Of a stretch of 64,000 bases of DNA, positions 1 to 64,000 are shown piece after piece. Where the stretch lies: positions 1 to 64,000 of the IMG/VR virus record IMGVR_UViG_3300032032_000003, one strand, 5' to 3'. The position numbers and the translations under genes are program-made. Numbering within the stretch: the stretch's first letter is position 1; the number at the start of each line of letters is the position of its first letter. The notes beneath the pieces were generated by a model, which was not told the DNA's origin, did no database searches, and saw only the letters and a program-made list of their open reading frames with translations. Origin of the DNA: a virus.

Positions 1-1912
1 CTACTAAATCTACTGTATTATTAGCATCTTGATAAGTTGCTGTAATACCTGTTTCAGTGTTAGAACTAAACATAGCTCCTACTGTGTCCGCTACAACCTC
101 ACTTAAATCTATGTTAGCAGTACCATCAAATGATACTCCATGGATTGTTCGTGCTGTTGCTAACGCTGTTGCCGTAGCTGCTAAGCCAACGGCTATATTG
201 GCTGTTCCATCAAATGATGTTCCGCCAATTGTTCTTGCTGTTTCTAATGCTGTTGCTGTTGCTGCATTTCCTGTGGTAGATCCTGAAGATCCACTTACGT
301 TTCCTGTTACGTTACCAGTCAAAGCTCCTGCAAACAATGTTGATGTTAGTAAACCAGAGCTAGGATTATATGTTAATCCTGTATCTGTTTCTATACCTTG
401 TCCGCCTGTTGCTCCGTCTATGAATGTAGGGTAAACTGTTTCGTCTGTACTATTGTTAGCACTAGCCGTAACATTTGTTGCAGTTGTAGCTGTTGTTGCT
501 GTATCTGCATTACCTGTAACATTTCCTGTAACGTTTCCTTCTAAGTTTGCTACTAAGGTGCCTGTTGTAATTGTTAAATTACCTGTACTTGCACCCGTAA
601 AGGACCCTGTTCCTACTGTAAATTTATCTGCACTTTCATCATAACCGATGAACGCATTATCTGCACTACCTCGTTCTATAACTAGACCGGCATCATTACC
701 AGGTGTTCCTGATGTGCCGTTTGCTAGTTCAATCAGCGCGTCTGAAATAAGTGAATTAGTTGAAGCTAAAGTTGATGTTGTACCATTAACTGTTAAGTCT
801 CCACTAAGTGTTAAATCTGCGAATGTGACATCAGAGTCTGTTGCTACTGCTTGTCCTATTGCTATTGTTGCTGTTGAACCTTCTGCTGGAGTATGTGTTA
901 TTGTAACACCTGTTCCTGCAGACGCGTCTGTCATATAATTTCCTGTTGTATCAGTTCCTAGGGCGACACTATTAGCTGCTATAGTTAATGCTGTTGCAAC
1001 ATTTGCAGAGCCATCAACTGAACCTGTACCTGTAACATCACCTGTAAAGGATAATGTTCTGGCCGTTGTCCAGGAAGCTGCTGTTCCTGTTGTGTTCTGA
1101 TTAAGTGTTCCTACTGTAAAGTCTAAAGTTCCGTCTCCGTCTTCATACGCTACTGTAATACCACTTTCAGTATTTGAGCTAACCATTGCTCCAACAGTAT
1201 CTTGGACTACTTCAGTTAAATCTATGTTAGCTGTACCATCAAATGATACTCCATGGATTGTTCTGCCAGTAGCTAAAGCTGTAGCTGTAGCTGCGTTACC
1301 CGTAGTTGATCCTGAAGATCCACTTACGTTACCAGTAACGTTTCCTGTCAATGCTGCTGCAACTGATGTAGTAGTTAGCAAACCTGAGCTTGGATTATAT
1401 GTTAATCCTGTATCTGATTCTACTCCCTGACTTCCTGTTGCTCCATCTGCAAAGAGAGGATAAACTGTTTCGTCTGTACTGTTGTTAGCAGAAACTGTAA
1501 CGTTGTCTGCTGTACCCGTTGTGTCTTGGTTTAGTGTACCTACTGCAATTGTTGTGCCTGATATACTTAACCCTGTTCCAGCGGTTAGCCATTGTGAGGC
1601 TCCTGCTGAATCGTCCCAAAAGACAATTCTGTCTGCGTTGGGATCTGATAAACTTTCAATTCCTAAGTGAGATAAACTGACCGTTGCACTTCCACTTGTT
1701 GCGCCACCTGTCAACCCCGTTCCTGCCACGACTGCTGTAATGTCTCCAGTATTTAATTCTGAATACAAGGCAAGTCTATGCCCGCCTGCTGTTGAGCCGT
1801 CATGTAACCGGATGTGATCTAAAGTAGTATCAACGGAAATTTCGCCTACAGCACCGGTGAACGCGTTATTTTGTGTCGTCGTTCCCCTTCTAAATTGTAC
1901 TTGTGTTGGCAT
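1..1912 (-). CDS. Tail fibre-like protein (partial, C-terminus beyond left edge)
   Basis: The minus strand stays open from an ATG at 1910-1912 to position 1, so this is the N-terminal part (over 636 codons) of a longer protein. It begins MPTQVQFRRGTTTQNN, an N-terminal type seen in phage tail fibres, and continues with repeats of the form TARTIxGxSFDGTANI and GNVTGNVSGSSG, common in fibre shafts. Its first 45 residues closely match the 73-residue protein encoded just upstream. By homology and position it should be a distal tail fibre for host recognition. The plus-strand ORFs here are its shadows. The length of the missing part cannot be judged. Confidence 0.85.
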   Translation of the reverse strand, partial: MPTQVQFRRGTTTQNNAFTGAVGEISVDTTLDHIRLHDGSTAGGHRLALYSELNTGDITAVVAGTGLTGGATSGSATVSLSHLGIESLSDPNADRIVFWDDSAGASQWLTAGTGLSISGTTIAVGTLNQDTTGTADNVTVSANNSTDETVYPLFADGATGSQGVESDTGLTYNPSSGLLTTTSVAAALTGNVTGNVSGSSGSTTGNAATATALATGRTIHGVSFDGTANIDLTEVVQDTVGAMVSSNTESGITVAYEDGDGTLDFTVGTLNQNTTGTAASWTTARTLSFTGDVTGTGSVDGSANVATALTIAANSVALGTDTTGNYMTDASAGTGVTITHTPAEGSTATIAIGQAVATDSDVTFADLTLSGDLTVNGTTSTLASTNSLISDALIELANGTSGTPGNDAGLVIERGSADNAFIGYDESADKFTVGTGSFTGASTGNLTITTGTLVANLEGNVTGNVTGNADTATTATTATNVTASANNSTDETVYPTFIDGATGGQGIETDTGLTYNPSSGLLTSTLFAGALTGNVTGNVSGSSGSTTGNAATATALETARTIGGTSFDGTANIAVGLAATATALATARTIHGVSFDGTANIDLSEVVADTVGAMFSSNTETGITATYQDANNTVDLV

Positions 1913-1925
1913 TGTTTTCTCCTAT

Positions 1926-2147
1926 TTAATATGTTCCGCCATCTATTGTACCGGATACATTCCCGCCTGGAATGTTTCCGGAAATATTTGCAGCCGATGC
2001 GAGCATCATCTCGGTACCGCCTGCTGTGCTTCCATCATGGACCCTAATAGCATTGTTAGTAGTATTAATAGAAACCTCACCTGCCGCACCTGTGAACGAA
2101 TTGTTCTGGGCTGCTGTGCCTCTCCTAAATTGTACTGTAACTGCCAT
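1926..2147 (-). CDS. Short fibre-like protein, truncated paralogue of the following fibre N-terminus
   Basis: This 73-residue protein starts MAVTVQFRRGTAAQNNSF and is about 70% identical by eye over 45 residues to the start of the large fibre gene that follows 13 bases later. After residue 45 it diverges into a Gly/Asn-rich stretch ending TIDGGTY, an ending shared with the proteins at 2861-4171 and 4207-4449. It looks like a duplicated fibre N-terminal domain closed by a short tail. A role as a small virion cap or fibre connector is only a guess. The duplication itself is directly visible. Confidence 0.7.
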   Translation of the reverse strand: MAVTVQFRRGTAAQNNSFTGAAGEVSINTTNNAIRVHDGSTAGGTEMMLASAANISGNIPGGNVSGTIDGGTY

Positions 2148-2173
2148 AGTTCTCTCCTAATTTTCTATGTTGG

Positions 2174-2509
2174 TTATGATAAAGCGCCTAAGTCTTCAGT
2201 AGCGACCCGCATCTTAATAGTAGGATTAACAGAAGTGTAGTCCCCTTTTAAGTCATAGATTTTATCTATTAACTGTCCAAAGGCATCTTCACTTAATGCG
2301 TTTGCAACACTTCCATAATCTCCACTTGGGAAGATTAAGGATTGGTCTGCTTCAGTATAATTAGAAACGTTAATAATGGAATCGCTTGAATCCCTAACGT
2401 AGATCTTTTTATCTGCGGTATTTAATGCAACTTCTCCGACTGCGAGATCTGAGGTTGTTGGTGCATCACTTGCCGTTTCAGACTTTTTGATCTTAATTAC
2501 TACTGCCAT
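2174..2509 (-). CDS. Small virion structural-type protein
   Basis: The 111-residue protein opens with MAVVIKIKKSETASDAPTTSDLAVGEVALNTADKKIYVRD. This 'xIxIKrS...P..sdL..GE.alNt.dkkiYvrd' pattern begins many phage fibre and baseplate decoration proteins, including the 436-residue protein upstream. The rest is acidic and shows no motif I recognise. It lies inside the minus-strand fibre cluster, one base after the stop of the coiled-coil gene, so it is probably cotranscribed and virion-associated. The function is inferred from the N-terminus and neighbours only. Confidence 0.65.
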   Translation of the reverse strand: MAVVIKIKKSETASDAPTTSDLAVGEVALNTADKKIYVRDSSDSIINVSNYTEADQSLIFPSGDYGSVANALSEDAFGQLIDKIYDLKGDYTSVNPTIKMRVATEDLGALS

Positions 2510-2510
2510 G

Positions 2511-2840
2511 TTATTTCTCCTCTATAAATTGTCCAGATGAGTCTCTTTGTTTTTGTGAACCTGGCCTTTGGTTAACCCTCATTTTTGGTTTAGGTTGTTC
2601 CTTTTTAGGTTCAGGGGCAGGTGTAGGTGCTGCTTCTTTCTTGGGTGTCATTGCTGCTCCTCCAAAACCTCCGCCATCTTGCACCTGCTGTTCCTGTTGT
2701 ACCTTTGCCACATTCGCTGTTTCCAAAAGACTTAATCTAGTTTTTAATAAAATGTTTTCCGCTTGTAACTCGTTGACTTTCGCCGCTAAGTTTTTAATAT
2801 ATTCATTAATTAAATCACTTTGATCATTTTGTTGTGTCAT
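2511..2840 (-). CDS. Coiled-coil, Pro/Lys-rich tail protein
   Basis: The first 50 residues form a heptad-patterned helix (INEYIKNLAAKVNELQAENILLKTRLSLLE), a likely trimeric or dimeric coiled coil. A Gln/Gly linker follows, then a Pro-Ala-Lys-rich basic tail ending SSGQFIEEK. The layout suggests a small adaptor or assembly factor for the neighbouring fibres, but I recognise no family. It sits between two fibre-type genes and shares their strand with minimal spacing. Confidence concerns the gene being real rather than its role. Confidence 0.6.
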   Translation of the reverse strand: MTQQNDQSDLINEYIKNLAAKVNELQAENILLKTRLSLLETANVAKVQQEQQVQDGGGFGGAAMTPKKEAAPTPAPEPKKEQPKPKMRVNQRPGSQKQRDSSGQFIEEK

Positions 2841-2860
2841 ATCATTCCCTATAATTTAAA

Positions 2861-4171
2861 TTAGTATGAACCACCATCTAAGGTATTAGTCCATGCTGGT
2901 GTCCCACTATTAGAATACATAATGTATCCATTGGTACCTGCTGCAGTTGCTTGTATAGCTCCTGCTCCGTTACCATATAGTACACCATTGCTTGTAAAAG
3001 TGCTCACGCCCGTACCACCGTCTGCTACTACTAGATCAGTAATGCCAGTAATTGAACCACCTGTAATTGCTACACTGGAATCTTCCAAGTGAGCAACAAG
3101 AGTAGCTACTGCATAACCTGTTCCACCAGTATTAACTGTTGTGGTTGGAGCTGCTTGGTTGTCTTTAAAGAGTTTCCACTTACCTGAATCGGAAGCGTCT
3201 CTATATAAACCACCATATAAGTCTTGTGAACCTGAAGTATCATATAGGCCATATAAACCGAGGTCAACAGCGTCAGAGCTGTTATTGCCGGAGCCTAATA
3301 TAATAAGTGGATCAGCAACACTTAAGGTTGTGGAATCAACTGTTGTTGTTGTTCCTGAAACTGTTAGGTTACCACCAATTGTTACGTTGTTTGGTAATCC
3401 AATAGTTATAGTATTGTTTGAAACTGTTGTTTCAACTTCATTGGCCGTTCCTGCAAAGTTGAATGTATCTGTTCCCACCGTTAAGGTGTCATCAGATCCT
3501 GAATCGGCTCCAATTGTCAGTGTTGAACTGGTTGCTGCTGTAGTGGCCGCTGTTATACGTCCTTGAGCATCAACTGTTATTACTGGAATTGCTGCACTTG
3601 ATCCATAAGACGCTGCTGTAACTGCTGTATTATCTAGAGTAGCTGTAACTGTTGTTCCAGAAGCACTTGTAGAAATACCTGTGCCCCCTGCAATAGTTAA
3701 AGATTCTGAATCTAGATCTACATCTATAGTACCGGAGTCAGACGTTACGTCCATATCCTGTGCTGTTACTTGAGCATCCACATAAGCCTTCACAGACTGC
3801 TGTGTTGGAATCAACGTAGCACTGTTGGAAGCCATATTGTCTTCATCAACGAATGCTGTTGCTGTTATTGTTCCATCACTTAGCGATCCAAAAGTTACTG
3901 TGCCAGCCGCAAAGTTACCACTACCATCTCTCTTTACAAGAGTGCTAGCTGTATTTGCTGTTGCTGCTGCATCAATAATATCAGTGTAGTATTTACCGCC
4001 AACCGATTGTATTACTTCCGACCCACCTGAGTTAATGGAACTAATATAAAGTTTGGCTGCTGCACCACTGCCTGATCTATCTTCAGAGTACGCTAATTCA
4101 GCTTCAACCAAATCAGTAGTTGCTGGGGCTGCTGAGCCCGTGCTTCTTTTAATTTGAATTGTTGTTGCCAT
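2861..4171 (-). CDS. Tail fibre / virion structural protein
   Basis: The 436-residue protein starts MATTIQIKRSTGSAAPATTDLVEAELAYSED, the N-terminal signature of many T4-like marine fibre proteins. The body is rich in Gly, Ser, Thr, Val and Ala with beta-type repeats such as DNTAVTAASYGSSAAIPVITVDAQGRI, and residues ~260-300 (NVTIGGNLTVSGTTTTV) are a common fibre shaft motif. It ends TNTLDGGSY, close to the TIDGG(T/S)(Y/F) ends of two neighbours. A structural fibre role follows from composition and context. The receptor cannot be inferred. Confidence 0.75.
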   Translation of the reverse strand: MATTIQIKRSTGSAAPATTDLVEAELAYSEDRSGSGAAAKLYISSINSGGSEVIQSVGGKYYTDIIDAAATANTASTLVKRDGSGNFAAGTVTFGSLSDGTITATAFVDEDNMASNSATLIPTQQSVKAYVDAQVTAQDMDVTSDSGTIDVDLDSESLTIAGGTGISTSASGTTVTATLDNTAVTAASYGSSAAIPVITVDAQGRITAATTAATSSTLTIGADSGSDDTLTVGTDTFNFAGTANEVETTVSNNTITIGLPNNVTIGGNLTVSGTTTTVDSTTLSVADPLIILGSGNNSSDAVDLGLYGLYDTSGSQDLYGGLYRDASDSGKWKLFKDNQAAPTTTVNTGGTGYAVATLVAHLEDSSVAITGGSITGITDLVVADGGTGVSTFTSNGVLYGNGAGAIQATAAGTNGYIMYSNSGTPAWTNTLDGGSY

Positions 4172-4206
4172 TTAATTTCTCCTAGTTAAATGTTTTGTTA
4201 TTGTGA

Positions 4207-4449
4207 CTAAAATGTCCCACCATCGATTGTAGTTGGGGGTGCTGCATACAATGTTTGCGCCACCCACTTATTTACTGTCGTATCATAAACTAATGTATAA
4301 CCATCCTGTACACCAGATGTATCTACACTTGATAGATCATCTAATGAAGTCCCCACTTTAGCAGAAGTAGTTTGTGTTGTAACAACACGCGCGGCTCCTA
4401 AACCTACGTTTACCTTTAGTCCGGACTGCGGTGTAACTGTTACTGCCAT
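4207..4449 (-). CDS. Short tail fibre-associated protein with DGGTF C-terminus
   Basis: The 80-residue protein has a short beta-rich body and a phrase common near the ends of phage fibre proteins (DGYTLVYDTTVNKWVAQTL). It ends TIDGGTF. It lies between a BppU-like small protein and the 436-residue fibre, all on the minus strand, most likely in one late transcript from the promoter at 4826-4833. The shared C-terminal tag hints that these proteins meet a common partner or are cut or capped alike, which is unproven. No family is recognised. Confidence 0.6.
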   Translation of the reverse strand: MAVTVTPQSGLKVNVGLGAARVVTTQTTSAKVGTSLDDLSSVDTSGVQDGYTLVYDTTVNKWVAQTLYAAPPTTIDGGTF

Positions 4450-4457
4450 CTATCCTC

Positions 4458-4796
4458 CTACGCTGCTTTTGTTACCTGTGGGGTTACTGTTACGAGGCCT
4501 TCTAATACTCTAAGAGTTTCCACAGGATCTGTTCCTGTGATCTCTACATCATATACATACCGCCCTGCTTTAACCGTTGTGGTTTGAGCTGCGGTCAATG
4601 AGATTGTTACTTCGCCTGTTGCATCTACTTTTGCCGTAGTAAAGTCCGTTTTGGTCGTCCCCTCGTATGATTTTCTCATTTGTGATGCTATTGTATAATT
4701 CGCTAAATTTTTGGCTGAATTATCATCATTCGTGAGATTAATCGTCAGACTAAACGTCGTACCTTGGTCAATAGTTATATTTTGTACTGTGGCCAT
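4458..4796 (-). CDS. Small beta-rich baseplate/tail protein (BppU N-domain-like)
   Basis: The 112-residue protein starts MATVQNITIDQGTTFSLTINLTNDDNSAKNLANYTIASQMRKSY. The pattern 'i.qGttf...i...d..g...dLtgyt...qirksy' is typical of small phage baseplate proteins with a BppU-like N-terminal beta-sandwich. The C-terminal half (YVYDVEITGTDPVETLRVLEGLVTVTP) is the usual second part of this small domain. It is the first gene of the minus-strand fibre operon, about 30 bases from a late promoter (4826-4833), with a GAG-type ribosome site before the ATG. Confidence 0.65.
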   Translation of the reverse strand: MATVQNITIDQGTTFSLTINLTNDDNSAKNLANYTIASQMRKSYEGTTKTDFTTAKVDATGEVTISLTAAQTTTVKAGRYVYDVEITGTDPVETLRVLEGLVTVTPQVTKAA

Positions 4797-4825
4797 CTCG
4801 CAATCTCTAAAACTGTTGTTTATCT

Positions 4826-4833
4826 TATTTATA
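4826..4833 (-). promoter_or_regulatory. T4-type late promoter TATAAATA (minus strand)
   Basis: The minus strand reads TATAAATA here, the exact late promoter core of T4-like phages. The predicted start (six bases past the core) lies near 4820, leaving a leader of about 24 bases to the ATG at 4796. It overlaps by four bases the plus-strand copy at 4830-4837. Confidence 0.7.
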
Positions 4834-4837
4834 AATA
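4830..4837 (+). promoter_or_regulatory. T4-type late promoter TATAAATA (plus strand)
   Basis: Exact TATAAATA reading toward the glycosyltransferase cluster. The predicted start near 4843 falls just inside the annotated ATG at 4841, so translation may begin at the second ATG (4850) or on a nearly leaderless message. It shares four bases with the divergent minus-strand promoter. Confidence 0.65.
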
Positions 4838-4840
4838 TTA

Positions 4841-5515
4841 ATGATTACAATGAAAACTATTTTAACATTAAAATATGGTGACAAATATGATGCAAATGCC
4901 GTCAATTCAATCTATGAACATACTGAAGGCAAGTTTAATTATGTATGTGTAACTGATGATCCAAAGGACTTGGATCCTAATATACAAGTTATTTATATGG
5001 ATAATGAACCCGACCCAGGGTGTATGGAGAAATTAAATCTATTTAAACATAATGATTTAGGAACCATACTATACCTAGACTTAGACGTTAGAATTCAGAA
5101 GCCAATTGATCATTTGTTTGATTTATACAACGGAACACCCTTAATAATATGGACGTGGTGGAAAGATAAAGGTATAAAACAAATGAACATCCATGATTTT
5201 CCGTATAGATCAGACTTTCCACTAAGCAATTTCAACTCAAGTGTAATGCTTTGGGAAGATCTAACACATATTTACGAATATTATAATAAGAAAAAGGATG
5301 AATATATAGTAAAGTATCCTAATGGAGATGATACGTTTTTATATCATGAAGGGTTTACATTTGAACACTTACCAGAACATGAAGTGTATTCATATCTATT
5401 TGCAGGAAGAAAATATAGACCTGAATACTCGATATGTATATTAAATGGGCTAACACACTGGCCGGAGATTGAAAAAGAATATGATGAATTTTGTTTGCAT
5501 CAAATGGGGCACTAA
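4841..5515 (+). CDS. DxD glycosyltransferase-like protein
   Basis: The 224-residue protein has an N-terminal strand-helix (LTLKYGDKYDANAVNSIYEHT), then VCVTDDPKDLDPNIQV, and a metal-binding-type DxD at residues 80-82 (YLDLDV), in the order of small GT-A/GT8-like transferases. It is the shortest member of a local family with the genes at 5481, 7972 and 8789, sharing 'KWG.KY...VN..Y', 'CfTD.PkgL' and 'fDLDvii'. It lacks the longer middle region of its paralogues. The donor and acceptor are unknown. Virion or host surface glycans, or modified DNA bases, are possible targets. Start choice is uncertain because the late promoter nearly abuts the ATG. Confidence 0.7.
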   Translation: MITMKTILTLKYGDKYDANAVNSIYEHTEGKFNYVCVTDDPKDLDPNIQVIYMDNEPDPGCMEKLNLFKHNDLGTILYLDLDVRIQKPIDHLFDLYNGTPLIIWTWWKDKGIKQMNIHDFPYRSDFPLSNFNSSVMLWEDLTHIYEYYNKKKDEYIVKYPNGDDTFLYHEGFTFEHLPEHEVYSYLFAGRKYRPEYSICILNGLTHWPEIEKEYDEFCLHQMGH

Positions 5516-6248
5516 ATACTCGCCCGAATATGTAAATAACCTGTATCGTATGGTGCAGGAAAACTACCACAAAGAGTTTACCTTTACATGTTTTACTGAC
5601 GAGCCGAAAGGTTTAAAATGTTCTACGGAAAAAATACCAGATATAGAACCGCTACATCCTAAGTATTGGTTTGGAAAAGAGAATTATTGTTGGGACAGAG
5701 CCAAGTTTCTTGTGTTTAACTCTCACGAATGGCTTGGATTTGTAGGGAAATGGACCTACTTTGACCTTGACGTAATAATACAAAACGACATAACCGACTT
5801 AGACGAACTCGCTTTAAAACCTAGAATTGTACATAGCACTTGGCAAGACCCTAGGCATAAACACGATAGAAAATTTATAGAAGTTCGTGGTACATACTTT
5901 AATTCAAGTATGATGTGTTGGAACATGGATCAATGTCAACATATATTTGATGATGCGTTAGTTGAAGAGCAACAAATTTTTAGAACGTTCTTTAAAGGGA
6001 CAGATAACTATCACTATTGGAGACAAAGAGAATTTTGGACTAACATACCTTACGAATGGTCGTACTCTTACAATAGAGGAATGCGTTATCCGGACGATTT
6101 AGAACGACATAAATATAGAGAAAGCTGTAAACTTTGTATATTCAATACGGACTTAACTCCGCATCCGATAGCAAAGGGACAGATTAAAATTGATGAATTA
6201 CAAGATGAGAAACTTTTGAGACTTTGGCATGGTAACACTAATAGCTAA
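5481..6248 (+). CDS. DxD glycosyltransferase-like protein
   Basis: From ATG 5481 the protein is 255 residues. An in-frame TTG at 5469 lies too close to the GGAG at 5463-5466 to be the start, and its paralogues also begin M-x-x-[IV]-V-C. Landmarks are KWGTKYSPEYVNNLY (residues 9-23), CFTDEPKGLKC (37-47) and FDLDVIIQND (94-103) with DxD at 95-97. The C-terminal part (FFKGTDNYHYW, SYSYNRGMRYPDD, LCIFNTD) is closely shared with the protein at 7972-8784, so the two are recent duplicates. The start overlaps the end of the upstream gene, suggesting translational coupling. Substrate unknown. Confidence 0.72.
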   Translation: MMNFVCIKWGTKYSPEYVNNLYRMVQENYHKEFTFTCFTDEPKGLKCSTEKIPDIEPLHPKYWFGKENYCWDRAKFLVFNSHEWLGFVGKWTYFDLDVIIQNDITDLDELALKPRIVHSTWQDPRHKHDRKFIEVRGTYFNSSMMCWNMDQCQHIFDDALVEEQQIFRTFFKGTDNYHYWRQREFWTNIPYEWSYSYNRGMRYPDDLERHKYRESCKLCIFNTDLTPHPIAKGQIKIDELQDEKLLRLWHGNTNS

Positions 6249-7767
6249 TCAGCTAGACAGCAATTATAGTCAACGACATATAAACGCTTTTTATACTCAG
6301 GCGAAGAAACTGATTATAGAACCCTTTGACTTCATTGTCTTTACCAACGATGATGAAATGAAGTTGTTAGAAACCACTAAGAAGAAAGAAGGTTATATAC
6401 AAGGCATAACTTTTCATGTTCCTAAGTATGGAAAAGACTGGTTAGAGATAGACATAATGCAACATACACAACCAGGAGACGTATCCTTATTTGTAACGCC
6501 TAATGTTATACTAAACAATCCTAAAGAATTCTTTAACTATAAGACTAAAGGTATAGATAAATTAATATTAGAAGATGGTAATTTCTGTTATGTTTGTAAT
6601 CGTAATGAACAAGTAGAAAAAATATTAACAAAATGGGATGACATGGAAGACGATATGACATTTCAAAATCATTCATTTACTGATGCCTTTTATAGTAATG
6701 AAGTTCCTGAGTTCTCTTTTATACAAAATACAAATCATAACTATCCAGAAAAGACTGAAGGCGATATAGTTGTATTACCTTATTGGTATGAGGACTTTAC
6801 AAAAGATCAGTTGACATTAGGATACAATAGGGAAACCGATTTATACCCTTATTTACCTGAAAGAGTTGAAATGGAATTATCCAACGGCAAGAAAAACCTA
6901 ACCAGAAGGTTAATAGAACAGAACTTTGACTTTGATTTTATAACAAGATCTAAATTTAAAAGGATTAAACTTATAGGTGAACCCATTACCAATCCAGAAT
7001 TAATTGAAATATGTCAATACTTAATGGCTGATTGGGGCATAGCTATTGATATGGAAACAGAAGCAAAAGAACATGATCTTATATGGTGGAATAATTTGGG
7101 TGTGTTGTTCTATAATAACTTTGTTTCTGAATGGAACGACAAGTTTGATGCGAATGCTAAAAATATTGGCAATATAACTATCCACATAAACACAGCGAAC
7201 CCAGACGAAGAAGTTTTAAAAAGGGCTGACGTATTAATAAAGCAAGGTTGTAGAGTGTTTTGGCATTATACACAGACACATTTATCTCAGGTAGATGATC
7301 TAAAGAAAGCTAAGGCATTATCTAAACAGTATAAATTTACTGGCTTCATATATAAAAATGAAATGAAAGAAGAAGTCAAACCTAAAAAGAAAAAAATTAA
7401 AAAGGAAATGCCTGATTATAGTCTTATAGATTTTCATACACTAAAAACAGTTCAACAAGACGACATATATAAAGAAAGAAAGATTGTTTTTAGTCCACAT
7501 GTTGAATGCGAAGGTAAAGTTAAAAATCAATTTTACTTAGATGCTAATGGAAATGTTTTCCCGTGTAAACATGTAGCATTAAACGTTGCAACAGCACACG
7601 ACTCTCCCGAACATAAAACAGATTTATTATATGATTGGGACAAGAATAATATTAGTAATAATAATTTAGAAACTATATTTACTAATGATTTTTATAAGGG
7701 GTACTTTAATAATTTATTAAAATTGAACCCACAAGTATTACATAATGAACAGGAAGGAATATGTTAA
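6229..7767 (+). CDS. Fusion of GT-like domain and degenerate radical SAM/SPASM-like domain
   Basis: The 512-residue protein seems to have two parts. Residues 1-200 resemble the neighbouring GT-like family (ANQLDSNYSQRHINAFY, FDFIVFTND) but lack a clear DxD. Residues ~230-510 resemble a radical SAM barrel: IKLIGEPITNPELIEICQYL (246-265) matches the usual 'GGEP.l.pel.ei..yl' segment, and YLDANGNVFPCKHVALN (436-452) plus SNNNLETIF (476-484) match SPASM-type ends. The CxxxCxxC cluster motif is absent, so it should not bind the SAM-cleaving cluster. Perhaps it is a carrier or partner protein. It overlaps both neighbours by 7-20 bases. Domain assignment is by eye. Confidence 0.55.
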   Translation: MVTLIANQLDSNYSQRHINAFYTQAKKLIIEPFDFIVFTNDDEMKLLETTKKKEGYIQGITFHVPKYGKDWLEIDIMQHTQPGDVSLFVTPNVILNNPKEFFNYKTKGIDKLILEDGNFCYVCNRNEQVEKILTKWDDMEDDMTFQNHSFTDAFYSNEVPEFSFIQNTNHNYPEKTEGDIVVLPYWYEDFTKDQLTLGYNRETDLYPYLPERVEMELSNGKKNLTRRLIEQNFDFDFITRSKFKRIKLIGEPITNPELIEICQYLMADWGIAIDMETEAKEHDLIWWNNLGVLFYNNFVSEWNDKFDANAKNIGNITIHINTANPDEEVLKRADVLIKQGCRVFWHYTQTHLSQVDDLKKAKALSKQYKFTGFIYKNEMKEEVKPKKKKIKKEMPDYSLIDFHTLKTVQQDDIYKERKIVFSPHVECEGKVKNQFYLDANGNVFPCKHVALNVATAHDSPEHKTDLLYDWDKNNISNNNLETIFTNDFYKGYFNNLLKLNPQVLHNEQEGIC

Positions 7768-7982
7768 AAATAAAAAATGGAATTATAATACAAGGTAGAT
7801 TTGATAATGCAGAAAATGGATTAGTCAAGTTAGTAAGAGAAGCTGCTTTTTCTACTATCATAATACACACAAGCATAAACAGTTACGAAGAAAAATGTCA
7901 GGCTATTGTTGATCAACTCGCAGGTGAAGGATTACAATACGCCAAAAAATATGTTATAGCAAGGTTATCCTATGAGAGTTAA
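7761..7982 (+). CDS. Small protein of unknown function in the glycosyltransferase cluster
   Basis: The 73-residue protein (MLKIKNGIIIQGRFDNAENGLVKLVREAAFSTIIIHTS...) starts after a strong ribosome site (AGGAAGGA at 7751-7758) and overlaps the upstream gene by 7 bases and the downstream one by 11. It looks like a small alpha/beta fold without recognised motifs or membrane segments. Tight coupling to the fusion gene before it and the transferase after it suggests it acts with them, but nothing in the sequence shows how. Confidence 0.6.
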   Translation: MLKIKNGIIIQGRFDNAENGLVKLVREAAFSTIIIHTSINSYEEKCQAIVDQLAGEGLQYAKKYVIARLSYES

Positions 7983-8784
7983 TATTGTATGTTCAAAATG
8001 GGGTAGTAAATACGGTCCTCATTTTGTAAATAGATTAAAAAATATGGCCAGAAGGCACACAGATCCTAAACACGATTTCCATTTCTACTGTTATACAGAT
8101 GATGCCAAGGGTTTCGATGATGATATAAAAGTAATTCCTTTTCCAGACATACCAAACATACACCCTAAGTATTGGTTTCAAAAAGACGACTTTAAATATG
8201 GTATGGCTAGATGTTGGGACAGGCCTAAGACAATGGTATTTAATACTCACAATTTTGCTGAGGATAAACCAACAGGCAGATTTATATTCTTCGATTTAGA
8301 TGTTATCATACAAAATGACATAGAGCCTTTGATTACTTACAATATGGAAAGGCCAACCAAGCTTAGATCTTGGTGGCAAGATCCTCGCCCAATGAAAACA
8401 AGACGATTTAAGTTATCACATGGAGCATACACAAATGGTAGCTGCCAAGTATGGAGTGACGATCAAGCAGAATGTATATGGCACGATGTATTAGAACATC
8501 AGGATAAAATTTGGTTTACATTTACAGACGGAACAGATAACTATCACTCATGGCGATGGGGTGATTGGGGTAAAAAATTATGGGATCATTTTCCTTCAGA
8601 CTATGCGTACTCGTATAACCGAGGCCGTAGTTGGGATGATGACGATTTGGAAACAAAAATTTATAGGGAAACACCTATCCTTTGTGTCTTTAATATAGAT
8701 CTACTACCACAACCTACACCTGATAGAGGGAAAGTTAAACAGAATGAGTTAGTTGATCCAAACTTACTGAAGCATTGGCAATAA
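7972..8784 (+). CDS. DxD glycosyltransferase-like protein
   Basis: The 270-residue protein begins MRVNIVCSKWGSKYGPHFVN and carries CYTDDAKGFDDDIKVI (residues 40-55), CWDRPKTMVFNTHNF (81-95) and FFDLDVIIQND (107-117) with the DxD at 108-110. The C-terminal region (FTDGTDNYHSWRWGDW, DYAYSYNRGRSW, LCVFNIDLLPQPTPDRG) parallels the 5481-6248 protein almost block for block. An AAGG ribosome site precedes the ATG. The conserved WxDPR and GTDNYHxW blocks look like acceptor or donor site elements private to this family. Confidence 0.72.
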   Translation: MRVNIVCSKWGSKYGPHFVNRLKNMARRHTDPKHDFHFYCYTDDAKGFDDDIKVIPFPDIPNIHPKYWFQKDDFKYGMARCWDRPKTMVFNTHNFAEDKPTGRFIFFDLDVIIQNDIEPLITYNMERPTKLRSWWQDPRPMKTRRFKLSHGAYTNGSCQVWSDDQAECIWHDVLEHQDKIWFTFTDGTDNYHSWRWGDWGKKLWDHFPSDYAYSYNRGRSWDDDDLETKIYRETPILCVFNIDLLPQPTPDRGKVKQNELVDPNLLKHWQ

Positions 8785-8788
8785 ATAT

Positions 8789-9478
8789 ATGCACATAGAA
8801 CATTTAAATATCTATACTGTTAAATGGGGAACGAAATATTCTTCACACCACGTTAATAAAATATTAGAGTCGTGTAAAGAACATTTAAGTTTTGACTTTA
8901 CCTTCCATTGTTTAACAGAAAATCCTAAAGGACTGGATAAAGAAGTCAATGTTATACCACTACCAAAAGATAACAAAATGGAAAAGTGGTGGAACAAGAT
9001 GTACTTGTTTGATGATAATGTTGTAAGGAAGAAAGGAGATAATTTATTCTTTGATTTAGATATAATTATCCAAAAGAATATAGATGATATTGTAAACTTT
9101 GATCCTGAAGATTGTTTGTGCTTTGGCCAAACACATTGGCACGATTTAGAAACAATGAAGGAAGAAACAGAACACGTTCCACATAGATTTACAGAGCTTA
9201 ATTCTAGTATATTAAGATGGAACGATAACTTAGATAAAGAGAACATAACTCTTTATTTTAAAACACACTTAGATAAAATCTTATGGTACTACAGGGGAAT
9301 AGATAATTTCTTTAGCCACAAAGGCGTGGCGAGAATTAAATACTTTCCTATAGGATGGTTTTACAGTTACAATCATGGGTACATATTTCCTCATGATGTA
9401 GAAACACAAGTCTACAGACAAATACCATACGTCTGTTTATTTGACTCAATGGGAAGAAAAGAAGATGTTAAATTTTAA
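8789..9478 (+). CDS. DxD glycosyltransferase-like protein
   Basis: The 229-residue protein is a fourth member of the local family: YTVKWGTKYSSHHVNKIL (residues 9-26), CLTENPKGLDKEVNVI (41-56) and FFDLDIIIQKN (88-98) with DxD at 89-91, followed by the shared YYRGIDNFFSHK and WFYSYNHGYIFPHD blocks. No Shine-Dalgarno is visible before the ATG and the preceding stop is five bases away, so coupling is likely. It is more diverged than the 5481/7972 pair. The target is unknown. Confidence 0.7.
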   Translation: MHIEHLNIYTVKWGTKYSSHHVNKILESCKEHLSFDFTFHCLTENPKGLDKEVNVIPLPKDNKMEKWWNKMYLFDDNVVRKKGDNLFFDLDIIIQKNIDDIVNFDPEDCLCFGQTHWHDLETMKEETEHVPHRFTELNSSILRWNDNLDKENITLYFKTHLDKILWYYRGIDNFFSHKGVARIKYFPIGWFYSYNHGYIFPHDVETQVYRQIPYVCLFDSMGRKEDVKF

Positions 9479-10133
9479 TTTTTTAAACAGCATGCAATAT
9501 TGGGGAGAGGGTTTAGCCAAAGTCGAGCACGAGATGAAACACAAGCACGACGACTTTAGGCAAGCTCTTAATCCTAACACTATGGAAGGAGCTATTTGGT
9601 TAGTTGAAGAACTAAAGAACAGTTTGGATAACTACTTAAAAGACGAGCAATTTAATATTCTTGTATTAAACAGCTGGTTAGGCGTCCCTTTAGTGCCGCT
9701 ACTATGTGAGAACTTGTCCGTGGGAGAATTGCACCTAGTTGACATAGATAACGAAGCTTTAGAGCTCTCTAAGGTGTTTAATAAGCATTATATTACAGAA
9801 GAATACATCAAAATAAATCACTGGAACTTAGACATTCCGTTCGCTTTTGATGAGTTAAATCAACTGAAAGTAGATATAGTAATTACTATGGGTGCCGAAC
9901 AGATGTATCCATTAAACGATCTAAGGACTGCAAACAAACATGCAATATTTGCTTGTCAATCTTCTAACGTTATAGAAGAGATGTATGGAATTAATTGTGT
10001 GGATAGTGAGAAAAAATTGATTGAAAATGTAGGCCTAAAAGATACGACCTACACGGGTAAAGTCAAACAATTTTATTATGATTGGAATGGAAAGGTTTAT
10101 TTCGATAGGTTTATGGCTATAGGTACTAAGTAA
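9465..10133 (+). CDS. SAM-dependent methyltransferase-like protein
   Basis: From ATG 9465 (after GAAGAAAAGAAG) the protein is 222 residues; an upstream in-frame TTG at 9441 is less likely. FNILVLNSWLGVPLVPLL followed by ELHLVDIDNEALELSKVFN looks like motif I and the acidic end of strand 2 of a Rossmann methyltransferase, though motif I (NSWLGVP) is atypical. DIVITMGAEQMY matches a motif IV position. It overlaps the previous transferase by 14 bases and ends 8 bases into the convergent HNH gene. It may methylate a sugar or another cluster product, which is inference. Confidence 0.5.
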   Translation: MLNFNFLNSMQYWGEGLAKVEHEMKHKHDDFRQALNPNTMEGAIWLVEELKNSLDNYLKDEQFNILVLNSWLGVPLVPLLCENLSVGELHLVDIDNEALELSKVFNKHYITEEYIKINHWNLDIPFAFDELNQLKVDIVITMGAEQMYPLNDLRTANKHAIFACQSSNVIEEMYGINCVDSEKKLIENVGLKDTTYTGKVKQFYYDWNGKVYFDRFMAIGTK

Positions 10134-10524
10134 GGTGCCTTTGTTTATAATCACCTTCCTGTTGACCTTTGTACTTATGACAAAGTACGCATAGCTCTTG
10201 TACATTCTCTAAAACGTTATTCTTATGATCACCATCTTTGTGATCTATTTCTGTGCTCCCTTTCATATCAGCTGGCATTAGATCCCAATTAGTAAAACAA
10301 TCCCAGCCTAAGTGTCCATCTATATTCTTACATTTACCGGTAATAAAAGGAGTTACTCCTTCAGCAAGTTTTCCTCCTCCATAGCTAGCTGTTTGGCAAG
10401 TGCCACATACAGCTCTCCATCTCGGATTTTTATCTGTTACCTTTCCAGTTGATGGTATCACTGGCTTATCACAACCGTGATTAATACAGATAGGTCTACC
10501 CTTAACTGCTATTGTTTTACACAT
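10126..10524 (-). CDS. HNH endonuclease
   Basis: The 132-residue protein carries a classic HNH core near its C-terminus: EIDHKDGDHKNNVLENVQELCVLCHKYK, with the catalytic His in DH, the middle Asn in NN, the final His in CHKYK, and Cys pairs for structural zinc. Upstream CINHGC and CGTC add a second probable zinc site. It is the last gene of the operon from the promoter at 12026-12054. It may be a free-standing homing enzyme or a nuclease for DNA metabolism. It does not match T4 endonuclease VII well. Confidence 0.8.
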   Translation of the reverse strand: MCKTIAVKGRPICINHGCDKPVIPSTGKVTDKNPRWRAVCGTCQTASYGGGKLAEGVTPFITGKCKNIDGHLGWDCFTNWDLMPADMKGSTEIDHKDGDHKNNVLENVQELCVLCHKYKGQQEGDYKQRHLT

Positions 10525-10526
10525 AA

Positions 10527-10763
10527 CTATGGACTCACGTGTTGATGTATTACATCAACGTAATCAATCATTTCTCTAGCTTTGTCAGCCACATCATAAT
10601 GATCTAGATAACTAGGAGTTACCTCACTAGCTTTATCCATCACCATTTGATCAATGATTATATCATTAAATTCGTCACCATCAGATAAATTATTATTAAA
10701 TCTAATGTCCTCATTAATTTCCTCAGCAATTTCTTGTGCTAAGCCTTCATAGGTTTTTCTCAT
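10527..10763 (-). CDS. Small acidic protein, unknown
   Basis: The 78-residue protein (MRKTYEGLAQEIAEEINEDIRFNNNLSDGDEFNDIIID...) is acidic and mostly helical by composition. I do not recognise a family. It lies two bases after the HNH start and one base after the phosphatase stop, so it is part of the same early operon. Small acidic early proteins in T4-like phages often bind host enzymes, but nothing here shows a target. Confidence 0.55.
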   Translation of the reverse strand: MRKTYEGLAQEIAEEINEDIRFNNNLSDGDEFNDIIIDQMVMDKASEVTPSYLDHYDVADKAREMIDYVDVIHQHVSP

Positions 10764-10764
10764 A

Positions 10765-11259
10765 TTAAAAGTCTCCTTCTGCTACTTGTAATGTTTTTAA
10801 TCCTAAAGCTCTCCATGCCTCTACAGTTTGATCTCTGTCATCTAAAACAAATTCAACGTCCCATTTGCCTTCAATTTCATTTTGAAATATTTCTGTTTTA
10901 ACTATTGAATCCTTTCTGTTATCTTTATTTGCTCTCATAAACAAAGCATCAAATTCAAAATTGTTATCAACCATGAACTGTATTGTTCCTTCTCTTGCTT
11001 CTTCTGTCCTAGCTGAAACTACAATAACATCGTAGCCTTCCCTTCCATAAGTTTGAGCAATACCTCCAATGATTGGATCGTATTCATCTTCTATTACTCT
11101 AGTCATATCGTAAGGATCTCTAGGTGTAACACCGGCTCTCCAACCAGGTTCCCTGTGTGCAATCGTTCCGTCTACATCAACGATGATTGCTTTTCTAAGG
11201 AAAAGTTCTTGTTGCATTAAGTCTTCTACTAATTTGTTTGCTAATTCTCTAACTGGCAT
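10765..11259 (-). CDS. HAD-family polynucleotide 3'-phosphatase (T4 Pnk C-domain-like)
   Basis: From ATG 11259 (preceded by AAGAAGG) the protein is 164 residues; the longer start at 11289 sits deeper in the upstream gene. It shows all HAD motifs: VDVDGT (nucleophile D28, acid D30), VVSART, a Lys before IVKTEIF, and VLDDRDQTVEAWR. The layout and the ending LQVAEGDF match the phosphatase half of T4 polynucleotide kinase (which ends WQVASGDF) and not generic HAD enzymes. The kinase domain is absent. It should remove 3'-phosphates from nicked DNA or RNA before ligation. The ligase at 51474-52577 lies behind a near-identical promoter. Confidence 0.82.
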   Translation of the reverse strand: MPVRELANKLVEDLMQQELFLRKAIIVDVDGTIAHREPGWRAGVTPRDPYDMTRVIEDEYDPIIGGIAQTYGREGYDVIVVSARTEEAREGTIQFMVDNNFEFDALFMRANKDNRKDSIVKTEIFQNEIEGKWDVEFVLDDRDQTVEAWRALGLKTLQVAEGDF

Positions 11260-11572
11260 GATATCTACCTTCTTCTCTGTTATAAACAAGATTTAACTTG
11301 TCTGCTTCTTTGTGTGTAATCCAACCAAAGCCTTTTACATTTTTTAGGTCTTCGACTGAAACTTTATATCTGTTACCACTTACATCTTCAACAAAAATTG
11401 TCTTTGTTAGTGGTCCTACAGCGTAATTTGATTCTGAATAACTAACCTTACTCACTTCTTTAATTAAAGGATTGATTGGTGTTTGAAAGAAGTGGTGGTC
11501 AAGCATTGGCTTTTTAATCAAGCCTTTGAATAGTTGTTCTATTTCTCTTATTATATAATCGTTAAACTTCAT
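11249..11572 (-). CDS. Conserved-type small protein, unknown
   Basis: The 107-residue protein has a compact beta-rich middle (YAVGPLTKTIFVEDVSGNRYKVSVEDLKNVKGFGWITHKEADKLNLVY) that could be a small nucleic-acid- or protein-binding domain. No family is recognised. It starts right after the stop of the preceding gene and overlaps the phosphatase start by 11 bases, indicating translational coupling within the early operon. Confidence 0.55.
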   Translation of the reverse strand: MKFNDYIIREIEQLFKGLIKKPMLDHHFFQTPINPLIKEVSKVSYSESNYAVGPLTKTIFVEDVSGNRYKVSVEDLKNVKGFGWITHKEADKLNLVYNREEGRYHAS

Positions 11573-11989
11573 TTATGCTACCTTTGCTATCTTTGCTAAT
11601 CTTTCTGCCCTGTGATCTAAGGCACCTTCACCTAAGTAAATGTTACCGTCGTCTGCTCTGTAAAGAGTTTTAAGACTTGCGCTTGAGTCTTTTTGTTTTT
11701 GTATTGCTGAGAATTCAGCTTGTTCAAAAGTAATGGCACCAATCTGTACAAAGTCTAAAAGCATATCTGAGAATGGAACCGCTCCGTTTGATTTCCAAAC
11801 TGTAAGTCCGTCTACTTGTGCTGTATTAGCAAAGTTTTCTTCAACACTTCTACTAGCATTAGGAGTTTTCTCGCTAGTGTAAAGCACATAGCCTGTAAAA
11901 GTCTTGTTCACATCGTGTACCGATGCCATTCCGAAACGTTCTTTTCTTACTGTTTCGCCTGCTATTTCTACTGTATCTTGTGATATCAT
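11573..11989 (-). CDS. First gene of early operon, unknown function
   Basis: The 138-residue protein begins MISQDTVEIAGETVRKERFGMASVHDVNKTF and has no recognised motif or membrane segment. It starts 8 bases after a GAGGA ribosome site, about 30 bases downstream of the predicted transcription start of the promoter at 12026-12054. The gene occupying the same place behind the twin promoter (52578-52991) is unrelated by eye, so promoter and leader were copied without the gene. Confidence 0.6.
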   Translation of the reverse strand: MISQDTVEIAGETVRKERFGMASVHDVNKTFTGYVLYTSEKTPNASRSVEENFANTAQVDGLTVWKSNGAVPFSDMLLDFVQIGAITFEQAEFSAIQKQKDSSASLKTLYRADDGNIYLGEGALDHRAERLAKIAKVA

Positions 11990-12025
11990 ATTAAAGTCCT
12001 CACTTTTTTATTTAATATACATACT

Positions 12026-12054
12026 ATTATGCACTATCACGGACCATAAGTCAA
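12026..12054 (-). promoter_or_regulatory. Sigma70-type early promoter (copy A)
   Basis: On the minus strand TTGACT (12054-12049) and CATAAT (12031-12026) are separated by exactly 17 bases. An A-rich stretch lies just upstream. About 60 bases from here to the ribosome site (11996-12054) are nearly identical to 52999-53056. It should drive the operon 11989 to 10126. Confidence 0.75.
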
Positions 12055-12065
12055 GCGATTTTTCA

Positions 12066-12085
12066 AAAGAGTGATCACTCTTTTT
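12066..12085 (-). terminator. Palindromic hairpin between genes (terminator or operator)
   Basis: AAAAGAGTGATCACTCTTTT is a perfect 20-base palindrome flanked by extra A and T runs. It lies 15 bases past the stop of the oxygenase-like gene and ~12 bases upstream of the -35 of early promoter A. It could end the upstream transcript as a T-tailed hairpin. Its half AAAAGAGTGATCA also lies upstream of promoter B (53070-53090), which favours a regulatory role. Confidence 0.45.
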
Positions 12086-12100
12086 GCTAAAATCAAGGAC

Positions 12101-12754
12101 TTAGGAGAGGTGATCGGCGGATTCGCCAGATATATCGGAAACCATGTCCTGCCAGAGGCCCAAATGGGGTATAACATACCCTAATGTGAGTCTAGGTTCA
12201 CTGGTTCCTGCGCAATGATAGTAAACTTTATCGGGTTCTCTACCTCTGCCATAGTATCCTACCTTACAAGACCAGCCAGCTGGGTCTTGGAGGCGGATAA
12301 TTTCATGGGTTTTTGGATCTCTGTACTTAAAAAACCCTCTGCCATTTGGAGAATAAGATAATAATATGTTGTAACCATGTGCGTTCCAATTATTGTGCCA
12401 ACCCATGTAACCCTGCTTAGGATAAAATACATGTACTGCCTGGTTTCTAGCACCCAAAAAATTACACAGCTCTGTAGAGAATGGTTTATATATAATATCA
12501 ATATCTTCTGGATGATCACCTGCTTGTAAATCATAACTATAAGAAATTTCTGGATAGCCTTCATGCTCTCCATCTTTAGCTACAACCTTATCTAAATACT
12601 CACTAGATGTGCCCCAGCCCATTTGACTAATGGGATCGTTTTTTGGATTCTTTTTTGCCAAGTCTTCTAAGATTGATAAGTCTTGTTGGAAAAACCACTC
12701 TGAATATGGCTCCAATATTTCTAATAGCTCTTCTGATATGTTTATAAATCTCAT
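12101..12754 (-). CDS. 2-oxoglutarate/Fe(II) oxygenase-like protein
   Basis: The 217-residue protein has a double-stranded beta-helix layout: GYMGWHNNWNAHGYNILLSYSPNGRGFFKYRDP in the middle and KVYYHCAGTSEPRLTLGYVI near the end, giving a proximal His (WHNNW), a distal His (YYHC) and a following Arg that could hold 2-oxoglutarate. The usual HxD/E would read HxN here, so metal binding may be altered. It overlaps the glycosyltransferase gene upstream by four bases (ATGA type). Phage enzymes of this group hydroxylate proteins or nucleobases. The substrate here is unknown. Confidence 0.55.
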   Translation of the reverse strand: MRFINISEELLEILEPYSEWFFQQDLSILEDLAKKNPKNDPISQMGWGTSSEYLDKVVAKDGEHEGYPEISYSYDLQAGDHPEDIDIIYKPFSTELCNFLGARNQAVHVFYPKQGYMGWHNNWNAHGYNILLSYSPNGRGFFKYRDPKTHEIIRLQDPAGWSCKVGYYGRGREPDKVYYHCAGTSEPRLTLGYVIPHLGLWQDMVSDISGESADHLS

Positions 12755-13938
12755 TTGTATTTTAAATATATCTCATGTTCTGGAATGGTGTAGTGATATA
12801 AAACTATCTCCTCATCTTCTAATTCATCTGGATTGTGTCCGTTTACAAAATTCCATTTGACGTGTAAGTCTTCTTCCCACTTTACACCGTGATCACTATA
12901 CGTTAATAAATTCCACATAGTAAAAGTGTCCCACTTCCTAGCGTCCCTAGGATAATCTCCTATGTCGTTATTTTCATCTTGTTGCCACAAGTAATGTCCA
13001 TACCAAGAGTCCATTAGTTGAAGTGTTTGAGGATTGTTTCTGTATATAAACATTCCACAATGGGCTGTCATTTCTTCTGTGTTAGATAGCTTAGTTAATT
13101 TTGCGTTGTATGGTCTTATTTTTGTGAACAACAAATCTAAATCATCTGGTAGTTGATCAAATACATTTTCTATATCTTCATGCTGACATATCATATCACA
13201 ATCTAAATAACATGTCTTTCCTCTATATGGTGTACAAGATAAAGCCCAAAGTTTAGCTCTAATATGATTAGGTACTCCCCAAGACTCTATCCAATCTGCA
13301 TGTTCATAATGTTCTTCTTTTATCCATTCTTTATGTGATACGAAAATAGTTATATGTGCCTCTGGCCAGAAGAGTTTAATAGACTCTGCAAGATCTATAC
13401 CTGCTTGATAAAATCTTTCATGGCATGATGCAACAATAACAAATCCATTATCTGGAAAATTGTCTGTGCCAACAATCTTCATAGCTGGACGGAGCCATAA
13501 ATTCTTAAGTTCGTCTACCACGTAAACCTTTTTAACATCAGGTCTACCTTCAAACTCTAATGGTAAAGAGAATAAATGATTATTATATAAGAATAAGTCG
13601 CCTACTTTTAATTCGCTTGCATACTCCAAATTAGAATCTGTCATGTTTCTATCTTCATATAACAAGACATCTTCTACAATTAACTTTGTATTTTCTAAAT
13701 CAAATTCTGTGCCTTCGTCCTGATCTTTTAATAATATATAAACTTTATTATCTATCCAAACGTGTTGGCCTTTTAAATGTGATAAGTTGTCGTACCATAT
13801 ATCAACATGGACTCCTTCGAATTCTTGTACAGGTGTACCGGGTGTGGTGTGTAAAGAGTCTAATCTTGCCTTAAACTCTTTATCTTTAAATGTTTGCTCT
13901 TGGCCAAACTGGCCAAATACTGCTTTATCCTTCGTCAT
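12751..13938 (-). CDS. Glycosyltransferase with N-terminal duplicated module
   Basis: The 395-residue protein has an N-terminal module (residues 39-127, from EFEGVHVDIWYDNL to VGDLFLYNN) that is a near copy of the C-terminal module of the upstream protein. Residues ~165-390 form a GT-A-like transferase: FVIVASCHERFYQAG, a DxD at 246-248 (CYLDCDMIC), TAHCGMFIYRNNP and a late LYHYTIPEHE. The module may bind the substrate or virion protein on which the enzyme acts. The gene overlaps its upstream neighbour by 14 bases, so the duplicated modules face each other across the gene boundary. Confidence 0.7.
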   Translation of the reverse strand: MTKDKAVFGQFGQEQTFKDKEFKARLDSLHTTPGTPVQEFEGVHVDIWYDNLSHLKGQHVWIDNKVYILLKDQDEGTEFDLENTKLIVEDVLLYEDRNMTDSNLEYASELKVGDLFLYNNHLFSLPLEFEGRPDVKKVYVVDELKNLWLRPAMKIVGTDNFPDNGFVIVASCHERFYQAGIDLAESIKLFWPEAHITIFVSHKEWIKEEHYEHADWIESWGVPNHIRAKLWALSCTPYRGKTCYLDCDMICQHEDIENVFDQLPDDLDLLFTKIRPYNAKLTKLSNTEEMTAHCGMFIYRNNPQTLQLMDSWYGHYLWQQDENNDIGDYPRDARKWDTFTMWNLLTYSDHGVKWEEDLHVKWNFVNGHNPDELEDEEIVLYHYTIPEHEIYLKYK

Positions 13939-14215
13939 CGTCTTCGTGTAAAGACAATATCTGATTATCGTAAAGGAATAAGTCGCCGACTTTTAATTCT
14001 TTTGCGTATTTTAAATTGGCGTCTGTCATATTTTTATCTCTATATAATAGTACATTTTCAACGATAGCTTTCACATTTGACTTTTTAAATTCTGTGTTTT
14101 TCTTTTGGTCTTTTTTAACTTTATAAACTGTGTCATCCTTCCAAACATGTTGTCCTGCTAGATGTTCTAAATCATCATACCATATGTCAACATGTACTCC
14201 TTCGAATTCTTGGTA
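13580..14215 (-). repeat. Tandem duplication of a ~90-residue coding module across two genes
   Basis: Positions ~13580-13832 (N-terminus of the 12751-13938 protein) and ~13955-14215 (C-terminus of the 13925-14827 protein) encode the same module with high similarity at both protein and DNA level, about 380 bases apart. Shared blocks include EFEGVHVDIWYD, HLxGQHVW, VEDVLLY/VENVLLY and ELKVGDLFLY. Confidence 0.75.
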
Positions 14216-14827
14216 TAAAGATCTTAGTTTTTGTTTTGCTCTTAAACCTTCAAAGAGTTCTTCAATACTTTTATCTAATAACATTTCATCTAGATCAGTA
14301 GGTTTATAAATTGGTAGTTGTCCGGAGCGCACTAATTCTTCTTTTAATAGTATAGATGTTAATGTATGTACCTCTAACGGAGACTTAGCTTTCCGAATCA
14401 ACTTTTTCATTATGTTGTTTTTAGAGTCTTTAATTAAAGGAATTTCATAAGCTTCAAGCTTGGCTCCAAATAACATCTCTTGTTTACGTCTAACCGCTTC
14501 AGACTCTTTACGTTGTAAACGTCTTTTTATATGATCGTCTCTTCTTTGTACTCCTGCTGCTGTATTTTCATCAATAGCTTCTTCACCAAACTCTTCCATT
14601 ACGGCTTTATAGTCTGGATTGTTTCCATCATTATCCATAATGGATGCTGTTGCTTTTTTACCGTTAGGATATACTAAGGTAACGATTAGATGTTTGGCCT
14701 CTTTGTGAGACCAATAAGGATCTTCGAATTTGTATTGTCGTTCTTGTTTTGGTTCTTTGTCAGCCGGTAAAACTTTAAACTTAGATTTGATGTTGCGTTT
14801 TACCTTCTTAGGCTTAGGCTTTGCCAT
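13925..14827 (-). CDS. Virion-type protein with C-terminal duplicated module
   Basis: The 300-residue protein starts with a basic tail (MAKPKPKKVKRNIKSKFKV) and has a small conserved-looking domain (residues ~35-95: DPYWSHKEAKHLIVTLVYPNGKKATASIMDNDG, IDENT), then a long charged helical part (95-205), and finally the module EFEGVHVDIWYDDLEHLAGQHVW (207-295) repeated at the start of the next gene. It is the first gene after the late promoter at 14853-14860, so it is probably expressed with virion genes. No enzyme motif is seen. A scaffold for the transferase downstream is a guess. Confidence 0.6.
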   Translation of the reverse strand: MAKPKPKKVKRNIKSKFKVLPADKEPKQERQYKFEDPYWSHKEAKHLIVTLVYPNGKKATASIMDNDGNNPDYKAVMEEFGEEAIDENTAAGVQRRDDHIKRRLQRKESEAVRRKQEMLFGAKLEAYEIPLIKDSKNNIMKKLIRKAKSPLEVHTLTSILLKEELVRSGQLPIYKPTDLDEMLLDKSIEELFEGLRAKQKLRSLYQEFEGVHVDIWYDDLEHLAGQHVWKDDTVYKVKKDQKKNTEFKKSNVKAIVENVLLYRDKNMTDANLKYAKELKVGDLFLYDNQILSLHEDDDEG

Positions 14828-14852
14828 AATAATATCTCCATAATATAAAAGT

Positions 14853-14860
14853 TATTTATA
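14853..14860 (-). promoter_or_regulatory. T4-type late promoter TATAAATA
   Basis: Exact core on the minus strand. The predicted start near 14847 leaves a 20-base leader before the ATG at 14827. It lies one base beyond the stop of the repeat-rich fibre gene. Confidence 0.7.
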
Positions 14861-16090
14861 CTAAGCTGTTCTCAACCATAACTTATATGTTGCTACGTTT
14901 TCTTCTGTTGCTTTTATTGTATCACCTGCATAATACCCTGTGTATGTTCCAGAATATGTTCCTGCGTATGCTGAGGTTCCTGTATAATAACCTGTGTAAG
15001 ATCCTGAATAGGCTCCTGAGTATGTTCCGGAGTAGTCTTTAGCTCCTGTGTAATAGCCTGTGTAGGATCCTGTGTAATAACCTGTGTATGTTGTACCAGC
15101 ATAACCTGAGTAGTCTGCTGTGTAGTTGCCTGTATAAGCTCCTGAGTAAGCGCCTGCGTATGCTGAGGTTCCTGTGTATGTTCCTGTGTAGTTGCCTGTA
15201 TAACTACCTGAATAGGCTCCTGAGTAAGCTTTGGCTCCTGTGTAGTTGCCTGCATAATTACCTGAGTAGGCTCCTGTATAGCTTGTTGATTCTAAAACGT
15301 GTCTTGTATCTGTAAATGTTTCACCTTGTGCGGCCCATGTTCCTGTTTCACTTGGGGCGCCTGATTGTATTTTGTATGTACCAACACCTTGTGTTGTTCC
15401 AAAGTTTTCAACAATTCTATTTCTAAAATTGGGTACTATTTGTTCCATCTCAGCTACTGACATTTCTTTAATGCTCGTGCCGTCTACCTTACAAGGTTTG
15501 TAATTGTCTACCGCTGCTGTTGTAGCTGTGGTTTTTTGCCAAATATATTTAGTAGCTTCTGTTTCATCTACTTGAGTATCTGTTATTGTATATCTGGATG
15601 TCCAAGTTCCACCAGCCGGTGCTGATGCTGATAAACTATAATGTCCTGTAACATAATTGCCTTGTGCAACCATGTCTGCTATAACTTTATCTAATATATC
15701 TGAATCTAATTCTGAATCTGTAAATTCATTTATACCAACGTTACCACTTGTTTCATATCCTACCGGCCTGTTAGAAATACTTTCTGACGCTGCTCCTGTA
15801 ACCTGTTTGCCTGTGTAAGTAACTGTGGTTAATGCTCCTGTTGCTGGATGTGTTCCTATTGCCTCTTGTCGTTTTTGATCTGAGATTGTTCCAATAGTTG
15901 TTCCTGCTCCTGATGCGTCTGTTGTAATGTTTAATTCTGCTGTTCCGGTGCCATCAGTATTATCTGAGAAATCTTTTGTTATTATTGCTGAATAATATTG
16001 TTCTATCTCAGTATCAGTCATTTCTTGTAACCCTTGGAAGTTACTTGAACTAACTGGATATGCTGATGCTTTAATTTTTAGTGGTCTCAT
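14861..16090 (-). CDS. Tail fibre-like protein with tandem YSG/YTG repeats
   Basis: The 409-residue protein has a mixed N-terminal half (MRPLKIKASAYPVSSSNFQGLQEMTDTEIEQYYSAIITKDF...) with parts repeated in other marine fibre proteins, then ~120 residues of short repeats such as YSGAYTGNYTG, YTGTSAYAG and YTGYYTG, and a 17-residue end. The repeat region (about 14920-15280) has a basic period of 4 residues (Y-[ST/AG]-G-x), giving regular Tyr spacing that suits a stacked beta structure. Unrelated plus- and minus-strand ORFs over this part are artefacts of the repeat. It should be an exposed virion fibre. Confidence 0.7.
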   Translation of the reverse strand: MRPLKIKASAYPVSSSNFQGLQEMTDTEIEQYYSAIITKDFSDNTDGTGTAELNITTDASGAGTTIGTISDQKRQEAIGTHPATGALTTVTYTGKQVTGAASESISNRPVGYETSGNVGINEFTDSELDSDILDKVIADMVAQGNYVTGHYSLSASAPAGGTWTSRYTITDTQVDETEATKYIWQKTTATTAAVDNYKPCKVDGTSIKEMSVAEMEQIVPNFRNRIVENFGTTQGVGTYKIQSGAPSETGTWAAQGETFTDTRHVLESTSYTGAYSGNYAGNYTGAKAYSGAYSGSYTGNYTGTYTGTSAYAGAYSGAYTGNYTADYSGYAGTTYTGYYTGSYTGYYTGAKDYSGTYSGAYSGSYTGYYTGTSAYAGTYSGTYTGYYAGDTIKATEENVATYKLWLRTA

Positions 16091-16091
16091 C

Positions 16092-16607
16092 TTAGTTTAC
16101 CCTAGTTCCTGATGAATTATATATAATTACAGGACTCATCCTGTTCCACTTGGTTGCTGATACTCCTACCAAAGTTAAGCTATGTCCTGCACCCAGACTA
16201 ACAGCTGCATTAGCTGATTCTGCGTCTATACTTTCGCCTGATGTTGGGTAGATCTTAATATTGACTGCTGTGTCATTCAGTATGAATGTCTCCAATCCTA
16301 CTGCAGTGTCAGGAAGTTTAATTCCTTGGTCTGCTGTCGCGGTTCCTACTACGTTGTATGTCTTTGTTAGGGCTGTTGCTGCACCCTGTGTTGAGCCTGC
16401 TGCTGTAATACTAGCAGATGTGCTTAGTATTGACCCACCACCTACGGTTAAAGTTGAGCTAGCTGCAATAGTAGAACCCGAGATTGTACCGGCGGTAATG
16501 TTATCGCCTGATTGATACTTGTCAGTATTAAGATTCGTAAAGTTAGCGTCTACTTCTGTATTAGTAAGTGGACTACCTTTAACTGATCTTAATGTTATTG
16601 TACTCAT
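16092..16607 (-). CDS. Tail fibre-type protein
   Basis: The 171-residue protein begins MSTITLRSVKGSPLTNTEVDANFTNLNTDKYQ, an N-terminus typical of marine T4-like fibre and neck-collar proteins ('iTlRs.KGspLTn.EvD.Nf.nLN'). The central part (ITAGTISGSTIAASSTLTVGG) is a common fibre shaft pattern, and the C-terminal half (LTLVGVSATKWNRM) resembles the small domain that ends such fibres. It is one base from the 14861-16090 fibre and 11 from the next gene, all in one late block. Confidence 0.7.
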   Translation of the reverse strand: MSTITLRSVKGSPLTNTEVDANFTNLNTDKYQSGDNITAGTISGSTIAASSTLTVGGGSILSTSASITAAGSTQGAATALTKTYNVVGTATADQGIKLPDTAVGLETFILNDTAVNIKIYPTSGESIDAESANAAVSLGAGHSLTLVGVSATKWNRMSPVIIYNSSGTRVN

Positions 16608-16617
16608 TTATCCCTGC

Positions 16618-16848
16618 CTATTTAATTTTATTGACTATTACTTCTAAAGTCGCCCTTATTTCCGTAATCTCTGACTTTAAAGTATTTATATCGTTTTCAT
16701 ATTCTAGAATACTATTCATATGATTCTTTTTAATTTTATACGCTTTAAGCCCTTCGTAATTACGACTAAGTAATGCCTTAGAATTTTTATCACGAACGAG
16801 ATCTCTCTCGCCATCTATTTTTATTATATCTTTTTTAAATTCTGCCAT
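16618..16848 (-). CDS. Small coiled-coil protein
   Basis: The 76-residue protein has a charged N-terminus (MAEFKKDIIKIDGERDLVRDKNSKALL) and a heptad-like C-terminal helix (NSILEYENDINTLKSEITEIRATLEVIVNKI). The start 'IKIDGERDLVRDknSkAll' is a recurring pattern in small T4-like structural-cluster proteins. It sits one base after the giant baseplate gene. It may be an oligomeric adaptor for the fibres or baseplate, which is inference. Confidence 0.6.
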   Translation of the reverse strand: MAEFKKDIIKIDGERDLVRDKNSKALLSRNYEGLKAYKIKKNHMNSILEYENDINTLKSEITEIRATLEVIVNKIK

Positions 16849-16849
16849 T

Positions 16850-19800
16850 TTAAACTTGTAATGCTATGGCTCTTAAATCCTTAAACTTAGGAACCTTAGT
16901 AGTATCTGTTGAAAGAGGCACAACCTTGACTGCAAAAGTCTTATATCCTGTATGTGTTACGTTTCCTATTGTAGATGTAACTGCTGCTGAGCTGCCGTCT
17001 CCTGTTATAGTAACCGTAGGAGCTGATGTATATCCTCTTCCTGGGTTAGTAATTATAACAGAGCCAATTGTTCCGCTGCTAATCTCACATTTTGCTGTTG
17101 CTCCAAAACCACCACCGCCAGATATTGTAGCTGTAGCTGTTGAATATCCACTTCCTGCTGTACCAACTGTTGCTGATATAACAGAACTTAATACATATTC
17201 AAACACATCACTTGATGCGTTTAGTCCTGCTGCGTTTGATCCACGTGCAGGGATTGAATAACTATATTCTGCGAACCCTTCTGTTTGTTCTGATGGTGCT
17301 TTGTTAGCTGTTAGTAATGTCCAATTTAAATCTTCTTGGAAGTTTCCAGGATCTGCTGCGTTTTGGAATTTACCATAAACACTAATGCTTCCTGTATTTG
17401 GAATCGCTGCTTCTAAATAAACTTGTAAGTCTTCTGCGTCCATACCTTCTTCTAATACAACACGTCTAGAAATATATCTAGATGCTGCTGAACCTCCTAC
17501 TCTACCATCTTCTCCTGTAATTGTATTGTTGATTTCGTTTTTAATACACAACAAGTCTGCTTGATCTATTTCAATAATTGGTGAAATGTTATCATTGAAT
17601 GTTGAGAATGTTATCTTGGCTCTTGCTGTGTTTGTAGAAGAATAGCTAGTTACCTCATTCGTTCTACTGTAAATTGTTTTCTCTGTTGCTAATGTATGTG
17701 TTGTTCCAAAGTCTACTTCTTGATAGACTGTTGAGTTAGCTGTTCCTGAGCCGGTGTCTGTTAATGCTAATTCACATTTAGCTGATGTTCCCTCTCCTGG
17801 TTGTAATATACCTAAGTTAGGTGCAATATCATTAACCACTTTGTTGGTAAAGCTACTTATTGTTGCATACCCATCAGCATTTCCTACAATATCTCCTACT
17901 GAAAATTGTCCGCTTTTAATAACTGCGTGTGCATAGTTATATAAGTTGTCCCAAAAGTCTACTCTGCCTTTATTAAGAACCAATGTTGCTGTTGCTTGTG
18001 TTGTTCCTGTAGCTATTGTTATTGTCGGTGCAATATTATAACCCGATCCTGGGTTTGTAACTGTTAATCCTGTTACTGCTCCACCTGAAATCACTGCTGT
18101 TAATGCCAGGCCTGTTCCACCTGTGCCTGTATTTGTAACTGTAACAGCAGGTGCTGAGGAATAACCTGTTCCGCCTGCTGTAATAGTAGGTGTAAATCCA
18201 ACTAGATTTTTACCTGGACTAAATTTCTTAGCTGCAAAAGACCAACTTGTATCTGTAAAGTTTAACCAATCAATAGGCTCAGGTATTAAGTGTCCTGAAT
18301 ATGCTTGATCCTTTTTAAACCTACATCTTCTTATTTTAAACATTAAGTCTTTATTCTGATGTGGACTCCAGGATCTATCGTTAGCTGAGCTAAACATCAT
18401 ACCTGCAGCAGGTTGTTTTGAAATTCTTGTTGTTGTTCCGTATTGGTTTTCGCCTAATTGTGCTATCCAACACTCATATCCTGTGTCGTCGTTCTCTGGT
18501 TTTGGAACAAAGCAATATTCTGTATTGTTTTTTAAGTAAACAGGATCTGGGAAACTAAATACCGTTGGAGTAAATGTTGTTGTTCCTCCTGAGGTTGATG
18601 AAACATTAATTGATGCTGCTGGTAAGTATCTTATTCCATTTGGAATAGTTCTAGGTCCAGGTATTCCATTAATAACTTCTCTAAGTTCCATTGTAACACC
18701 ATTGGTGCCTTTTGTTTTAAAGTAAATTTCTATGTCTGAAACAAATATACCGCCAGGTACTCCACCAACTGTAAATGTTTGTGCTAGTGGATCGATACCT
18801 CCATTCCACAATTCAAATTCAAATTCACCGAAGAACTCTAGTTCTCCATCTGTTAATCCTCCATTCCAAGTGGGGCCTACGGGCTCATTTGTAAGTGCTA
18901 GACAAGTGAAGTCTGGCATAACTTCAACGGGTACAAATACCGGTACCGGTGTGCCTGGAAGGAGCTGAGTAACTACAGTTTCTACTACCTGAGTAGCTCC
19001 TGGAGGGCCGGCTGTTCCATCTGTTCCTGCTACTCCAGGCAACCCTGTGTCTCCTGCAGGTCCAACTGGTCCTGGTGGACCAGGAGGCCAGTTAGCAACA
19101 TCTTCTATAAGTTGTTCAACAGATGATAATCCGGCTGCTACGGCTGCTTCTGTCTGGTTCACCCAATCTGTTAAGTCTGGTGCTTCTGCTGGTGTTCCAG
19201 CAGTACCTGCTGGTCCTGGTGGGCCTACCGGTCCTGTTTGTCCTACTGCTCCAGGTTGTCCTGTTGGTCCTGGTGCGCCTACGACGTTTGTAATTTCGTG
19301 TATAATAACAGGTGCTGGTGGAGGGGGCAACGGTGTGCCTGCTCCTATTGAAATATCAACACTTGTATCTGTTGTTACTCTGTCACCTGTTTGATATGTA
19401 GGTGTTACGTTTGCTGTTTTAAGAGCTAGTATTGTGTCTTGTGTTTTTTGTCTTAAGCCTGAGGATTCGTAATTAGTTGTTGAAGATGTTCTTGATAATG
19501 AATCATTGTTATTAGCATCGTCTGTTAATTTGAATACCTTAACCCCTGTTCTAAATTGTCCTGAAGGAATTAAAAATTGTCCAAAGCATGTGCCATTTGA
19601 ATCTGTTGTTATTGTTCCACCCAACGTTCCTGCTGAGTTTGTAACATGTGCTGATACATCTTCTCCATCAAAGAATGGATAGACTACTGTATTTGGTTTT
19701 AGTCTTATACAATTGAATACAATATTTGCTTCTCTCATAAATGGTGCAAAGGACACGTCTACCACACTTTCACCTAAACTCTGTGTCTGAGTTGAAGCGC

Positions 19801-22800
19801 TTATATCTATACCTACACCCTGTCTTGTCTGTGCTTGTGATGTTGTTGTGGTTGTAAATAGTGAATTATTACTTGTTCCTTGTCCACTACTATTTGATCC
19901 AAACGTACTTAATTCTTGTGTTACCGTTGATACAACATTGGCTGCTCCACTATTTTCCCAATCGCCCCACTGCGTTCCCCATGCGTTTGCCATGTTTTCC
20001 CAAGCATCATAGTTACCGTCAAAGTTTTTAGTAACCGCTGGTTGAACATCTGTTGCCACAAAGTTATCTACATTTGGTGTTAATGTCATATCTCCTGAAT
20101 AGTGGAATGTTAGTTCTTTTGCTAGGTTCTCTGTTTGAGAAGCCTCTCCTTGTGATCTAAATTCTACAATGTCATATGGTAATGAAATTGTTCTACCTGT
20201 TTGTGCTAATGTAGTGGTTGAATTAGCCGCTCCTATATCAGTAAATGTTCTTAATGATATATTCTCCATTGCGAAAAACGGCCTTGCATGTTTCTTAACC
20301 GGATCAACTGATATTTTATAGTCCGGATCTAATACTGCTCCTACATTGTGTCCTGTAAATGGATCTACTAAGATGCCATTTTTAAATCTGTCTGTACCTG
20401 CTGCATTTGTAATTGTTTGATCTTTTGCGTATGTTTCTAATAAGTTTAGTGAAGCGTAATACTCTAAGTTTTTAATACGAGTTTCTAACGTACTAATATC
20501 TTTCATTGTAAAACGTTTATATGCTACTTGATTTACTGTTGCGCCTAAGTCTGATCGTCCTGCTAACTTGGCTGCTACTGTACCTAAGCAAGGATAAGGT
20601 GGTAAGTTAATTGTAGCCAACGTCATACATTTCTCAGGCTCTATCGGTAGTATAGGATCGTCTGAATAAGCTCCCTCTACTTGTCTAATTTTACCATCGA
20701 AGTCACATACTACTCTTAATTTTTTACCTTGCCAATATGAGAAGTCTGTTGTAAATGTTTTAACAGGTACCGGGAATGTAACTCCGCCTCCTGGTCTATC
20801 AATTTCTTCTAACGCGTCTGGATTTACAGGAGCTGATCCTAATGTAGCATTTGGTGTTGCTGTGTCTGCCATCCTAGGACGGAAGTCAATAGTATTTCTT
20901 AAATCATAATCTCCTATTACGCTTGATCTGTAAATTGGAATGTCTTCTGTTCTTATTGTATTGGCTGCTGGTGTGGTAGTATCGTCTACTGGATAACTAT
21001 CTAAAATATTAAATGTTCCGCCTCCAGATGCTACTGTGTGTGTAAAGTATGAAAGTTTAACAACCACATATCTATTCGTTGCTAGATTTACTGTTGCCTG
21101 CGATGTTTTAAAAATCTTAGCATGGCCGTAGTAGTTATCTCTTTGTCCGTTATCAAATCTAAATTGGTTTGTAACTTCGTCTGCTGCCGCTACCGAGTAA
21201 GCAGATGAGTTTGCCCAAACTCCTTCAAGTTTATAACCATCTGAAACTCCTAAATTCATTTCACCTGTTGAGCCATTAGCATTTGAGTTTGTATCTACTT
21301 TGACATAGACACTTTGTACTAATGCTTTTGCTATAGGTGTTGTATCTGTTTTCAATACATTCACATAAACTCTAACTTTATCACTCTGTCCACCTGCTGT
21401 TGTTACTGTTGTTCCTAAATCAATCCTCATTGCTGTGGATGAAGAACACTTAACTGATGCGTTAGAGTTACTAGAGGTTAGGTCAATGTACTGTCCTGCT
21501 GTTCTATTATTTCCTGTTGTTAAATCAAAACCATCTTCTGCTATTGCTATAATATTGGCTGATTTAATTGTGTCTGTTAATTCTGTGTTTGATGTATCGT
21601 AAGGGAATGTTTCATCACCTGTTAATGTTAGGTCAACATAAGCCCCTGCTGCGTTTAACTGAACATCAAATTCTTTTGTGTATTGGTATGTGGTGTCGTA
21701 TGTTCCGCCTGCTGCAGCCTTTAATGTTTTAATATGATTGTAAGGCATGGCAAACAACATTTTATTTGCTGATGCTTCTTTAATTGTTGCCTTTGAATCT
21801 GTTAATACTGTATTTGCTATACCATCTGCCGATGAGTTTTCATATCTTATACCTTTAACTGATCCAAATTCACCACTAATTAAATGTATATCATACAAAT
21901 ATAGTTTATATGCTGCTGCTGTTGCTCCTGCTGTTCCACTTGAATGAACAACGTGTCGAGCCTTTGCCGATCCTATTTTTGTTCCTGCTGCTGATGCTGC
22001 TCCATTTTGTACGGTGTCATATAAATCTATTGATCCACCACCGTCTATATCCCAAAATCCAGATACATATGATATGTCAGTATAGTTACCAAAAGAAGTT
22101 GATATTGGCATACCATCTTTAGTTACTACCCCTTCAGGTTTTCTTATAACTACACGTTTGGTTGATCCTAATGTTCGTTTGAAACCGCCAATGTAAGATT
22201 TACCTGGTGCAATACCTAATACAAGTCCATCTCTATTTCCGCTTTTAGCTGCTGTATAAACACCACCATTAGTGTTAGCTGCGTTTTGTAAATGTTCTCT
22301 GACATCTACTGTCATTCCTGCTACTGTATAATTGCCTGATTCGTCGTAAGTTCTGTTTGCTAAAATTTCTCCAACACCTGAAAGTGGATTATCTTTAAGT
22401 TTATTTCTAATAACTCCACCATCTTGAATTCTTAAATACAGATACCAATCATCAGGTTTTGGTATGGATGGGTGGAAAGATCTTAAAGTAACCATCATAA
22501 GCATTCTATCCGCTCCAGGAGCGTTATAGTTATAAGACCCTTGTGCAGGATCTAGTAAACTTGTATCTGATGCCGATGTTTGGGATGCTTCATATAATTG
22601 AAAGCCAACTAATTTTTCATTATACTTAGACCATCTATCCATTAAGTTATGAATTCTTGTTGTTCTAATAAAGTGGCCTCTTGCATATATAATGCCAGGC
22701 TCTAAAATTATTTCATGTGTTTTACCATGGTATTTGGATTGTTCGTTTGTTGTTGTTCCTGTATGAACTAGAAAGGTATCTCCATTTCTTGAGGAATCTG

Positions 22801-23254
22801 TTGATGTTACTGTTAAGGTTTCACCTGTCGTAAAATGAGCGTAAGTAGTAGATGATGTATTATAATTAAAATATAATTGTTTTGTTACCGGTGCACCTGC
22901 TTCTGTTCCTTGTTCTGTATGCGCTATAACTGCTGTTAAACCAGAAGTGCCACCGGTTAGTGTGTCCCCTACATAGTTTGCTAATGTAGAATTATCAACA
23001 GCAACCGAGGAGGCGTCTGTGTCTTTAATTTTAACCCAATGTCTTTCTAGTATTTGTTCGGCACACCCGGTAACTACTGCGCCTTCTTGAATCATAAAAC
23101 CAAAACCTTTGTCTAACTGGTCTTGTAAAATTGATTGTAGCTGTGTAAGCTCTCTTGCTTGTACTGCAACACCAGGCTTAAACAGAACTCTATGAAAATT
23201 CTTATGATCGTTAAAGTCGTCGTAATATGGTGATGCGTTTAAATTTAATGCCAT
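16850..23254 (-). CDS. Giant DUF4815-type baseplate protein with collagen-like region
   Basis: The 2134-residue protein opens [44 protein letters not shown], the start of the DUF4815 family found in marine T4-like baseplates. About residues 1320-1430 (around 18990-19290) form two collagen-like Gly-X-Y stretches ([20 protein letters not shown] and [16 protein letters not shown]). Two later regions carry [15 protein letters not shown]-type beta repeats shared with gp8 and the gp7-position protein. [30 protein letters not shown] block is typical of the family. It follows gp8 by five bases, matching the distal wedge region that T4 genes 9-11 fill. Confidence 0.8.
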
Positions 23255-23259
23255 TTTTG

Positions 23260-24852
23260 TTAAAACCTAATCAATGCTTTTATTTGTTCTACTTGGTCTT
23301 CCGATCTTGTGATGGGTGACCTGTTATCTAAGTATATAATTTCGCCGGTAGCATTATCTACTTCCGGACTTGTTACACTATTTATACTCAAGCCCGTCAA
23401 ACTACGAGTAGTATTTTCCAATGTTGACGAATTTGTAATAGTAGGAATCGTTGCTGCCAACCAAACCTTATTATTAGTTGAATCTAATTGAACAACCGTA
23501 AACTCTCCCCCATCATCTGTTACAATTTTGTTATCTATTTCATAATTAGCTAGTGCTGTTGCATCTGCTACTGTAATAATATAACTAGCTGTGCCTGTGT
23601 TTGTTGTATATATGGCTGCTGCGGGAGATAATACGTTTTTTATTAGTGCAATCTGTCTAAAGTCGTTGCCTAATATTAAATCTTTATTAGTATTATCTGC
23701 AAATGATACTGTAAGTCCAAGATTATTTGCAAATAATTCTCGAGTTGCGTTAGAACCATGTCCACCCTGTGGTGAAATAATAGCTCTAGCTGTTGCTCCT
23801 GTTCCAGGAGCTGTTGTGTTTGTTATTACTATTGAAGCATATGAATAACCTGATCCAGGATTTGTAACTCGTAATTTGGTTAATGCTCCTGTTGTTTCAT
23901 TAACGTACGCTGCTGCTTCAGCTCCTGTGCCATCACCGGTTACTGAAACTACAACATCACCTGTTGCATAGTCTTGTCCACCTGTTGTAAGCACTACTCT
24001 ATCTAGTGTGCCTGCTACTGCGGCGCCTTCTACAGCACTTTGTAATGCTGGTAAACTATCTACGTCACCCAAGTTTACAGTTCCTGCTGCGTTAGATCCG
24101 CCTCCTCCTGTGAAAGCAACAAAGGCAAAACTATAACCACTACCAGAAGCTGTGATTGTTACCCCTGTAACTGCTCCACCTGATATTGTAGCTGTGCCTG
24201 TTGCTCCTGTACCATCACCAACAATAGCAGCAGTTGGTACAGAAGTATATCCCGATCCTCCTGCTGTCATTGTAATGCTATCAATCTCTCCATTGACATC
24301 ATGTGTTGGGTTTCCTGTTAATTTTCTAACAGGAACATAATCTGCATCTAAAAATTTATTTTGATCGGAAGCTGATATTTGAAACATGAACTTCCAATTA
24401 TAAGCATCTGCTAATTCAAACACAGAAGTTCCTGTGCTTGTTGGCTTTTCCGTTGAAGCGCCATTAGAGTTATTAGATATACACTTATAAACTTTAAACT
24501 CGTCGGTAACTACAAAGAAGTTAGCCTCTGCTAAACTTTGTGCTCCCGAGTTCGATTGATTTACTGAGGAATATGTATCATCATATTCATCGTAAACTGT
24601 GCCGGATACCCAATCAGTTCTATCTGCTAACATGCAAATATCTGCTGAATCTATCCGTTGTGTAAACATCATACTACGTCTAAACTCTGATACATAAGCA
24701 TCAGAATCAACAGGCGTCTCTGGAACAGTATCATCTGTCCAGGGTAGTGTCCTGCCTACAGCAAAGTGAAAATAGTCATTATTGTTTTTTATATCTCTAT
24801 AAAAAGATCTTGCTAATTCTACTCTGCCTAGTCTACGTAATACGAGTGCCAT
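23260..24852 (-). CDS. 8: Baseplate wedge protein gp8 homologue with inserted repeats
   Basis: The 530-residue protein matches T4 gp8 at both ends: [17 protein letters not shown] (T4: ITFGRSEPWSS), KCISNN..., [10 protein letters not shown], and the ending [28 protein letters not shown], which parallels the T4 ending with 'Y.eNR.Pi....DQtEeI..l..F'. T4 gp8 is 334 residues. The excess is mostly residues ~187-360, an insert of [13 protein letters not shown]-type beta repeats also found in the neighbouring baseplate proteins. gp8 joins the wedge with gp6, gp7, gp10 and gp53. Gene order supports the call. Confidence 0.85.
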
Positions 24853-24861
24853 TTATTTCCC

Positions 24862-25305
24862 TTAAGAAATTGTTACTGTCCAAGTAATTGTCATTGAATC
24901 AGACGCGCCTTTGTTTACAACCGAAAATACAGTTCTACATAAAAGAGTACCACCGGAAGCTGCATTTAATATGCCTGCTTCTGTAATAGCTCCTGTGCCT
25001 GTGCCTGCTGCAAATGAGCAAACATAAGCTACTGCATTACTTGTAACTGTTGTAGATGTAAGGGCAACACGAGCTGCTTCTGTACCTAAAGCGGTATTTC
25101 CTGAAGCTGCTGCTGTTGTTCCTGTGCCAATACCCATATGTGACATGGCTGTGGCTGTAGCATCTTTCATTCTAGATGCTATAAAGGCTAGGCCAGTGTC
25201 TACTACTAGGTTCTCTAATTCCCTAGTTTCCTTGACATTGCCCTTTTTGTCTTTGATTTCAACTGTAAGCTTACCTGTAGCTTTAGTTTTATCTGTTTTA
25301 AACAT
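24862..25305 (-). CDS. Small virion structural protein
   Basis: The 147-residue protein has an N-terminal MFKTDKTKATGKLTVEIKDKKGNVKETRELENLVVDTGLAFIASRM and a Gly/Ala/Thr-rich body with GIGTGTTAAASGNTALGTE, and ends in MTITWTVTIS. The pattern 'G.l.i...D..G.v....e..NlvvdtGl..ia..l' followed by 'm.iGtG...........L' is common to small proteins near phage baseplates and fibres. It lies between the gp7-position and gp8 genes. A structural role is likely; the exact place in the virion is unknown. Confidence 0.65.
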   Translation of the reverse strand: MFKTDKTKATGKLTVEIKDKKGNVKETRELENLVVDTGLAFIASRMKDATATAMSHMGIGTGTTAAASGNTALGTEAARVALTSTTVTSNAVAYVCSFAAGTGTGAITEAGILNAASGGTLLCRTVFSVVNKGASDSMTITWTVTIS

Positions 25306-25341
25306 TTTAGTCTCCTAATCTATCTTTTGTTTATGTTATCT

Positions 25342-27921
25342 TTATGTTAACGACCAACCCGTTCCTACATAATCCTCACTATGATATAAGTGATCTACAT
25401 AGTCTTGGTTAAAACCAACTCCTGTGTCCCCTGCACTCAAACTTTCTGTGTTTGGTTTGCTTAGGGCACTAACGATTGATTCTACTACCGAAGAGGTTTC
25501 CGCTATTCCTTTGTTAGTATTTATACTGTTTACGCTATCAGAATTGGAAGTTGTTTCAGATTTATTTAATCCAATTGTCCAAACCGTGCTGTCTGATACC
25601 GTTTGTGATTCCGTTAATGCTTTACTAACTAATATTGCTGGTGCATCTGCTGCTGTACTTGTGTCTGTGAACTCTAGAATATGTCCAACTGTCAAGCTAT
25701 CTGTAACTGACGTTGATTCTGAGAACGCTCTGTTGTACGCTGCTACTATCGATTGGGCATCTGTAACAGTAACAGAATGTCCTAAAGGTTTAGCCATTGC
25801 CCAAGAGAACCTGTGTTCTCCAATATTATAGTTGTCTGCATCGTCTCCATCACTAGAATCATTCCAATAGGCTGAGTTCGGTGACCCACCATCTCCTTGA
25901 ACAACGTATGGGTTACCTACATCTTGATCATCAGCTGTTGCTGTGTTAGTAAATGTCCCAGGTGTAAACGCTATTGCGTGTGCATCTGTTGCTGTGCTTG
26001 TATCTGTCTTAATTATTTCGACGAATTTAGCTACTGTTTCAGATGTGCTTACTGTATCTGTTGTTAAGAATTTATAGAAATTATATCCTGTTGAGGAAAC
26101 TGAGAATGCAACATTGTAATCAACCACACTTCTTACAATAAGATCTCCAAACACTTGCATTCCTGCAGGGTGTACGGTATCTCTTATTGCTCTGTCCCAT
26201 GTTGTCTGCTCTACAGCTGACTTAATAACATAAGCATATGGTTGATATCTTTTGTTGTCTTGTAATACGTTGACATCGGATAATTTTCCTCTGTCATCTT
26301 TCCACTTACCTTCATATTCAAATAAATATCCTGTGGATATGGTTATTGTAGTCGCTTCTCCTGTTGGTGAAGTAATTACAATGTCTGCAGAGTCTGCTAA
26401 AAAGCCTGATCCTGCATTAATAATTTGAAACGTTGCAGGGAGTCCTGCGGAAGTAATAGACGTAACTCTTATATAGGCATTGTTTTGTCCGCCTACGAAG
26501 GTATAGTTGTCTGTATCACTTTGATGTACACGGAAATATCCTCCACCGGAGCCATTAGTGCCGTCTCCTGCTGCTGCATATCCTTTACCATCATCTCCCG
26601 TTTCATTGATCTTATAAACTTGTCCTACTTTAAATCCTGCATTACTTGCTGAACCACTATAACTCTTAAACGTAACTCCGGTTAATTGCCTAACCAAATA
26701 TCCATAGATATCTGAAGCCGAGTTTCCTGCACCATCATCAACGATATAAGATCTAATATCTGTGGGTGCAGTTTCTGTGATTATATTAATGCCTGCTGTG
26801 GTATATCCTGTACCTGCTGCAGTTACTGCCACTGCTGTTATTTTTCCGTCTGCTATTGTAGCTGTTGCTGTGGCTCCTGTACCGTCTCCAAATATTTGTA
26901 TGCCTGGTATTGCTCTATAATCAGCTCCACCGTCATTAACAGTTACACTTGCTATACCGCCAGAAGATATTATAGGTGTTGCTACACCGCCTGCTCCTGG
27001 GCCATATACGGCTGTTGTTACTTCATCAAATTTAAGTATGATATCAAATCGTTGTAATGTTATACCATTCGTTTGATATGTATTCTTTTCTACCCTAGTT
27101 ACTGTTGCATTCTGTGTATTTAATGCAGTAACAGATCCCGTTGATTGATGATACCTAATATCAATTTTTTTACCTTGTAACTCTAACGGTTCTAATACTC
27201 CTCCATGCTCTGCTTCTTGTAGTTTAACTGCTTGTTCAACACTATAAAAAGCATCAGAGGGTTTTAAAATATATCTACTAGGGTATTGTACTTCAACGTT
27301 CTCTCCATACATTAACCTAAAAAATGTTTCTATTGATTCCCTAGTACCTTTAGCTTCATAAAAGTCTTTAGCTCTTTTATAAAAGAAACGTTTATCTACT
27401 GTTACACTTTTAGGGAAATCATTTACAAGCGCTCCTCTCCATTTATCTAAAAAGGCTTCCTGTGCATAGTCAATATCATTACTGTAATTTACTATTTCAT
27501 CGCTTTGTTTAGAATCTTGATCCATAAAAGCATAATACTTTTTAAGGAAAGTAACGAATGTTGGATACTCATCTCTGATATATTCTGGGAATTGATCTTC
27601 GATTAGAAAGGAAGTGTTTCTTGTTTCTGTTTTTATATTGCCTTGTGCAGCATCTAATACTACTGATGCTGTTGCACCGGTTGCTGATGTGTCAGATGCA
27701 TGTGGTGTTATAGTAACTGTTGGCGTAGATGTATAACCTGTTCCAATGTTTGTAACTGTAATTGTTGTGATCGCTCCACTTGATACTGTAGCGATCGCTG
27801 TGGCTCCTGTTCCGCCTCCGCCTTCAATAGTTATCGTAGGCACATTATTATATCCCGTGCCACCTGCCGTGATGGTTATAGACGAAACGTATCTATAAAA
27901 TGATGGGATATAGTCTGTCAT
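25342..27921 (-). CDS. Baseplate wedge protein in the gp7 position
   Basis: The 859-residue protein begins with a [15 protein letters not shown] repeat (residues ~12-75), then a conserved-looking core (~98-220): [73 protein letters not shown], a pattern seen in wedge proteins of marine T4-like phages. More GxGY repeats lie near 325-380. The last ~230 residues are Ser/Thr-rich and repeat AxSFSExxxVTDSxxV-type units. Its start overlaps the gp6 stop by one base, the same place as T4 gene 7, but sequence similarity to T4 gp7 is not evident to me. Confidence 0.65.
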
Positions 27922-30110
27922 TAGATCTCTTCTACTTCAGGTGATGCTGTTATTACTGTTCCCGCTCTTGAATTTATTTGTGAGTTCACTACACTATCGT
28001 CTAGTGTTAATACTGTATTTCTTGAGGGTTTAGCAACGACAGGAGCAGTAGAAGTATCTGAGGTTCTAATTAATGCTTGTGTTGTTATGTCCTTTACAGA
28101 ATCATGAGGGGTGACTTGTATTCTTAATGTTGCTTCTGTTCCATATAGGGTGTTAATTATTGTTGACGGAACAGATACTGTACCTGCATCATAGTCTATT
28201 GAACCTATGTCTGCTATAATAGTTCCTGTAGGTGTAACTGCTTGAACAATTCCTGATCCGCTATACAATGGTGCCACCACTCCTGAATTAGGAACGTCTT
28301 GTAATAAGACCTTTGTTGTTACACTTGCTATTGTCAAATCAAAATATGTGCTTGTAAGTTCTCTAGGTTGTAATTTCTGATTAAACTTAACTGTATAATT
28401 TTTAGCTACAGCTAAATCAGGTTTAATTCTCTTTTGGAATCTGGTTTGAATATTTACAGATATTATTGCATCTGAAAATTCTTTAATACTGTCGTGTAAT
28501 CTTGTGTAATAAAAACTCTTGTTTAGCTTATTCAAACTATTATTAAAATAAGAGTTTACATTGCCTAATACGCCTGCTTCTATTTGTCCTTTTGCTAATG
28601 TTGTTAATTTAGGATTATATACTACTCCTACATCCAAAGAAACGTATGTGTACTCTGGATCTACAAACTCAGGAATAATTGATACCGGAGTTTTAGGTTC
28701 TATAACTGCTGTTTTAATATTATCTTTATCAGATTCTGTTATAAATGATCCGAGTACAGGATTAAGTGATATAAACACTTTACCATATATAGGTGGATCG
28801 TTTTTCTCTCCACCCCAAACAGAACATGATTGTATATTAGGATTGGCTGCTAATATAAGTGTTTCGTAGTCTTGTTCTGTAACTGCTCTGTCTCTTGTTG
28901 CGTTAAATCGAGGAGCATTAAATCTAATTTCGTCTATGCTTTCTTGAATACTTCCACTACTAGCTGCCAAATGTGTGGTGTTGGTAACTGACTCTCCTGC
29001 TGTTGCAAGTGTTGTAGTTGCTGCAAAGGTTTTAGCTGTGTTTGCTTGTGCTCCATTAGAGTTTATATAGTCAATTATAACAATGTTACCATTAGATAAT
29101 TTTTTACCTATTACATCGTCTCCGAATCTAATTTGAAATAAACCATCAGCTCCTTCTTCTACAAAATACGCTTTGGTATCTGATTTAACATTTAAAAATG
29201 TTGAATTTAAATTATAAACCGTTGTTGTTAAATCTGTTGAAGAATTTTGTACTCTAACTCTTAATGTTGTTGTGTCTGCTCTATCATTTGGCAACACATA
29301 AGGGCCTGCTTCAGCTCCTGTTGAAACAACAAATTGATTTGCTACTCTTACACCTTCTTTAATATCTAATCCCGGAAAAACAAATTGTGTTTGGGATGCT
29401 GCTGTTGCTGATTGTCCGGTGTACATTCCATAAGTTAAGCCTGAAGATACCGTTGTATTTTCACCTGTAGAAATCTGAGTGCCTAAATTTGTTTGTGCTT
29501 CTTTTTTACTACTGTTAGGAGCATAAAAACTTACTCCACTATATTCTGCAAATGTATAAGTTGTTGCTCCGGTACCACCTGTGTCTGCTGCTTCTGCTGC
29601 TGCTTCTGTTAAATACAAAGGAAAATAATATCCTTTGCCTAGTGTTGAGTGTGTTCCTTCTAACCAATAAGGACCGGCTCCACCTACGCTTACCGCTTGT
29701 GTTGTAGTTGTGCCTGTTGGATAAAATTTAAATGTTGTTCCATTAACAGCAGTTGTAAATGTAGATTCCCTTGACAATACTAATGTTGTTGCTGTGTAAC
29801 TAGCAGGAACCGCTATTGCTAAATTAATTTTCGCTGTTGAACAACGTCTAGATCTTGGTGTGTAACCAAGAGCTTTTGCTATTGATACTACAGATTCCCT
29901 CTTAATAGCAGTATCTATGAAGTTTTCATTAGCTAACATGTGTGCTAATATGCCATTGTAATGCGTATTATACGCTAATAAGTCTATTAAAACTGCAAGG
30001 CCTGAACCTTCAAAGTTATAATCTGTAAATTCTGTTTGACTATTTAAAAAGGTCTTAAGGTTTGCCTTTATGTTATCAAAGTCTAATTCTGATACGTTTA
30101 ATTGTGCCAT
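27921..30110 (-). CDS. 6: Baseplate wedge protein gp6
   Basis: The 729-residue protein starts [89 protein letters not shown], the highly conserved gp6 N-terminus. [46 protein letters not shown] is the family's central block. T4 gp6 is 660 residues, so this is slightly longer. gp6 forms the inner ring joining baseplate wedges. It follows gp25 by four bases. Confidence 0.93.
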
Positions 30111-30114
30111 TTGT

Positions 30115-30522
30115 CTACCTCAGCCTCGTAAGACTTACTGATAAGTCTTGTGGTTCGTTTAACCCTTTTATTAAAAATCTTATCTGAACATTGTAAGCAT
30201 TCTGATCGTAATCAGGTTCAGTTGATATGCTCATTATATCTACCCTTGGCTCATAATTTCTTATTTGTTGTTCTACCGCAGTAGATATGTTTGTCCCCAA
30301 TTGAGGGTCCATGTTTTCAAATAAGAACTGATAAAGAGCCGAGCCCAACTCCGGATGAAATGGTCTTTCGTAAGGCTTTGTTAGAAGCAATGTTTTTATT
30401 GATTGTTTCACAGCGTTTACGTCTAATTTTTTGTTTATATCTCCCGAAAGAGCGTTTTTCGTAAACAACATATCAAAGTCTTTATATAACCTTGCTATTT
30501 TTAGTTTTTGTGGTGTTGCCAT
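30115..30522 (-). CDS. 25: Baseplate wedge protein gp25
   Basis: The 135-residue protein is typical gp25 in size and motifs: YKDFDMLFTKNALSGDINKKLDVNAVKQSIKTLLLTKPYERPFHPELGSALYQFLFENMD, with the signature PYERPFHPxxGS, then EPRVDIMSI. gp25 binds gp6 and gp53 and nucleates the sheath-like wedge core. A late promoter (30528-30535) sits five bases before the ATG, so its predicted transcript starts on the start codon itself. Confidence 0.94.
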   Translation of the reverse strand: MATPQKLKIARLYKDFDMLFTKNALSGDINKKLDVNAVKQSIKTLLLTKPYERPFHPELGSALYQFLFENMDPQLGTNISTAVEQQIRNYEPRVDIMSISTEPDYDQNAYNVQIRFLIKGLNEPQDLSVSLTRLR

Positions 30523-30527
30523 AATAG

Positions 30528-30535
30528 TATTTATA
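30528..30535 (-). promoter_or_regulatory. T4-type late promoter TATAAATA before gene 25
   Basis: Exact core on the minus strand, five bases from the ATG. A start six bases past the core would fall on the A of the ATG at 30522. The 25 bases 30535 down to 30511 are identical to 36414-36438. Confidence 0.7.
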
Positions 30536-31144
30536 CTACCAGTCGAAATCTGGTAACTCTAAATTAAAAAATTCTTTGGCTTGATCCTTCACTCTTGTTT
30601 TTACATCTATATTAATTTTTGGTTTTTTATAAACCGGGATAGAGCCGCCCTTTAATATTGCTGCAGGGTCTATATCTGGGAAAGAAGTAGGTGTCGCTTT
30701 AACTACAACCTCAACCCCCTCTTTCTCAACATTTGGAATCTGTTTACAAAGCTGTTCTAAAGTTACTGCCCCTGTTCTTAATGCGGATTCTAAATCATCG
30801 AAATTTTTAACATCACCTAAGTCTATATCGCCCCACTTGTCTTTTAAGTATTCAAGATTAGTTTCGATTACATCTTTATTAACTCCTACTAATAGGACAA
30901 GTTTTAAAAAGTCTGCAACATCTTCATGTAAATTCTTATCTGCTGCATCCATAACCTTATTTAAAATACTAGGGATCATGTTTTCCATGGAGCCTATTAC
31001 AGAATTAATATCTTCTAAGGCATCGTTCTTTATTTCATTTAACTTTCCTAAAGGCGATGCGTCAATAGCTGCGTCGAATTTATCCTCGGCTGCTGCTACT
31101 TTGTCTGCAAGTTCTTTTAATTTTTCGCTAGGTCCGCAACTCAT
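30536..31144 (-). CDS. Helical virion protein between genes 5 and 25, unknown
   Basis: The 202-residue protein is mainly helical in its first 150 residues (SEKLKELADKVAAAEDKFDAAIDASPLGKLNEIKNDALEDINSVIGSMENMIPSIL...), then has a Pro-rich basic segment (SIPVYKKPKINIDVKTRVKDQ) and ends FFNLELPDFDW. I do not recognise it from T4. Three bases separate it from the spike gene, and gp25 follows, so it is probably a baseplate hub or assembly component. Confidence 0.6.
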   Translation of the reverse strand: MSCGPSEKLKELADKVAAAEDKFDAAIDASPLGKLNEIKNDALEDINSVIGSMENMIPSILNKVMDAADKNLHEDVADFLKLVLLVGVNKDVIETNLEYLKDKWGDIDLGDVKNFDDLESALRTGAVTLEQLCKQIPNVEKEGVEVVVKATPTSFPDIDPAAILKGGSIPVYKKPKINIDVKTRVKDQAKEFFNLELPDFDW

Positions 31145-31147
31145 ATC

Positions 31148-32725
31148 TTATCCATTTGGTGTTGAAGTTTCTTGTGATCCAGGAGTTGGTGAGCTTGCTC
31201 CGCCAGTTCCAGGTACCTCTGTATGCGTATGCTGTGTATGTGTAATTCCTGCTACTGTAATCTCGCCTCCACTATAAGTAATATCTGCTGTTGGAGATGT
31301 TAGTTTATGTGTTCCACCTATTGTTTCTGTGAGGGTACTGCCTATTGTATCTGATTTAGTTGTAGCCACATCTAATATTTGATCTGCTAATGTTTTAATT
31401 GTCATTGTAGAACCTGATCCTACTTCCATTAAACCACTTGCAGCTAGATAAACATTGCCTCCTGCTAATGCTCTATATGTTCCGCCTGCTGAGATAACTA
31501 CATTTTCTTTAACACTTTTTAAATCTTTGTTATATGTTTTATTAACTGTTTCAGCAACAGAATCTATTCTGTTTTTTGCTACACTAATTGTTTGATTTCC
31601 TATTATTGTTTCGGTGTCGTCTTTTGCTACACGGGCTGTTCTATTTCCTTTAATTGATTGTGTTACATCTGTTCCAACGACTTTAATATCGTTGCCATTT
31701 ATCTTTGTAACTCTTGATCCAAGAATAGATAAGAAATAATCTCCTTCTACTTCTTCGTATTTGTCTCCTGTTACAAGCAATTTAGCGTCGCCTTCTATTG
31801 TAACGTTACATGATCCTCTTATAAGAACATTATTATCCTTAGCAATAATTTCATACTTATCGCCTACAATGTTTGTAACCTTTGTTCCATCATTTTGAAT
31901 TTCATGGTTTGTACCTGATGGGTGGTATTCGTGAATTCTTCTATTTGTCTCTGTATTGTCTATTTCAAATACATGTCCGGCTCTTGTTTCTTTAACTGTA
32001 TTAAATGGATATAAAGAAGTCCAGTCTTTATCTTCTGGCTCTGGACTACTACCCTCTCTTAATTTTTGAGCTGCGTCAAAGTATTCGGCTTCGTCTTTTG
32101 ATTTTCCTCTTGGGTGTGGTTCATCCCAAGTTTTTCCTTCGTAATCTTTTCCTGTTATATCATCTAATATAGAGTCGCCGGTTTCTTCTGATACTGACGG
32201 CGCTCTTGCTGTGCGTATTTCTGTGTCTCTTTGCTCTCTTCTATTGATTAGAGAGTGATGAGTTTCTGCTGCTTCATTTCTAGCAAGCCTGGAAACATCA
32301 GGTTCTCCTACTCCTGCAAATCCTTCATCAGGATCGTCTGGAAGTCTAGGGAACCTTCCTGTTGGGTCCATAAATCCTGAGATATCATTGAGCTCTGGTT
32401 TGGATGCTGGCTTGCCTGCTATAGTCCCCAGGATCATAGGGATTTGTCCTTCTTCGCCGTCTGCAAAGAAACCTATAACTGTTGAGCCTTGTAATAATGA
32501 ATGGTTTTCCATTATTCCATTTACACCCGCACTTGTAACAGAATGTAATGGAATAGCATATGGTAATTGTTTTACAGGTAATGTTTGTTTGTTTCCTGTG
32601 TGATATCCTGTTATTCTAACTTTAACTCTACCGGCACACGTAGGATCATTGTTGTCTTCAACAACACCTAACCACCAAATAAAATCTGGTATATTTAATT
32701 TACCGTAATTTTTTAAATTTGACAT
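31148..32725 (-). CDS. 5: Baseplate hub spike gp5 without lysozyme domain
   Basis: The 525-residue protein has an N-terminal OB-fold as in gp5/VgrG (WWLGVVEDNNDPTCAGRVKVRITGYH, LPYAIPLHS, GSTVIGFFADGEEGQIPMILG), a charged linker with RLARNEAAETH, then KPW-type block TSLYPFNTVKETRAGHVFEIDNTETNRRIHEYHPSGT and long beta-helix repeats (NVTIEGDAKLLVTGDKYEEVEGD...). The T4-type lysozyme domain is missing. The end holds HTQHTHTEVPG, a His-rich apex like metal-binding spike tips. Its role is to pierce the outer membrane. Start overlaps the hub gene by one base. Confidence 0.88.
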   Translation of the reverse strand: MSNLKNYGKLNIPDFIWWLGVVEDNNDPTCAGRVKVRITGYHTGNKQTLPVKQLPYAIPLHSVTSAGVNGIMENHSLLQGSTVIGFFADGEEGQIPMILGTIAGKPASKPELNDISGFMDPTGRFPRLPDDPDEGFAGVGEPDVSRLARNEAAETHHSLINRREQRDTEIRTARAPSVSEETGDSILDDITGKDYEGKTWDEPHPRGKSKDEAEYFDAAQKLREGSSPEPEDKDWTSLYPFNTVKETRAGHVFEIDNTETNRRIHEYHPSGTNHEIQNDGTKVTNIVGDKYEIIAKDNNVLIRGSCNVTIEGDAKLLVTGDKYEEVEGDYFLSILGSRVTKINGNDIKVVGTDVTQSIKGNRTARVAKDDTETIIGNQTISVAKNRIDSVAETVNKTYNKDLKSVKENVVISAGGTYRALAGGNVYLAASGLMEVGSGSTMTIKTLADQILDVATTKSDTIGSTLTETIGGTHKLTSPTADITYSGGEITVAGITHTQHTHTEVPGTGGASSPTPGSQETSTPNG

Positions 32726-34164
32726 TATAAATTTGCTCCTACTACACTATCATTTATTTCACCTAACGATTTTGCTAAACCATTTTTAACTATTTCTACT
32801 TTCATTGTATGTCTTGATCTATCAAACTTATGCCTAATAGCAGTTATTAAATAATTGCCTGTTAATATAGGATCGACTAAATCATCATACGTTGCGTCTG
32901 CAGGTTTGTCCCCCGCGTTTGGATAAACCATTTTAATAAGTTTGCCTACTTCTATGTCTGTTCTTCCTGGCAAATCTATTTCAAAAGTATAGTCGTTAAA
33001 TGAATTAAAATAAACTTGTCTAAATAAGTTGTTAGCCAATACTGCTGGGTTAGCTGCGGCACCATACTTACCTTCTACTAAACCACCTTGCATACCCGTA
33101 AACATAACTTGATTTAAATATTTAATATTTACAAATGAATATGGATTACGTTGTATGCCTCCAGGTATTGGAATTCCTATGTCTGTATGAACGAAATTGC
33201 TAAATTGATCTCTACCATCTAATGTAACTTCTGTCTGTTCTTTTGTAAACAAATCGTAAGCTATTGTGGATGCTGAATAATAACCACTATCTTGTCCATC
33301 TAATATATCAATTGTTCTAGGCACTTGTATTGATTCTATTTTACTAAAAGAATCTGGAAGTTGTTGGGCTAAAAAAGTCTCGCCTCCTCCACGCACAGGA
33401 ACCTTTAAGTTGGGTGGAGCATAAACAAACTCTTCAAATAGCCCTACGTCTAATTGAGCTTGTATTAAGTTTTGTATTGATGTTAAATAAAATGCTTTAT
33501 TAGATTCATAAAATACATAGTCTGAACCCACATGCTTATTTCCCTGGCACTTCTTGCTTATGAACTGCATATTTTGCATGGGTGTCCAAAAGTTAGAAGT
33601 GTATTGTATTTTAGAAGTGTGAGGGGTATCCCCTATAATAAAATCTGTTTGAGTTTTTGGATTATCAATTCTTCTATATTCTTGTATGTGATCAAGATAT
33701 ATTTTTTCAGCTATCTGATCAGTTGTTCTTTCTGTGCCTGGAGCACCATACGATTGTGTAATACTTCTCGATTGATCGTTGATTGCTTCAATAGAACAAA
33801 AATTTAATGTGTATGTTTGCTCTCTGTCATTATTCAGTTTTCTGTTTTCAATAGAATAAATTTGGAATGATTTTTCTATTATATTATCTGCTCTATCTTC
33901 TAATGTTGCTGTTCTATATTTCATAACAAGAACTTCGCCGCCCCTAATAGGCCACTTGGATATTGCATTAACAGCATCTGTAACTTGTATGGACCCACTT
34001 AAAGTAGGGGACCAAATATCTTCACGTAGGATCACCTCAAAAACAAACTTTCCGGCCTCGTGCATGAGGTCATATTTTGTCATGTCTTGTGTGAGTATGA
34101 AAAGCTCATCACATTTGACTTCTCCAGGTTTGGAAATATTTTCTACTGTTGTCTTGTCATTCAT
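32725..34164 (-). CDS. Baseplate hub protein (gp27-like)
   Basis: The 479-residue protein shows the hub-type opening FVFEVILREDIWSPTLSGSIQVTDAVNAISKWPIRGGEVLVMKY and QTYTLNFCSIEAINDQSRSITQSYGAPGTERTTDQIAEKIYLDHIQE, followed by TPMQNMQFISKKCQ and KLIKMVYPNAGDKPAD...LTGNYLITAIRHKFDRSRHTMKVEIVKNGL. These match gp27/gpD-like hub rings that seat the gp5 spike. T4 gp27 is 391 residues, so this is longer. It lies directly before the spike gene with a one-base overlap, as expected for interacting partners. Confidence 0.75.
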   Translation of the reverse strand: MNDKTTVENISKPGEVKCDELFILTQDMTKYDLMHEAGKFVFEVILREDIWSPTLSGSIQVTDAVNAISKWPIRGGEVLVMKYRTATLEDRADNIIEKSFQIYSIENRKLNNDREQTYTLNFCSIEAINDQSRSITQSYGAPGTERTTDQIAEKIYLDHIQEYRRIDNPKTQTDFIIGDTPHTSKIQYTSNFWTPMQNMQFISKKCQGNKHVGSDYVFYESNKAFYLTSIQNLIQAQLDVGLFEEFVYAPPNLKVPVRGGGETFLAQQLPDSFSKIESIQVPRTIDILDGQDSGYYSASTIAYDLFTKEQTEVTLDGRDQFSNFVHTDIGIPIPGGIQRNPYSFVNIKYLNQVMFTGMQGGLVEGKYGAAANPAVLANNLFRQVYFNSFNDYTFEIDLPGRTDIEVGKLIKMVYPNAGDKPADATYDDLVDPILTGNYLITAIRHKFDRSRHTMKVEIVKNGLAKSLGEINDSVVGANL

Positions 34165-34171
34165 CTCATCA

Positions 34172-34675
34172 CTATTTAACTAATCTAATGTATTGTTGAG
34201 TTATATCTTTTAAAAATATTTTGTTTAAAAGATTAATTTGACTCTTTTTAATGTTTAGATCAGTTTCATACTCTAAATTTGTAACAGCTAGATAGGTTCC
34301 ATTTGCTACTAGGACAGAATCCCAATCTACTATAACATCATGATCTTCTGATAGCATATAATGGTGGACATCTGTACTATTGCCTACGCCATATTTGTCT
34401 TCTACATAAGCATTTAAATTTCTTGTGCTTAGTGGCCAGTCTCTGTGTATGTCTACTATATTATTAGCAACAAGAACTAACCAATGGTATTTTGTAGAAC
34501 CATAATATTGTTCAGCAATTATTTCAGGTGTTTCTCCGTCGCCAATATAATGGCTAATTAAATTAAGTTTGTTCTGGAAATATTTATCTAAATGTACTCT
34601 ACGAAATATATCTGGAACGATTGTTTTTGTTCCTGCATAAGGATAATACATTTTTGGAAGTGCTTTAAAATACAT
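34172..34675 (-). CDS. 53: Baseplate wedge protein gp53
   Basis: The 167-residue protein carries the gp53 signature: GDGETPEIIAEQYYGSTKYHWLVLVANNIVDIHRDWPLSTRNLNAYVEDKYG, a LysM-like fold followed by helices. The first residues (MYFKALPKMYYPYAGTK) are also typical of marine gp53. gp53 clamps gp6, gp7 and gp25 in the wedge. It starts one base after the stop of the gp48 gene. Confidence 0.88.
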   Translation of the reverse strand: MYFKALPKMYYPYAGTKTIVPDIFRRVHLDKYFQNKLNLISHYIGDGETPEIIAEQYYGSTKYHWLVLVANNIVDIHRDWPLSTRNLNAYVEDKYGVGNSTDVHHYMLSEDHDVIVDWDSVLVANGTYLAVTNLEYETDLNIKKSQINLLNKIFLKDITQQYIRLVK

Positions 34676-34676
34676 A

Positions 34677-35942
34677 TTAATAACCTTGTGCTATTCTTAC
34701 CGCTGTTAATGTTTCTAGTTCTGTAAATGCAAGTTCCATAGTCATTTCTGTTGGATAACCTTCGGTGCCTTTAAACGTATTAAACATACCATCTGGACCG
34801 TAAGTTACTTTACAGCTTGTTAATGCGCAAGATGATATTTTAGGTAAGTTTTTGTTTCTAAGGCCTTGTTCTCCATGGGTGAATTCTATTGAAAATTCCG
34901 CGGGATAAATTAAAAACATATCTCCGGGTGAAGACTCTGGATGCATATGATATTTAAAAGTTTCAATTATATCAGCAACCATTTGTGCCTCATTAGAGTT
35001 TCTAGGAGCAAAGGTATAATTAAAAGAAAATTTTCTGAAACCCATACTCTTAAATAACTGCTCTTTATATGGATTGGAAACCTTTTTAGATGTTGCCTCT
35101 AATGTTGCTCCAAAATCTGCATCTGCACCTATTGCTTTAGGTACATTGGCAGCAGCTGCTATTGCGCCCCTGCCTGCGAACTCCGGTGCTTCTGCTAAGT
35201 CTGCGAAATCCATTCTACCCGAACCTATCATTCCTGCGATTCCTAAATCTTGTTCATTCCAATTGGCTGAGTATGCTGCTATTATTGATTGAGGTACATA
35301 CAAAGAAATGGTTTTTAATAACCTTAATGTAGAAGTATTGTCCGCTACAAGCGCGGCCACACCAGCTCCAACTAATGCTGTTCCTGCTGTTAATAATGTC
35401 TTTCCAAGGTTTGAGCTATCTTTTATAATATTTCCGTTTGCAATACCTGCTGCTGTACCTAAGGCTGCTGCTAGGGCACCTGTTGCTGCTGCCGCTGTTT
35501 CATAAGATTCTGCTTTTGCTCTATTCTCTTTTGTATATTCTTTTGCGTATTCTTGATTTGCTTCTATTAGTTCTTGCTGCATGCTTGTATTACCCTCAAC
35601 GGCCATGGCTTGTGTTTCTGCTGCAACAGAGGTTTGTCTAGCATTTATATAAAATTTAACACCGTTTGGTAATAAAAGTTCGTCTGAATCGGGGTTTTGT
35701 TTTTGTAATTCTTGAGGATATCTTAAGGCGTTCGTTCCTGCCCTATTACCAATCCCTTCTCCGTTCTTAAAGTCCCAGGTTCTGTTTTTTTCTTTTTGCT
35801 GAGCATCTATCATCTCATGATGACTGTCAGCATTTATAGCCAGCTCCTGATTTTTATCAATCGAAGTTCTATTTGCGATCTGTTGGTCTCGTGCCGCTAT
35901 CGTTTCGTCGGATCTAAAAAGGTCTCCTGGCCTCCAAGACAT
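34677..35942 (-). CDS. 48: Baseplate tail-tube cap protein gp48-like
   Basis: The 421-residue protein begins MSWRPGDLFRSDETIAARDQQ and has an Ala/Gly-rich middle (~150-215, AAAATGALAAALGTAAGIANG), then the conserved C-terminal block FKSMGFRKFSFNYTFAPRNSNEAQMVADIIETFKYHMHPESS, FLIYPAEFSIEF, SSCALTSCKVTYGPDG and MELAFTELETL, typical of gp48/gp54 proteins that start the tail tube on the baseplate. gp48 and gp54 are related, so the choice between them is tentative. A GGAG site and a late promoter (35971-35978) precede it. Confidence 0.75.
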   Translation of the reverse strand: MSWRPGDLFRSDETIAARDQQIANRTSIDKNQELAINADSHHEMIDAQQKEKNRTWDFKNGEGIGNRAGTNALRYPQELQKQNPDSDELLLPNGVKFYINARQTSVAAETQAMAVEGNTSMQQELIEANQEYAKEYTKENRAKAESYETAAAATGALAAALGTAAGIANGNIIKDSSNLGKTLLTAGTALVGAGVAALVADNTSTLRLLKTISLYVPQSIIAAYSANWNEQDLGIAGMIGSGRMDFADLAEAPEFAGRGAIAAAANVPKAIGADADFGATLEATSKKVSNPYKEQLFKSMGFRKFSFNYTFAPRNSNEAQMVADIIETFKYHMHPESSPGDMFLIYPAEFSIEFTHGEQGLRNKNLPKISSCALTSCKVTYGPDGMFNTFKGTEGYPTEMTMELAFTELETLTAVRIAQGY

Positions 35943-35949
35943 ATAAATA
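35942..35949 (+). promoter_or_regulatory. T4-type late promoter TATAAATA toward gene 4
   Basis: Exact core whose first base overlaps the start codon of the divergent gp48 gene. The predicted start near 35955 gives a ~23-base leader for the ATG at 35978. Confidence 0.7.
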
Positions 35950-35970
35950 CTCCTAGTTATGTTATATACT

Positions 35971-35978
35971 TATTTATA
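35971..35978 (-). promoter_or_regulatory. T4-type late promoter TATAAATA toward gene 48
   Basis: Exact minus-strand core whose last plus-strand base is the A of the gene 4 ATG. The predicted start near 35965 gives a ~23-base leader with GGAG before the ATG at 35942. It mirrors the promoter at 35942-35949. Confidence 0.7.
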
Positions 35979-36412
35979 TGGTTTACGCCAAAGAAATATA
36001 TAAAGGCAAGTTTATTCCTCGAAATCCAATAAAGTATCTCGGGGAGTTAAAATCTATTGTCTATAGGTCCAGTTATGAATTAAAATTTATGAATTGGTGT
36101 GATCTGAACGAGTCTGTTAAAGGTTGGGCATCAGAAGAAGTAGCTATCCCATATCGTAACCCACTAGACAACAAAGTTCACAAATATATGGTTGACTTTT
36201 ATATAGAAGTAGACAAGAAAAAGTATCTTGTTGAAGTAAAACCCGAAAGATTCACAAAGCCTCCTGATACACAGAAGAGAAAAACCAAAAGATACCTACA
36301 AGAAGTAGCACAATACGGTGTCAATGAGGCCAAATGGAAAAGTGCTAAAGACTTTTGTAAAAAACAAAATATGGAATTTATGATTATTACTGAAAAAGAT
36401 TTGGGTATTTAA
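35978..36412 (+). CDS. 4: Head completion protein gp4
   Basis: The 144-residue protein matches T4 gp4 (150 residues) along its length: KGKFIPRNPIKYLGELKSIVYRSSYELKFMNWCDLNESVKGWASEEVAIPYRNPLDNKVHKYMVDFYI, YLVEVKPE, and VNEAKWKSAKDFCKKQNMEFMIITEKDL. The SYELKFM, VDFYI and VEVKP blocks resemble a PD-(D/E)XK nuclease core, as noted for this family. gp4 finishes heads before tail joining. It heads the plus-strand operon divergent from gp48. Confidence 0.93.
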   Translation: MVYAKEIYKGKFIPRNPIKYLGELKSIVYRSSYELKFMNWCDLNESVKGWASEEVAIPYRNPLDNKVHKYMVDFYIEVDKKKYLVEVKPERFTKPPDTQKRKTKRYLQEVAQYGVNEAKWKSAKDFCKKQNMEFMIITEKDLGI

Positions 36413-36413
36413 T

Positions 36414-36421
36414 TATAAATA
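36414..36421 (+). promoter_or_regulatory. T4-type late promoter TATAAATA
   Basis: Exact core just after the gene 4 stop and five bases from the next ATG (36427), on which the predicted start falls. The 25 bases from here match those at gene 25 exactly. Confidence 0.65.
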
Positions 36422-36426
36422 CTATT

Positions 36427-37017
36427 ATGGCAACACCATTCACAGACATTAGAATAGAGGCAGGAGACAAAGAACGCTCTGCCGCTTGGTATATGAAAAC
36501 TGTTCGTAATGTAGCGAGCGGATTAAATCAACCGAATGAGGTGTTTGGTTCAGACTTAGGTGAATATGCGCAAACATTAGAAATAGGTCAAATGTATGCG
36601 TTTAAATATGATCCAAAACATAAGGAAACACTACCATATTATGATACGTTTCCTTTAGTTATAATATCTGATCCTTTGCCAACAGGTTTTAGTGGAATTA
36701 ATTTACATTATATTGCTCCTTTAGTAAGGGCTAGATTACTAGGTAAACTTATGGATGCCTCAGATTTAGACATAGATGTAAAAAGTAAATTAAATGCACA
36801 ATGGGGGTTTATAAGAAACTTCAGTAGGTACCCAGAAGTAAGAGGGTCTATTAAAAAATATTTAACAAATCAGATTTCAGGCAGAATGTATAAAGTAAAT
36901 CCAGTACATTGGAAGTCAGCAATATTTCTAGACACGCATCAATTTGTTGGTGCTAGAGCATTTGAAGTATATCAACAGTCTGCTAAAAAACCTGAACGTA
37001 AAAGGAGACAAGTATAA
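36427..37017 (+). CDS. Head/neck-region protein, possibly DNA end protector (gp2-like)
   Basis: The 196-residue protein contains the block ERSAAWYMKTVRN...LEIGQMYAFKYDPKHKETLPYYDTFPLVIISDPLPTGFSGINLHYIAPLVRARLLGKLMD. This 'FPLV......gf.GiNLHYl....R..Ll..l' pattern is widespread in T4-like phages and is often annotated as the gene 2 DNA end protector. T4 gp2 is 274 residues, so this one is shorter. In T4, gene 2 also lies beside gene 4. I rely on remembered family wording, so the name is tentative. Its stop overlaps the next ATG (ATAATGG). Confidence 0.5.
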   Translation: MATPFTDIRIEAGDKERSAAWYMKTVRNVASGLNQPNEVFGSDLGEYAQTLEIGQMYAFKYDPKHKETLPYYDTFPLVIISDPLPTGFSGINLHYIAPLVRARLLGKLMDASDLDIDVKSKLNAQWGFIRNFSRYPEVRGSIKKYLTNQISGRMYKVNPVHWKSAIFLDTHQFVGARAFEVYQQSAKKPERKRRQV

Positions 37018-37664
37018 TGGCTCGAGGGGATAAAGCCAAAACCAATTTCCAAAATTTTTGGGAAAGGATAAAGGTAAGGCCTTTAGCTAGGACTGAACGT
37101 TTTGAGTGTGAGTTTCATTTTCCAGACACGATGAGAGATGAAATCACCAAACTTAGAGAAAGCATTCCAAGTGGAGATGAGGGTCCTGTTGAATGGCAGT
37201 CACCAGCAGACGAAGCAACAATAATGTGTGAAGAAGTACAAATCCCTGGTATGGTATTACAAAATAAAGAAATTCCTATAGGTACATGGAACTTTATGAG
37301 AAATTCAAACGTCAACTTTTTAGGAAACGAAATTAATATTACGTTTTTAACAGATCATGATTGGTATTTAAGACATGTATTTGAGCTTTGGATAGATCAT
37401 TGTGTTGGTAGCACTTCAAAAGAAGTTGCATTTCCAGATGATCAATTTGGAGAAGTAACAATTAAAATGTTAGATCTCAATGGCGTGGAAAGAACACGAT
37501 GGAAACTTTATGAAGTCACACCAAAGGTATTAAACTTAGTACCATTGGCGCACGGGGGTGTTAGTCTAGCAAGAACTACACTAATTATATCCTCAACATA
37601 CTGGACGTCTAAAGCAATTAATGTAAGTATGGCTGCTGATAAACATGAGCAGTCAACAGGATAA
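37017..37664 (+). CDS. Tail tube protein, gp19 family
   Basis: The 215-residue protein aligns by eye with T4 gp19 in order: EVQIPGMVLQNKEIPIGTWNFMRNSNVNFLGNEINITFLTDHDWYLRHVFELWIDHC, then VTIKMLDLNGVERTRWKLYEVTPKVLNLVPLAHGGVSLARTTLIISSTYW, matching T4's 'ALPAGIVEKIPVGFM...' and '...LALDYWE' blocks. It is longer than gp19 (163 residues) at the N-terminus. It sits near head and chaperone genes instead of beside sheath gene 18, so it may be a paralogue that caps or starts the tube (gp54-like role). Confidence 0.7.
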   Translation: MARGDKAKTNFQNFWERIKVRPLARTERFECEFHFPDTMRDEITKLRESIPSGDEGPVEWQSPADEATIMCEEVQIPGMVLQNKEIPIGTWNFMRNSNVNFLGNEINITFLTDHDWYLRHVFELWIDHCVGSTSKEVAFPDDQFGEVTIKMLDLNGVERTRWKLYEVTPKVLNLVPLAHGGVSLARTTLIISSTYWTSKAINVSMAADKHEQSTG

Positions 37665-37667
37665 ATA
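37660..37667 (+). promoter_or_regulatory. Late promoter-like GATAAATA
   Basis: One mismatch from TATAAATA, overlapping the tail tube stop. The predicted start near 37673 precedes a GGAG site and the ATG at 37686. Confidence 0.4.
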
Positions 37668-37685
37668 ATATAATGGAGAAAATAT

Positions 37686-38378
37686 ATGACATTACCTAGG
37701 GTGGAAACACCAATATTTGAGGGAACATTAGCCTCGACAAGAGAGACTATTAAGTTTAGGCCTTTCTTGGTTAAAGAAGAAAAAATTCTTATGTTGGCAA
37801 GTGAGTCTGAAGAGTTTAAAGACATGGTTAGTGCGTGTTGTCAAATCGTAACAAATTGTTGCGGTGGAAAAATTGATGGATACGACCTTTCAATGTTTGA
37901 CTTACAAGATTTGTTTGTTCAAATAAGAGCTAAGTCTGTAGGTGAAACAGCAGACTTTACACTTACCTGTGGTGAGTGTGAAAAGAGAACACCTTATACC
38001 TTAGCACTAGAAGAAATGAAAGTACAAGGTTTAGATAACTTGCCCGATGCTTTTATTAAAGTAAGTGATGAAGTGGGCGTAAATCTAAAATGGCCTAATG
38101 CAGGTATTGCAGCACAGGCAGAAGAACTAACCGATGATGAATTGGTTGCTAAATGTATTGATTATGTTGTTGATGGGGAAGAAACATTTAGTATAAAAGA
38201 ATATCCTATAGAAGAAGTTACTTCTTTTATTGAAGATCTTCCGATAGATGCTATGGAGAAAATGAGAGAGTTTTTTCAAAGAATGCCTAGATTAGAGCAT
38301 ATTGTGGAATATAAATGTCCACATTGTGAATCTGATAATAAAATTAATATTAACGGATACGAACATTTTTTCGGTTAA
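37686..38378 (+). CDS. 26: Baseplate hub / tail assembly chaperone gp26
   Basis: The 230-residue protein starts MTLPRVETPIFEGTLASTRETIKFRPFLVKEEKILMLASESEEF, the conserved start of gp26-like proteins, and carries CGEC and CPHC pairs that could bind one zinc ion. It ends GYEHFFG. A U UUU UUC heptamer (38366-38372) two codons before the stop, and an open -1 frame that runs on into the gp51-like ORF, suggest that some ribosomes make a gp26-gp51 fusion, as with lambda G/GT. The tape-measure-like gene follows. Confidence 0.8.
   Translation: MTLPRVETPIFEGTLASTRETIKFRPFLVKEEKILMLASESEEFKDMVSACCQIVTNCCGGKIDGYDLSMFDLQDLFVQIRAKSVGETADFTLTCGECEKRTPYTLALEEMKVQGLDNLPDAFIKVSDEVGVNLKWPNAGIAAQAEELTDDELVAKCIDYVVDGEETFSIKEYPIEEVTSFIEDLPIDAMEKMREFFQRMPRLEHIVEYKCPHCESDNKININGYEHFFG
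38366..38372 (+). promoter_or_regulatory. Putative -1 ribosomal frameshift site (T TTT TTC)
   Basis: In the gene 26 frame the bases read CAT TTT TTC GGT TAA, so T TTT TTC is an X XXY YYZ slip heptamer immediately before the stop. After a -1 shift the frame is open for 65 codons to TAA at 38567-38569 and includes the whole gp51-like ORF. Confidence 0.65.
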
Positions 38379-38428
38379 CTCTTTCTCAGGAGAGTCTTGG
38401 AAATTTTTACAAGACTAATTTCTTGCTT

Positions 38429-38569
38429 ATGCAGGAACATCAGTATAGTTTAACGGAGCTAGAAAACATGATGCCGTGGGAGAGAGAAGTTTACGTTTCA
38501 ATGTTAGTGCAGCATTTAAAGAAGAAAGCGGATAAAAAGAAACAGAGTCAAGACTCAGCTAAATGGTAA
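38429..38569 (+). CDS. 51: gp51-like tail assembly chaperone C-terminal part (likely frameshift product)
   Basis: From ATG 38429 it would encode 46 residues (MQEHQYSLTELENMMPWEREVYVSMLVQHLKKK...), a pattern I associate with gp51-like proteins of marine T4-like phages. No ribosome site precedes this ATG. The same frame is open upstream to the slip site at 38366-38372 and reads ...NFYKTNFLLMQEHQY, so the functional product may be the gp26-gp51 fusion. It ends five bases before the tape-measure-like gene. It is too short for standard ORF lists and easily missed. Confidence 0.68.
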   Translation: MQEHQYSLTELENMMPWEREVYVSMLVQHLKKKADKKKQSQDSAKW

Positions 38570-38574
38570 AATAA

Positions 38575-41500
38575 ATGGCAGACGATAGAATTATAGAAAA
38601 AAGATTAGATTCAATAATGGACTCTTTGGAGGAGAAAAACCCACGACAAATGGGTGGTACGTTTGGCAATCAGGCCAACGATCTATCTGATGCAAAAGAA
38701 TTTAAACAGCTTAAGAAAATTGTTGATGAGCAAGATGAGTTCCTTCGTGAACAACACGATGCCTTAGGAAAAGATACCGGCACACTAAGGAAAGATGCCG
38801 AGACAAATAAACTAGCAAACAAGGTACAAATTGCTAAAGAACTCTTAACCTGGCACAGGGATAAGTCGTTTCACACACAACAAAGAAAGCATAATAAAAG
38901 AGCAGCCCAGTCTCGAAGGTATATGGAGAAACAGAACGATGAGATCAAAGCCTCCAATGAAGACCTTCTAAAGAAAATTAAAGAGCTACGCGGTGGTGGC
39001 GGTGGTACTGGCGGTGGCACAGGTGGTGGCACAGGTGGTGGTACTGGCGGTGGCACCGGTGGTGGCACCGGTGGTGGTACTGGTGGTGGACAAACTCCAC
39101 TAGATCAGGAAGCCATTGAACAAGGATTTTCCAATGCTGAAGATAGACTAAATCAAACAGGCTGGAAATCTGATGCAGACAAAGATGCATACGATAAGAA
39201 AAATAAAGAATTAAGGGAAAGACAAACAGCAGTTTTAGGCGAGGGTGTTAGTCCTGGTACGCCTGGATGGGATGGTCCAACAGGAGGCCGTGCTCCAGAA
39301 AGAATGGAGATCGAAACAAAACGTGGTCCAGGTAAAAAAGTATCTAAAGCATCAGAATCCAATAGCCAAGATGGAAAATATCGAGAAGCATCAGCTTTTG
39401 GTACAGAGTTTGAAGAAGGCTCGTTTAATGATAAGTTCTTCGCACCTAAAACATCAGCAAGAACTTTAGATTCAAAACAACAAGTTCAAGACAAAGAGGA
39501 TGTCTTTGGTGATACTGGCTTAGGCGAAAACGACAAGAACATGAGGAAACTCAGAATAGCCGGCAGGAACCTTACAAGAGCAGAACAAGACAAAAAAGGC
39601 GGAGTTAAATTTAGGAATGAACAAAGTGGTGCATATGCTAATGCTTATCAATTTACAGAAAGTGAAGGGAGAGTTGCAGGACTAGCAGATGATATTAGAG
39701 CGGGTATGGGATATGCGGGTGGCACAACAAATAGAGAAGCCTCCATGTCATCCAAAGGCTCAGCAACATTAAGTAAAAACCTAGGAAAAAACGCAGCAGA
39801 TGTCCAGCATCAAATGGACGCACTAGAAAAAGTAGATGCAGAGGGAGCCAAGAAGGCTCAAGCAGAGTTAGCTCAACTTTCAAAAATGATGGCAATACAA
39901 GCTCAAGGTGGAAAAGACGAAAAGGGCAATAAGGTTTCAGGAGATGATGTAAGAATACAAGCAGCTCGTGTACAGCAAACTTTTGATAAGACAGAACAAG
40001 GCCAAGATATCAATAAAATGCTTGATATGGAAGGTGTAAGAAACGACCTTAGTAGTGAAAGAGGAGTTACAACAGCATTTAAAAACTTTGCTGCAGTAGA
40101 TTCGGATGCAGGGTTTGGCGAAGGGATGAAACAAGCCTTTACGGCAGAGAGACTATTTGGAAAAGATAGTATGCTGGCCAGCGTATTTGGTGGTGGTGGA
40201 CAGGCAGTAGAGAATCGTGTAGCAGAAGGAAAGGCTAAACAAGAGCTTGCTGTTGAAGCTCAAGCTGAAGGAATTAAAGACGCATTAGGTGAAGAAGGAC
40301 TTGGCCTAATGAAAGGTGAGGACGATTACGGCAAAGCTGAAAGAGATGCGAAGAAGGCAAAAGAAGAAGAAGAATTAGGAGAGGATGCCGCTGGTAAGAT
40401 TTCACCTAGAGAGACTCGAGACAAAGGCGAGGCATTATTAGAAAAAGAAGAAGACGCAAGAGGCATAGAAAAAACAGCTGCACAAGATGGCAGAGACTTT
40501 ACTAAAAAAGCCAAAGAAGAATACATAAAAGAAAAAACCGAAGAGGCTAAAGAACAGACTGAAGAACAAACTAAAGAACAGACTGATAAAGCAGAAGAAA
40601 AAAGTGATGCCAAAGAAGAAGAACAAACCAAAAAGGCAGAAGGAACAGCAGAAAGAGAAAAGGAACCAGCAAAGAAAAAAGATGAAAGAACAGGTATCGA
40701 TAAAGAAAGCATACAAGAAAAACAATTAGAAACCTTAGAAGAGATTAGAGATATATTAGAATCAGGTGCCGCAGGTGGTGGTGGTGGAGGTGAAGAAGAA
40801 GGCGGATCGGGTGGAATGATGGGCCGTCGCCGTCGAGGTAAAAAAGGCAAGGATGGCAAGGGTAAAGATGGCAAGAAAGGTAAAGGCGGTAAAAGAGGTA
40901 AAACAGGAAAGGTAGGCAAGGTAAGCAAACTAAGCAGACTAGGCAACATGTTCAGAGGCGGTGGTGGAGGTGCAGCAGTCAGAGGCGGTGGTGCAGCAGC
41001 TACTACCTTAGCCAGTAGCGCTAGCGGAGGCGGTGGCGGATTACTGAAAGGCGCATTAAGAGGAGCATCTAGATTTGGTGGAGCCATTGCTGGTGTTGGC
41101 ATGGGAGCTTATACAGCAATTAGTGGTTCCCGAGAGGCAGAAGCCGCAGCAGATGCCGGAGAGTTAAACGCAGAAGAAGAACAAAAAGCAAAAGCAGAAG
41201 CAGTCGGAGAAGGAGCCGGTGGAGCAGGCGGTGCCATAGCAGGAGCAGCAGCAGGCGCAGCAATTGGCTCTGTTATTCCTATTGTAGGCACAGCTATTGG
41301 TGGACTCATTGGTGGAGCCATTGGTTACTTTGGTGGTAGTTGGTTAGGTAAAAAGGCCGGTGGAGCAGTAGCAGATGCTATTGATGTATCACCAGGAGAA
41401 TTGGCAGAATCTAATGCACAAGCCGAAATGGCATTAGAACAAATTGAAGAAAAAGATTCTGCTTTGGCAGGTAAAATAAAACAAGAAGCAAATGAAATAG

Positions 41501-42081
41501 AAGCAGAACTATTAGAACAAGCAGGCGAAGACGTATCAGACCACGATAAAGCTGCTATTAAAAATGCTGCTATAGTTAAAGCTCTAATGAACAATGATGA
41601 AGCAACTAAAGCAATAGGTGTTGATAGAAAAACAATTGGCAAGATCCAACAAACACAATCGGAAGTTGGTATGGCTAGAGCAGAAGCAAGCGGTTTGTAT
41701 GATTCGGATTGGATGGGCAACTCTGAATTGGATGCAAGTAAACTAGAAGGAGCTTCCATACAATCATTACAAGCAATAGTTCAAGATGATGATTTGTCTG
41801 AGGAAGACATGGGCCTTGTTAAGGCAGAACTAGAGAAAAAGAAATCAGAATCTGCTTCAGTAATTGAATCAGCCACAACGCCCACAGCACAAGCTATTGA
41901 AAATAGGACTGATGAAGCAGGCGGAGGACCTACAACAGATACCGCTCCTATTGTTATAGCAAACAATGCACCACCCGCACCACCCGCACCTAGTGAGGAA
42001 CCTCACATTGCAATCATGCCTGCTAGGATTAGAACAGCAAACAGTTCAATTCAAAGATTTCAAGACAAGCGGTTCGCTTAA
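38575..42081 (+). CDS. Tape-measure-like tail protein with GGGT linker
   Basis: The 1168-residue protein has an N-terminal helical part (residues 1-140), a (GGGT)n linker (~142-172), a long charged, coiled-coil-rich middle (e.g. KAKEEEELGED... KTEEAKEQTEEQTKEQT), a Gly/Lys-rich part (~740-800, GRRRRGKKGKDGKGKDGKKGKGG), and a glycine-zipper hydrophobic segment (~880-940, GGAIAGAAAGAAIGSVIPIVGTAIGGLIGGAIG) like the membrane segments of tape measures. Position right after the tail chaperone pair fits a tape measure. It lacks clear similarity to T4 gp29. No Shine-Dalgarno is visible, suggesting coupling. Confidence 0.65.
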   Translation: MADDRIIEKRLDSIMDSLEEKNPRQMGGTFGNQANDLSDAKEFKQLKKIVDEQDEFLREQHDALGKDTGTLRKDAETNKLANKVQIAKELLTWHRDKSFHTQQRKHNKRAAQSRRYMEKQNDEIKASNEDLLKKIKELRGGGGGTGGGTGGGTGGGTGGGTGGGTGGGTGGGQTPLDQEAIEQGFSNAEDRLNQTGWKSDADKDAYDKKNKELRERQTAVLGEGVSPGTPGWDGPTGGRAPERMEIETKRGPGKKVSKASESNSQDGKYREASAFGTEFEEGSFNDKFFAPKTSARTLDSKQQVQDKEDVFGDTGLGENDKNMRKLRIAGRNLTRAEQDKKGGVKFRNEQSGAYANAYQFTESEGRVAGLADDIRAGMGYAGGTTNREASMSSKGSATLSKNLGKNAADVQHQMDALEKVDAEGAKKAQAELAQLSKMMAIQAQGGKDEKGNKVSGDDVRIQAARVQQTFDKTEQGQDINKMLDMEGVRNDLSSERGVTTAFKNFAAVDSDAGFGEGMKQAFTAERLFGKDSMLASVFGGGGQAVENRVAEGKAKQELAVEAQAEGIKDALGEEGLGLMKGEDDYGKAERDAKKAKEEEELGEDAAGKISPRETRDKGEALLEKEEDARGIEKTAAQDGRDFTKKAKEEYIKEKTEEAKEQTEEQTKEQTDKAEEKSDAKEEEQTKKAEGTAEREKEPAKKKDERTGIDKESIQEKQLETLEEIRDILESGAAGGGGGGEEEGGSGGMMGRRRRGKKGKDGKGKDGKKGKGGKRGKTGKVGKVSKLSRLGNMFRGGGGGAAVRGGGAAATTLASSASGGGGGLLKGALRGASRFGGAIAGVGMGAYTAISGSREAEAAADAGELNAEEEQKAKAEAVGEGAGGAGGAIAGAAAGAAIGSVIPIVGTAIGGLIGGAIGYFGGSWLGKKAGGAVADAIDVSPGELAESNAQAEMALEQIEEKDSALAGKIKQEANEIEAELLEQAGEDVSDHDKAAIKNAAIVKALMNNDEATKAIGVDRKTIGKIQQTQSEVGMARAEASGLYDSDWMGNSELDASKLEGASIQSLQAIVQDDDLSEEDMGLVKAELEKKKSESASVIESATTPTAQAIENRTDEAGGGPTTDTAPIVIANNAPPAPPAPSEEPHIAIMPARIRTANSSIQRFQDKRFA
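38993..39093 (+). repeat. 12-base repeat encoding a (GGGT)n linker
   Basis: A tract of GGT/GGC/ACT-ACC codons repeats the unit Gly-Gly-Gly-Thr about seven times inside the tape-measure-like gene. Such a tract can change copy number by slippage, which would alter linker length. Confidence 0.8.
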
Positions 42082-42224
42082 TGAAGATTCCAGACGAAGA
42101 GATATGGGAGTATGCCCATAGATTGAGACGCAATATTAAAAAGCCACAAGAGCTAAATGCGTTTGCTATAATTTTAATTTGTTGTTTTGTTGTTTATATA
42201 GCTTTCGATATGTTTGTTGATTAA
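42081..42224 (+). CDS. Small single-span membrane protein overlapping the tape-measure stop
   Basis: A 47-codon ORF starts within the upstream stop (TAATG). It encodes a charged N-terminus (MKIPDEEIWEYAHRLRRNIKKP) and one hydrophobic span (AFAIILICCFVVYIAFDMFV). It overlaps the end of the convergent radical SAM gene by 51 bases. Its coupling to the tape-measure-like gene suggests a tail or membrane role, but the overlap and short length leave open that it is not made. Confidence 0.5.
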   Translation: MKIPDEEIWEYAHRLRRNIKKPQELNAFAIILICCFVVYIAFDMFVD

Positions 42225-43664
42225 CTCATATCTATCAGGACCCATTTCAGTATAATTCATTCTTGCAATATCTTTCCAAGTAACATTAGGATCAACGAAA
42301 TAGTGATCAACAACAAACGGGTCTATATATTCTGTATGTAAAAATTCCTCTGACAACCATTTAAGAGCATCATACGTTGTCATGTTCCCACTATCCCAAG
42401 AAAGATATGCTCCACTTTTTATTAAGTCATAAAGTGATTGATACCATGGATAATTTCCTGTGTATATGCCTTTGTTCTCAGGATCAAATGGAACCTTTTT
42501 GTAACCATATTCGTCCCAAGCTTTATCCATTTTTGAATAGTGACTAAGTTCTGTAGGGAAAACATTTAAATCTTTTATCATAAGCACAGACATTTGATAA
42601 GGATTACCTTTCCAATAAGTATCAACCCATCGTTTAGTTTCCCGCAGCGTGTCTAATGTTTCGTGTGGTAAACCAGCAATCAACGATAAATGTCCTTTGT
42701 AATAACCAGCATGCTTATTAAAATATTCTTTTACCTCTATCAAGCCATCTTGTAAACGCCCTGTATTCATACCTTTGCCAATAGCTTTAGCTGAGGCATT
42801 ATTAAAAGATTCTACACCATAGAAGTGAGAACAAAATCCCATTGATATTAAATTGTCCCAATCCTTTTTTCTACTTGCTATTAAATCTGCTCTAATATAA
42901 CCTGTGAGTTTAGGTTCGAATGGCAATTTTTTCATTACATTAGCAAACTTCTCAATCTTCTTACTTGTATCATTAAATGTTTCGTCTAATACGATATATG
43001 TTTCTGTCCCCCACTTATCATAATTCTCTGATAACTCATCATATAAATTTTGTGCTGCTCTTGTATGATCTTCTGTTACTCCCAGGACAGGAAAAGAACA
43101 AAAGCCACATCTAAATTTACAACCACGAGCAAACTCTAATAACAATACTTCTCTATCTGTTATCCCATCACGTTCTTCATATCTAACAGTTAAGTCTGCC
43201 TTTGGATACGCTTGGTAATTATGATATGCATCTATAGTTTTGTCTGTATTAACGGGTTCTGGTCCGCCCTGAAAGTGTCTTAATAATTCTAGTATAGCAT
43301 ATTCACCATAACCAAAAATCTGCCAATCACAATTTAATGGCTTCATAGACATGTTTTGGCTTCCTGCTACTGTTGGTATATCAGGATACTGTGTTTTTAT
43401 GTATTCAATAAGTTTTAAAAGTGCAGGGGTTGCAATAGAGAAGGTAGAACTAAATCCTAAAAAGAGAGTGTCCTTTGTAATCCTATCATCAACTAAAATT
43501 TTAAGCTGTTCAAAAGTCCAAGCATGAATGTAATCTATGACTTCAATATCATATTCATGTTCTCTTAAAAACGAAGCTATTTTATGTGCGCCAGAAGATC
43601 TTCTCATACTAGGATCTGTACCCTGGTACGTTGTCAAAAGGCCGCCGAAAATTAAGCCGTGCAC
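42174..43664 (-). CDS. B12-binding-domain radical SAM protein
   Basis: The 496-residue protein has an N-terminal Rossmann-like B12-binding-type region (IFGGLLTTYQGTDPSMRRSSGAHKIASFLREHEYDIEVIDY, FLGFSSTF, VAGSQN) lacking the classic DxHxxG, then the radical SAM cluster motif CKFRCGFC (residues 182-189), VLDETFNDTSKKI, and GVESFNNASAKAIGKGMN (322-339), as in B12-dependent radical SAM enzymes. It likely cleaves SAM to methylate or rearrange an unknown substrate. It is preceded by the lysozyme gene. Substrate unknown. Confidence 0.82.
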   Translation of the reverse strand: MHGLIFGGLLTTYQGTDPSMRRSSGAHKIASFLREHEYDIEVIDYIHAWTFEQLKILVDDRITKDTLFLGFSSTFSIATPALLKLIEYIKTQYPDIPTVAGSQNMSMKPLNCDWQIFGYGEYAILELLRHFQGGPEPVNTDKTIDAYHNYQAYPKADLTVRYEERDGITDREVLLLEFARGCKFRCGFCSFPVLGVTEDHTRAAQNLYDELSENYDKWGTETYIVLDETFNDTSKKIEKFANVMKKLPFEPKLTGYIRADLIASRKKDWDNLISMGFCSHFYGVESFNNASAKAIGKGMNTGRLQDGLIEVKEYFNKHAGYYKGHLSLIAGLPHETLDTLRETKRWVDTYWKGNPYQMSVLMIKDLNVFPTELSHYSKMDKAWDEYGYKKVPFDPENKGIYTGNYPWYQSLYDLIKSGAYLSWDSGNMTTYDALKWLSEEFLHTEYIDPFVVDHYFVDPNVTWKDIARMNYTEMGPDRYELINKHIESYINNKTTN

Positions 43665-43672
43665 CTTACTAC

Positions 43673-44125
43673 CTATAGTTTTGACACTCTGTCTGACAGT
43701 CGGGTTGCTCTATTTCCTACTTGTCTAGCCCACTTACTGTCTAACATTTCTTCAGAAGCAAGCTTCCAATGATGGTTCTCTAAATGGCCTATAAACTTTT
43801 TGAATTTACCAAGTCTATTTCTTCCTAAGTTAAACATCATATTAACAAGAACTTCTTGTAGTTCTGCTGGAAAGTTATTCCAACGAGCTTCAAATAGTAT
43901 TGCACATTCGCCGATGGCTGTATCTAAATCCTTTTGAAAGACTTCATAAATTCTTTCTTCAGTTACTTCATAACCTTCTGGCAAGTTCCATTCATCATCA
44001 TCTTTTAAAATTAAATGTCCTACTCCAAAGGTTAAATATCCTAAGTGATCTTTATATACTCCATATACTACTCCCTCATCAATTTTTAATTGTTCATAAA
44101 CATTGTCTCTATTTTCTTTTTTCAT
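43673..44125 (-). CDS. T4-type lysozyme (GH24 endolysin)
   Basis: The 150-residue protein aligns with T4 gpe: LKIDEGVVYGVYKDHLGYLTFGVGHL places the catalytic E17, D26 and T32 with the same spacing as T4 E11, D20, T26, and FNLGRNRLGKFKKFI matches the C-lobe. There is no signal peptide, so it should need a holin to reach the wall. It overlaps the oxygenase gene upstream by four bases. With the SleB-type hydrolase at 47701 the phage has two wall-cutting enzymes. Confidence 0.92.
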   Translation of the reverse strand: MKKENRDNVYEQLKIDEGVVYGVYKDHLGYLTFGVGHLILKDDDEWNLPEGYEVTEERIYEVFQKDLDTAIGECAILFEARWNNFPAELQEVLVNMMFNLGRNRLGKFKKFIGHLENHHWKLASEEMLDSKWARQVGNRATRLSDRVSKL

Positions 44126-44877
44126 TTCATATATCCTAACATTATATCGGGTTTAAGAAAACATACTGTAATACTGATCCGTAGTTTTCCATATTCTTCA
44201 TTATCTGGATCTCGATAAAATTTATTAAGTCCTTGTATGTCATTCTTCTTAAATAAGTAAGAATCTTTACCAGGCACTTCGTGTTCTAACCAGGGTGGCC
44301 AAATAAATAAGTCTCCTGTTTTAGGAAATATTGTTTCCTCTAACTTAACTTTAGGTGTTCCGGGTATTGTATTACCAACTAAAGCATTTATAGGAGATCT
44401 AAAAGATATTGGTGCGTGTCCAGGTTCGTGCTGTACATAATACGTTCCAAGCATACAATACTGTGAATGATGGTGCCAAGGGTAATCATCTTTTTCATTC
44501 ATGACACTCCACCATGCTTGTACTGGCCAATAATGTTCTAATTGGGCTATATGAGGATAATCAGTTATCTCTTTGAAATACTCTATTGCGTGTTTATGTA
44601 TTATTTTTCTTAAGTCTTTCCAACCATCAACACCGTTCATAGACACTTCGCCGGGTGGATTTTTTAGCCAGCTAGTTCCTGTTTTTTTATCAGAAATATG
44701 ATTCCCTTCACTATCATATAAACCTAAGCGTCTCCAGACTCTTCCTTTTATAGGATTATCATCTTCATAATATGCTCTTTCATCATATATTTTTGTAATA
44801 GAAGTAGCCAACCTTTCTTGTAATTCTGGGGCCACATCATTTTCCAAATACATTTTAGTTGGAAATAAATCAATCAT
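44122..44877 (-). CDS. 2OG-Fe(II) oxygenase superfamily protein (TIGR02466-like)
   Basis: The 251-residue protein contains DDYPWHHHSQYCMLGTYYVQHEPGHAPISFRSP, GDLFIWPPWLEHEVPG and KLRISITVCF, the order of a double-stranded beta-helix with an HxH-type proximal site, distal His and an Arg for 2-oxoglutarate, as in the putative phage oxygenase family TIGR02466. The target (protein, lipid or base) is unknown. A late promoter (44883-44890) ends five bases before the ATG, and the ssDNA-binding gene's terminator lies just beyond. Confidence 0.72.
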   Translation of the reverse strand: MIDLFPTKMYLENDVAPELQERLATSITKIYDERAYYEDDNPIKGRVWRRLGLYDSEGNHISDKKTGTSWLKNPPGEVSMNGVDGWKDLRKIIHKHAIEYFKEITDYPHIAQLEHYWPVQAWWSVMNEKDDYPWHHHSQYCMLGTYYVQHEPGHAPISFRSPINALVGNTIPGTPKVKLEETIFPKTGDLFIWPPWLEHEVPGKDSYLFKKNDIQGLNKFYRDPDNEEYGKLRISITVCFLKPDIMLGYMK

Positions 44878-44882
44878 GTCAA

Positions 44883-44890
44883 TATTTATA
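44883..44890 (-). promoter_or_regulatory. T4-type late promoter TATAAATA
   Basis: Exact minus-strand core five bases before the ATG at 44877, on which the predicted start falls. It lies just after the gene 32 terminator, so the oxygenase and lysozyme genes form a separate late unit. Confidence 0.65.
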
Positions 44891-44891
44891 T

Positions 44892-44917
44892 GAAAAAAGA
44901 AGCCCTCCTAAGAGGGC
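44892..44917 (-). terminator. Rho-independent terminator after gene 32
   Basis: On the minus strand GCCCTC-TTAG-GAGGGC forms a 6-bp GC-rich stem (plus-strand arms 44902-44907 and 44912-44917), followed by TTCTTTTTT. It lies 18 bases past the gene 32 stop. Confidence 0.85.
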
Positions 44918-44934
44918 TCCAAAACTTTGAAAGT

Positions 44935-45846
44935 TTAGTCTTCAGCCAGGGATTTAAAGTACGACAAAGTTTCATCTTCATCTTCATTATTGGTTGAAGG
45001 TTCTGGTGCTGCTTGAACGGACTTTACTTTTTCCATAAAGTGATCGTCTGCTGCATCGTTTGTAGTTTGAGAGATCTGCTCAGCCGTTGCGACCTTAGGA
45101 CCACCCGAAAGAACTAAAGTTAATTTAGCTTTAAGTTCTTCATAAGTTTTGAATTCAGTTGGACCAACCTTCTCTTGTAAAGAATGTTGTTTAGCCCAAA
45201 TCTCTTCAATTTTCTCATCACTACCATCAATAGGTGTGGCTTTATCAAATTCACTTTTATCATAATTACGATAGCCTTCTACCTGTCGAATCTTTAATTT
45301 GAAGTTTGCTCCTTCCCAAAAGTCAAAAGGATTGACTGGGTTTTCGTCTTCAAATTGTGGTTGCATAACATCTTTAATCTTGTCAAAGATTTTCTTACCA
45401 AACTTGTAGTAATATACATTACCTACTGAATCTGGATTAGATGAGTCTTCAACGACTAAAATGTTAGCATAATAACTTAGGCGCCTCTTTTGCTTACGCG
45501 CAATATCCTTATTTGCTTCAACACCAGAGTTCCAAAGTTCGGAATTTAATTCTGAGACTGGATCTTGCTTGTTTAAAGTTGTAAGTGAATTTTCGATATA
45601 CCATTTCCCGGTTGGTCCTTGGAATCCATGATTCCACATTCTAACCCAGGGCATATCTTCGCCTTGAGGTGCAGGCAAGAACCTAATAACGGCGTAACCG
45701 TTACCTGCCTTGTCTACTGTTGGTTTCCATTCCCGCTCATCACCTTTTTTAAATGATTGGGGATTTGAGATTTTCTCGACTTCTTTCATTAAGTTGTCGA
45801 AGTTGCCTCTTTGTTTTCTGAGGTCTGAAAGTGTATTAAACGACAT
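44935..45846 (-). CDS. 32: Single-stranded DNA-binding protein gp32
   Basis: The 303-residue protein has a gp32 layout: basic N-terminus for cooperativity (MSFNTLSDLRKQRGNFDNLMKEVEK), OB core (WKPTVDKAGNGYAVIRFLPAPQGEDMPWVRMWNHGFQGPTGKWYIENSLTTLNKQDPVSELN), and an acidic C-tail ending LSYFKSLAED. Cys residues that hold zinc in T4 gp32 are absent; there is no Cys in the whole protein. It follows genes 33 and 59 as in T4. The leader carries AATACAACGC-type repeats directly upstream of AGGAG, a plausible self-regulation site. Confidence 0.95.
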   Translation of the reverse strand: MSFNTLSDLRKQRGNFDNLMKEVEKISNPQSFKKGDEREWKPTVDKAGNGYAVIRFLPAPQGEDMPWVRMWNHGFQGPTGKWYIENSLTTLNKQDPVSELNSELWNSGVEANKDIARKQKRRLSYYANILVVEDSSNPDSVGNVYYYKFGKKIFDKIKDVMQPQFEDENPVNPFDFWEGANFKLKIRQVEGYRNYDKSEFDKATPIDGSDEKIEEIWAKQHSLQEKVGPTEFKTYEELKAKLTLVLSGGPKVATAEQISQTTNDAADDHFMEKVKSVQAAPEPSTNNEDEDETLSYFKSLAED

Positions 45847-45860
45847 ATTATTCTCCTGTA

Positions 45861-45901
45861 TTGCGTTGTATTACGTTGTATTGCATTGTATTTGCGTTGT
45901 A
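45861..45901 (-). repeat. Tandem ~10-base repeats in the gene 32 leader
   Basis: Four units of the form TTGCGTTGTA / TTACGTTGTA / TTGCATTGTA / TTTGCGTTGTA lie head to tail, reading AATACAACGC in the mRNA, and end five bases before the ribosome site. They overlap the last codons of gene 59. The RNA is nearly G-free and should be unstructured, which suits cooperative gp32 binding. Confidence 0.7.
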
Positions 45902-46521
45902 TTAGAACTATTTCTAGTCCTAGCAATCTTATTTATAAGACCTTTATGTTTGTCAGCAAGTAATTTGGTATTACTCATTACGAATGGTTCATACCTTTTA
46001 ACTAATAAACATGTATCTCCTATTATAAGATCTTCTATATAATCATCCACAAAAGGCAGTATTTGATCTAATATAACAACGCTTTCTATTGCTATATGTT
46101 TACCTAATAACAACCGTATTTCTACTGGATGATCTTTATTAGATCCCATAAGTTTTCTATCTGAATTTATTATGGTTTCTAAATCTTGGCCAAACGTGTA
46201 ACTAATTTTATCCCTTCTAGCTTCCCATGCCTTAAACGTTTGATTGCTTTCTATACCAAATGGCATTCCACATTTAGTATCTCCTGCTGCTGCATTAGCA
46301 ACAGATAAAGCTATGAATTCTTCTTTTTTATATTTGTCAGATATCATTTTAAACATTCCTACCATGCCATGTTTTGATTCAAAAACACGGTTTGGAATGT
46401 TAAGGGCTCTACCATACTTGTATCTATTCTTAAACATGTTAGGGTATTTCTTTTGATTATACTTACCCCAAAAATGATTTTTAACAGCTACATGAATTTT
46501 GTATGCCTCTAATGGTGTCAT
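45871..46521 (-). CDS. 59: DNA helicase loader gp59
   Basis: The 216-residue protein matches the size (217) and position of T4 gp59 between genes 33 and 32. It begins MTPLEAYKIHVAVKNHFWGKYNQKKYPNMFKNRYKYGRALNIPNRVFE and has KWEARRDKISYTF-like and LETIINSDRKLMGSNKDHPVEIRLLLGKHIAIESVVILDQILPF blocks consistent with the family. gp59 loads the gp41 helicase onto gp32-coated DNA. Its start overlaps the gene 33 stop by four bases (ATGA type), and its last codons lie in the gene 32 leader repeats. Confidence 0.88.
   Translation of the reverse strand: MTPLEAYKIHVAVKNHFWGKYNQKKYPNMFKNRYKYGRALNIPNRVFESKHGMVGMFKMISDKYKKEEFIALSVANAAAGDTKCGMPFGIESNQTFKAWEARRDKISYTFGQDLETIINSDRKLMGSNKDHPVEIRLLLGKHIAIESVVILDQILPFVDDYIEDLIIGDTCLLVKRYEPFVMSNTKLLADKHKGLINKIARTRNSSNTTQIQCNTT
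45930..45937 (-). promoter_or_regulatory. Late promoter TATAAATA inside gene 59, upstream of gene 32
   Basis: Exact minus-strand core within gene 59. The predicted start near 45924 gives a ~78-base leader to gene 32 that contains all the repeats. T4 gene 32 also has its own late promoter. Because the core lies in coding sequence, chance is possible. Confidence 0.5.
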
Positions 46522-46817
46522 ATGGGTAAGCTAGACTTTCTCTTTTCTTTAAGTAAGTTAAGATCTAACGCTTCTTCTTTTATCTTTGCTTTGATAGAAG
46601 CTGTTAAGAACTTACTAATACTCTCGATTTCAATTGTCCTCTTTTCACAGTAATCCACAACAATATCCATACATGGTGAGTTCGTATTGAACGCCATCTT
46701 TTCGATAAATTGTGAAAATTCTGTAGAGGTATGAAACTCCTTTGTAACGAGAAAGACATCACTAACTTTTTCTTCAGTCATTTTTATTGTGTTGTCTACT
46801 ACTACTTTTGGCATCAT
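46518..46817 (-). CDS. 33: Late transcription coactivator gp33
   Basis: The protein (99 residues from 46817; 87 from ATG 46781) has MTEEKVSDVFLVTKEFHTSTEFSQFIEKMAFNTNSPCMDIVVDYCEKRTIEIESISKFLTASIKAKIKEEALDLNLLKEKRK, whose helical end parallels the T4 gp33 stretch 'IPSGIIEKIQSEAIDENLL'. Gene order 33-59-32 matches T4. gp33 bridges host RNA polymerase and the sliding clamp at TATAAATA promoters, many of which are seen here. The start is uncertain: 46781 would overlap the epimerase stop by 8 bases, 46817 by 44. Confidence 0.85.
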   Translation of the reverse strand: MMPKVVVDNTIKMTEEKVSDVFLVTKEFHTSTEFSQFIEKMAFNTNSPCMDIVVDYCEKRTIEIESISKFLTASIKAKIKEEALDLNLLKEKRKSSLPI

Positions 46818-47661
46818 TTTTCTTGTTCTCCTTCACCCATTTTTTAATATAATCGTGGACATCATTATGGCATTCTATATAAGGTTGAGTGCAACAGGTG
46901 CGCTTTGCCTCTCCCTTTCTATCAAATGTATGTACCACAGGATGATCAAACGCTTCTGCAATAGAAGATATTGTTTTAGGATCACCCTTTCCAAAGTGTG
47001 CTGCAGGAGGTAAGTTAGGATCAGCCATGATCTGTAACATTCCTTGTACAACATCGTGAACATGGGTAAAGTCTCTTTCCTTTTTCCCTGTTCCATAAAT
47101 TGTTAATGCTTCGCCTTTTAAATAGTCTTGTTTAAATTTCCTAACGATTGTACTATATTCTCCATAGTCAGCCTCGCCAGGTCCATATACATTATAAAAA
47201 TACATCAAAACATAATCTAAAGAATATAATTTCCTATACAAATATAGTAACTGCTCACACATTACCTTGCTAAATGTATAGGGATTTTCTTGTGCTTCTT
47301 GATATTGTGTACTCGAAGAAGTAGCAAAAAACAATTTACAATTAAATACTCTTGCCCAATCTGCTACGGCTGTGGTTGTAGCAATATTATTGGTTATTGT
47401 TTCTGATGGATATTCTAAAGAACGCCTTACTCGTGGACTATTTGCTAAATGAAATATACAAGCAGGTGGTTCTATTGTTGCATGATGTGGATTAAAGGTT
47501 GATACTTCTTGTTTATGATACTCAACGTTGGCGTGTTTAAAATAAACTTTTCCTGTTCTATTATCATCAACCACAGTAACAAAAAATCCTTGTTCAAGTA
47601 AGTTTGCTACAAAGTGTGATCCAATGAATCCGCAACCACCGGTAACTATAATATTAGGCAT
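46774..47661 (-). CDS. NAD-dependent sugar epimerase/dehydratase (extended SDR)
   Basis: From ATG 47661 the protein is 295 residues; an ATG four codons earlier (47673) coincides with the predicted transcription start and has no ribosome site. Rossmann motif TGGCGFIGSH lies at residues 7-16 and the catalytic YxxxK at Y128/K132 (PYTFSK), with HLANSP, FYNVYGPGE and ERDFTHVHDVV as in nucleotide-sugar epimerases. It should interconvert or dehydrate an NDP-sugar, a possible donor for the many GT-like proteins. A sigma70-type promoter (47680-47708) lies directly upstream, so it leads the 33-59-32 operon. Confidence 0.88.
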   Translation of the reverse strand: MPNIIVTGGCGFIGSHFVANLLEQGFFVTVVDDNRTGKVYFKHANVEYHKQEVSTFNPHHATIEPPACIFHLANSPRVRRSLEYPSETITNNIATTTAVADWARVFNCKLFFATSSSTQYQEAQENPYTFSKVMCEQLLYLYRKLYSLDYVLMYFYNVYGPGEADYGEYSTIVRKFKQDYLKGEALTIYGTGKKERDFTHVHDVVQGMLQIMADPNLPPAAHFGKGDPKTISSIAEAFDHPVVHTFDRKGEAKRTCCTQPYIECHNDVHDYIKKWVKENKKNDAKSSSRQHNKND

Positions 47662-47679
47662 ATCCGTTAACATAGTGTT

Positions 47680-47708
47680 ATTATAGTTTCTTTAGAAGTA
47701 TTAATCAA
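47680..47708 (-). promoter_or_regulatory. Sigma70-type promoter before the epimerase-33-59-32 operon
   Basis: TTGATT (47708-47703) and TATAAT (47685-47680) on the minus strand are separated by exactly 17 bases. The -35 overlaps the stop of the SleB-type gene. The predicted start is near 47673. Confidence 0.65.
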
Positions 47709-48192
47709 GAGGTTTATAGAAGATATGGTTGTCTATACTAACCGTTTGAACATAATGACTAGCCCAATCAGGGTTAACCTTTTTACTGTGATACCATAAA
47801 GCGCCTTGTGTAAAGTCTTTTGATTCCCAACCTAACATTACAGATGCTAGTAATACAATATCGTCCCAGCATTTTTCTGTTGGTGCATCTGATTTACCAT
47901 CACAATACCAACTGAACTGACACGAATGAAGATCTATTCTACCGCTGGGATAGTATTTAGTCTGTTTAACAACACCACAAACCGTGTCAGGAAAGTTAGG
48001 GTGTTCTACTCTGTTTAGTGTTACTAGAGCTACTGCAATTCTTCCAGCAGTTGATTCGCTTCTAGCTTCAAAATATATATTCTCTGCCAAACATTGGATG
48101 TCTTCATGTTGTTCTGCCTTAACAGGCCCCGTGAAAAATCCTAGTAACATTCCGAAAAATAATATTGGTAACAATGGCCATTTTCTATTCAT
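47701..48192 (-). CDS. SleB-type cell wall hydrolase with signal peptide
   Basis: The 163-residue protein starts with a signal peptide (MNRKWPLLPILFFGMLLGFF..., cleavage expected after VKA at residue 26). The mature part shows the hydrolase_2/SleB motifs: CLAENIYFEARSES, GRIAVALVTLNRV, CQFSWYCDG, GALWYHSKKVNPDWA. It should cut peptidoglycan from the periplasm without a holin. Strong GGAGG ribosome site. It is preceded by both a sigma70-type and a late promoter, allowing early and late expression. Confidence 0.9.
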   Translation of the reverse strand: MNRKWPLLPILFFGMLLGFFTGPVKAEQHEDIQCLAENIYFEARSESTAGRIAVALVTLNRVEHPNFPDTVCGVVKQTKYYPSGRIDLHSCQFSWYCDGKSDAPTEKCWDDIVLLASVMLGWESKDFTQGALWYHSKKVNPDWASHYVQTVSIDNHIFYKPLD

Positions 48193-48217
48193 AGTCTTTG
48201 CCTCCTTTATTGTTTGT

Positions 48218-48225
48218 TATTTATA
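48218..48225 (-). promoter_or_regulatory. T4-type late promoter before the SleB-type gene
   Basis: Exact minus-strand TATAAATA. The predicted start near 48212 gives a 20-base leader with AAGGAGG before the ATG at 48192. Confidence 0.7.
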
Positions 48226-48231
48226 GTGTAT

Positions 48232-48260
48232 ATTATAGACTAATCTGAGGTAAGAATCAA
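48232..48260 (-). promoter_or_regulatory. Sigma70-type promoter before the SleB-type gene
   Basis: TTGATT (48260-48255) and TATAAT (48237-48232) on the minus strand with an exact 17-base spacer, just upstream of the late promoter for the same gene. Confidence 0.65.
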
Positions 48261-48287
48261 GCCCAAAAGTACCAAAACTTCTGTGTG

Positions 48288-48295
48288 TATAAATA
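48288..48295 (+). promoter_or_regulatory. T4-type late promoter for small lysis-type genes
   Basis: Exact TATAAATA. The predicted start near 48301 gives a ~42-base leader with a perfect AGGAGG before the ATG at 48343. A TATAAT at 48305-48310 has no matching -35. Confidence 0.7.
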
Positions 48296-48342
48296 CATTG
48301 GTGTTATAATACACTAAAACAGGAAACTATAGGAGGTTTTTC

Positions 48343-48531
48343 ATGACCACGGCAGCATTGGGTACAGTTGCGAAGCGCATGAAAGCCAAAATTGACAGAC
48401 TAAGTGAAGATCCTAGATACCCCGAAAGAGGATATCGGAAAATCAGCGATGCGGTTCAGCTAGTAACTTACATGATAGCTCCGATACTGTTACCATTTAT
48501 ATTAATGTATCTCCAGATGATAGGAGATTAA
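48343..48531 (+). CDS. Small membrane protein, possible holin
   Basis: The 62-residue protein has a basic N-terminal half (MTTAALGTVAKRMKAKIDRLSEDPRYPERGYRKISDAV) and one C-terminal hydrophobic span (LVTYMIAPILLPFILMYLQMI). The strong ribosome site and late promoter predict high expression. Its place beside a wall hydrolase and before two more membrane proteins and a lipoprotein suits a lysis role, but no holin family is recognised and other membrane roles are possible. Confidence 0.65.
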   Translation: MTTAALGTVAKRMKAKIDRLSEDPRYPERGYRKISDAVQLVTYMIAPILLPFILMYLQMIGD

Positions 48532-48535
48532 AAAA

Positions 48536-48652
48536 ATGTTCATACAACAAATATGGGAATTTTGTAAACAATATCCAGGATGGGCGGCCACCTTTTTCTT
48601 TTGTGGCTACCTTTTAGGTTTAGTAATAAAGAATTCTATGAGCTTAAATTAA
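48536..48652 (+). CDS. 38-residue single-span membrane protein
   Basis: An ATG nine bases after GGAG (48523-48526), five bases past the previous stop, opens a 38-codon ORF: MFIQQIWEFCKQYPGWAATF then FFCGYLLGLVIKNSMSLN. The middle is hydrophobic enough for one membrane span. A terminator follows immediately, supporting a real gene end. It may form a pair with the 62-residue protein (holin/antiholin-like), which is a guess. Confidence 0.6.
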   Translation: MFIQQIWEFCKQYPGWAATFFFCGYLLGLVIKNSMSLN

Positions 48653-48662
48653 GCTCCAGGGA

Positions 48663-48690
48663 GGGTAGCTTTTGGGCTACCCTTTTCCTT
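48663..48690 (+). terminator. Rho-independent terminator
   Basis: Stem GGGTAGC (48663-48669) pairs with GCTACCC (48676-48682) around a six-base loop, followed by TTTTCCTTT. It ends the two-gene unit starting at 48343. Confidence 0.88.
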
Positions 48691-48710
48691 TGTCTCAGTT
48701 TTGAGACAGA

Positions 48711-48718
48711 CATAAATA
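48711..48718 (+). promoter_or_regulatory. Late promoter-like CATAAATA
   Basis: One mismatch from the late core, six bases before the ATG at 48725, and just after a terminator, where a new promoter is needed. Confidence 0.4.
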
Positions 48719-48724
48719 ATAACT

Positions 48725-48919
48725 ATGAAACACATGATAAAGTGGCTTAAAATCTGTGCCTTTTTACTTACTATAATGCTTATTGTCCATTCTTTAGAGA
48801 TTGCCTATGATATTATGTATCATAAGCACAATGGATCTCTGTTCAACGATAGTGAAACCCCCCAAGGCCTCCCCAACAAATCCAAGAAAAAACTGTTATC
48901 CAACATCACTTCCTTATAA
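48725..48919 (+). CDS. Small N-anchored membrane protein
   Basis: The 64-residue protein has an N-terminal membrane anchor (ICAFLLTIMLIVHSLEIAYDIMY, residues ~11-33) and a ~30-residue polar basic tail (NKSKKKLLSNITSL). The layout would fit an inner-membrane spanin or accessory lysis protein, with the lipoprotein gene next to it as the outer partner. There is no Shine-Dalgarno; a late-like element sits right before the ATG. No family recognised. Confidence 0.5.
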   Translation: MKHMIKWLKICAFLLTIMLIVHSLEIAYDIMYHKHNGSLFNDSETPQGLPNKSKKKLLSNITSL

Positions 48920-48922
48920 ATA
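48915..48922 (+). promoter_or_regulatory. T4-type late promoter for the lipoprotein gene
   Basis: Exact TATAAATA overlapping the previous stop. The predicted start near 48928 gives a ~35-base leader with GGGAG before the ATG at 48963. Confidence 0.7.
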
Positions 48923-48962
48923 TATTAAGTGGCAGATAGTTTATTGCCACAGGGAGTAAAAA

Positions 48963-49271
48963 ATGAAAAGAATAATAACAGCTGTTTTTCTTTTTCTTGG
49001 AATAACCGTTAGTGGTTGTGCTTCAGTAGGAGCAGCCATAGATACAGTAAGGGACGTTGCAGCAACTGCAGTAGACACCACTGTTCAAGGAGCGGCCAAC
49101 ATCGCAACAGCAGTAGCTGAGGATGTTGTAGATACAACCAGTTTTGTAATCGAACAAGGCGCAGGAATCGTAGAAGATGCTGCTGCTAAAGTTGACGAGG
49201 AAACTGATGAATTGTCCACGAAGAATGAAGTTGAAAAACCAGACTTTCCAACAGGAGAGCTGAAGGAATAA
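48963..49271 (+). CDS. Outer-membrane-type lipoprotein
   Basis: The 102-residue protein has a lipoprotein signal (MKRIITAVFLFLGITVSGC) with lipobox V-S-G-C and lipidated Cys at 19. The mature part is Ala/Val/Thr-rich and amphipathic (AAIDTVRDVAATAVDTTVQGAANIATAVAEDVV) and ends in an acidic tail. It resembles entericidin-like or o-spanin-like small lipoproteins, but lacks the proline content usual for o-spanins. Own late promoter and terminator make it a single-gene unit next to lysis-type genes. Confidence 0.75.
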   Translation: MKRIITAVFLFLGITVSGCASVGAAIDTVRDVAATAVDTTVQGAANIATAVAEDVVDTTSFVIEQGAGIVEDAAAKVDEETDELSTKNEVEKPDFPTGELKE

Positions 49272-49290
49272 TAGCTACATAACTAAACTG

Positions 49291-49326
49291 AGCCTGGGTA
49301 TATTCTCGAGTGTATTCAGGCTTTTT
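49291..49326 (+). terminator. Rho-independent terminator after the lipoprotein gene
   Basis: AGCCTG (49291-49296) pairs with CAGGCT (49317-49322), with further pairing possible in the 20-base loop, followed by TTTTT. It extends into the end of the convergent gene at 49316. Confidence 0.75.
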
Positions 49327-51268
49327 CTTGGAAGTATGATATCACATCTGTCAACATGTTCGAACATGTTATATCTTGAAAGGCCAGATCTGGTATGTCT
49401 TTTTGTTGTTTAACTAACTTTAAAGCATGCTCTCTATTGTATGCTCTCTTTTCTTTAGTTTTTATATAAAGCTGTTTAGGGTCTTCATGTTCTGCCAGAG
49501 TCTTTAATTGGTTTGTAACGAATTCTACACGTAGATCCATGTCTGCCATATTATCAAATCTATAATCAAGTATCTCATCATATAATTCAAACCCCCAATC
49601 TTTTAATTGTTGGTGCGCTCCAGGGGCTGTAATAAGTATAGGAATTCTTTCACCTAAAATAGGCTTCCAAGTTTTTTCTGTAAAGAAAAGAGCATGGGGC
49701 ATTGTTTCACACACAACGTCGATTAATACGTCTTTGTAAAAAGGTGGAAAGGTGTGTGAGCTTACTGTTTCCTCCCCAGTCATATTTAAACTGTTATGTT
49801 CAGTTTCAGGAGTAATATCAATTGTAACTCCTCTGGTTAAATAAGAACAATACTTGTTTAATAAATTCTTATGGACAAGTTGCCTCCAGAGTTCATCTCT
49901 GTGGCTTCTCGTGTTGCCATTCATTGAACAAAATAATACTGTAGGGTTTTGATCAGGCATTCTTATTGTGTTTACGCGTTGGCCTATATTAAATGTATGG
50001 AATAGCCAAAATAGAGACCACTGTATAACTTCATGGCCCGGTTTTAGATTGGCATATCTTGTTTGGCAAGCACCCGAATTTAACTCTGTATATGTTTTTG
50101 CTATTATTTTGTCGTAATCTAAGGCTTGAAAGATCTCGTATTCAAATGGATTGAATATTGTAATGTCATGTTCTTCCCACTCCCCTGACACCAATCGCTT
50201 ACTCAGATCTGCAGGGTCATTAAAAAATACGAAATGATCGTCATCGCCTCCTACTCTAGTATTAGCAAGTTGGGGGACTCCTCGGGAGCCCAATACTTGT
50301 TCTGGCGCTTCTTTGCGTCCGGCCTTCAGCTCTATATATAAATTTTTAGGTGTGACATCAGAGTCTATCTGATAAAGATCTTTTCCTAGGTTTTCATCTA
50401 TATCTGAAGGTGGCCTCTTCCAATCGGCGGGTTTAACTCTTCGTGTTATATCTATACGAGAGCCAGGCCAAGGAGAGCTAGTCGGACTACTCATATGGTT
50501 GATGTTCCTAGTATAGGCCCCTGTTTTTTTTTCAAACTCGTTTCTAGCTTCCATTAATTTAGGAACATAATTATCTCTCTTTTCAACAAAAACCACAGGT
50601 CCTTCATCTTCTTGAGCCATTAAAATTACAATTTGATCTACAGGTATTCCTGTTCTTTCTTCAAACATAATAGCATACGCAGAACATTGTATGAACATAT
50701 TTTCACACATCCACTTTTCTTTCTTTTTCTTAGAAGTTTTAAAATCTATTACAGATAATCTACCTCTATATTCTGCGATACAATCTACTTGGCCTGCAAG
50801 TCTTAAATGATCTGAATATAGGGTTGATTCAATAGCTCTTATATTATCTATTTCGTTTAACAAAGGACGAAAGTCTGAATACATTTCTTGATCTAAAATA
50901 CTAAGCTTTGATACATCTTCAGGCTCATTACGTAGAGCATTCTCACAGAGCTTATGAATTGCTGTTCCACGAGTTGTTGCGATTCGTGTTACTTTGTTTG
51001 CTTCTTCTTCTCCTACACGCTTACGCCAAGCATCAATGCCTGGTTTTGATTTATAAGATAAGATTGTCGTGATTGAAGGATACAACAAACCACTAGGTGT
51101 GGTATATCTCCTTCCTTGACTTGTATTAATTCTTTCTAGTTCGTCTATATCGACGGGCATATGATTAAAATTCATGCATCTCCCACATTTTGTACCCACC
51201 AACTTTTCAAGTTCTGGGTTTTTTTCTAAATCACTAACTGTTATTGCATTACAAATGCAAACATACAT
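49316..51268 (-). CDS. Fusion: BFD-type [2Fe-2S] domain + Cas4/RecB-like exonuclease + GT-like C-domain
   Basis: The 650-residue protein has three parts. Residues 1-32 are a BFD-like ferredoxin (C4, C6, C28, C31). Residues ~37-290 are a PD-(D/E)XK exonuclease as in marine T4-like phages: GTAIHK (H105), AGQVDCIAEYRGRLSVIDFKTSK (D162, D175, K177), QCSAY (Q194). Residues ~340-650 match the GT-like family at 55222-57945: LFCSMNGNTRSHRDEL (446-460) and ETMPHALFFTEKTWKPILGERIPILI (521-546). Such a join of nuclease and surface- or DNA-modifying domain is unusual. It ends an operon with the ligase gene. An assembly join should be excluded. Confidence 0.78.
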   Translation of the reverse strand: MYVCICNAITVSDLEKNPELEKLVGTKCGRCMNFNHMPVDIDELERINTSQGRRYTTPSGLLYPSITTILSYKSKPGIDAWRKRVGEEEANKVTRIATTRGTAIHKLCENALRNEPEDVSKLSILDQEMYSDFRPLLNEIDNIRAIESTLYSDHLRLAGQVDCIAEYRGRLSVIDFKTSKKKKEKWMCENMFIQCSAYAIMFEERTGIPVDQIVILMAQEDEGPVVFVEKRDNYVPKLMEARNEFEKKTGAYTRNINHMSSPTSSPWPGSRIDITRRVKPADWKRPPSDIDENLGKDLYQIDSDVTPKNLYIELKAGRKEAPEQVLGSRGVPQLANTRVGGDDDHFVFFNDPADLSKRLVSGEWEEHDITIFNPFEYEIFQALDYDKIIAKTYTELNSGACQTRYANLKPGHEVIQWSLFWLFHTFNIGQRVNTIRMPDQNPTVLFCSMNGNTRSHRDELWRQLVHKNLLNKYCSYLTRGVTIDITPETEHNSLNMTGEETVSSHTFPPFYKDVLIDVVCETMPHALFFTEKTWKPILGERIPILITAPGAHQQLKDWGFELYDEILDYRFDNMADMDLRVEFVTNQLKTLAEHEDPKQLYIKTKEKRAYNREHALKLVKQQKDIPDLAFQDITCSNMLTDVISYFQEKA

Positions 51269-51481
51269 TTAGCGTATCCAACACTTATATCCTGTGCAAT
51301 CGTCTAGCTCGCTGCCACAATGGTAACAATAGCCTGCTGCTTTGGCATTCTGTTCTTCTTGCTCTTGTACAGCTGCGTCTGCTATTAAACCCATTTCAAG
51401 GTCACGCACTTCTTCAGGCGTATATTTGCCTCCAGAAGTTTCTGCTAGGATTGAATGACGGTCTTCTACTTTATTAGTCAT
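51269..51481 (-). CDS. Small zinc-ribbon-like protein
   Basis: The 70-residue protein has an acidic helical N-terminal part (EEVRDLEMGLIADAAVQEQEEQ) and ends with CYHCGSELDDCTGYKCWIR, where two or more Cys pairs could bind one zinc ion. It overlaps the ligase stop by 8 bases and abuts the fusion gene. It might be a partner of the nuclease or ligase, but no function can be read from it. Confidence 0.65.
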   Translation of the reverse strand: MTNKVEDRHSILAETSGGKYTPEEVRDLEMGLIADAAVQEQEEQNAKAAGYCYHCGSELDDCTGYKCWIR

Positions 51482-52577
51482 TTCTCACTCCTACACCCCA
51501 GTCAATAACAACAGGAAATCTAGGAACTCCGTCTGGGGATAATTCAAAGTATCTACATGTCACCCACGTAGGTTTTACTTCCTGTTCTAATAAATCTTTT
51601 AACAATGCTTGGTTGCCACGAACTCCACTTCTAAATGTTCTACCATCTCCAAGTTTTAGTTCAAAGTGTTTGGCGTAACCAGACCAGTTGCCTGATCCTT
51701 CTAACACTTCAACAACATCAAATTCTTCAGTTATAAACTCTTTCCTTTTTAACAAATTCTTACTTCTTTTGTTATCGTAAGGCTCGTTGTTTCTAACCAT
51801 TTGTCCTTCAAAACCATCTTCAGTATATTCTGAGTATAACTTATCTAAAGCTTCCTGATCATCACATACTTCAGTTGGAACATAAACTACTTTTGGATTA
51901 TGTACTCTCGATAGACCATTAAATCTGTCTAAGAATCGTTTGCTTGTATCATCTTTATCAAAACAATCATAAACATGGTACTCAACTAAGTCCATACACT
52001 CTTCTAATTCTTCTTCGCTTGGTTTCACTTTACGAACAAGACTTGTAATTTTATTAAAATTAGCTTTCAGTTTGTGGTTGTAAAGTTCTCCATCTAAAAC
52101 TATATTTGGATAGTGTTCAAAAAAGTCTATTAATGCTGCCTCTATATGAGGGCATGTAGTGATTTCTTTTCCTGCTCTAGTATATAGTCCATCTACTCTA
52201 GCAATACATCTAATACCATCTAGTTTTGGTTGACTAATACCACTTGACTGTGGCCTTTTAGTATAGTCATGTGCAAGTTGTGGTTTGAATTTATCGTATT
52301 TGTCAACGTTTGCTTCGTCTCTGAAATACTCTTTTTCAATTCTTTTATCCCACAATGCTTGGGCTTCTTTCTGAGCTTGTTCAAAACTTGTTGTGGCATT
52401 TGCTTTGCCAAAGTTTTTATCAAATGTTTCTTTCCATTCAGAAGTTACAAGGTTACCATCTTTAATTCCTGAAATAGTTCTTATTCCAGGATTAATTGGA
52501 CCACTGTATTCAACTGTCCATTCACGAATGTTTCCGTTTGTGTCTCTTTTGTAGAGTGTTTGTAATGGATATATCAT
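51474..52577 (-). CDS. ATP-dependent DNA ligase
   Basis: The 367-residue protein has an N-terminal WGR-like part (LYKRDTNGNIREWTVEYSG, KNFGKANATTSFEQAQKEAQALWDKR, residues 8-79), then nucleotidyltransferase motifs: I KLDG (K118), IIIa/III VLDGELYN, IV EGQMVRN, V LLKRKEF, and an OB-like C-domain (WSGYAKHFELKLGDGRTFRSGVRG). It is shorter than T4 gp30 (487 residues). It seals nicks. The Pnk-like 3'-phosphatase behind the twin promoter could prepare its ends. Confidence 0.92.
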   Translation of the reverse strand: MIYPLQTLYKRDTNGNIREWTVEYSGPINPGIRTISGIKDGNLVTSEWKETFDKNFGKANATTSFEQAQKEAQALWDKRIEKEYFRDEANVDKYDKFKPQLAHDYTKRPQSSGISQPKLDGIRCIARVDGLYTRAGKEITTCPHIEAALIDFFEHYPNIVLDGELYNHKLKANFNKITSLVRKVKPSEEELEECMDLVEYHVYDCFDKDDTSKRFLDRFNGLSRVHNPKVVYVPTEVCDDQEALDKLYSEYTEDGFEGQMVRNNEPYDNKRSKNLLKRKEFITEEFDVVEVLEGSGNWSGYAKHFELKLGDGRTFRSGVRGNQALLKDLLEQEVKPTWVTCRYFELSPDGVPRFPVVIDWGVGVRND

Positions 52578-52991
52578 CTATGATCTCACCATTGTAGAAC
52601 CGCCTCTGTTAAGGCCTTCTGCTCTAGTACCACCTGCTGAGTAACCAGCTATATAATGTGGTCCTGTCCATGCTACGCTGTAGTCTTCAAAAACATTTCC
52701 TCTAGGTCTATTAAGAGCTGGAGCATTGTAACCTGCTGCTTTAAGGATATCACCTTCACGGAATCTTTCATGTGTTAAATTTACAAATCCCCAAACACTT
52801 CTTTCTGAGAGAATTTTAATAAATTTACGGCCAACTTTTACTTCAAGTGCGTCCCTGAATTCTTTGATTTTGGCTTCTCCACGATCCATGTCGTACCCAT
52901 TAGCTTTAAAGCTTTTAATGGTCCATCTTTCGTAATCCTTGGCAATGGCATCTAGTAGTATGTCTAGTTTTGCTTTTAGTTCTTCATTCAT
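52578..52991 (-). CDS. First gene of ligase operon, unknown function
   Basis: From ATG 52991 (8 bases after GAGGA) the protein is 137 residues; a longer frame up to 53060 runs through the promoter and is rejected. It is basic with a helical first half (MNEELKAKLDILLDAIAKDYERWTIKSF...MDRGEAKIKEFRDAL) and a Gly/Asn/Arg-rich end. I do not recognise it. It precedes the ligase gene directly and may be a DNA-metabolism accessory protein. Confidence 0.65.
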   Translation of the reverse strand: MNEELKAKLDILLDAIAKDYERWTIKSFKANGYDMDRGEAKIKEFRDALEVKVGRKFIKILSERSVWGFVNLTHERFREGDILKAAGYNAPALNRPRGNVFEDYSVAWTGPHYIAGYSAGGTRAEGLNRGGSTMVRS

Positions 52992-53027
52992 ATTAATTGT
53001 CCTCACTTTTTTATTTAATATACATAC

Positions 53028-53056
53028 ATTATGCACTATCCCGGACCATAAGTCAA
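53028..53056 (-). promoter_or_regulatory. Sigma70-type early promoter (copy B)
   Basis: TTGACT (53056-53051) and CATAAT (53033-53028) with an exact 17-base spacer on the minus strand. 52999-53060 repeats 11996-12058 with about three differences, and AAAAGAGTGATCA lies upstream of both. It should drive 52991 to 49316. The 53061-53164 stretch holds no gene I can support. Confidence 0.75.
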
Positions 53057-53164
53057 GCATTTTTTTGATTATTTGATCACTCTTTTGATGTTTTTTATAG
53101 GCACGCTCCTAAGTTATTGATCTTTGAACATCGTATATGTGCTCTAGGCAAGGATCACCCCCTT

Positions 53165-53479
53165 TTAATCGTTGTATATGGGTCCTAACTTCTTTTTAAC
53201 TCTTTTCAATGAGTCTCGGATGGCAGTAGACTTCTTGTCTTTTCGCCCGTAATCGTCTGCTAAAGCCGAAGTGGGATTAGCATCTGCTACCCTAGATAAA
53301 ACCTGTTTAAAACCATCGGGCGGTCTTGTACGGTCTCCTGTTCCTCCTATTATGTTCGGAGCTCCAATTATTTGTCTTAGGTGTGGGTTGTCTGATATCA
53401 ATGCCTCCATTGCTGAAATCGATAATAACTGATCTTCAACCTCTCCGGTGATGGTATTCTCGATTGTATATATTGGCAT
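53165..53479 (-). CDS. Conserved T4-like small protein, unknown
   Basis: The 104-residue protein starts MPIYTIENTITGEVEDQLLSISAMEALISDNPHLRQIIGAPNIIGGTGDRTRPPDGFKQVLSRV. The opening 'MP.YtfentkTGe......is....l..nPh..q' is common in T4-like genomes and looks like a FmdB-type zinc-ribbon start without its Cys residues. The C-terminal part is basic and helical. It belongs to the operon that includes the upstream 100-residue gene. Function unknown. Confidence 0.6.
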   Translation of the reverse strand: MPIYTIENTITGEVEDQLLSISAMEALISDNPHLRQIIGAPNIIGGTGDRTRPPDGFKQVLSRVADANPTSALADDYGRKDKKSTAIRDSLKRVKKKLGPIYND

Positions 53480-53489
53480 TATCTTATCC

Positions 53490-53792
53490 TTATTGAACCG
53501 CGATCGCGATTTCTTCTACACTATCTATAATTTTAAAGATAGTCTTTTTACTTTGCGTTGAAAAGAGCTCAGAATTATAACCTTGTATTAGGCATTCCTT
53601 GATATATAGTGGATCAAGTCTTTTTAAAACAGGTCGTGAATATCTTAACTCCTTAAATCCCCAAGTATTCAAACACAGTAAAGCAAGATCTATTTCTTCT
53701 TCAGTATAAAAAGCCATCCGATAACCTTTAATTACTTTGGCTTTCGGTTCTTTTTTCTTAAATGGAATTACCTTTGCCTTCTGTGTGTCCAT
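53490..53792 (-). CDS. Small protein, unknown
   Basis: The 100-residue protein has a Lys-rich start (MDTQKAKVIPFKKKEPKAKVIKGYRMAFYTEEEIDLALLCLN) and a helical body without recognised motifs. A late promoter lies five bases before the ATG (predicted start on the A of ATG), although the carbamoyltransferase transcript may also read through. No ribosome site is visible. Late expression suggests a virion or assembly role, but this is only inferred from the promoter. Confidence 0.55.
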   Translation of the reverse strand: MDTQKAKVIPFKKKEPKAKVIKGYRMAFYTEEEIDLALLCLNTWGFKELRYSRPVLKRLDPLYIKECLIQGYNSELFSTQSKKTIFKIIDSVEEIAIAVQ

Positions 53793-53797
53793 ACTTC

Positions 53798-53805
53798 TAT
53801 TTATA
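53798..53805 (-). promoter_or_regulatory. T4-type late promoter TATAAATA
   Basis: Exact minus-strand core just past the carbamoyltransferase stop, five bases before the ATG at 53792. Confidence 0.65.
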
Positions 53806-53807
53806 GG

Positions 53808-55229
53808 TCAAAACACTTTGATATCGTATTTTTGAGCAAACATTTTACCGTCTTGAACTGTATTTACAATTGGTTTACCTTTTATATTAAGGCTCGTATT
53901 TAGTAACATAGGGCAACTTGTTTGATCTTTCCATGCTACTAATAATTGATATAGGCCTGGATGTTGTTTTCTATTAACTGTTTGAACTCTTGAAGTACCA
54001 TCAACATGAACTATTGCAGGGTATTTCTCAGGCTCTTTGCATTTGACTGTATATTGCATATATGGAATTTCTTTAGTTGGCATTTCAAAATATTTGTGTG
54101 CTTCTTCTTCTAATATAACAGGAGCAAAAGGTCTAAATTTCTGTCTCCTTTTTATTTTATTTACTCTGTCCTTTATGTCTGTGCCTCGAGGGTCTGCTAA
54201 TAATGAACGGTTGCCTAATGCCCTTGGGCCAAACTCTGCTCTGCCGTTAGCTACTCCTACTATATTTCCTTTAAGTAATTCCTCTATTAATTCTTGTGCA
54301 GGATATGGACCTGGTATATTGTATCCTAAATAAGGTGTAAACTCTACGTGCTGGTGTGTATGTGCTAGAACAGCTCCTAATGATGATCCGGCATCTCCTG
54401 GGTTAGGCATTATCCATACATTATCATAATACTCTAATGCAATAGCATTTGCTACACAATTTAATGCACAGCCTCCTTGCAATACTAAATTATTTGAGAT
54501 GTCCCACTTTTTAGATATCTCTAATATTTTTCTAAATTCTTCTTCGTATATTTTTTGTGCTGCTGCTGCAAAATCAAAATACATTGTATTATGTGGATCG
54601 TCTTGATCCCACGCAAAATTTCTGCAACCTTTTTGTAGGTTTAATTGTAATAGTTTTTTCATGGGTTCATAATACTTGTCTGGATCTCCATACGCAGCCA
54701 TACCCATTAAAATATATTCGTCTTCGTTTGCTTTTAATTCACACCTGTCTGTAATGGCAGAATAAAACATTCCTAAAGAAGTGGGATAACGTGTGCTCCA
54801 TCGCTTACCTAGTGCACCACTCCATATACTTGAAGTCGTCCACTCTCCAATGGCATCTATTACTATAATATTAGAATTAATAAAAGGACTTGTAAACATA
54901 CCCGCTGCTGCATGTGACTGATGGTGTGTGTTGTATTTTACTGTCCAATAATCTAAACCATAAGATCTAAGTAATGCTTTAACATTATTCTTTTGCCATT
55001 TTTGTCCACTATATACACGTCTTGTATTTTTCCAAAAAGGACTTTCGTGCCAATATAATGCCTCGGGCTCACCATATTGTAATGCATCGTTTACTAATGC
55101 CCGGTTTAAATTCTTATCATTTTTAATACCACTATACCGTTCGGCATGTCCTGCAAACAATATTTGATCTTCTTCAATCACAGAAATTGCCGCGTCATGG
55201 TGGCCTGCTGATAATCCCCATCTAATCAT
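53808..55229 (-). CDS. Carbamoyltransferase (NodU/CmcH family)
   Basis: From ATG 55229 the protein is 473 residues; the longer frame to 55325 lies inside the upstream gene. It shows family landmarks: WGLSAGHHDAAISVIEED (residues 4-21), HHQSHAAAG (102-110) for metal/carbamoyl phosphate binding, LQGGCALNCVANA, FGPRALGNRSLLADPR and MLLNTSLNIKGKPIV. It should transfer a carbamoyl group to a hydroxyl of a sugar, natural product or modified base. It overlaps the upstream GT-like gene by 8 bases. Shorter than NodU (~560 residues), but both domains seem present. Confidence 0.9.
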   Translation of the reverse strand: MIRWGLSAGHHDAAISVIEEDQILFAGHAERYSGIKNDKNLNRALVNDALQYGEPEALYWHESPFWKNTRRVYSGQKWQKNNVKALLRSYGLDYWTVKYNTHHQSHAAAGMFTSPFINSNIIVIDAIGEWTTSSIWSGALGKRWSTRYPTSLGMFYSAITDRCELKANEDEYILMGMAAYGDPDKYYEPMKKLLQLNLQKGCRNFAWDQDDPHNTMYFDFAAAAQKIYEEEFRKILEISKKWDISNNLVLQGGCALNCVANAIALEYYDNVWIMPNPGDAGSSLGAVLAHTHQHVEFTPYLGYNIPGPYPAQELIEELLKGNIVGVANGRAEFGPRALGNRSLLADPRGTDIKDRVNKIKRRQKFRPFAPVILEEEAHKYFEMPTKEIPYMQYTVKCKEPEKYPAIVHVDGTSRVQTVNRKQHPGLYQLLVAWKDQTSCPMLLNTSLNIKGKPIVNTVQDGKMFAQKYDIKVF

Positions 55230-57945
55230 TTTTATAAGGATGCAAAGATAACAAGATATCTCTTTTTCTGTCTTTAAGTTGTTGGTGTTTGTTTTGGTGT
55301 AGGAAGTGAAACCTGTTAAATGCAAGTTTATGTCTTATTGAATTATACTTTTCATTTTTATCATCTGTTGATATTCCTTTCCAATTCTCTAGTTGATCTA
55401 TTATGCACTGGAGTCTTTGTTTTGGATCTTTAAAGGCATCATAAAATTCATCAAACATTTCTGGGAAAGTTTGATACCCTTGTTGTCTTAAATATCGAAG
55501 TGTGTATGGAAGGCCTACAATAATAAATGGGTGATAGTTCATTAAAGGTTTATATGTTTTTTCTGTAATAAACAGGTTCATTAATTGATTGGAATCGTTT
55601 TCATAAAAAATTGTTTCGTTGACTAGGGAAAAATATGATGATTCATATAATGTTTTGTCAAAATACCTATCATCTTGTTGTAGTTTTTCTGATGAAATAT
55701 CTAATTTTAACTGGCGGGGCTCTCTAAAATATTCATTTAAATGATCTCTCTGTGTTTTAGTATTAAATAAATCATTATTAATTTGATCTAAAGTCGACTT
55801 CCAATGCCTTTTGTATTGTGCTGCTCCTCCATCTTCTCCATAGAATCGTAATAAGAAGCTGATATAAGAGTTAGTTTTATCATAACCTAATCGATCTAAT
55901 TCTGATACAATCGCTAGTCTATGTTGTCTAGGTAAACCATTAAAACATAATAAGTCGCGGGTTTTATCTTCCGCTGTTGGAACACTATGTATTGTTTCAC
56001 GTTCATAGATAGAGTCTGGTTGAATAAACTCTCTTGCGTTGTCTATAGTAAACAATCCTCTTTCCAATGGATCTGTTCTTAATACATATTGTTGTCTATA
56101 TAAAAATTGAAAATAATCATAACCAATTGTTTTGGTAAATTCACTTTGTTGTCCGGCCGGATTATTGGCAATCCAATGATCATAATTCTTAGTAAAGTTT
56201 ATATCGCCATATATAAAATAAGAATATATTCCATTTAACTTTTCGGCTGTCATGGCCCCATTTAATTTTTCCATCCACCAATGTGAATCTAAATGGAATC
56301 CTTCGTGAGGGAATACAAAAACTATTTGCATCATTCTCTTTCTAGCTAGATCTTTTACTTTTTCCGGTATGTCTGCTATAAGGTTAGAAATGCCTTCTAA
56401 ATAAGCAATTTCGATAAAATAATAATTATGTAAAGGATGGTTTTTACCGTGTACATTTTCATTAAATTTGTTTATGTCCATCAACTTATGATTTAAATCT
56501 GCGTATTCATACCACCATTGCATGTTTGATCTTTGAGAAGCAGTAACATTTAAACCATCTCTAAAACAGTTTCCAGGAACATATGGCTGATCTTGTGCAA
56601 TAGGCCTACCTGATACAGGTCCTTGCTTGAGCTTGTCAAACCACAAGTAAAAAATATCAGTAGGATTGTGAAAAGATCTATCAACTATAAAAGGAGGAAC
56701 AATTTCCCCGAAACGATCTGGACTTGCAACCGCGTTGGACGGCATACCTATTTCCCATTGTCCTGATTTCCAATGAGGACGTCTAGGTTGTGGAGGATAA
56801 TCTTTAGCAAACTCTTCCATTGTGAAGTAATGCTCCCATGGCACTTGTATAGAATTTTGTTCTTTTGATTTAAATACCTCATCTATATTGTCTACTCTTT
56901 CCCAATTTTCTTTTATGACTTCACCTAAACGTTTTCTATTAGCCCATAGTCGTGGTGAGAGCTCATTATATTTGTCCTCTAACTCCTCATGGCTAAGTGC
57001 TGTTATTCTCTCCAATTGATTTGTTATATAGTCTATTCGTCTTTCATAGTCAGGGTGTGACATGGCTTGTAAAATATCTGGAAACATGTCTTCAAAAATA
57101 TCAAAGCCCATTTCTTTTAATTTTTTATAGAGATTTTGATCTCCTAATATTAAGAAAGGCCTTAAACCTATTATAGGTTTAAAAGTTTTTTCACTTAAGA
57201 ATATATCTGAATGAATACACGATTCTGTAACTACTGTAAGAAAATGTCTGCTCCAATTTTCAACATCACCTAACGTAGCAATATCATTACAGCTTTGTCC
57301 TACCCACTCTGACATTAATGGTTGGTCTTCTATTTCATGTTCTTCATCTAATATAATTGGATTTTTAAATTTGTAATCATTGTGTGGTTCCATGGCTGAG
57401 ATAATTCCAAAATTTTCTAAGCCTTGATCATGTATCTTATTTAAAAGTGTGACTCTATGATCATGTGGTTTTCTGTTGTAGCACAAAAAATGTTTACCAT
57501 TTTGTCCAACTGTTCCATCTGGTTTACGGGCTAACTTAGGAGGGTTTATCCATTTCGCCCTTGCATAACTTGCCCAATGATTGTCTATATACTTTAACCA
57601 ATAACTAAAATAATATCCTTTGTTTGTATTGCCTACATGATAAACTTTATCGAAATTATCTTGTATCAATTGGTGTGCGTCTTTTCTTTTATTAATGCAA
57701 TTTGTATTTTCCCAGTCTGGTCCTGAGTACACCGCTGCTTCAGTACATGTAGTTTCTGAAATAAACTTTTTTAATCCTTTTAAATCATCACCCAACCAGG
57801 TTGAGTTTATCAAACAAATGTTCCCCGGCAATCTATCTAAAAGATTTTGAACGATGCCTGTTTCCATTTTGCTTATAGATGTTGAAGCCTCTGGCCAGCC
57901 GGCTTGTGTTGGGTCGTCAAAACCAATTGTATAATATCTATTCAT
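55222..57945 (-). CDS. Tandem-domain GT-like protein (two copies of one module)
   Basis: The 907-residue protein contains the same module twice. Copy 1 has HFLCYNRKPHDHR (residues ~152-164) and TESCIHSDIFLSEKTFKPIIGLRPFLILGDQNLYKKLKEMGFDIF (240-284); copy 2 has LLCFNGLPRQHR and FITEKTYKPLMNYHPFIIVGLPYTLRYLRQQGYQTF. The EKT(F/Y)KP...PF(L/I)I block resembles the nucleotide-sugar site of GT10/exostosin-like transferases. The third local copy is the C-domain of the 49316-51268 fusion. It overlaps the radical SAM gene upstream and the carbamoyltransferase downstream by 8 bases each, so all are probably cotranslated. Confidence 0.7.
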   Translation of the reverse strand: MNRYYTIGFDDPTQAGWPEASTSISKMETGIVQNLLDRLPGNICLINSTWLGDDLKGLKKFISETTCTEAAVYSGPDWENTNCINKRKDAHQLIQDNFDKVYHVGNTNKGYYFSYWLKYIDNHWASYARAKWINPPKLARKPDGTVGQNGKHFLCYNRKPHDHRVTLLNKIHDQGLENFGIISAMEPHNDYKFKNPIILDEEHEIEDQPLMSEWVGQSCNDIATLGDVENWSRHFLTVVTESCIHSDIFLSEKTFKPIIGLRPFLILGDQNLYKKLKEMGFDIFEDMFPDILQAMSHPDYERRIDYITNQLERITALSHEELEDKYNELSPRLWANRKRLGEVIKENWERVDNIDEVFKSKEQNSIQVPWEHYFTMEEFAKDYPPQPRRPHWKSGQWEIGMPSNAVASPDRFGEIVPPFIVDRSFHNPTDIFYLWFDKLKQGPVSGRPIAQDQPYVPGNCFRDGLNVTASQRSNMQWWYEYADLNHKLMDINKFNENVHGKNHPLHNYYFIEIAYLEGISNLIADIPEKVKDLARKRMMQIVFVFPHEGFHLDSHWWMEKLNGAMTAEKLNGIYSYFIYGDINFTKNYDHWIANNPAGQQSEFTKTIGYDYFQFLYRQQYVLRTDPLERGLFTIDNAREFIQPDSIYERETIHSVPTAEDKTRDLLCFNGLPRQHRLAIVSELDRLGYDKTNSYISFLLRFYGEDGGAAQYKRHWKSTLDQINNDLFNTKTQRDHLNEYFREPRQLKLDISSEKLQQDDRYFDKTLYESSYFSLVNETIFYENDSNQLMNLFITEKTYKPLMNYHPFIIVGLPYTLRYLRQQGYQTFPEMFDEFYDAFKDPKQRLQCIIDQLENWKGISTDDKNEKYNSIRHKLAFNRFHFLHQNKHQQLKDRKRDILLSLHPYKND

Positions 57946-59200
57946 ATATAAATGGGTCCTGTTTTCTAATACGTTTTAAGTTCCAATCAGGGTCTATGCT
58001 TGCTATCTCTGGTAATTCTTCCTGCCAAGTTTGATCTCTTACTGCATCAATTCTTTCCATTTCTAAAATAAACCGTTCAACCATTTTAGGATTTTCTTTT
58101 TGTGAATTCATAAAATCTATAAAACCATTAATGTGTTGTATCAAAGTCTGTATTTTCCATGGTTGTTCGTATGTTTCTTTTAATTCTTTTTCCCACTCTC
58201 TCCATACAATTTCTATTTCTTTCTTTTTTCTCTCAGGTAAAATTCCAACGTTTAACCAAAAAGGAAAGTGAACTAGATTTATATTAAAATTAAATGGTTC
58301 ATCTATTAATCCTTGTCTTAACAATTCACGATGGAAGTCTGGTATGTGCATAGCGTTTTGTATGCTAACTGTAGCATTAATACCAAACTCTACTTTAGGT
58401 GTTTTTTCTTTCATTTCTAATCTGTTATTGACCCACTTCTCCCAATCTAAACCTGTACGAACAAACTCTCCTCGAGGGCCGTAGCCATCTAAACTTGCTG
58501 ACATTGTTACCCTTTTAAACTTACCCCATGAATCTAATATGTTTTGACTTTTATAAAAGAACTGACTTAAATTTGAATTATAAACTAAATGTACACTTGT
58601 TCTTCCCATTTCTATAAGTCTATTAATAATCCTATAATGTTCTTCCATCATTAAAGGTTCCCCACCAGCAAAATATATTTTTTCTACTATAGGAAAATAA
58701 GGCTCTATTTCCTCCCACAATTCAAAAACTCTTCCAGGTTCCGGAAGGTCAGGTGGTAAACTACCCCATATCTTTTTAGTATCTTTATACCAACCAGAGC
58801 TTAGTTGTGGGCCACAGCTACGACATGAGAAGTTACATATATTAGAAAAACGAAAGTCCCAATATGCTAAATCCATATCATCTAATGTTCCGTCTTCTTT
58901 TACATTGTCCCATTTTTTTAAATGAGGAGCAAAGTCTCTTGCTGAGGTATTTCTAAAAGATTCATTACCTGTGTCTTCTTCTTTAAAACAATTAACACAT
59001 TCAGGAGGTCTTTCCCCTGCTAACATCTGCCTTCTGATTCTACGCATAGGATCATCATTCCAAATCTCTTTCAAAGTATTGTTTTTTAGTGAACCTACTT
59101 GATGATCTATATTTCCAAGACAACAAGCATACACATCTTTATTAGGCCATGTATGTAAATGTATTACAGGTAATACGCACTTAGTATCTTTATCTGTCAT
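57938..59200 (-). CDS. Twitch-domain radical SAM protein
   Basis: The 420-residue protein has an N-terminal twitch-type part with Cys at 8, 26, 27, 68 and 71 (VYACCLG, PPECVNC), likely for an auxiliary Fe-S cluster, then the radical SAM motif CNFSCRSC (122-129), YFAGGEPLMMEEH and NATVSIQNAMHIPDF. The shared 'LkeIWNdd.mr.iR.qMLaGe' segment marks the twitch part of this phage family. It is one of at least five tandem paralogues (57938 to beyond 64000), overlapping its neighbours by 8-11 bases. It likely modifies a peptide or small molecule; substrate unknown. Confidence 0.85.
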   Translation of the reverse strand: MTDKDTKCVLPVIHLHTWPNKDVYACCLGNIDHQVGSLKNNTLKEIWNDDPMRRIRRQMLAGERPPECVNCFKEEDTGNESFRNTSARDFAPHLKKWDNVKEDGTLDDMDLAYWDFRFSNICNFSCRSCGPQLSSGWYKDTKKIWGSLPPDLPEPGRVFELWEEIEPYFPIVEKIYFAGGEPLMMEEHYRIINRLIEMGRTSVHLVYNSNLSQFFYKSQNILDSWGKFKRVTMSASLDGYGPRGEFVRTGLDWEKWVNNRLEMKEKTPKVEFGINATVSIQNAMHIPDFHRELLRQGLIDEPFNFNINLVHFPFWLNVGILPERKKKEIEIVWREWEKELKETYEQPWKIQTLIQHINGFIDFMNSQKENPKMVERFILEMERIDAVRDQTWQEELPEIASIDPDWNLKRIRKQDPFIYE

Positions 59201-60407
59201 AATCTTTTATCAAGTCATAAAATTCTGGGAAAACATCTTTATACTTTTCTTTTCGTATAATGTCTTGCCTGTTAGTAATGTCAAAGAATCTAAATAAAAG
59301 ATTCTCATCACGTTCAATTGTTAAGTAGTTTTTTACATTATCATAAAAAATTTCACCTTCAGCTTTTTCAAGTATCTTTTCCTTTATATTTATAGGAAGG
59401 ATAGCAGGATCATAGTAGTCAGGTTCCGTAACATAGTTAGGCGAAACGTAAGGAACAATCTCTTTAAAATATTCATGAAACTCTTTTAAATAAAATATGT
59501 TTAATATAGAAATTGTTTGTAGTATAGAACAAAAGATATTATCATGTCGTTCTTCTAATTCTTTAAACCATTTAATTGTTTCTAAAGTTTTGTCCCATTT
59601 AGCAGGGAACCTCATATATTCGTTTCGTCTTTCTATGTCGTCTATAGACCACATTAATTGTACTTCTTTAAATTCCTTCCAAGCATCTTCGTAGTCTTTG
59701 CCTGATACTGTTGTGTTTGTAGAATAAACTAAGGTAACATTTTTTGCTACATCTTTTTTAACAAGCTCTTCTAAAAACCCTAGGTGTTTGTCTATAAGTA
59801 ACGGCTCTCCACCGTTTACATAAACATACCTTAATTCGTCTATGTGTGGTAATAATTTATCCCAAAAGTTTTGATCTTTTGGCCAGTTCATATTAGTTTG
59901 TGGAACCTCTAAATAGCTCTTCTCTAAATCTAAAAGTTTCCATTCCTTTTTCCAACGTGAACTTGAAATAGGATTACATGTTCTGCATGCTAAGTTACAA
60001 TGGTTTCCTAGACGTAGTTCTATAAATTCATAATTAACTTCTTTTAGTGTACCGTCTATGTTTGTTATTTTTATAGCATCTTCTTCTTTAAAATTTAACC
60101 TTTGAGATTCAACTGTTCTTTTACTAGGGTTACCGGCTGCTTCAGAGTTCCAACATTTTTTACATTGATCTGGATACTCTCCATTAAGCATTTTTAATCT
60201 AACATCATTAAAACTTTCACTGTTAGTTATTTTGTTGAAGTCATATTTAGTGGCCAATAGCGTATTAAAGACTCTGGTTTGTGAGATTGTAAAGTGTGCA
60301 TTTGAAACACCATCTAGTGTTTCTGCCTCACAACACAAACTAACCTGTCCGTCAGGGTGTGTTGCTAAGTGATTCCACGGTAATGGACAAAATGATTTAG
60401 ATGCCAT
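59190..60407 (-). CDS. Twitch-domain radical SAM protein
   Basis: From ATG 60407 (nine bases after AAGGAG) the protein is 405 residues; a longer frame to 60431 is less likely. Twitch Cys lie at 7, 25, 26, 82 and 85 (FCPLPWNHL, SLCCE, QCKKC), the radical SAM motif CNLACRTC at 137-144, and YVNGGEPLLIDKH follows. It ends KYKDVFPEFYDLIKDYDR, an ending shared with the 61689 paralogue, so those two are closest. It overlaps the upstream stop by 11 bases. Confidence 0.86.
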   Translation of the reverse strand: MASKSFCPLPWNHLATHPDGQVSLCCEAETLDGVSNAHFTISQTRVFNTLLATKYDFNKITNSESFNDVRLKMLNGEYPDQCKKCWNSEAAGNPSKRTVESQRLNFKEEDAIKITNIDGTLKEVNYEFIELRLGNHCNLACRTCNPISSSRWKKEWKLLDLEKSYLEVPQTNMNWPKDQNFWDKLLPHIDELRYVYVNGGEPLLIDKHLGFLEELVKKDVAKNVTLVYSTNTTVSGKDYEDAWKEFKEVQLMWSIDDIERRNEYMRFPAKWDKTLETIKWFKELEERHDNIFCSILQTISILNIFYLKEFHEYFKEIVPYVSPNYVTEPDYYDPAILPINIKEKILEKAEGEIFYDNVKNYLTIERDENLLFRFFDITNRQDIIRKEKYKDVFPEFYDLIKDYDR

Positions 60408-61692
60408 CAAACCACTCCTTACCTGGATCATTTAATATCTCTCTGTATGTCAACTCTTGATCTCTTATCTTTTCTAAAAACATTATATTTTTCTTTCCAT
60501 TGTGTAGACCTTCCCGTAGTTCTTCGCCTTCCCATTGTTGTTCAAAACTTGGCCTTTTGATTAAGGCTTTAAGTGAATCAATATATACCTGTGTCTTCCA
60601 TGTTTTTCTTGGTTCCATGTATTCTATAAGTTCATTACAATATGGCTCTACAATAGATTTAGGCAACGCGTCTGGTGCCATAATAACATTAGGTGTAAAA
60701 GCGTATGTAAATTTAAAATAAGATTTTACATCTAGTTCTGTTACAACATCAAACAAATCTTTTAATCCAAATAGTCCTGGTGTTGTAAGTGTAACATCAA
60801 ACACCATGCCGTCATCTCCATATTCTTCATTTATCCACAGTCCTTTTTTAAAATTAACAAGCCATTCGTCCCACTTTATTCCTGTTCTTATATACTCACC
60901 TATTGCTCCTGCACCATCAATGCTTGCACATATATTCATGCTTTTAAATCCGTTTAACATATTATATAAGTTATAATGTTTATAATCAATTCTACTGAGA
61001 TTTGTGTTGTAACGTATAGTAATCTCTTTTTTCCTTTTGGAGTCTTTAAGTTGATCCATTATTGTCCAATGTCTTTCCCACATTAAAGGCTCTCCACCCA
61101 CCCAATAAATTTCTTCTATTACATCTTGATCAACTGCCGCTTGTAGTTCTTCTTCTAAAACTTCTTTTTGGAAGTTTGTTATTTTCCTTCTGTTGTTAGG
61201 TTGTAGCCACGGATCTTCTTGCATACGATCATTTATTTTATTCTCTGCCTCCCAAGATGAAGATAGTTGATCACCACACATTCTACATTTGAAGTTACAT
61301 AGATTAGATAAACGATAATCATATGACACCGGCACCATTGTTGTATGGCCTGTTTCGTCTGTCGTGTCTAATATGTCTTGTATTTTATGTGGGAATAGTG
61401 TGTCTACAAAATAGGATCTATATGTATGTAGGTTTAAAACATTCTCATTACATACGACGCATTGAGGAATTGCCTCGCCTGCTAACATACGCTTTCTTAT
61501 GTCTTTCATATATTCACTATTCCAATGATGTTTTAATGATAAAGGATCAAACGTTACGTCTGGATTTTGTTCTCCTGTGTCAATATATTGTTTCTGAAAG
61601 TCTGAATCTTCTCTACTAGCACAACACAAGCGTCGTTCACCTTGCGGGCTAACGTAAGTATGTGTCCATGGTGCTGTGCAAAGATACTTCAT
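60397..61692 (-). CDS. Twitch-domain radical SAM protein
   Basis: From ATG 61692, which overlaps the upstream TGA (ATGA), the protein is 431 residues. Twitch Cys lie at 5, 23, 24, 78 and 81 (LCTAPWTHTYVSPQGERRLCC, PQCVVC); the radical SAM motif is CNFKCRMC (132-139) and IYWVGGEPLMWERHW follows. Motif spacing is the same as in its neighbours, showing repeated gene duplication with divergence of the C-terminal substrate region. Confidence 0.86.
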   Translation of the reverse strand: MKYLCTAPWTHTYVSPQGERRLCCASREDSDFQKQYIDTGEQNPDVTFDPLSLKHHWNSEYMKDIRKRMLAGEAIPQCVVCNENVLNLHTYRSYFVDTLFPHKIQDILDTTDETGHTTMVPVSYDYRLSNLCNFKCRMCGDQLSSSWEAENKINDRMQEDPWLQPNNRRKITNFQKEVLEEELQAAVDQDVIEEIYWVGGEPLMWERHWTIMDQLKDSKRKKEITIRYNTNLSRIDYKHYNLYNMLNGFKSMNICASIDGAGAIGEYIRTGIKWDEWLVNFKKGLWINEEYGDDGMVFDVTLTTPGLFGLKDLFDVVTELDVKSYFKFTYAFTPNVIMAPDALPKSIVEPYCNELIEYMEPRKTWKTQVYIDSLKALIKRPSFEQQWEGEELREGLHNGKKNIMFLEKIRDQELTYREILNDPGKEWFDGI

Positions 61693-62873
61693 TCGTATTT
61701 CCATCCATGGTCTGTTAAGACTTTATAAAACTCTGGGAAGAATTCTCTAAAGTCTTCTTTTCTATATTGATCACTTTGTATTACATTAGGTGCAAACAAT
61801 TCCCATTCTGAAGGTATGCTTTCTTTGCCATTCATAAAATTTATTATTTCAACTACTCTAGGGTCTTCTTTTCCTAAATGCTCTTCTACCACAGGTTTTA
61901 CATCTTCCGGAATGTTTGTTATACAAAAATGCCATGGACCGTGTACTAAATTTAAATATATATTTTCGCCTTCAAAGTATTCTAAAAATTCAGGTATATA
62001 CCAAACGTTTAGAGTGCTTACTGTATGAGCAATACATATATGATACTTATCACTATGTTTAGATATATACTTTAACCTTTTAAAATTTTCTATAACATGA
62101 TCCCATTTTGCTGGGTGCCTCATAAATTCATATCTATTTTTTATTCCATCTAAACTAAAATCCAATTGAACCTTTTTAAATTGGTTTAATATTTTAAGTT
62201 TCTCATCGTCCCATATTGTTCCGTTTGTATTATAATGTAAAGATATATCTTTTGAATAACCTAGTTCAATGGCCTGTTCTAATAGCTTCCATTGTTTCTT
62301 CATTAACATAGGTTCACCACCGTACATGTCGATATATTTTATCTTAGGTAAATGACTGTGCATATCATTCCAAATAGCACTATCATCTTCAAACGATTTA
62401 TTAAACTCTCTAAAATATTCTTTAAACTCTAATGCACCTGAGGCTTTATCTCCATAACCATCATGTAAAGCTAAGAACTCTTTGTTCCAAAAAGAACTAT
62501 TGTCTGGACCACAAGTTCTACATTTTATATTACAAGTTGTTCCCATATTAAGATCTAATATTTGAACCTGTGTACTTCTGTCAAACTCTGCTCTGCCTTC
62601 ATTGTCTGTAATTCTTTTACTTTTTCTACCAACGTTCTCTTGGCTCCAACAAGAGTTACAATGTGGGTCTTGTATTCCTTTATCTAAATTGTGTCTAATT
62701 TGATTTGCTGTATGACTATTAATAGCCTCGTCTAAACTATTTTTACGAATGTTTAACACATTACCCAACTCATCTTGATAAGGAATTGTTTGTAAACAGC
62801 AGCTCGTACATGTACCTTTGTTGTCTACACGAACTCCTTTGTCTAAATTAACACAGTAGAAGTCACTCATCAT
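61689..62873 (-). CDS. Twitch-domain radical SAM protein
   Basis: The 394-residue protein carries twitch Cys at 7, 22, 25, 26, 72 and 75 (CTSCCLQ, PHCNSC), CNIKCRTC at 114-121, IDMYGGEPMLMKKQW and an FFPEFYKVLTDHGW ending. A second ATG directly follows the first (62870), so the exact start is unsure. It overlaps the upstream paralogue by 11 bases. The extra Cys at 22 is not seen in the other copies. Confidence 0.85.
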   Translation of the reverse strand: MMSDFYCVNLDKGVRVDNKGTCTSCCLQTIPYQDELGNVLNIRKNSLDEAINSHTANQIRHNLDKGIQDPHCNSCWSQENVGRKSKRITDNEGRAEFDRSTQVQILDLNMGTTCNIKCRTCGPDNSSFWNKEFLALHDGYGDKASGALEFKEYFREFNKSFEDDSAIWNDMHSHLPKIKYIDMYGGEPMLMKKQWKLLEQAIELGYSKDISLHYNTNGTIWDDEKLKILNQFKKVQLDFSLDGIKNRYEFMRHPAKWDHVIENFKRLKYISKHSDKYHICIAHTVSTLNVWYIPEFLEYFEGENIYLNLVHGPWHFCITNIPEDVKPVVEEHLGKEDPRVVEIINFMNGKESIPSEWELFAPNVIQSDQYRKEDFREFFPEFYKVLTDHGWKYE

Positions 62874-64000
62874 AATCGCCTAACGGCTCGTCTATGTTTT
62901 TATTATCAGGATCTAATATCCAACCTTCTTCTTTTGCTATTCTGTTTAGATCTTCCTCTCCAACGTTGTCTCTTGTACTATCGCCAGATGTTAATGTTGC
63001 AATATTTAATATTGTTGGTGGCAAAGCATCTAGCCAATCTGTTAATATTTCAGGAAACACACGAATATCCTTTCCTCTCCTTATATCGTATTGTTCATAA
63101 AATGATTTAAAGTCTCTCCACAATGAGGTTTTAGAACTTGTGCGCCTATGTGGTGCGTCAACATGATCTAAATAATCTATTAAACGTTCTATATTTCCTC
63201 TTTCTATTCCTGTCCACAAACCTTTGTCGTCTTGTGTGGCATACCAGTCCATAAGTTTCTTTCTAACATAAATTTTAATGTGATCGGGTAATGCTAGTGG
63301 ACTTTGAAAACTAGGGAAACGTAATAGATTCAAAGTAACTGTTGGTGACTTTGTATTTTTAATTAGTTTTAATTTATAAACATGATCTAAAAATTCTGTA
63401 ATTGAAAACAAGCATAAACTATTAATAGTCATCATTATATGAAGGCCTTCATAGTTTCCTTCTGCAATAAAACGTCGCATGTTCTTGTCCCATGTTTTCC
63501 ATATAAAATTGTCTCTTACATACTCTTGATGTTCTCCGTAACATTCTGCGCTTGTGTAAATGTGAAACTTTTTAATGTCTTGGCTTTTCTTAATTAAATT
63601 ATCTAAAATTTTCTTTTTACATATTAAGTTACTATTAATTGCCAAACGCATTTCAGGACGTGCTTTCATTTTCTTAAACAGTTTCCATGTCTCTCCTGAC
63701 ATTAACGGTTCACCACCTGTAACTCTCAGCTCTTCTAATTCATCTGCTAGGCCTCCATCCCACCAATCCCAGAATGCTTTTATATAAGGATTTGTTTCAG
63801 GTGTTACTGCATCTCTTCCAAAAGGCTCTGTCCATTTACCATCTTGTTGAAACGCTGCTGCACCATCACTAACTAAATTCTGATAAGGTCCATCCTTCTT
63901 AATATCTTTAGCCCATGTAGTAGAGAAACTTGCATTACAATAACTACACGCTAAGTTACATACTCTATCAAATGCTATTTCAAATGTTTTTAAATTTGTA
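62863..64000 (-). CDS. Radical SAM protein (partial, N-terminus beyond right edge)
   Basis: The minus frame is open from 64000. Past the internal Met at 63702 it reads FEIAFDRVCNLACSYCNASFSTTWAKD near the edge, then ELRVTGGEPLMSGETWKLF, so the core motif CNLACSYC and GGEP loop are within the window; the twitch part must lie to the right. The C-terminal portion (LLRFPSFQSPLALP..., RVFPEILTDWLDALPPTILN) differs from the neighbours. It is the fifth radical SAM gene in the row and the most upstream visible here. Confidence 0.85.
   Translation of the reverse strand, partial: TNLKTFEIAFDRVCNLACSYCNASFSTTWAKDIKKDGPYQNLVSDGAAAFQQDGKWTEPFGRDAVTPETNPYIKAFWDWWDGGLADELEELRVTGGEPLMSGETWKLFKKMKARPEMRLAINSNLICKKKILDNLIKKSQDIKKFHIYTSAECYGEHQEYVRDNFIWKTWDKNMRRFIAEGNYEGLHIMMTINSLCLFSITEFLDHVYKLKLIKNTKSPTVTLNLLRFPSFQSPLALPDHIKIYVRKKLMDWYATQDDKGLWTGIERGNIERLIDYLDHVDAPHRRTSSKTSLWRDFKSFYEQYDIRRGKDIRVFPEILTDWLDALPPTILNIATLTSGDSTRDNVGEEDLNRIAKEEGWILDPDNKNIDEPLGDYDE

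Follow-up and report, generated by a model that had tools for sequence, protein, structure and literature searches.

A phage fusion protein without the catalytic motifs of its glycosyltransferase-like and radical SAM-like halves, a probable helper of neighbouring glycosyltransferases

The 64,000-nucleotide stretch of marine viral DNA analysed here (the window; positions 1 to 64,000 of IMG/VR record IMGVR_UViG_3300032032_000003) encodes a 512-aa protein that joins a glycosyltransferase (GT)-like domain to a partial radical SAM barrel and a degenerate SPASM-like tail. As the cluster loop of the barrel and the DxD motif of the GT-like domain are both gone, both halves of the fusion appear, by motif, to be dead. 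The protein is probably a helper subunit and not an enzyme, because both folds lack their catalytic parts yet many dozens of related viral fragments keep the gene intact beside working-type sugar transferases, and we put the chances at about even that it is a double pseudoenzyme serving as a non-catalytic partner of the phage’s own glycosyltransferases. A first-pass annotation had described a GT-like protein joined to a radical SAM fold without its cluster motif, which profile homology and fold prediction confirm; that the GT half, judged by its motif, is dead as well is a point absent from that account.

The fusion gene and its relatives

The reading frame is complete, running from an ATG at 6229 to a TAA at 7765-7767, and begins with a GT-A/GT8-like domain, followed by a half-barrel of the radical SAM type (~211-384) and then by the SPASM-like tail, with the following features.

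6229..7767, + strand: the whole fusion, 512 aa, made up of a GT-A-like domain, a radical SAM half-barrel lacking the cluster loop, and a degenerate SPASM-like tail (ORF, homologues, dN/dS, AF2 model)
6229..6837, + strand: GT-A/GT8-like domain without DxD, residues 1-203 (structure match to GT8 3tzt, GlyE, glycogenin and UGGT)
6496..6504, + strand: T90-P91-N92, where neighbouring GTs carry D-L-D (column counts, invariant)
6859..7380, + strand: partial TIM barrel of radical SAM type, residues 211-384 (hhalign, AF2 model, structure matches)
6877..6903, + strand: short variable linker in place of the CxxxCxxC cluster loop, residues 217-225, about 20 residues missing (alignments, spacing counts)
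6976..6984, + strand: G250-E251-P252, putatively what is left of a GGEP/GDP motif (G in 31/40 members, E or D in 40/40, P in 34/40)
7441..7764, + strand: SPASM-like tail, residues 405-512 (Pfam SPASM below threshold; identity values)
7507..7509, + strand: C427, first SPASM Cys (40/40)
7564..7566, + strand: C446, in GNVFPC (37/40)
7741..7743, + strand: H505, opposite the first Cys of the SPASM CxxxCxxC in the alignment with sister lineages (38/39)
7762..7764, + strand: C512, the final residue, opposite the third Cys in the same alignment (39/39; its codon runs into the start codon of the 73-aa gene)

No CxxxCxxC occurs anywhere in the 512 residues, as the first-pass annotation had stated, and the GEP-like segment that it quoted, LIGEPITNPELIEI (about residues 248-261), and the SPASM-like segments DANGNVFPCKHVALN and NNLETIF (final 80 residues) are present. 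Library searches with the single protein are weak, Pfam SPASM (PF13186) scoring 16.9 bits against a cut-off of 21.5, and relatives were therefore needed to back the assignment. Three overlapping scans of IMG/VR returned relatives at 31, 76 and 74 loci, and 112 ORFs matched both halves of the fusion; because loci are shared between the scans, the safe count of homologues is the 53 distinct full-length sequences among these ORFs. The radical SAM cluster motif is absent from every one of the 53, which rules out a frameshift or truncation that conceals a motif in the window. Neither the window protein nor the form carried by L275 has a match among 50,697 phage records. A bacterial genome collection yielded one relative (L218), on a short contig in a Flavobacteriales metagenome bin that is probably a phage contig placed in a bacterial bin. 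In one contig (L031:6001-7480, also L087:7113-8592), the fusion gene is broken by a frameshift, either a sequencing error or a recent loss.

A radical SAM-type barrel without its cluster loop

Searching with a profile of residues 204-512 brought up L092-L094, which are intact phage radical SAM/SPASM proteins, at 22% identity. HMMER scores for the C-terminal-half profile against intact, CxxxCxxC-bearing phage radical SAM proteins are 54-71 bits (E values from 1e-15 down to 1e-20). Compared by hhalign with ten aligned members of the intact family, the profile matched at 98.6% (E 5e-16, 232 columns). The reverse search with the intact-family profile recovered the fusion in its own record (E 2.6e-8) and a homologue in 11/11 related records. 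These profile matches exceed chance and establish intact phage radical SAM/SPASM proteins as homologues of the C-terminal half. The fusion protein has no match to PF04055 (the L074 member reaches 16.6 bits, with a threshold of 29.5) or to the N_Twi_rSAM model (NF033640), and a PDB sequence search with the C-terminal profile gave none.

The alignment also indicates how the cluster was lost. Intact enzymes, as read off the alignment, place about 40 residues, C-x3-C-x2-C among them, between strand 1 and the conserved F-x-x-[DE]-[FY], against 17-25 (mostly 19) in the fusion family. This spacing, some 20 residues shorter than in intact relatives, points to deletion of the cluster loop and not to point mutation; the putative placement of strand 1 is backed by a strand at residues 212-216 of the model. 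Where the GGEP-type SAM-binding motif would lie, most members have GEP or GDP, with variation among relatives, and the alignment shows that the fusion protein has also lost two segments of the intact family, T-N-G and G-L-D-G.

An AF2 model built on 46 rows (pLDDT 73.7 for the fusion) agrees with this assignment, as its residues 208-382 find their best structural matches, at Z about 12, in NifB, PqqE and viperin. Because 9 of the 46 input rows are intact radical SAM enzymes, the barrel model is not fully independent. The order of its strands and helices matches that in a first run on 10 rows that held no radical SAM rows, a run (pLDDT 47) used solely for the order of elements. The partial TIM barrel with SPASM anticipated by the first-pass annotation is thus borne out for the barrel, which is predicted behind the GT-A/GT8 domain (Z about 12 and about 11, respectively), while the SPASM part is modelled at low confidence. 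Homologues that keep the cluster Cys, which it had proposed to look for, are the intact family matched by hhalign. An intact homologue at the operon position was looked for and not found in the loci examined, where no member has CxxxCxxC after strand 1 and the sole CX3CX2C is the SPASM one at the extreme C-terminus in the L275 and L273 lineages.

A GT-A-like domain without DxD

Residues 1-205 of the model match GT8/GT-A structures (3tzt, Z 11.3; GlyE, glycogenin and UGGT, about 10; glycogenin-2, Z 9.8), and the AF2 input alignment for the fusion held no GT rows. A PDB sequence search with the N-terminal profile gave chance-level matches only. Residues 1-203 have the fold of GT8/GT-A enzymes and lack the DxD metal-binding motif, which TPN replaces in 40/40 distinct members of the fusion family; GT1, GT2, GT3 and GT4 of the same operon all carry DLD. 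One profile alignment shifts the TPN register by one residue earlier, and there is no Asp in residues 86-96 either way.

The invariant TPN could be the mark of another, metal-independent catalytic site. Metal-independent GT-A enzymes without DxD exist, in GT14 and GT42. If the N-terminal domain were an active enzyme of this sort, with DxD swapped for TPN, the SPASM-like part would bind the acceptor only. The family alignment lends this some weight, since D116, G117 and N118 are invariant too, and together with T90-P91-N92 this exceeds the expectation for a relaxed site. Against it, DLD is retained by each of the four GT paralogues in the operon, and a sister clade described below does without this domain and has a DxD-bearing GT2 in its place, which implies that the C-terminal half is independent of the pseudo-GT domain. 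We consider an active N-terminal domain rather unlikely.

A SPASM-like tail with a remnant metal site

On the window protein, TIGR04085 scores 12.5 bits (cut-off 27), and a SPASM match at E<=1 is found in 41/46 aligned rows, of which 9 of the 46 are intact enzymes. The AF2 pLDDT is under 50 for residues 391-433 and mostly 55-70 for 431-470. With the tail modelled at such low confidence, its SPASM identity rests on sequence profiles. C427, C446, H505 and C512 would constitute a remnant SPASM metal site, and all four are present in 35/40 members of the window clade. The candidate site is incomplete in some members (C446 is Ser in 3/40 and H505 is Trp in one), and the conservation of C512 is confounded because its codon is part of the start of the next gene. 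The pairing of H505 and C512 with the sister cysteines is the gap-free reading of the last 13 residues. An assignment of C512 to the first Cys of the SPASM CxxxCxxC was dropped, as the gap-free alignment with L275 places it at the third.

The full Cys set for an auxiliary Fe-S cluster is absent in the window clade and complete in the L275 and L273 lineages. That these sister lineages keep it (C, FPC and ICKxKCGxC) though they have no SAM-cluster cysteines is what a redox-active Fe-S cluster, carrying out oxidation or reduction without S-adenosylmethionine, would lead one to expect. The window clade fits this poorly, as its ligands are reduced to C, C, H, C and are variable, and the operon has no conserved redox partner gene; we regard such redox chemistry as improbable.

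Purifying selection on the fusion gene

The fusion gene is under purifying selection in all three parts. Pairwise dN/dS against seven close relatives is 0.04-0.13 for the GT-like part and the barrel and 0.08-0.18 for the tail, and the tail is 73-93% identical where the remaining parts are 47-89% identical. For the four most distant relatives compared, the values are 73-81% for the tail and 47-59% for the other parts, so that conservation at long range is highest in the tail. The possibility of a decaying gene carried along in the operon draws on the progressive loss of motifs, on the frameshifted L031/L087 contig, and on the faster divergence of the fusion (about 50-70%, against 85-93% for GT3 and the methyltransferase-like protein at the same loci). 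It is highly improbable: the frame is open in 53 distinct full-length versions with dN/dS of 0.04-0.18, which rules out a pseudogene for the family as a whole, and the tail is better conserved than the other parts.

A conserved glycosyltransferase operon

The operon consists of GT1, GT2, the fusion gene, a gene for a 73-aa protein, GT3, GT4 and a methyltransferase-like gene, and adjoins tail-fibre genes.

4841..5515, + strand: GT1, GT8-like, DLD (phrog_1962, E 1.6e-10)
5481..6248, + strand: GT2, GT8-like, DLD; overlaps the start of the fusion gene and is fused to the fusion protein in the L273 clade (start codon picked from homologues)
7761..7982, + strand: 73-aa protein; ATG overlaps the last codon of the fusion (found in the window clade and the L275 clade)
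7972..8784, + strand: GT3, GT8-like paralogue of GT2, DLD (alignments)
8789..9478, + strand: GT4, GT8-like, DLD (phrog_1962, E 2e-9)
9465..10133, + strand: MT, class I methyltransferase-like (homologous, E 3e-8, to the protein whose gene adjoins live radical SAM/SPASM genes of other phages)

The seven-gene order is kept in 21 loci inspected, within the reach of each contig, and among 73 GT3 loci the fusion is present in 63/63 that have at least 1.5 kb upstream. The 73-aa protein is fast evolving, has no family match, and occurs only in clades with a separate GT2. MT had no library match above cut-off, and it is as a putative methyltransferase that we refer to it.

The first-pass annotation had suggested that the fusion protein may serve the active radical SAM enzymes elsewhere in the window, as a subunit that carries or recognises their substrate. 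Apart from the fusion, the window’s radical SAM genes match N_Twi_rSAM (NF033640), and twitch-type radical SAM genes co-occur with the fusion operon in 4/5 records checked; a methyltransferase-like relative also adjoins radical SAM genes in another module. These arrays sit elsewhere in the genome with a methyltransferase-like gene of their own, and the constant neighbours of the fusion, in every locus examined, are GTs and the methyltransferase-like gene, with GT2 as its fusion partner in a sister clade. The link to radical SAM enzymes is one of co-occurrence alone, and the proposal is not supported; we consider it quite improbable.

The array in the window comprises six N_Twi_rSAM genes from 57938 to 64000, continuing to about 65750 of the record, and is accompanied by a carbamoyltransferase gene (53808-55325) and the second methyltransferase-like gene. 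The ORF at 62863-63702 looks truncated merely because the window ends, and is 504 aa in the full record. A B12-binding-type radical SAM protein (42174-43664) lies apart from the other radical SAM genes; its best NCBIfam models, PhpK-type and ladderane-type, score about 63 bits, below cut-off.

Intact radical SAM/SPASM modules

The nearest intact counterparts are the L093-type radical SAM/SPASM proteins of phages (328 aa; PF04055 and PF13186), which resemble the fusion protein through homology along the barrel and SPASM part. Their loci, like the fusion operon, also hold GT-like genes and a related methyltransferase-like gene. They differ in that they keep CxxxCxxC, have no fused GT-A domain, and have more SPASM cysteines. 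Intact-type loci have a second radical SAM gene directly upstream and a GT-like gene in the locus (81/81), with the methyltransferase-like gene downstream in 75/76 loci with room for it. The live module (L093:423-4341, also in L100, L116, L145, L157 and L171) contains GT-like, radical SAM, radical SAM/SPASM, methyltransferase-like and hydroxylase-like genes. One 170-kb record (G001) carries the dead operon together with a live radical SAM/SPASM gene of the same family. The family phrog_21308, matched by L093:2099-3082 at positions 408-658 of 735, places an L093 relative behind a 400-residue N-terminal region and is possibly a live fusion of similar design.

Sister lineages and the order of loss

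Two sister lineages preserve other stages. Proteins of L274-L280 are 39-41% identical to the window protein and have the same fusion without the SAM cluster, and their tail retains all SPASM cysteines, ending in ICKLKCGACKNV. A single polypeptide of 735-907 aa combines GT2 with the C-terminal half of the fusion in L273 and in most of L281-L305, with a variable region in place of the pseudo-GT domain, a barrel cut, in our reading of the alignment, to about half, and a complete tail. L273:1411-3621, L284:5001-7205 and L302:5001-7721 are natural examples, in which a DxD-bearing GT2 is joined to the variable region, roughly half of the barrel and an entire SPASM tail. Profile comparison of the L273-type tail gave 90% (E 1.5e-6) against intact enzymes and 95% (E 2e-8) against the window family. 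In a GT3 tree, fused, separate and L275-type loci form three groups with moderate support.

We infer from these sequences that the SAM cluster was lost first and the SPASM site later and in part. It may be, as a tentative reading, that a SPASM metal module persisted after the radical SAM barrel it belonged to had decayed, and that gene fusion brought it into service as a metal-binding adaptor for phage glycosyltransferases. Equally tentatively, the auxiliary cluster site would in such a lineage be the conserved part, and the catalytic cluster the first to go.

A possible role for the fusion protein

The union with GT2 in one polypeptide in the sister clade ties the fusion protein to GT2 and not to distant radical SAM enzymes, and is the strongest pointer to a helper role for GT2 and its paralogues. 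Gene fusion and operon order suggest contact with GT2, although gene arrangement is no proof of it. In the helper role, S-adenosylmethionine chemistry would have been lost and the protein body retained as a scaffold. The protein could bind GT2, and perhaps GT3 or GT4, through its GT-A and barrel surfaces and stabilise these enzymes or position them on the acceptor, with Zn or an Fe-S cluster bound in a structural capacity by C427, C446, H505 and C512. The product might be a glycan on the virion fibre or the host envelope.

We came across no account of such radical SAM pseudoenzymes in the literature searched. Here a doubly dead protein is fixed in a GT operon with several stages of decay preserved, and so the order of loss can be read directly. 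GT2 and the fusion protein also offer a testable partner pair for the glycosyltransferase clusters, so far unexplained, that abundant marine phages carry.

Comparison with known systems

Glycosyltransferases of the GT8/GT-A type (GlyE, glycogenin, 3tzt) have a fold in common with residues 1-203, and the fusion differs from them in the missing DxD. GeoRSP_SPASM (TIGR04304), judged by its library name alone, is a SPASM module without a working radical SAM domain, and its model has no match to the fusion protein. The operon resembles the host recognition cluster of pelagimyophages, in the tail-fibre/VrlC region of T4-like marine phages, where, in the part of the published account available to us, tail fibres, GT8 genes and radical SAM cassettes are described and the fusion is not mentioned (PMC7029224). 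The window likewise encodes a VrlC-like protein of 2134 aa at 16850-23254. For the proposed role, the pairs EryCII/EryCIII and DesVIII/DesVII are precedents in which a GT is partnered by a redox-enzyme homologue that lacks the cofactor; EryCII is a P450 homologue without the haem cysteine that activates, and is needed by, the transferase EryCIII (PMC3391682). EryCII and DesVIII have an unrelated fold and no homology to the fusion protein. The likeness, which we propose by analogy, is that the fold of a cofactor enzyme, stripped of its metal ligand, may have become the partner of a glycosyltransferase.
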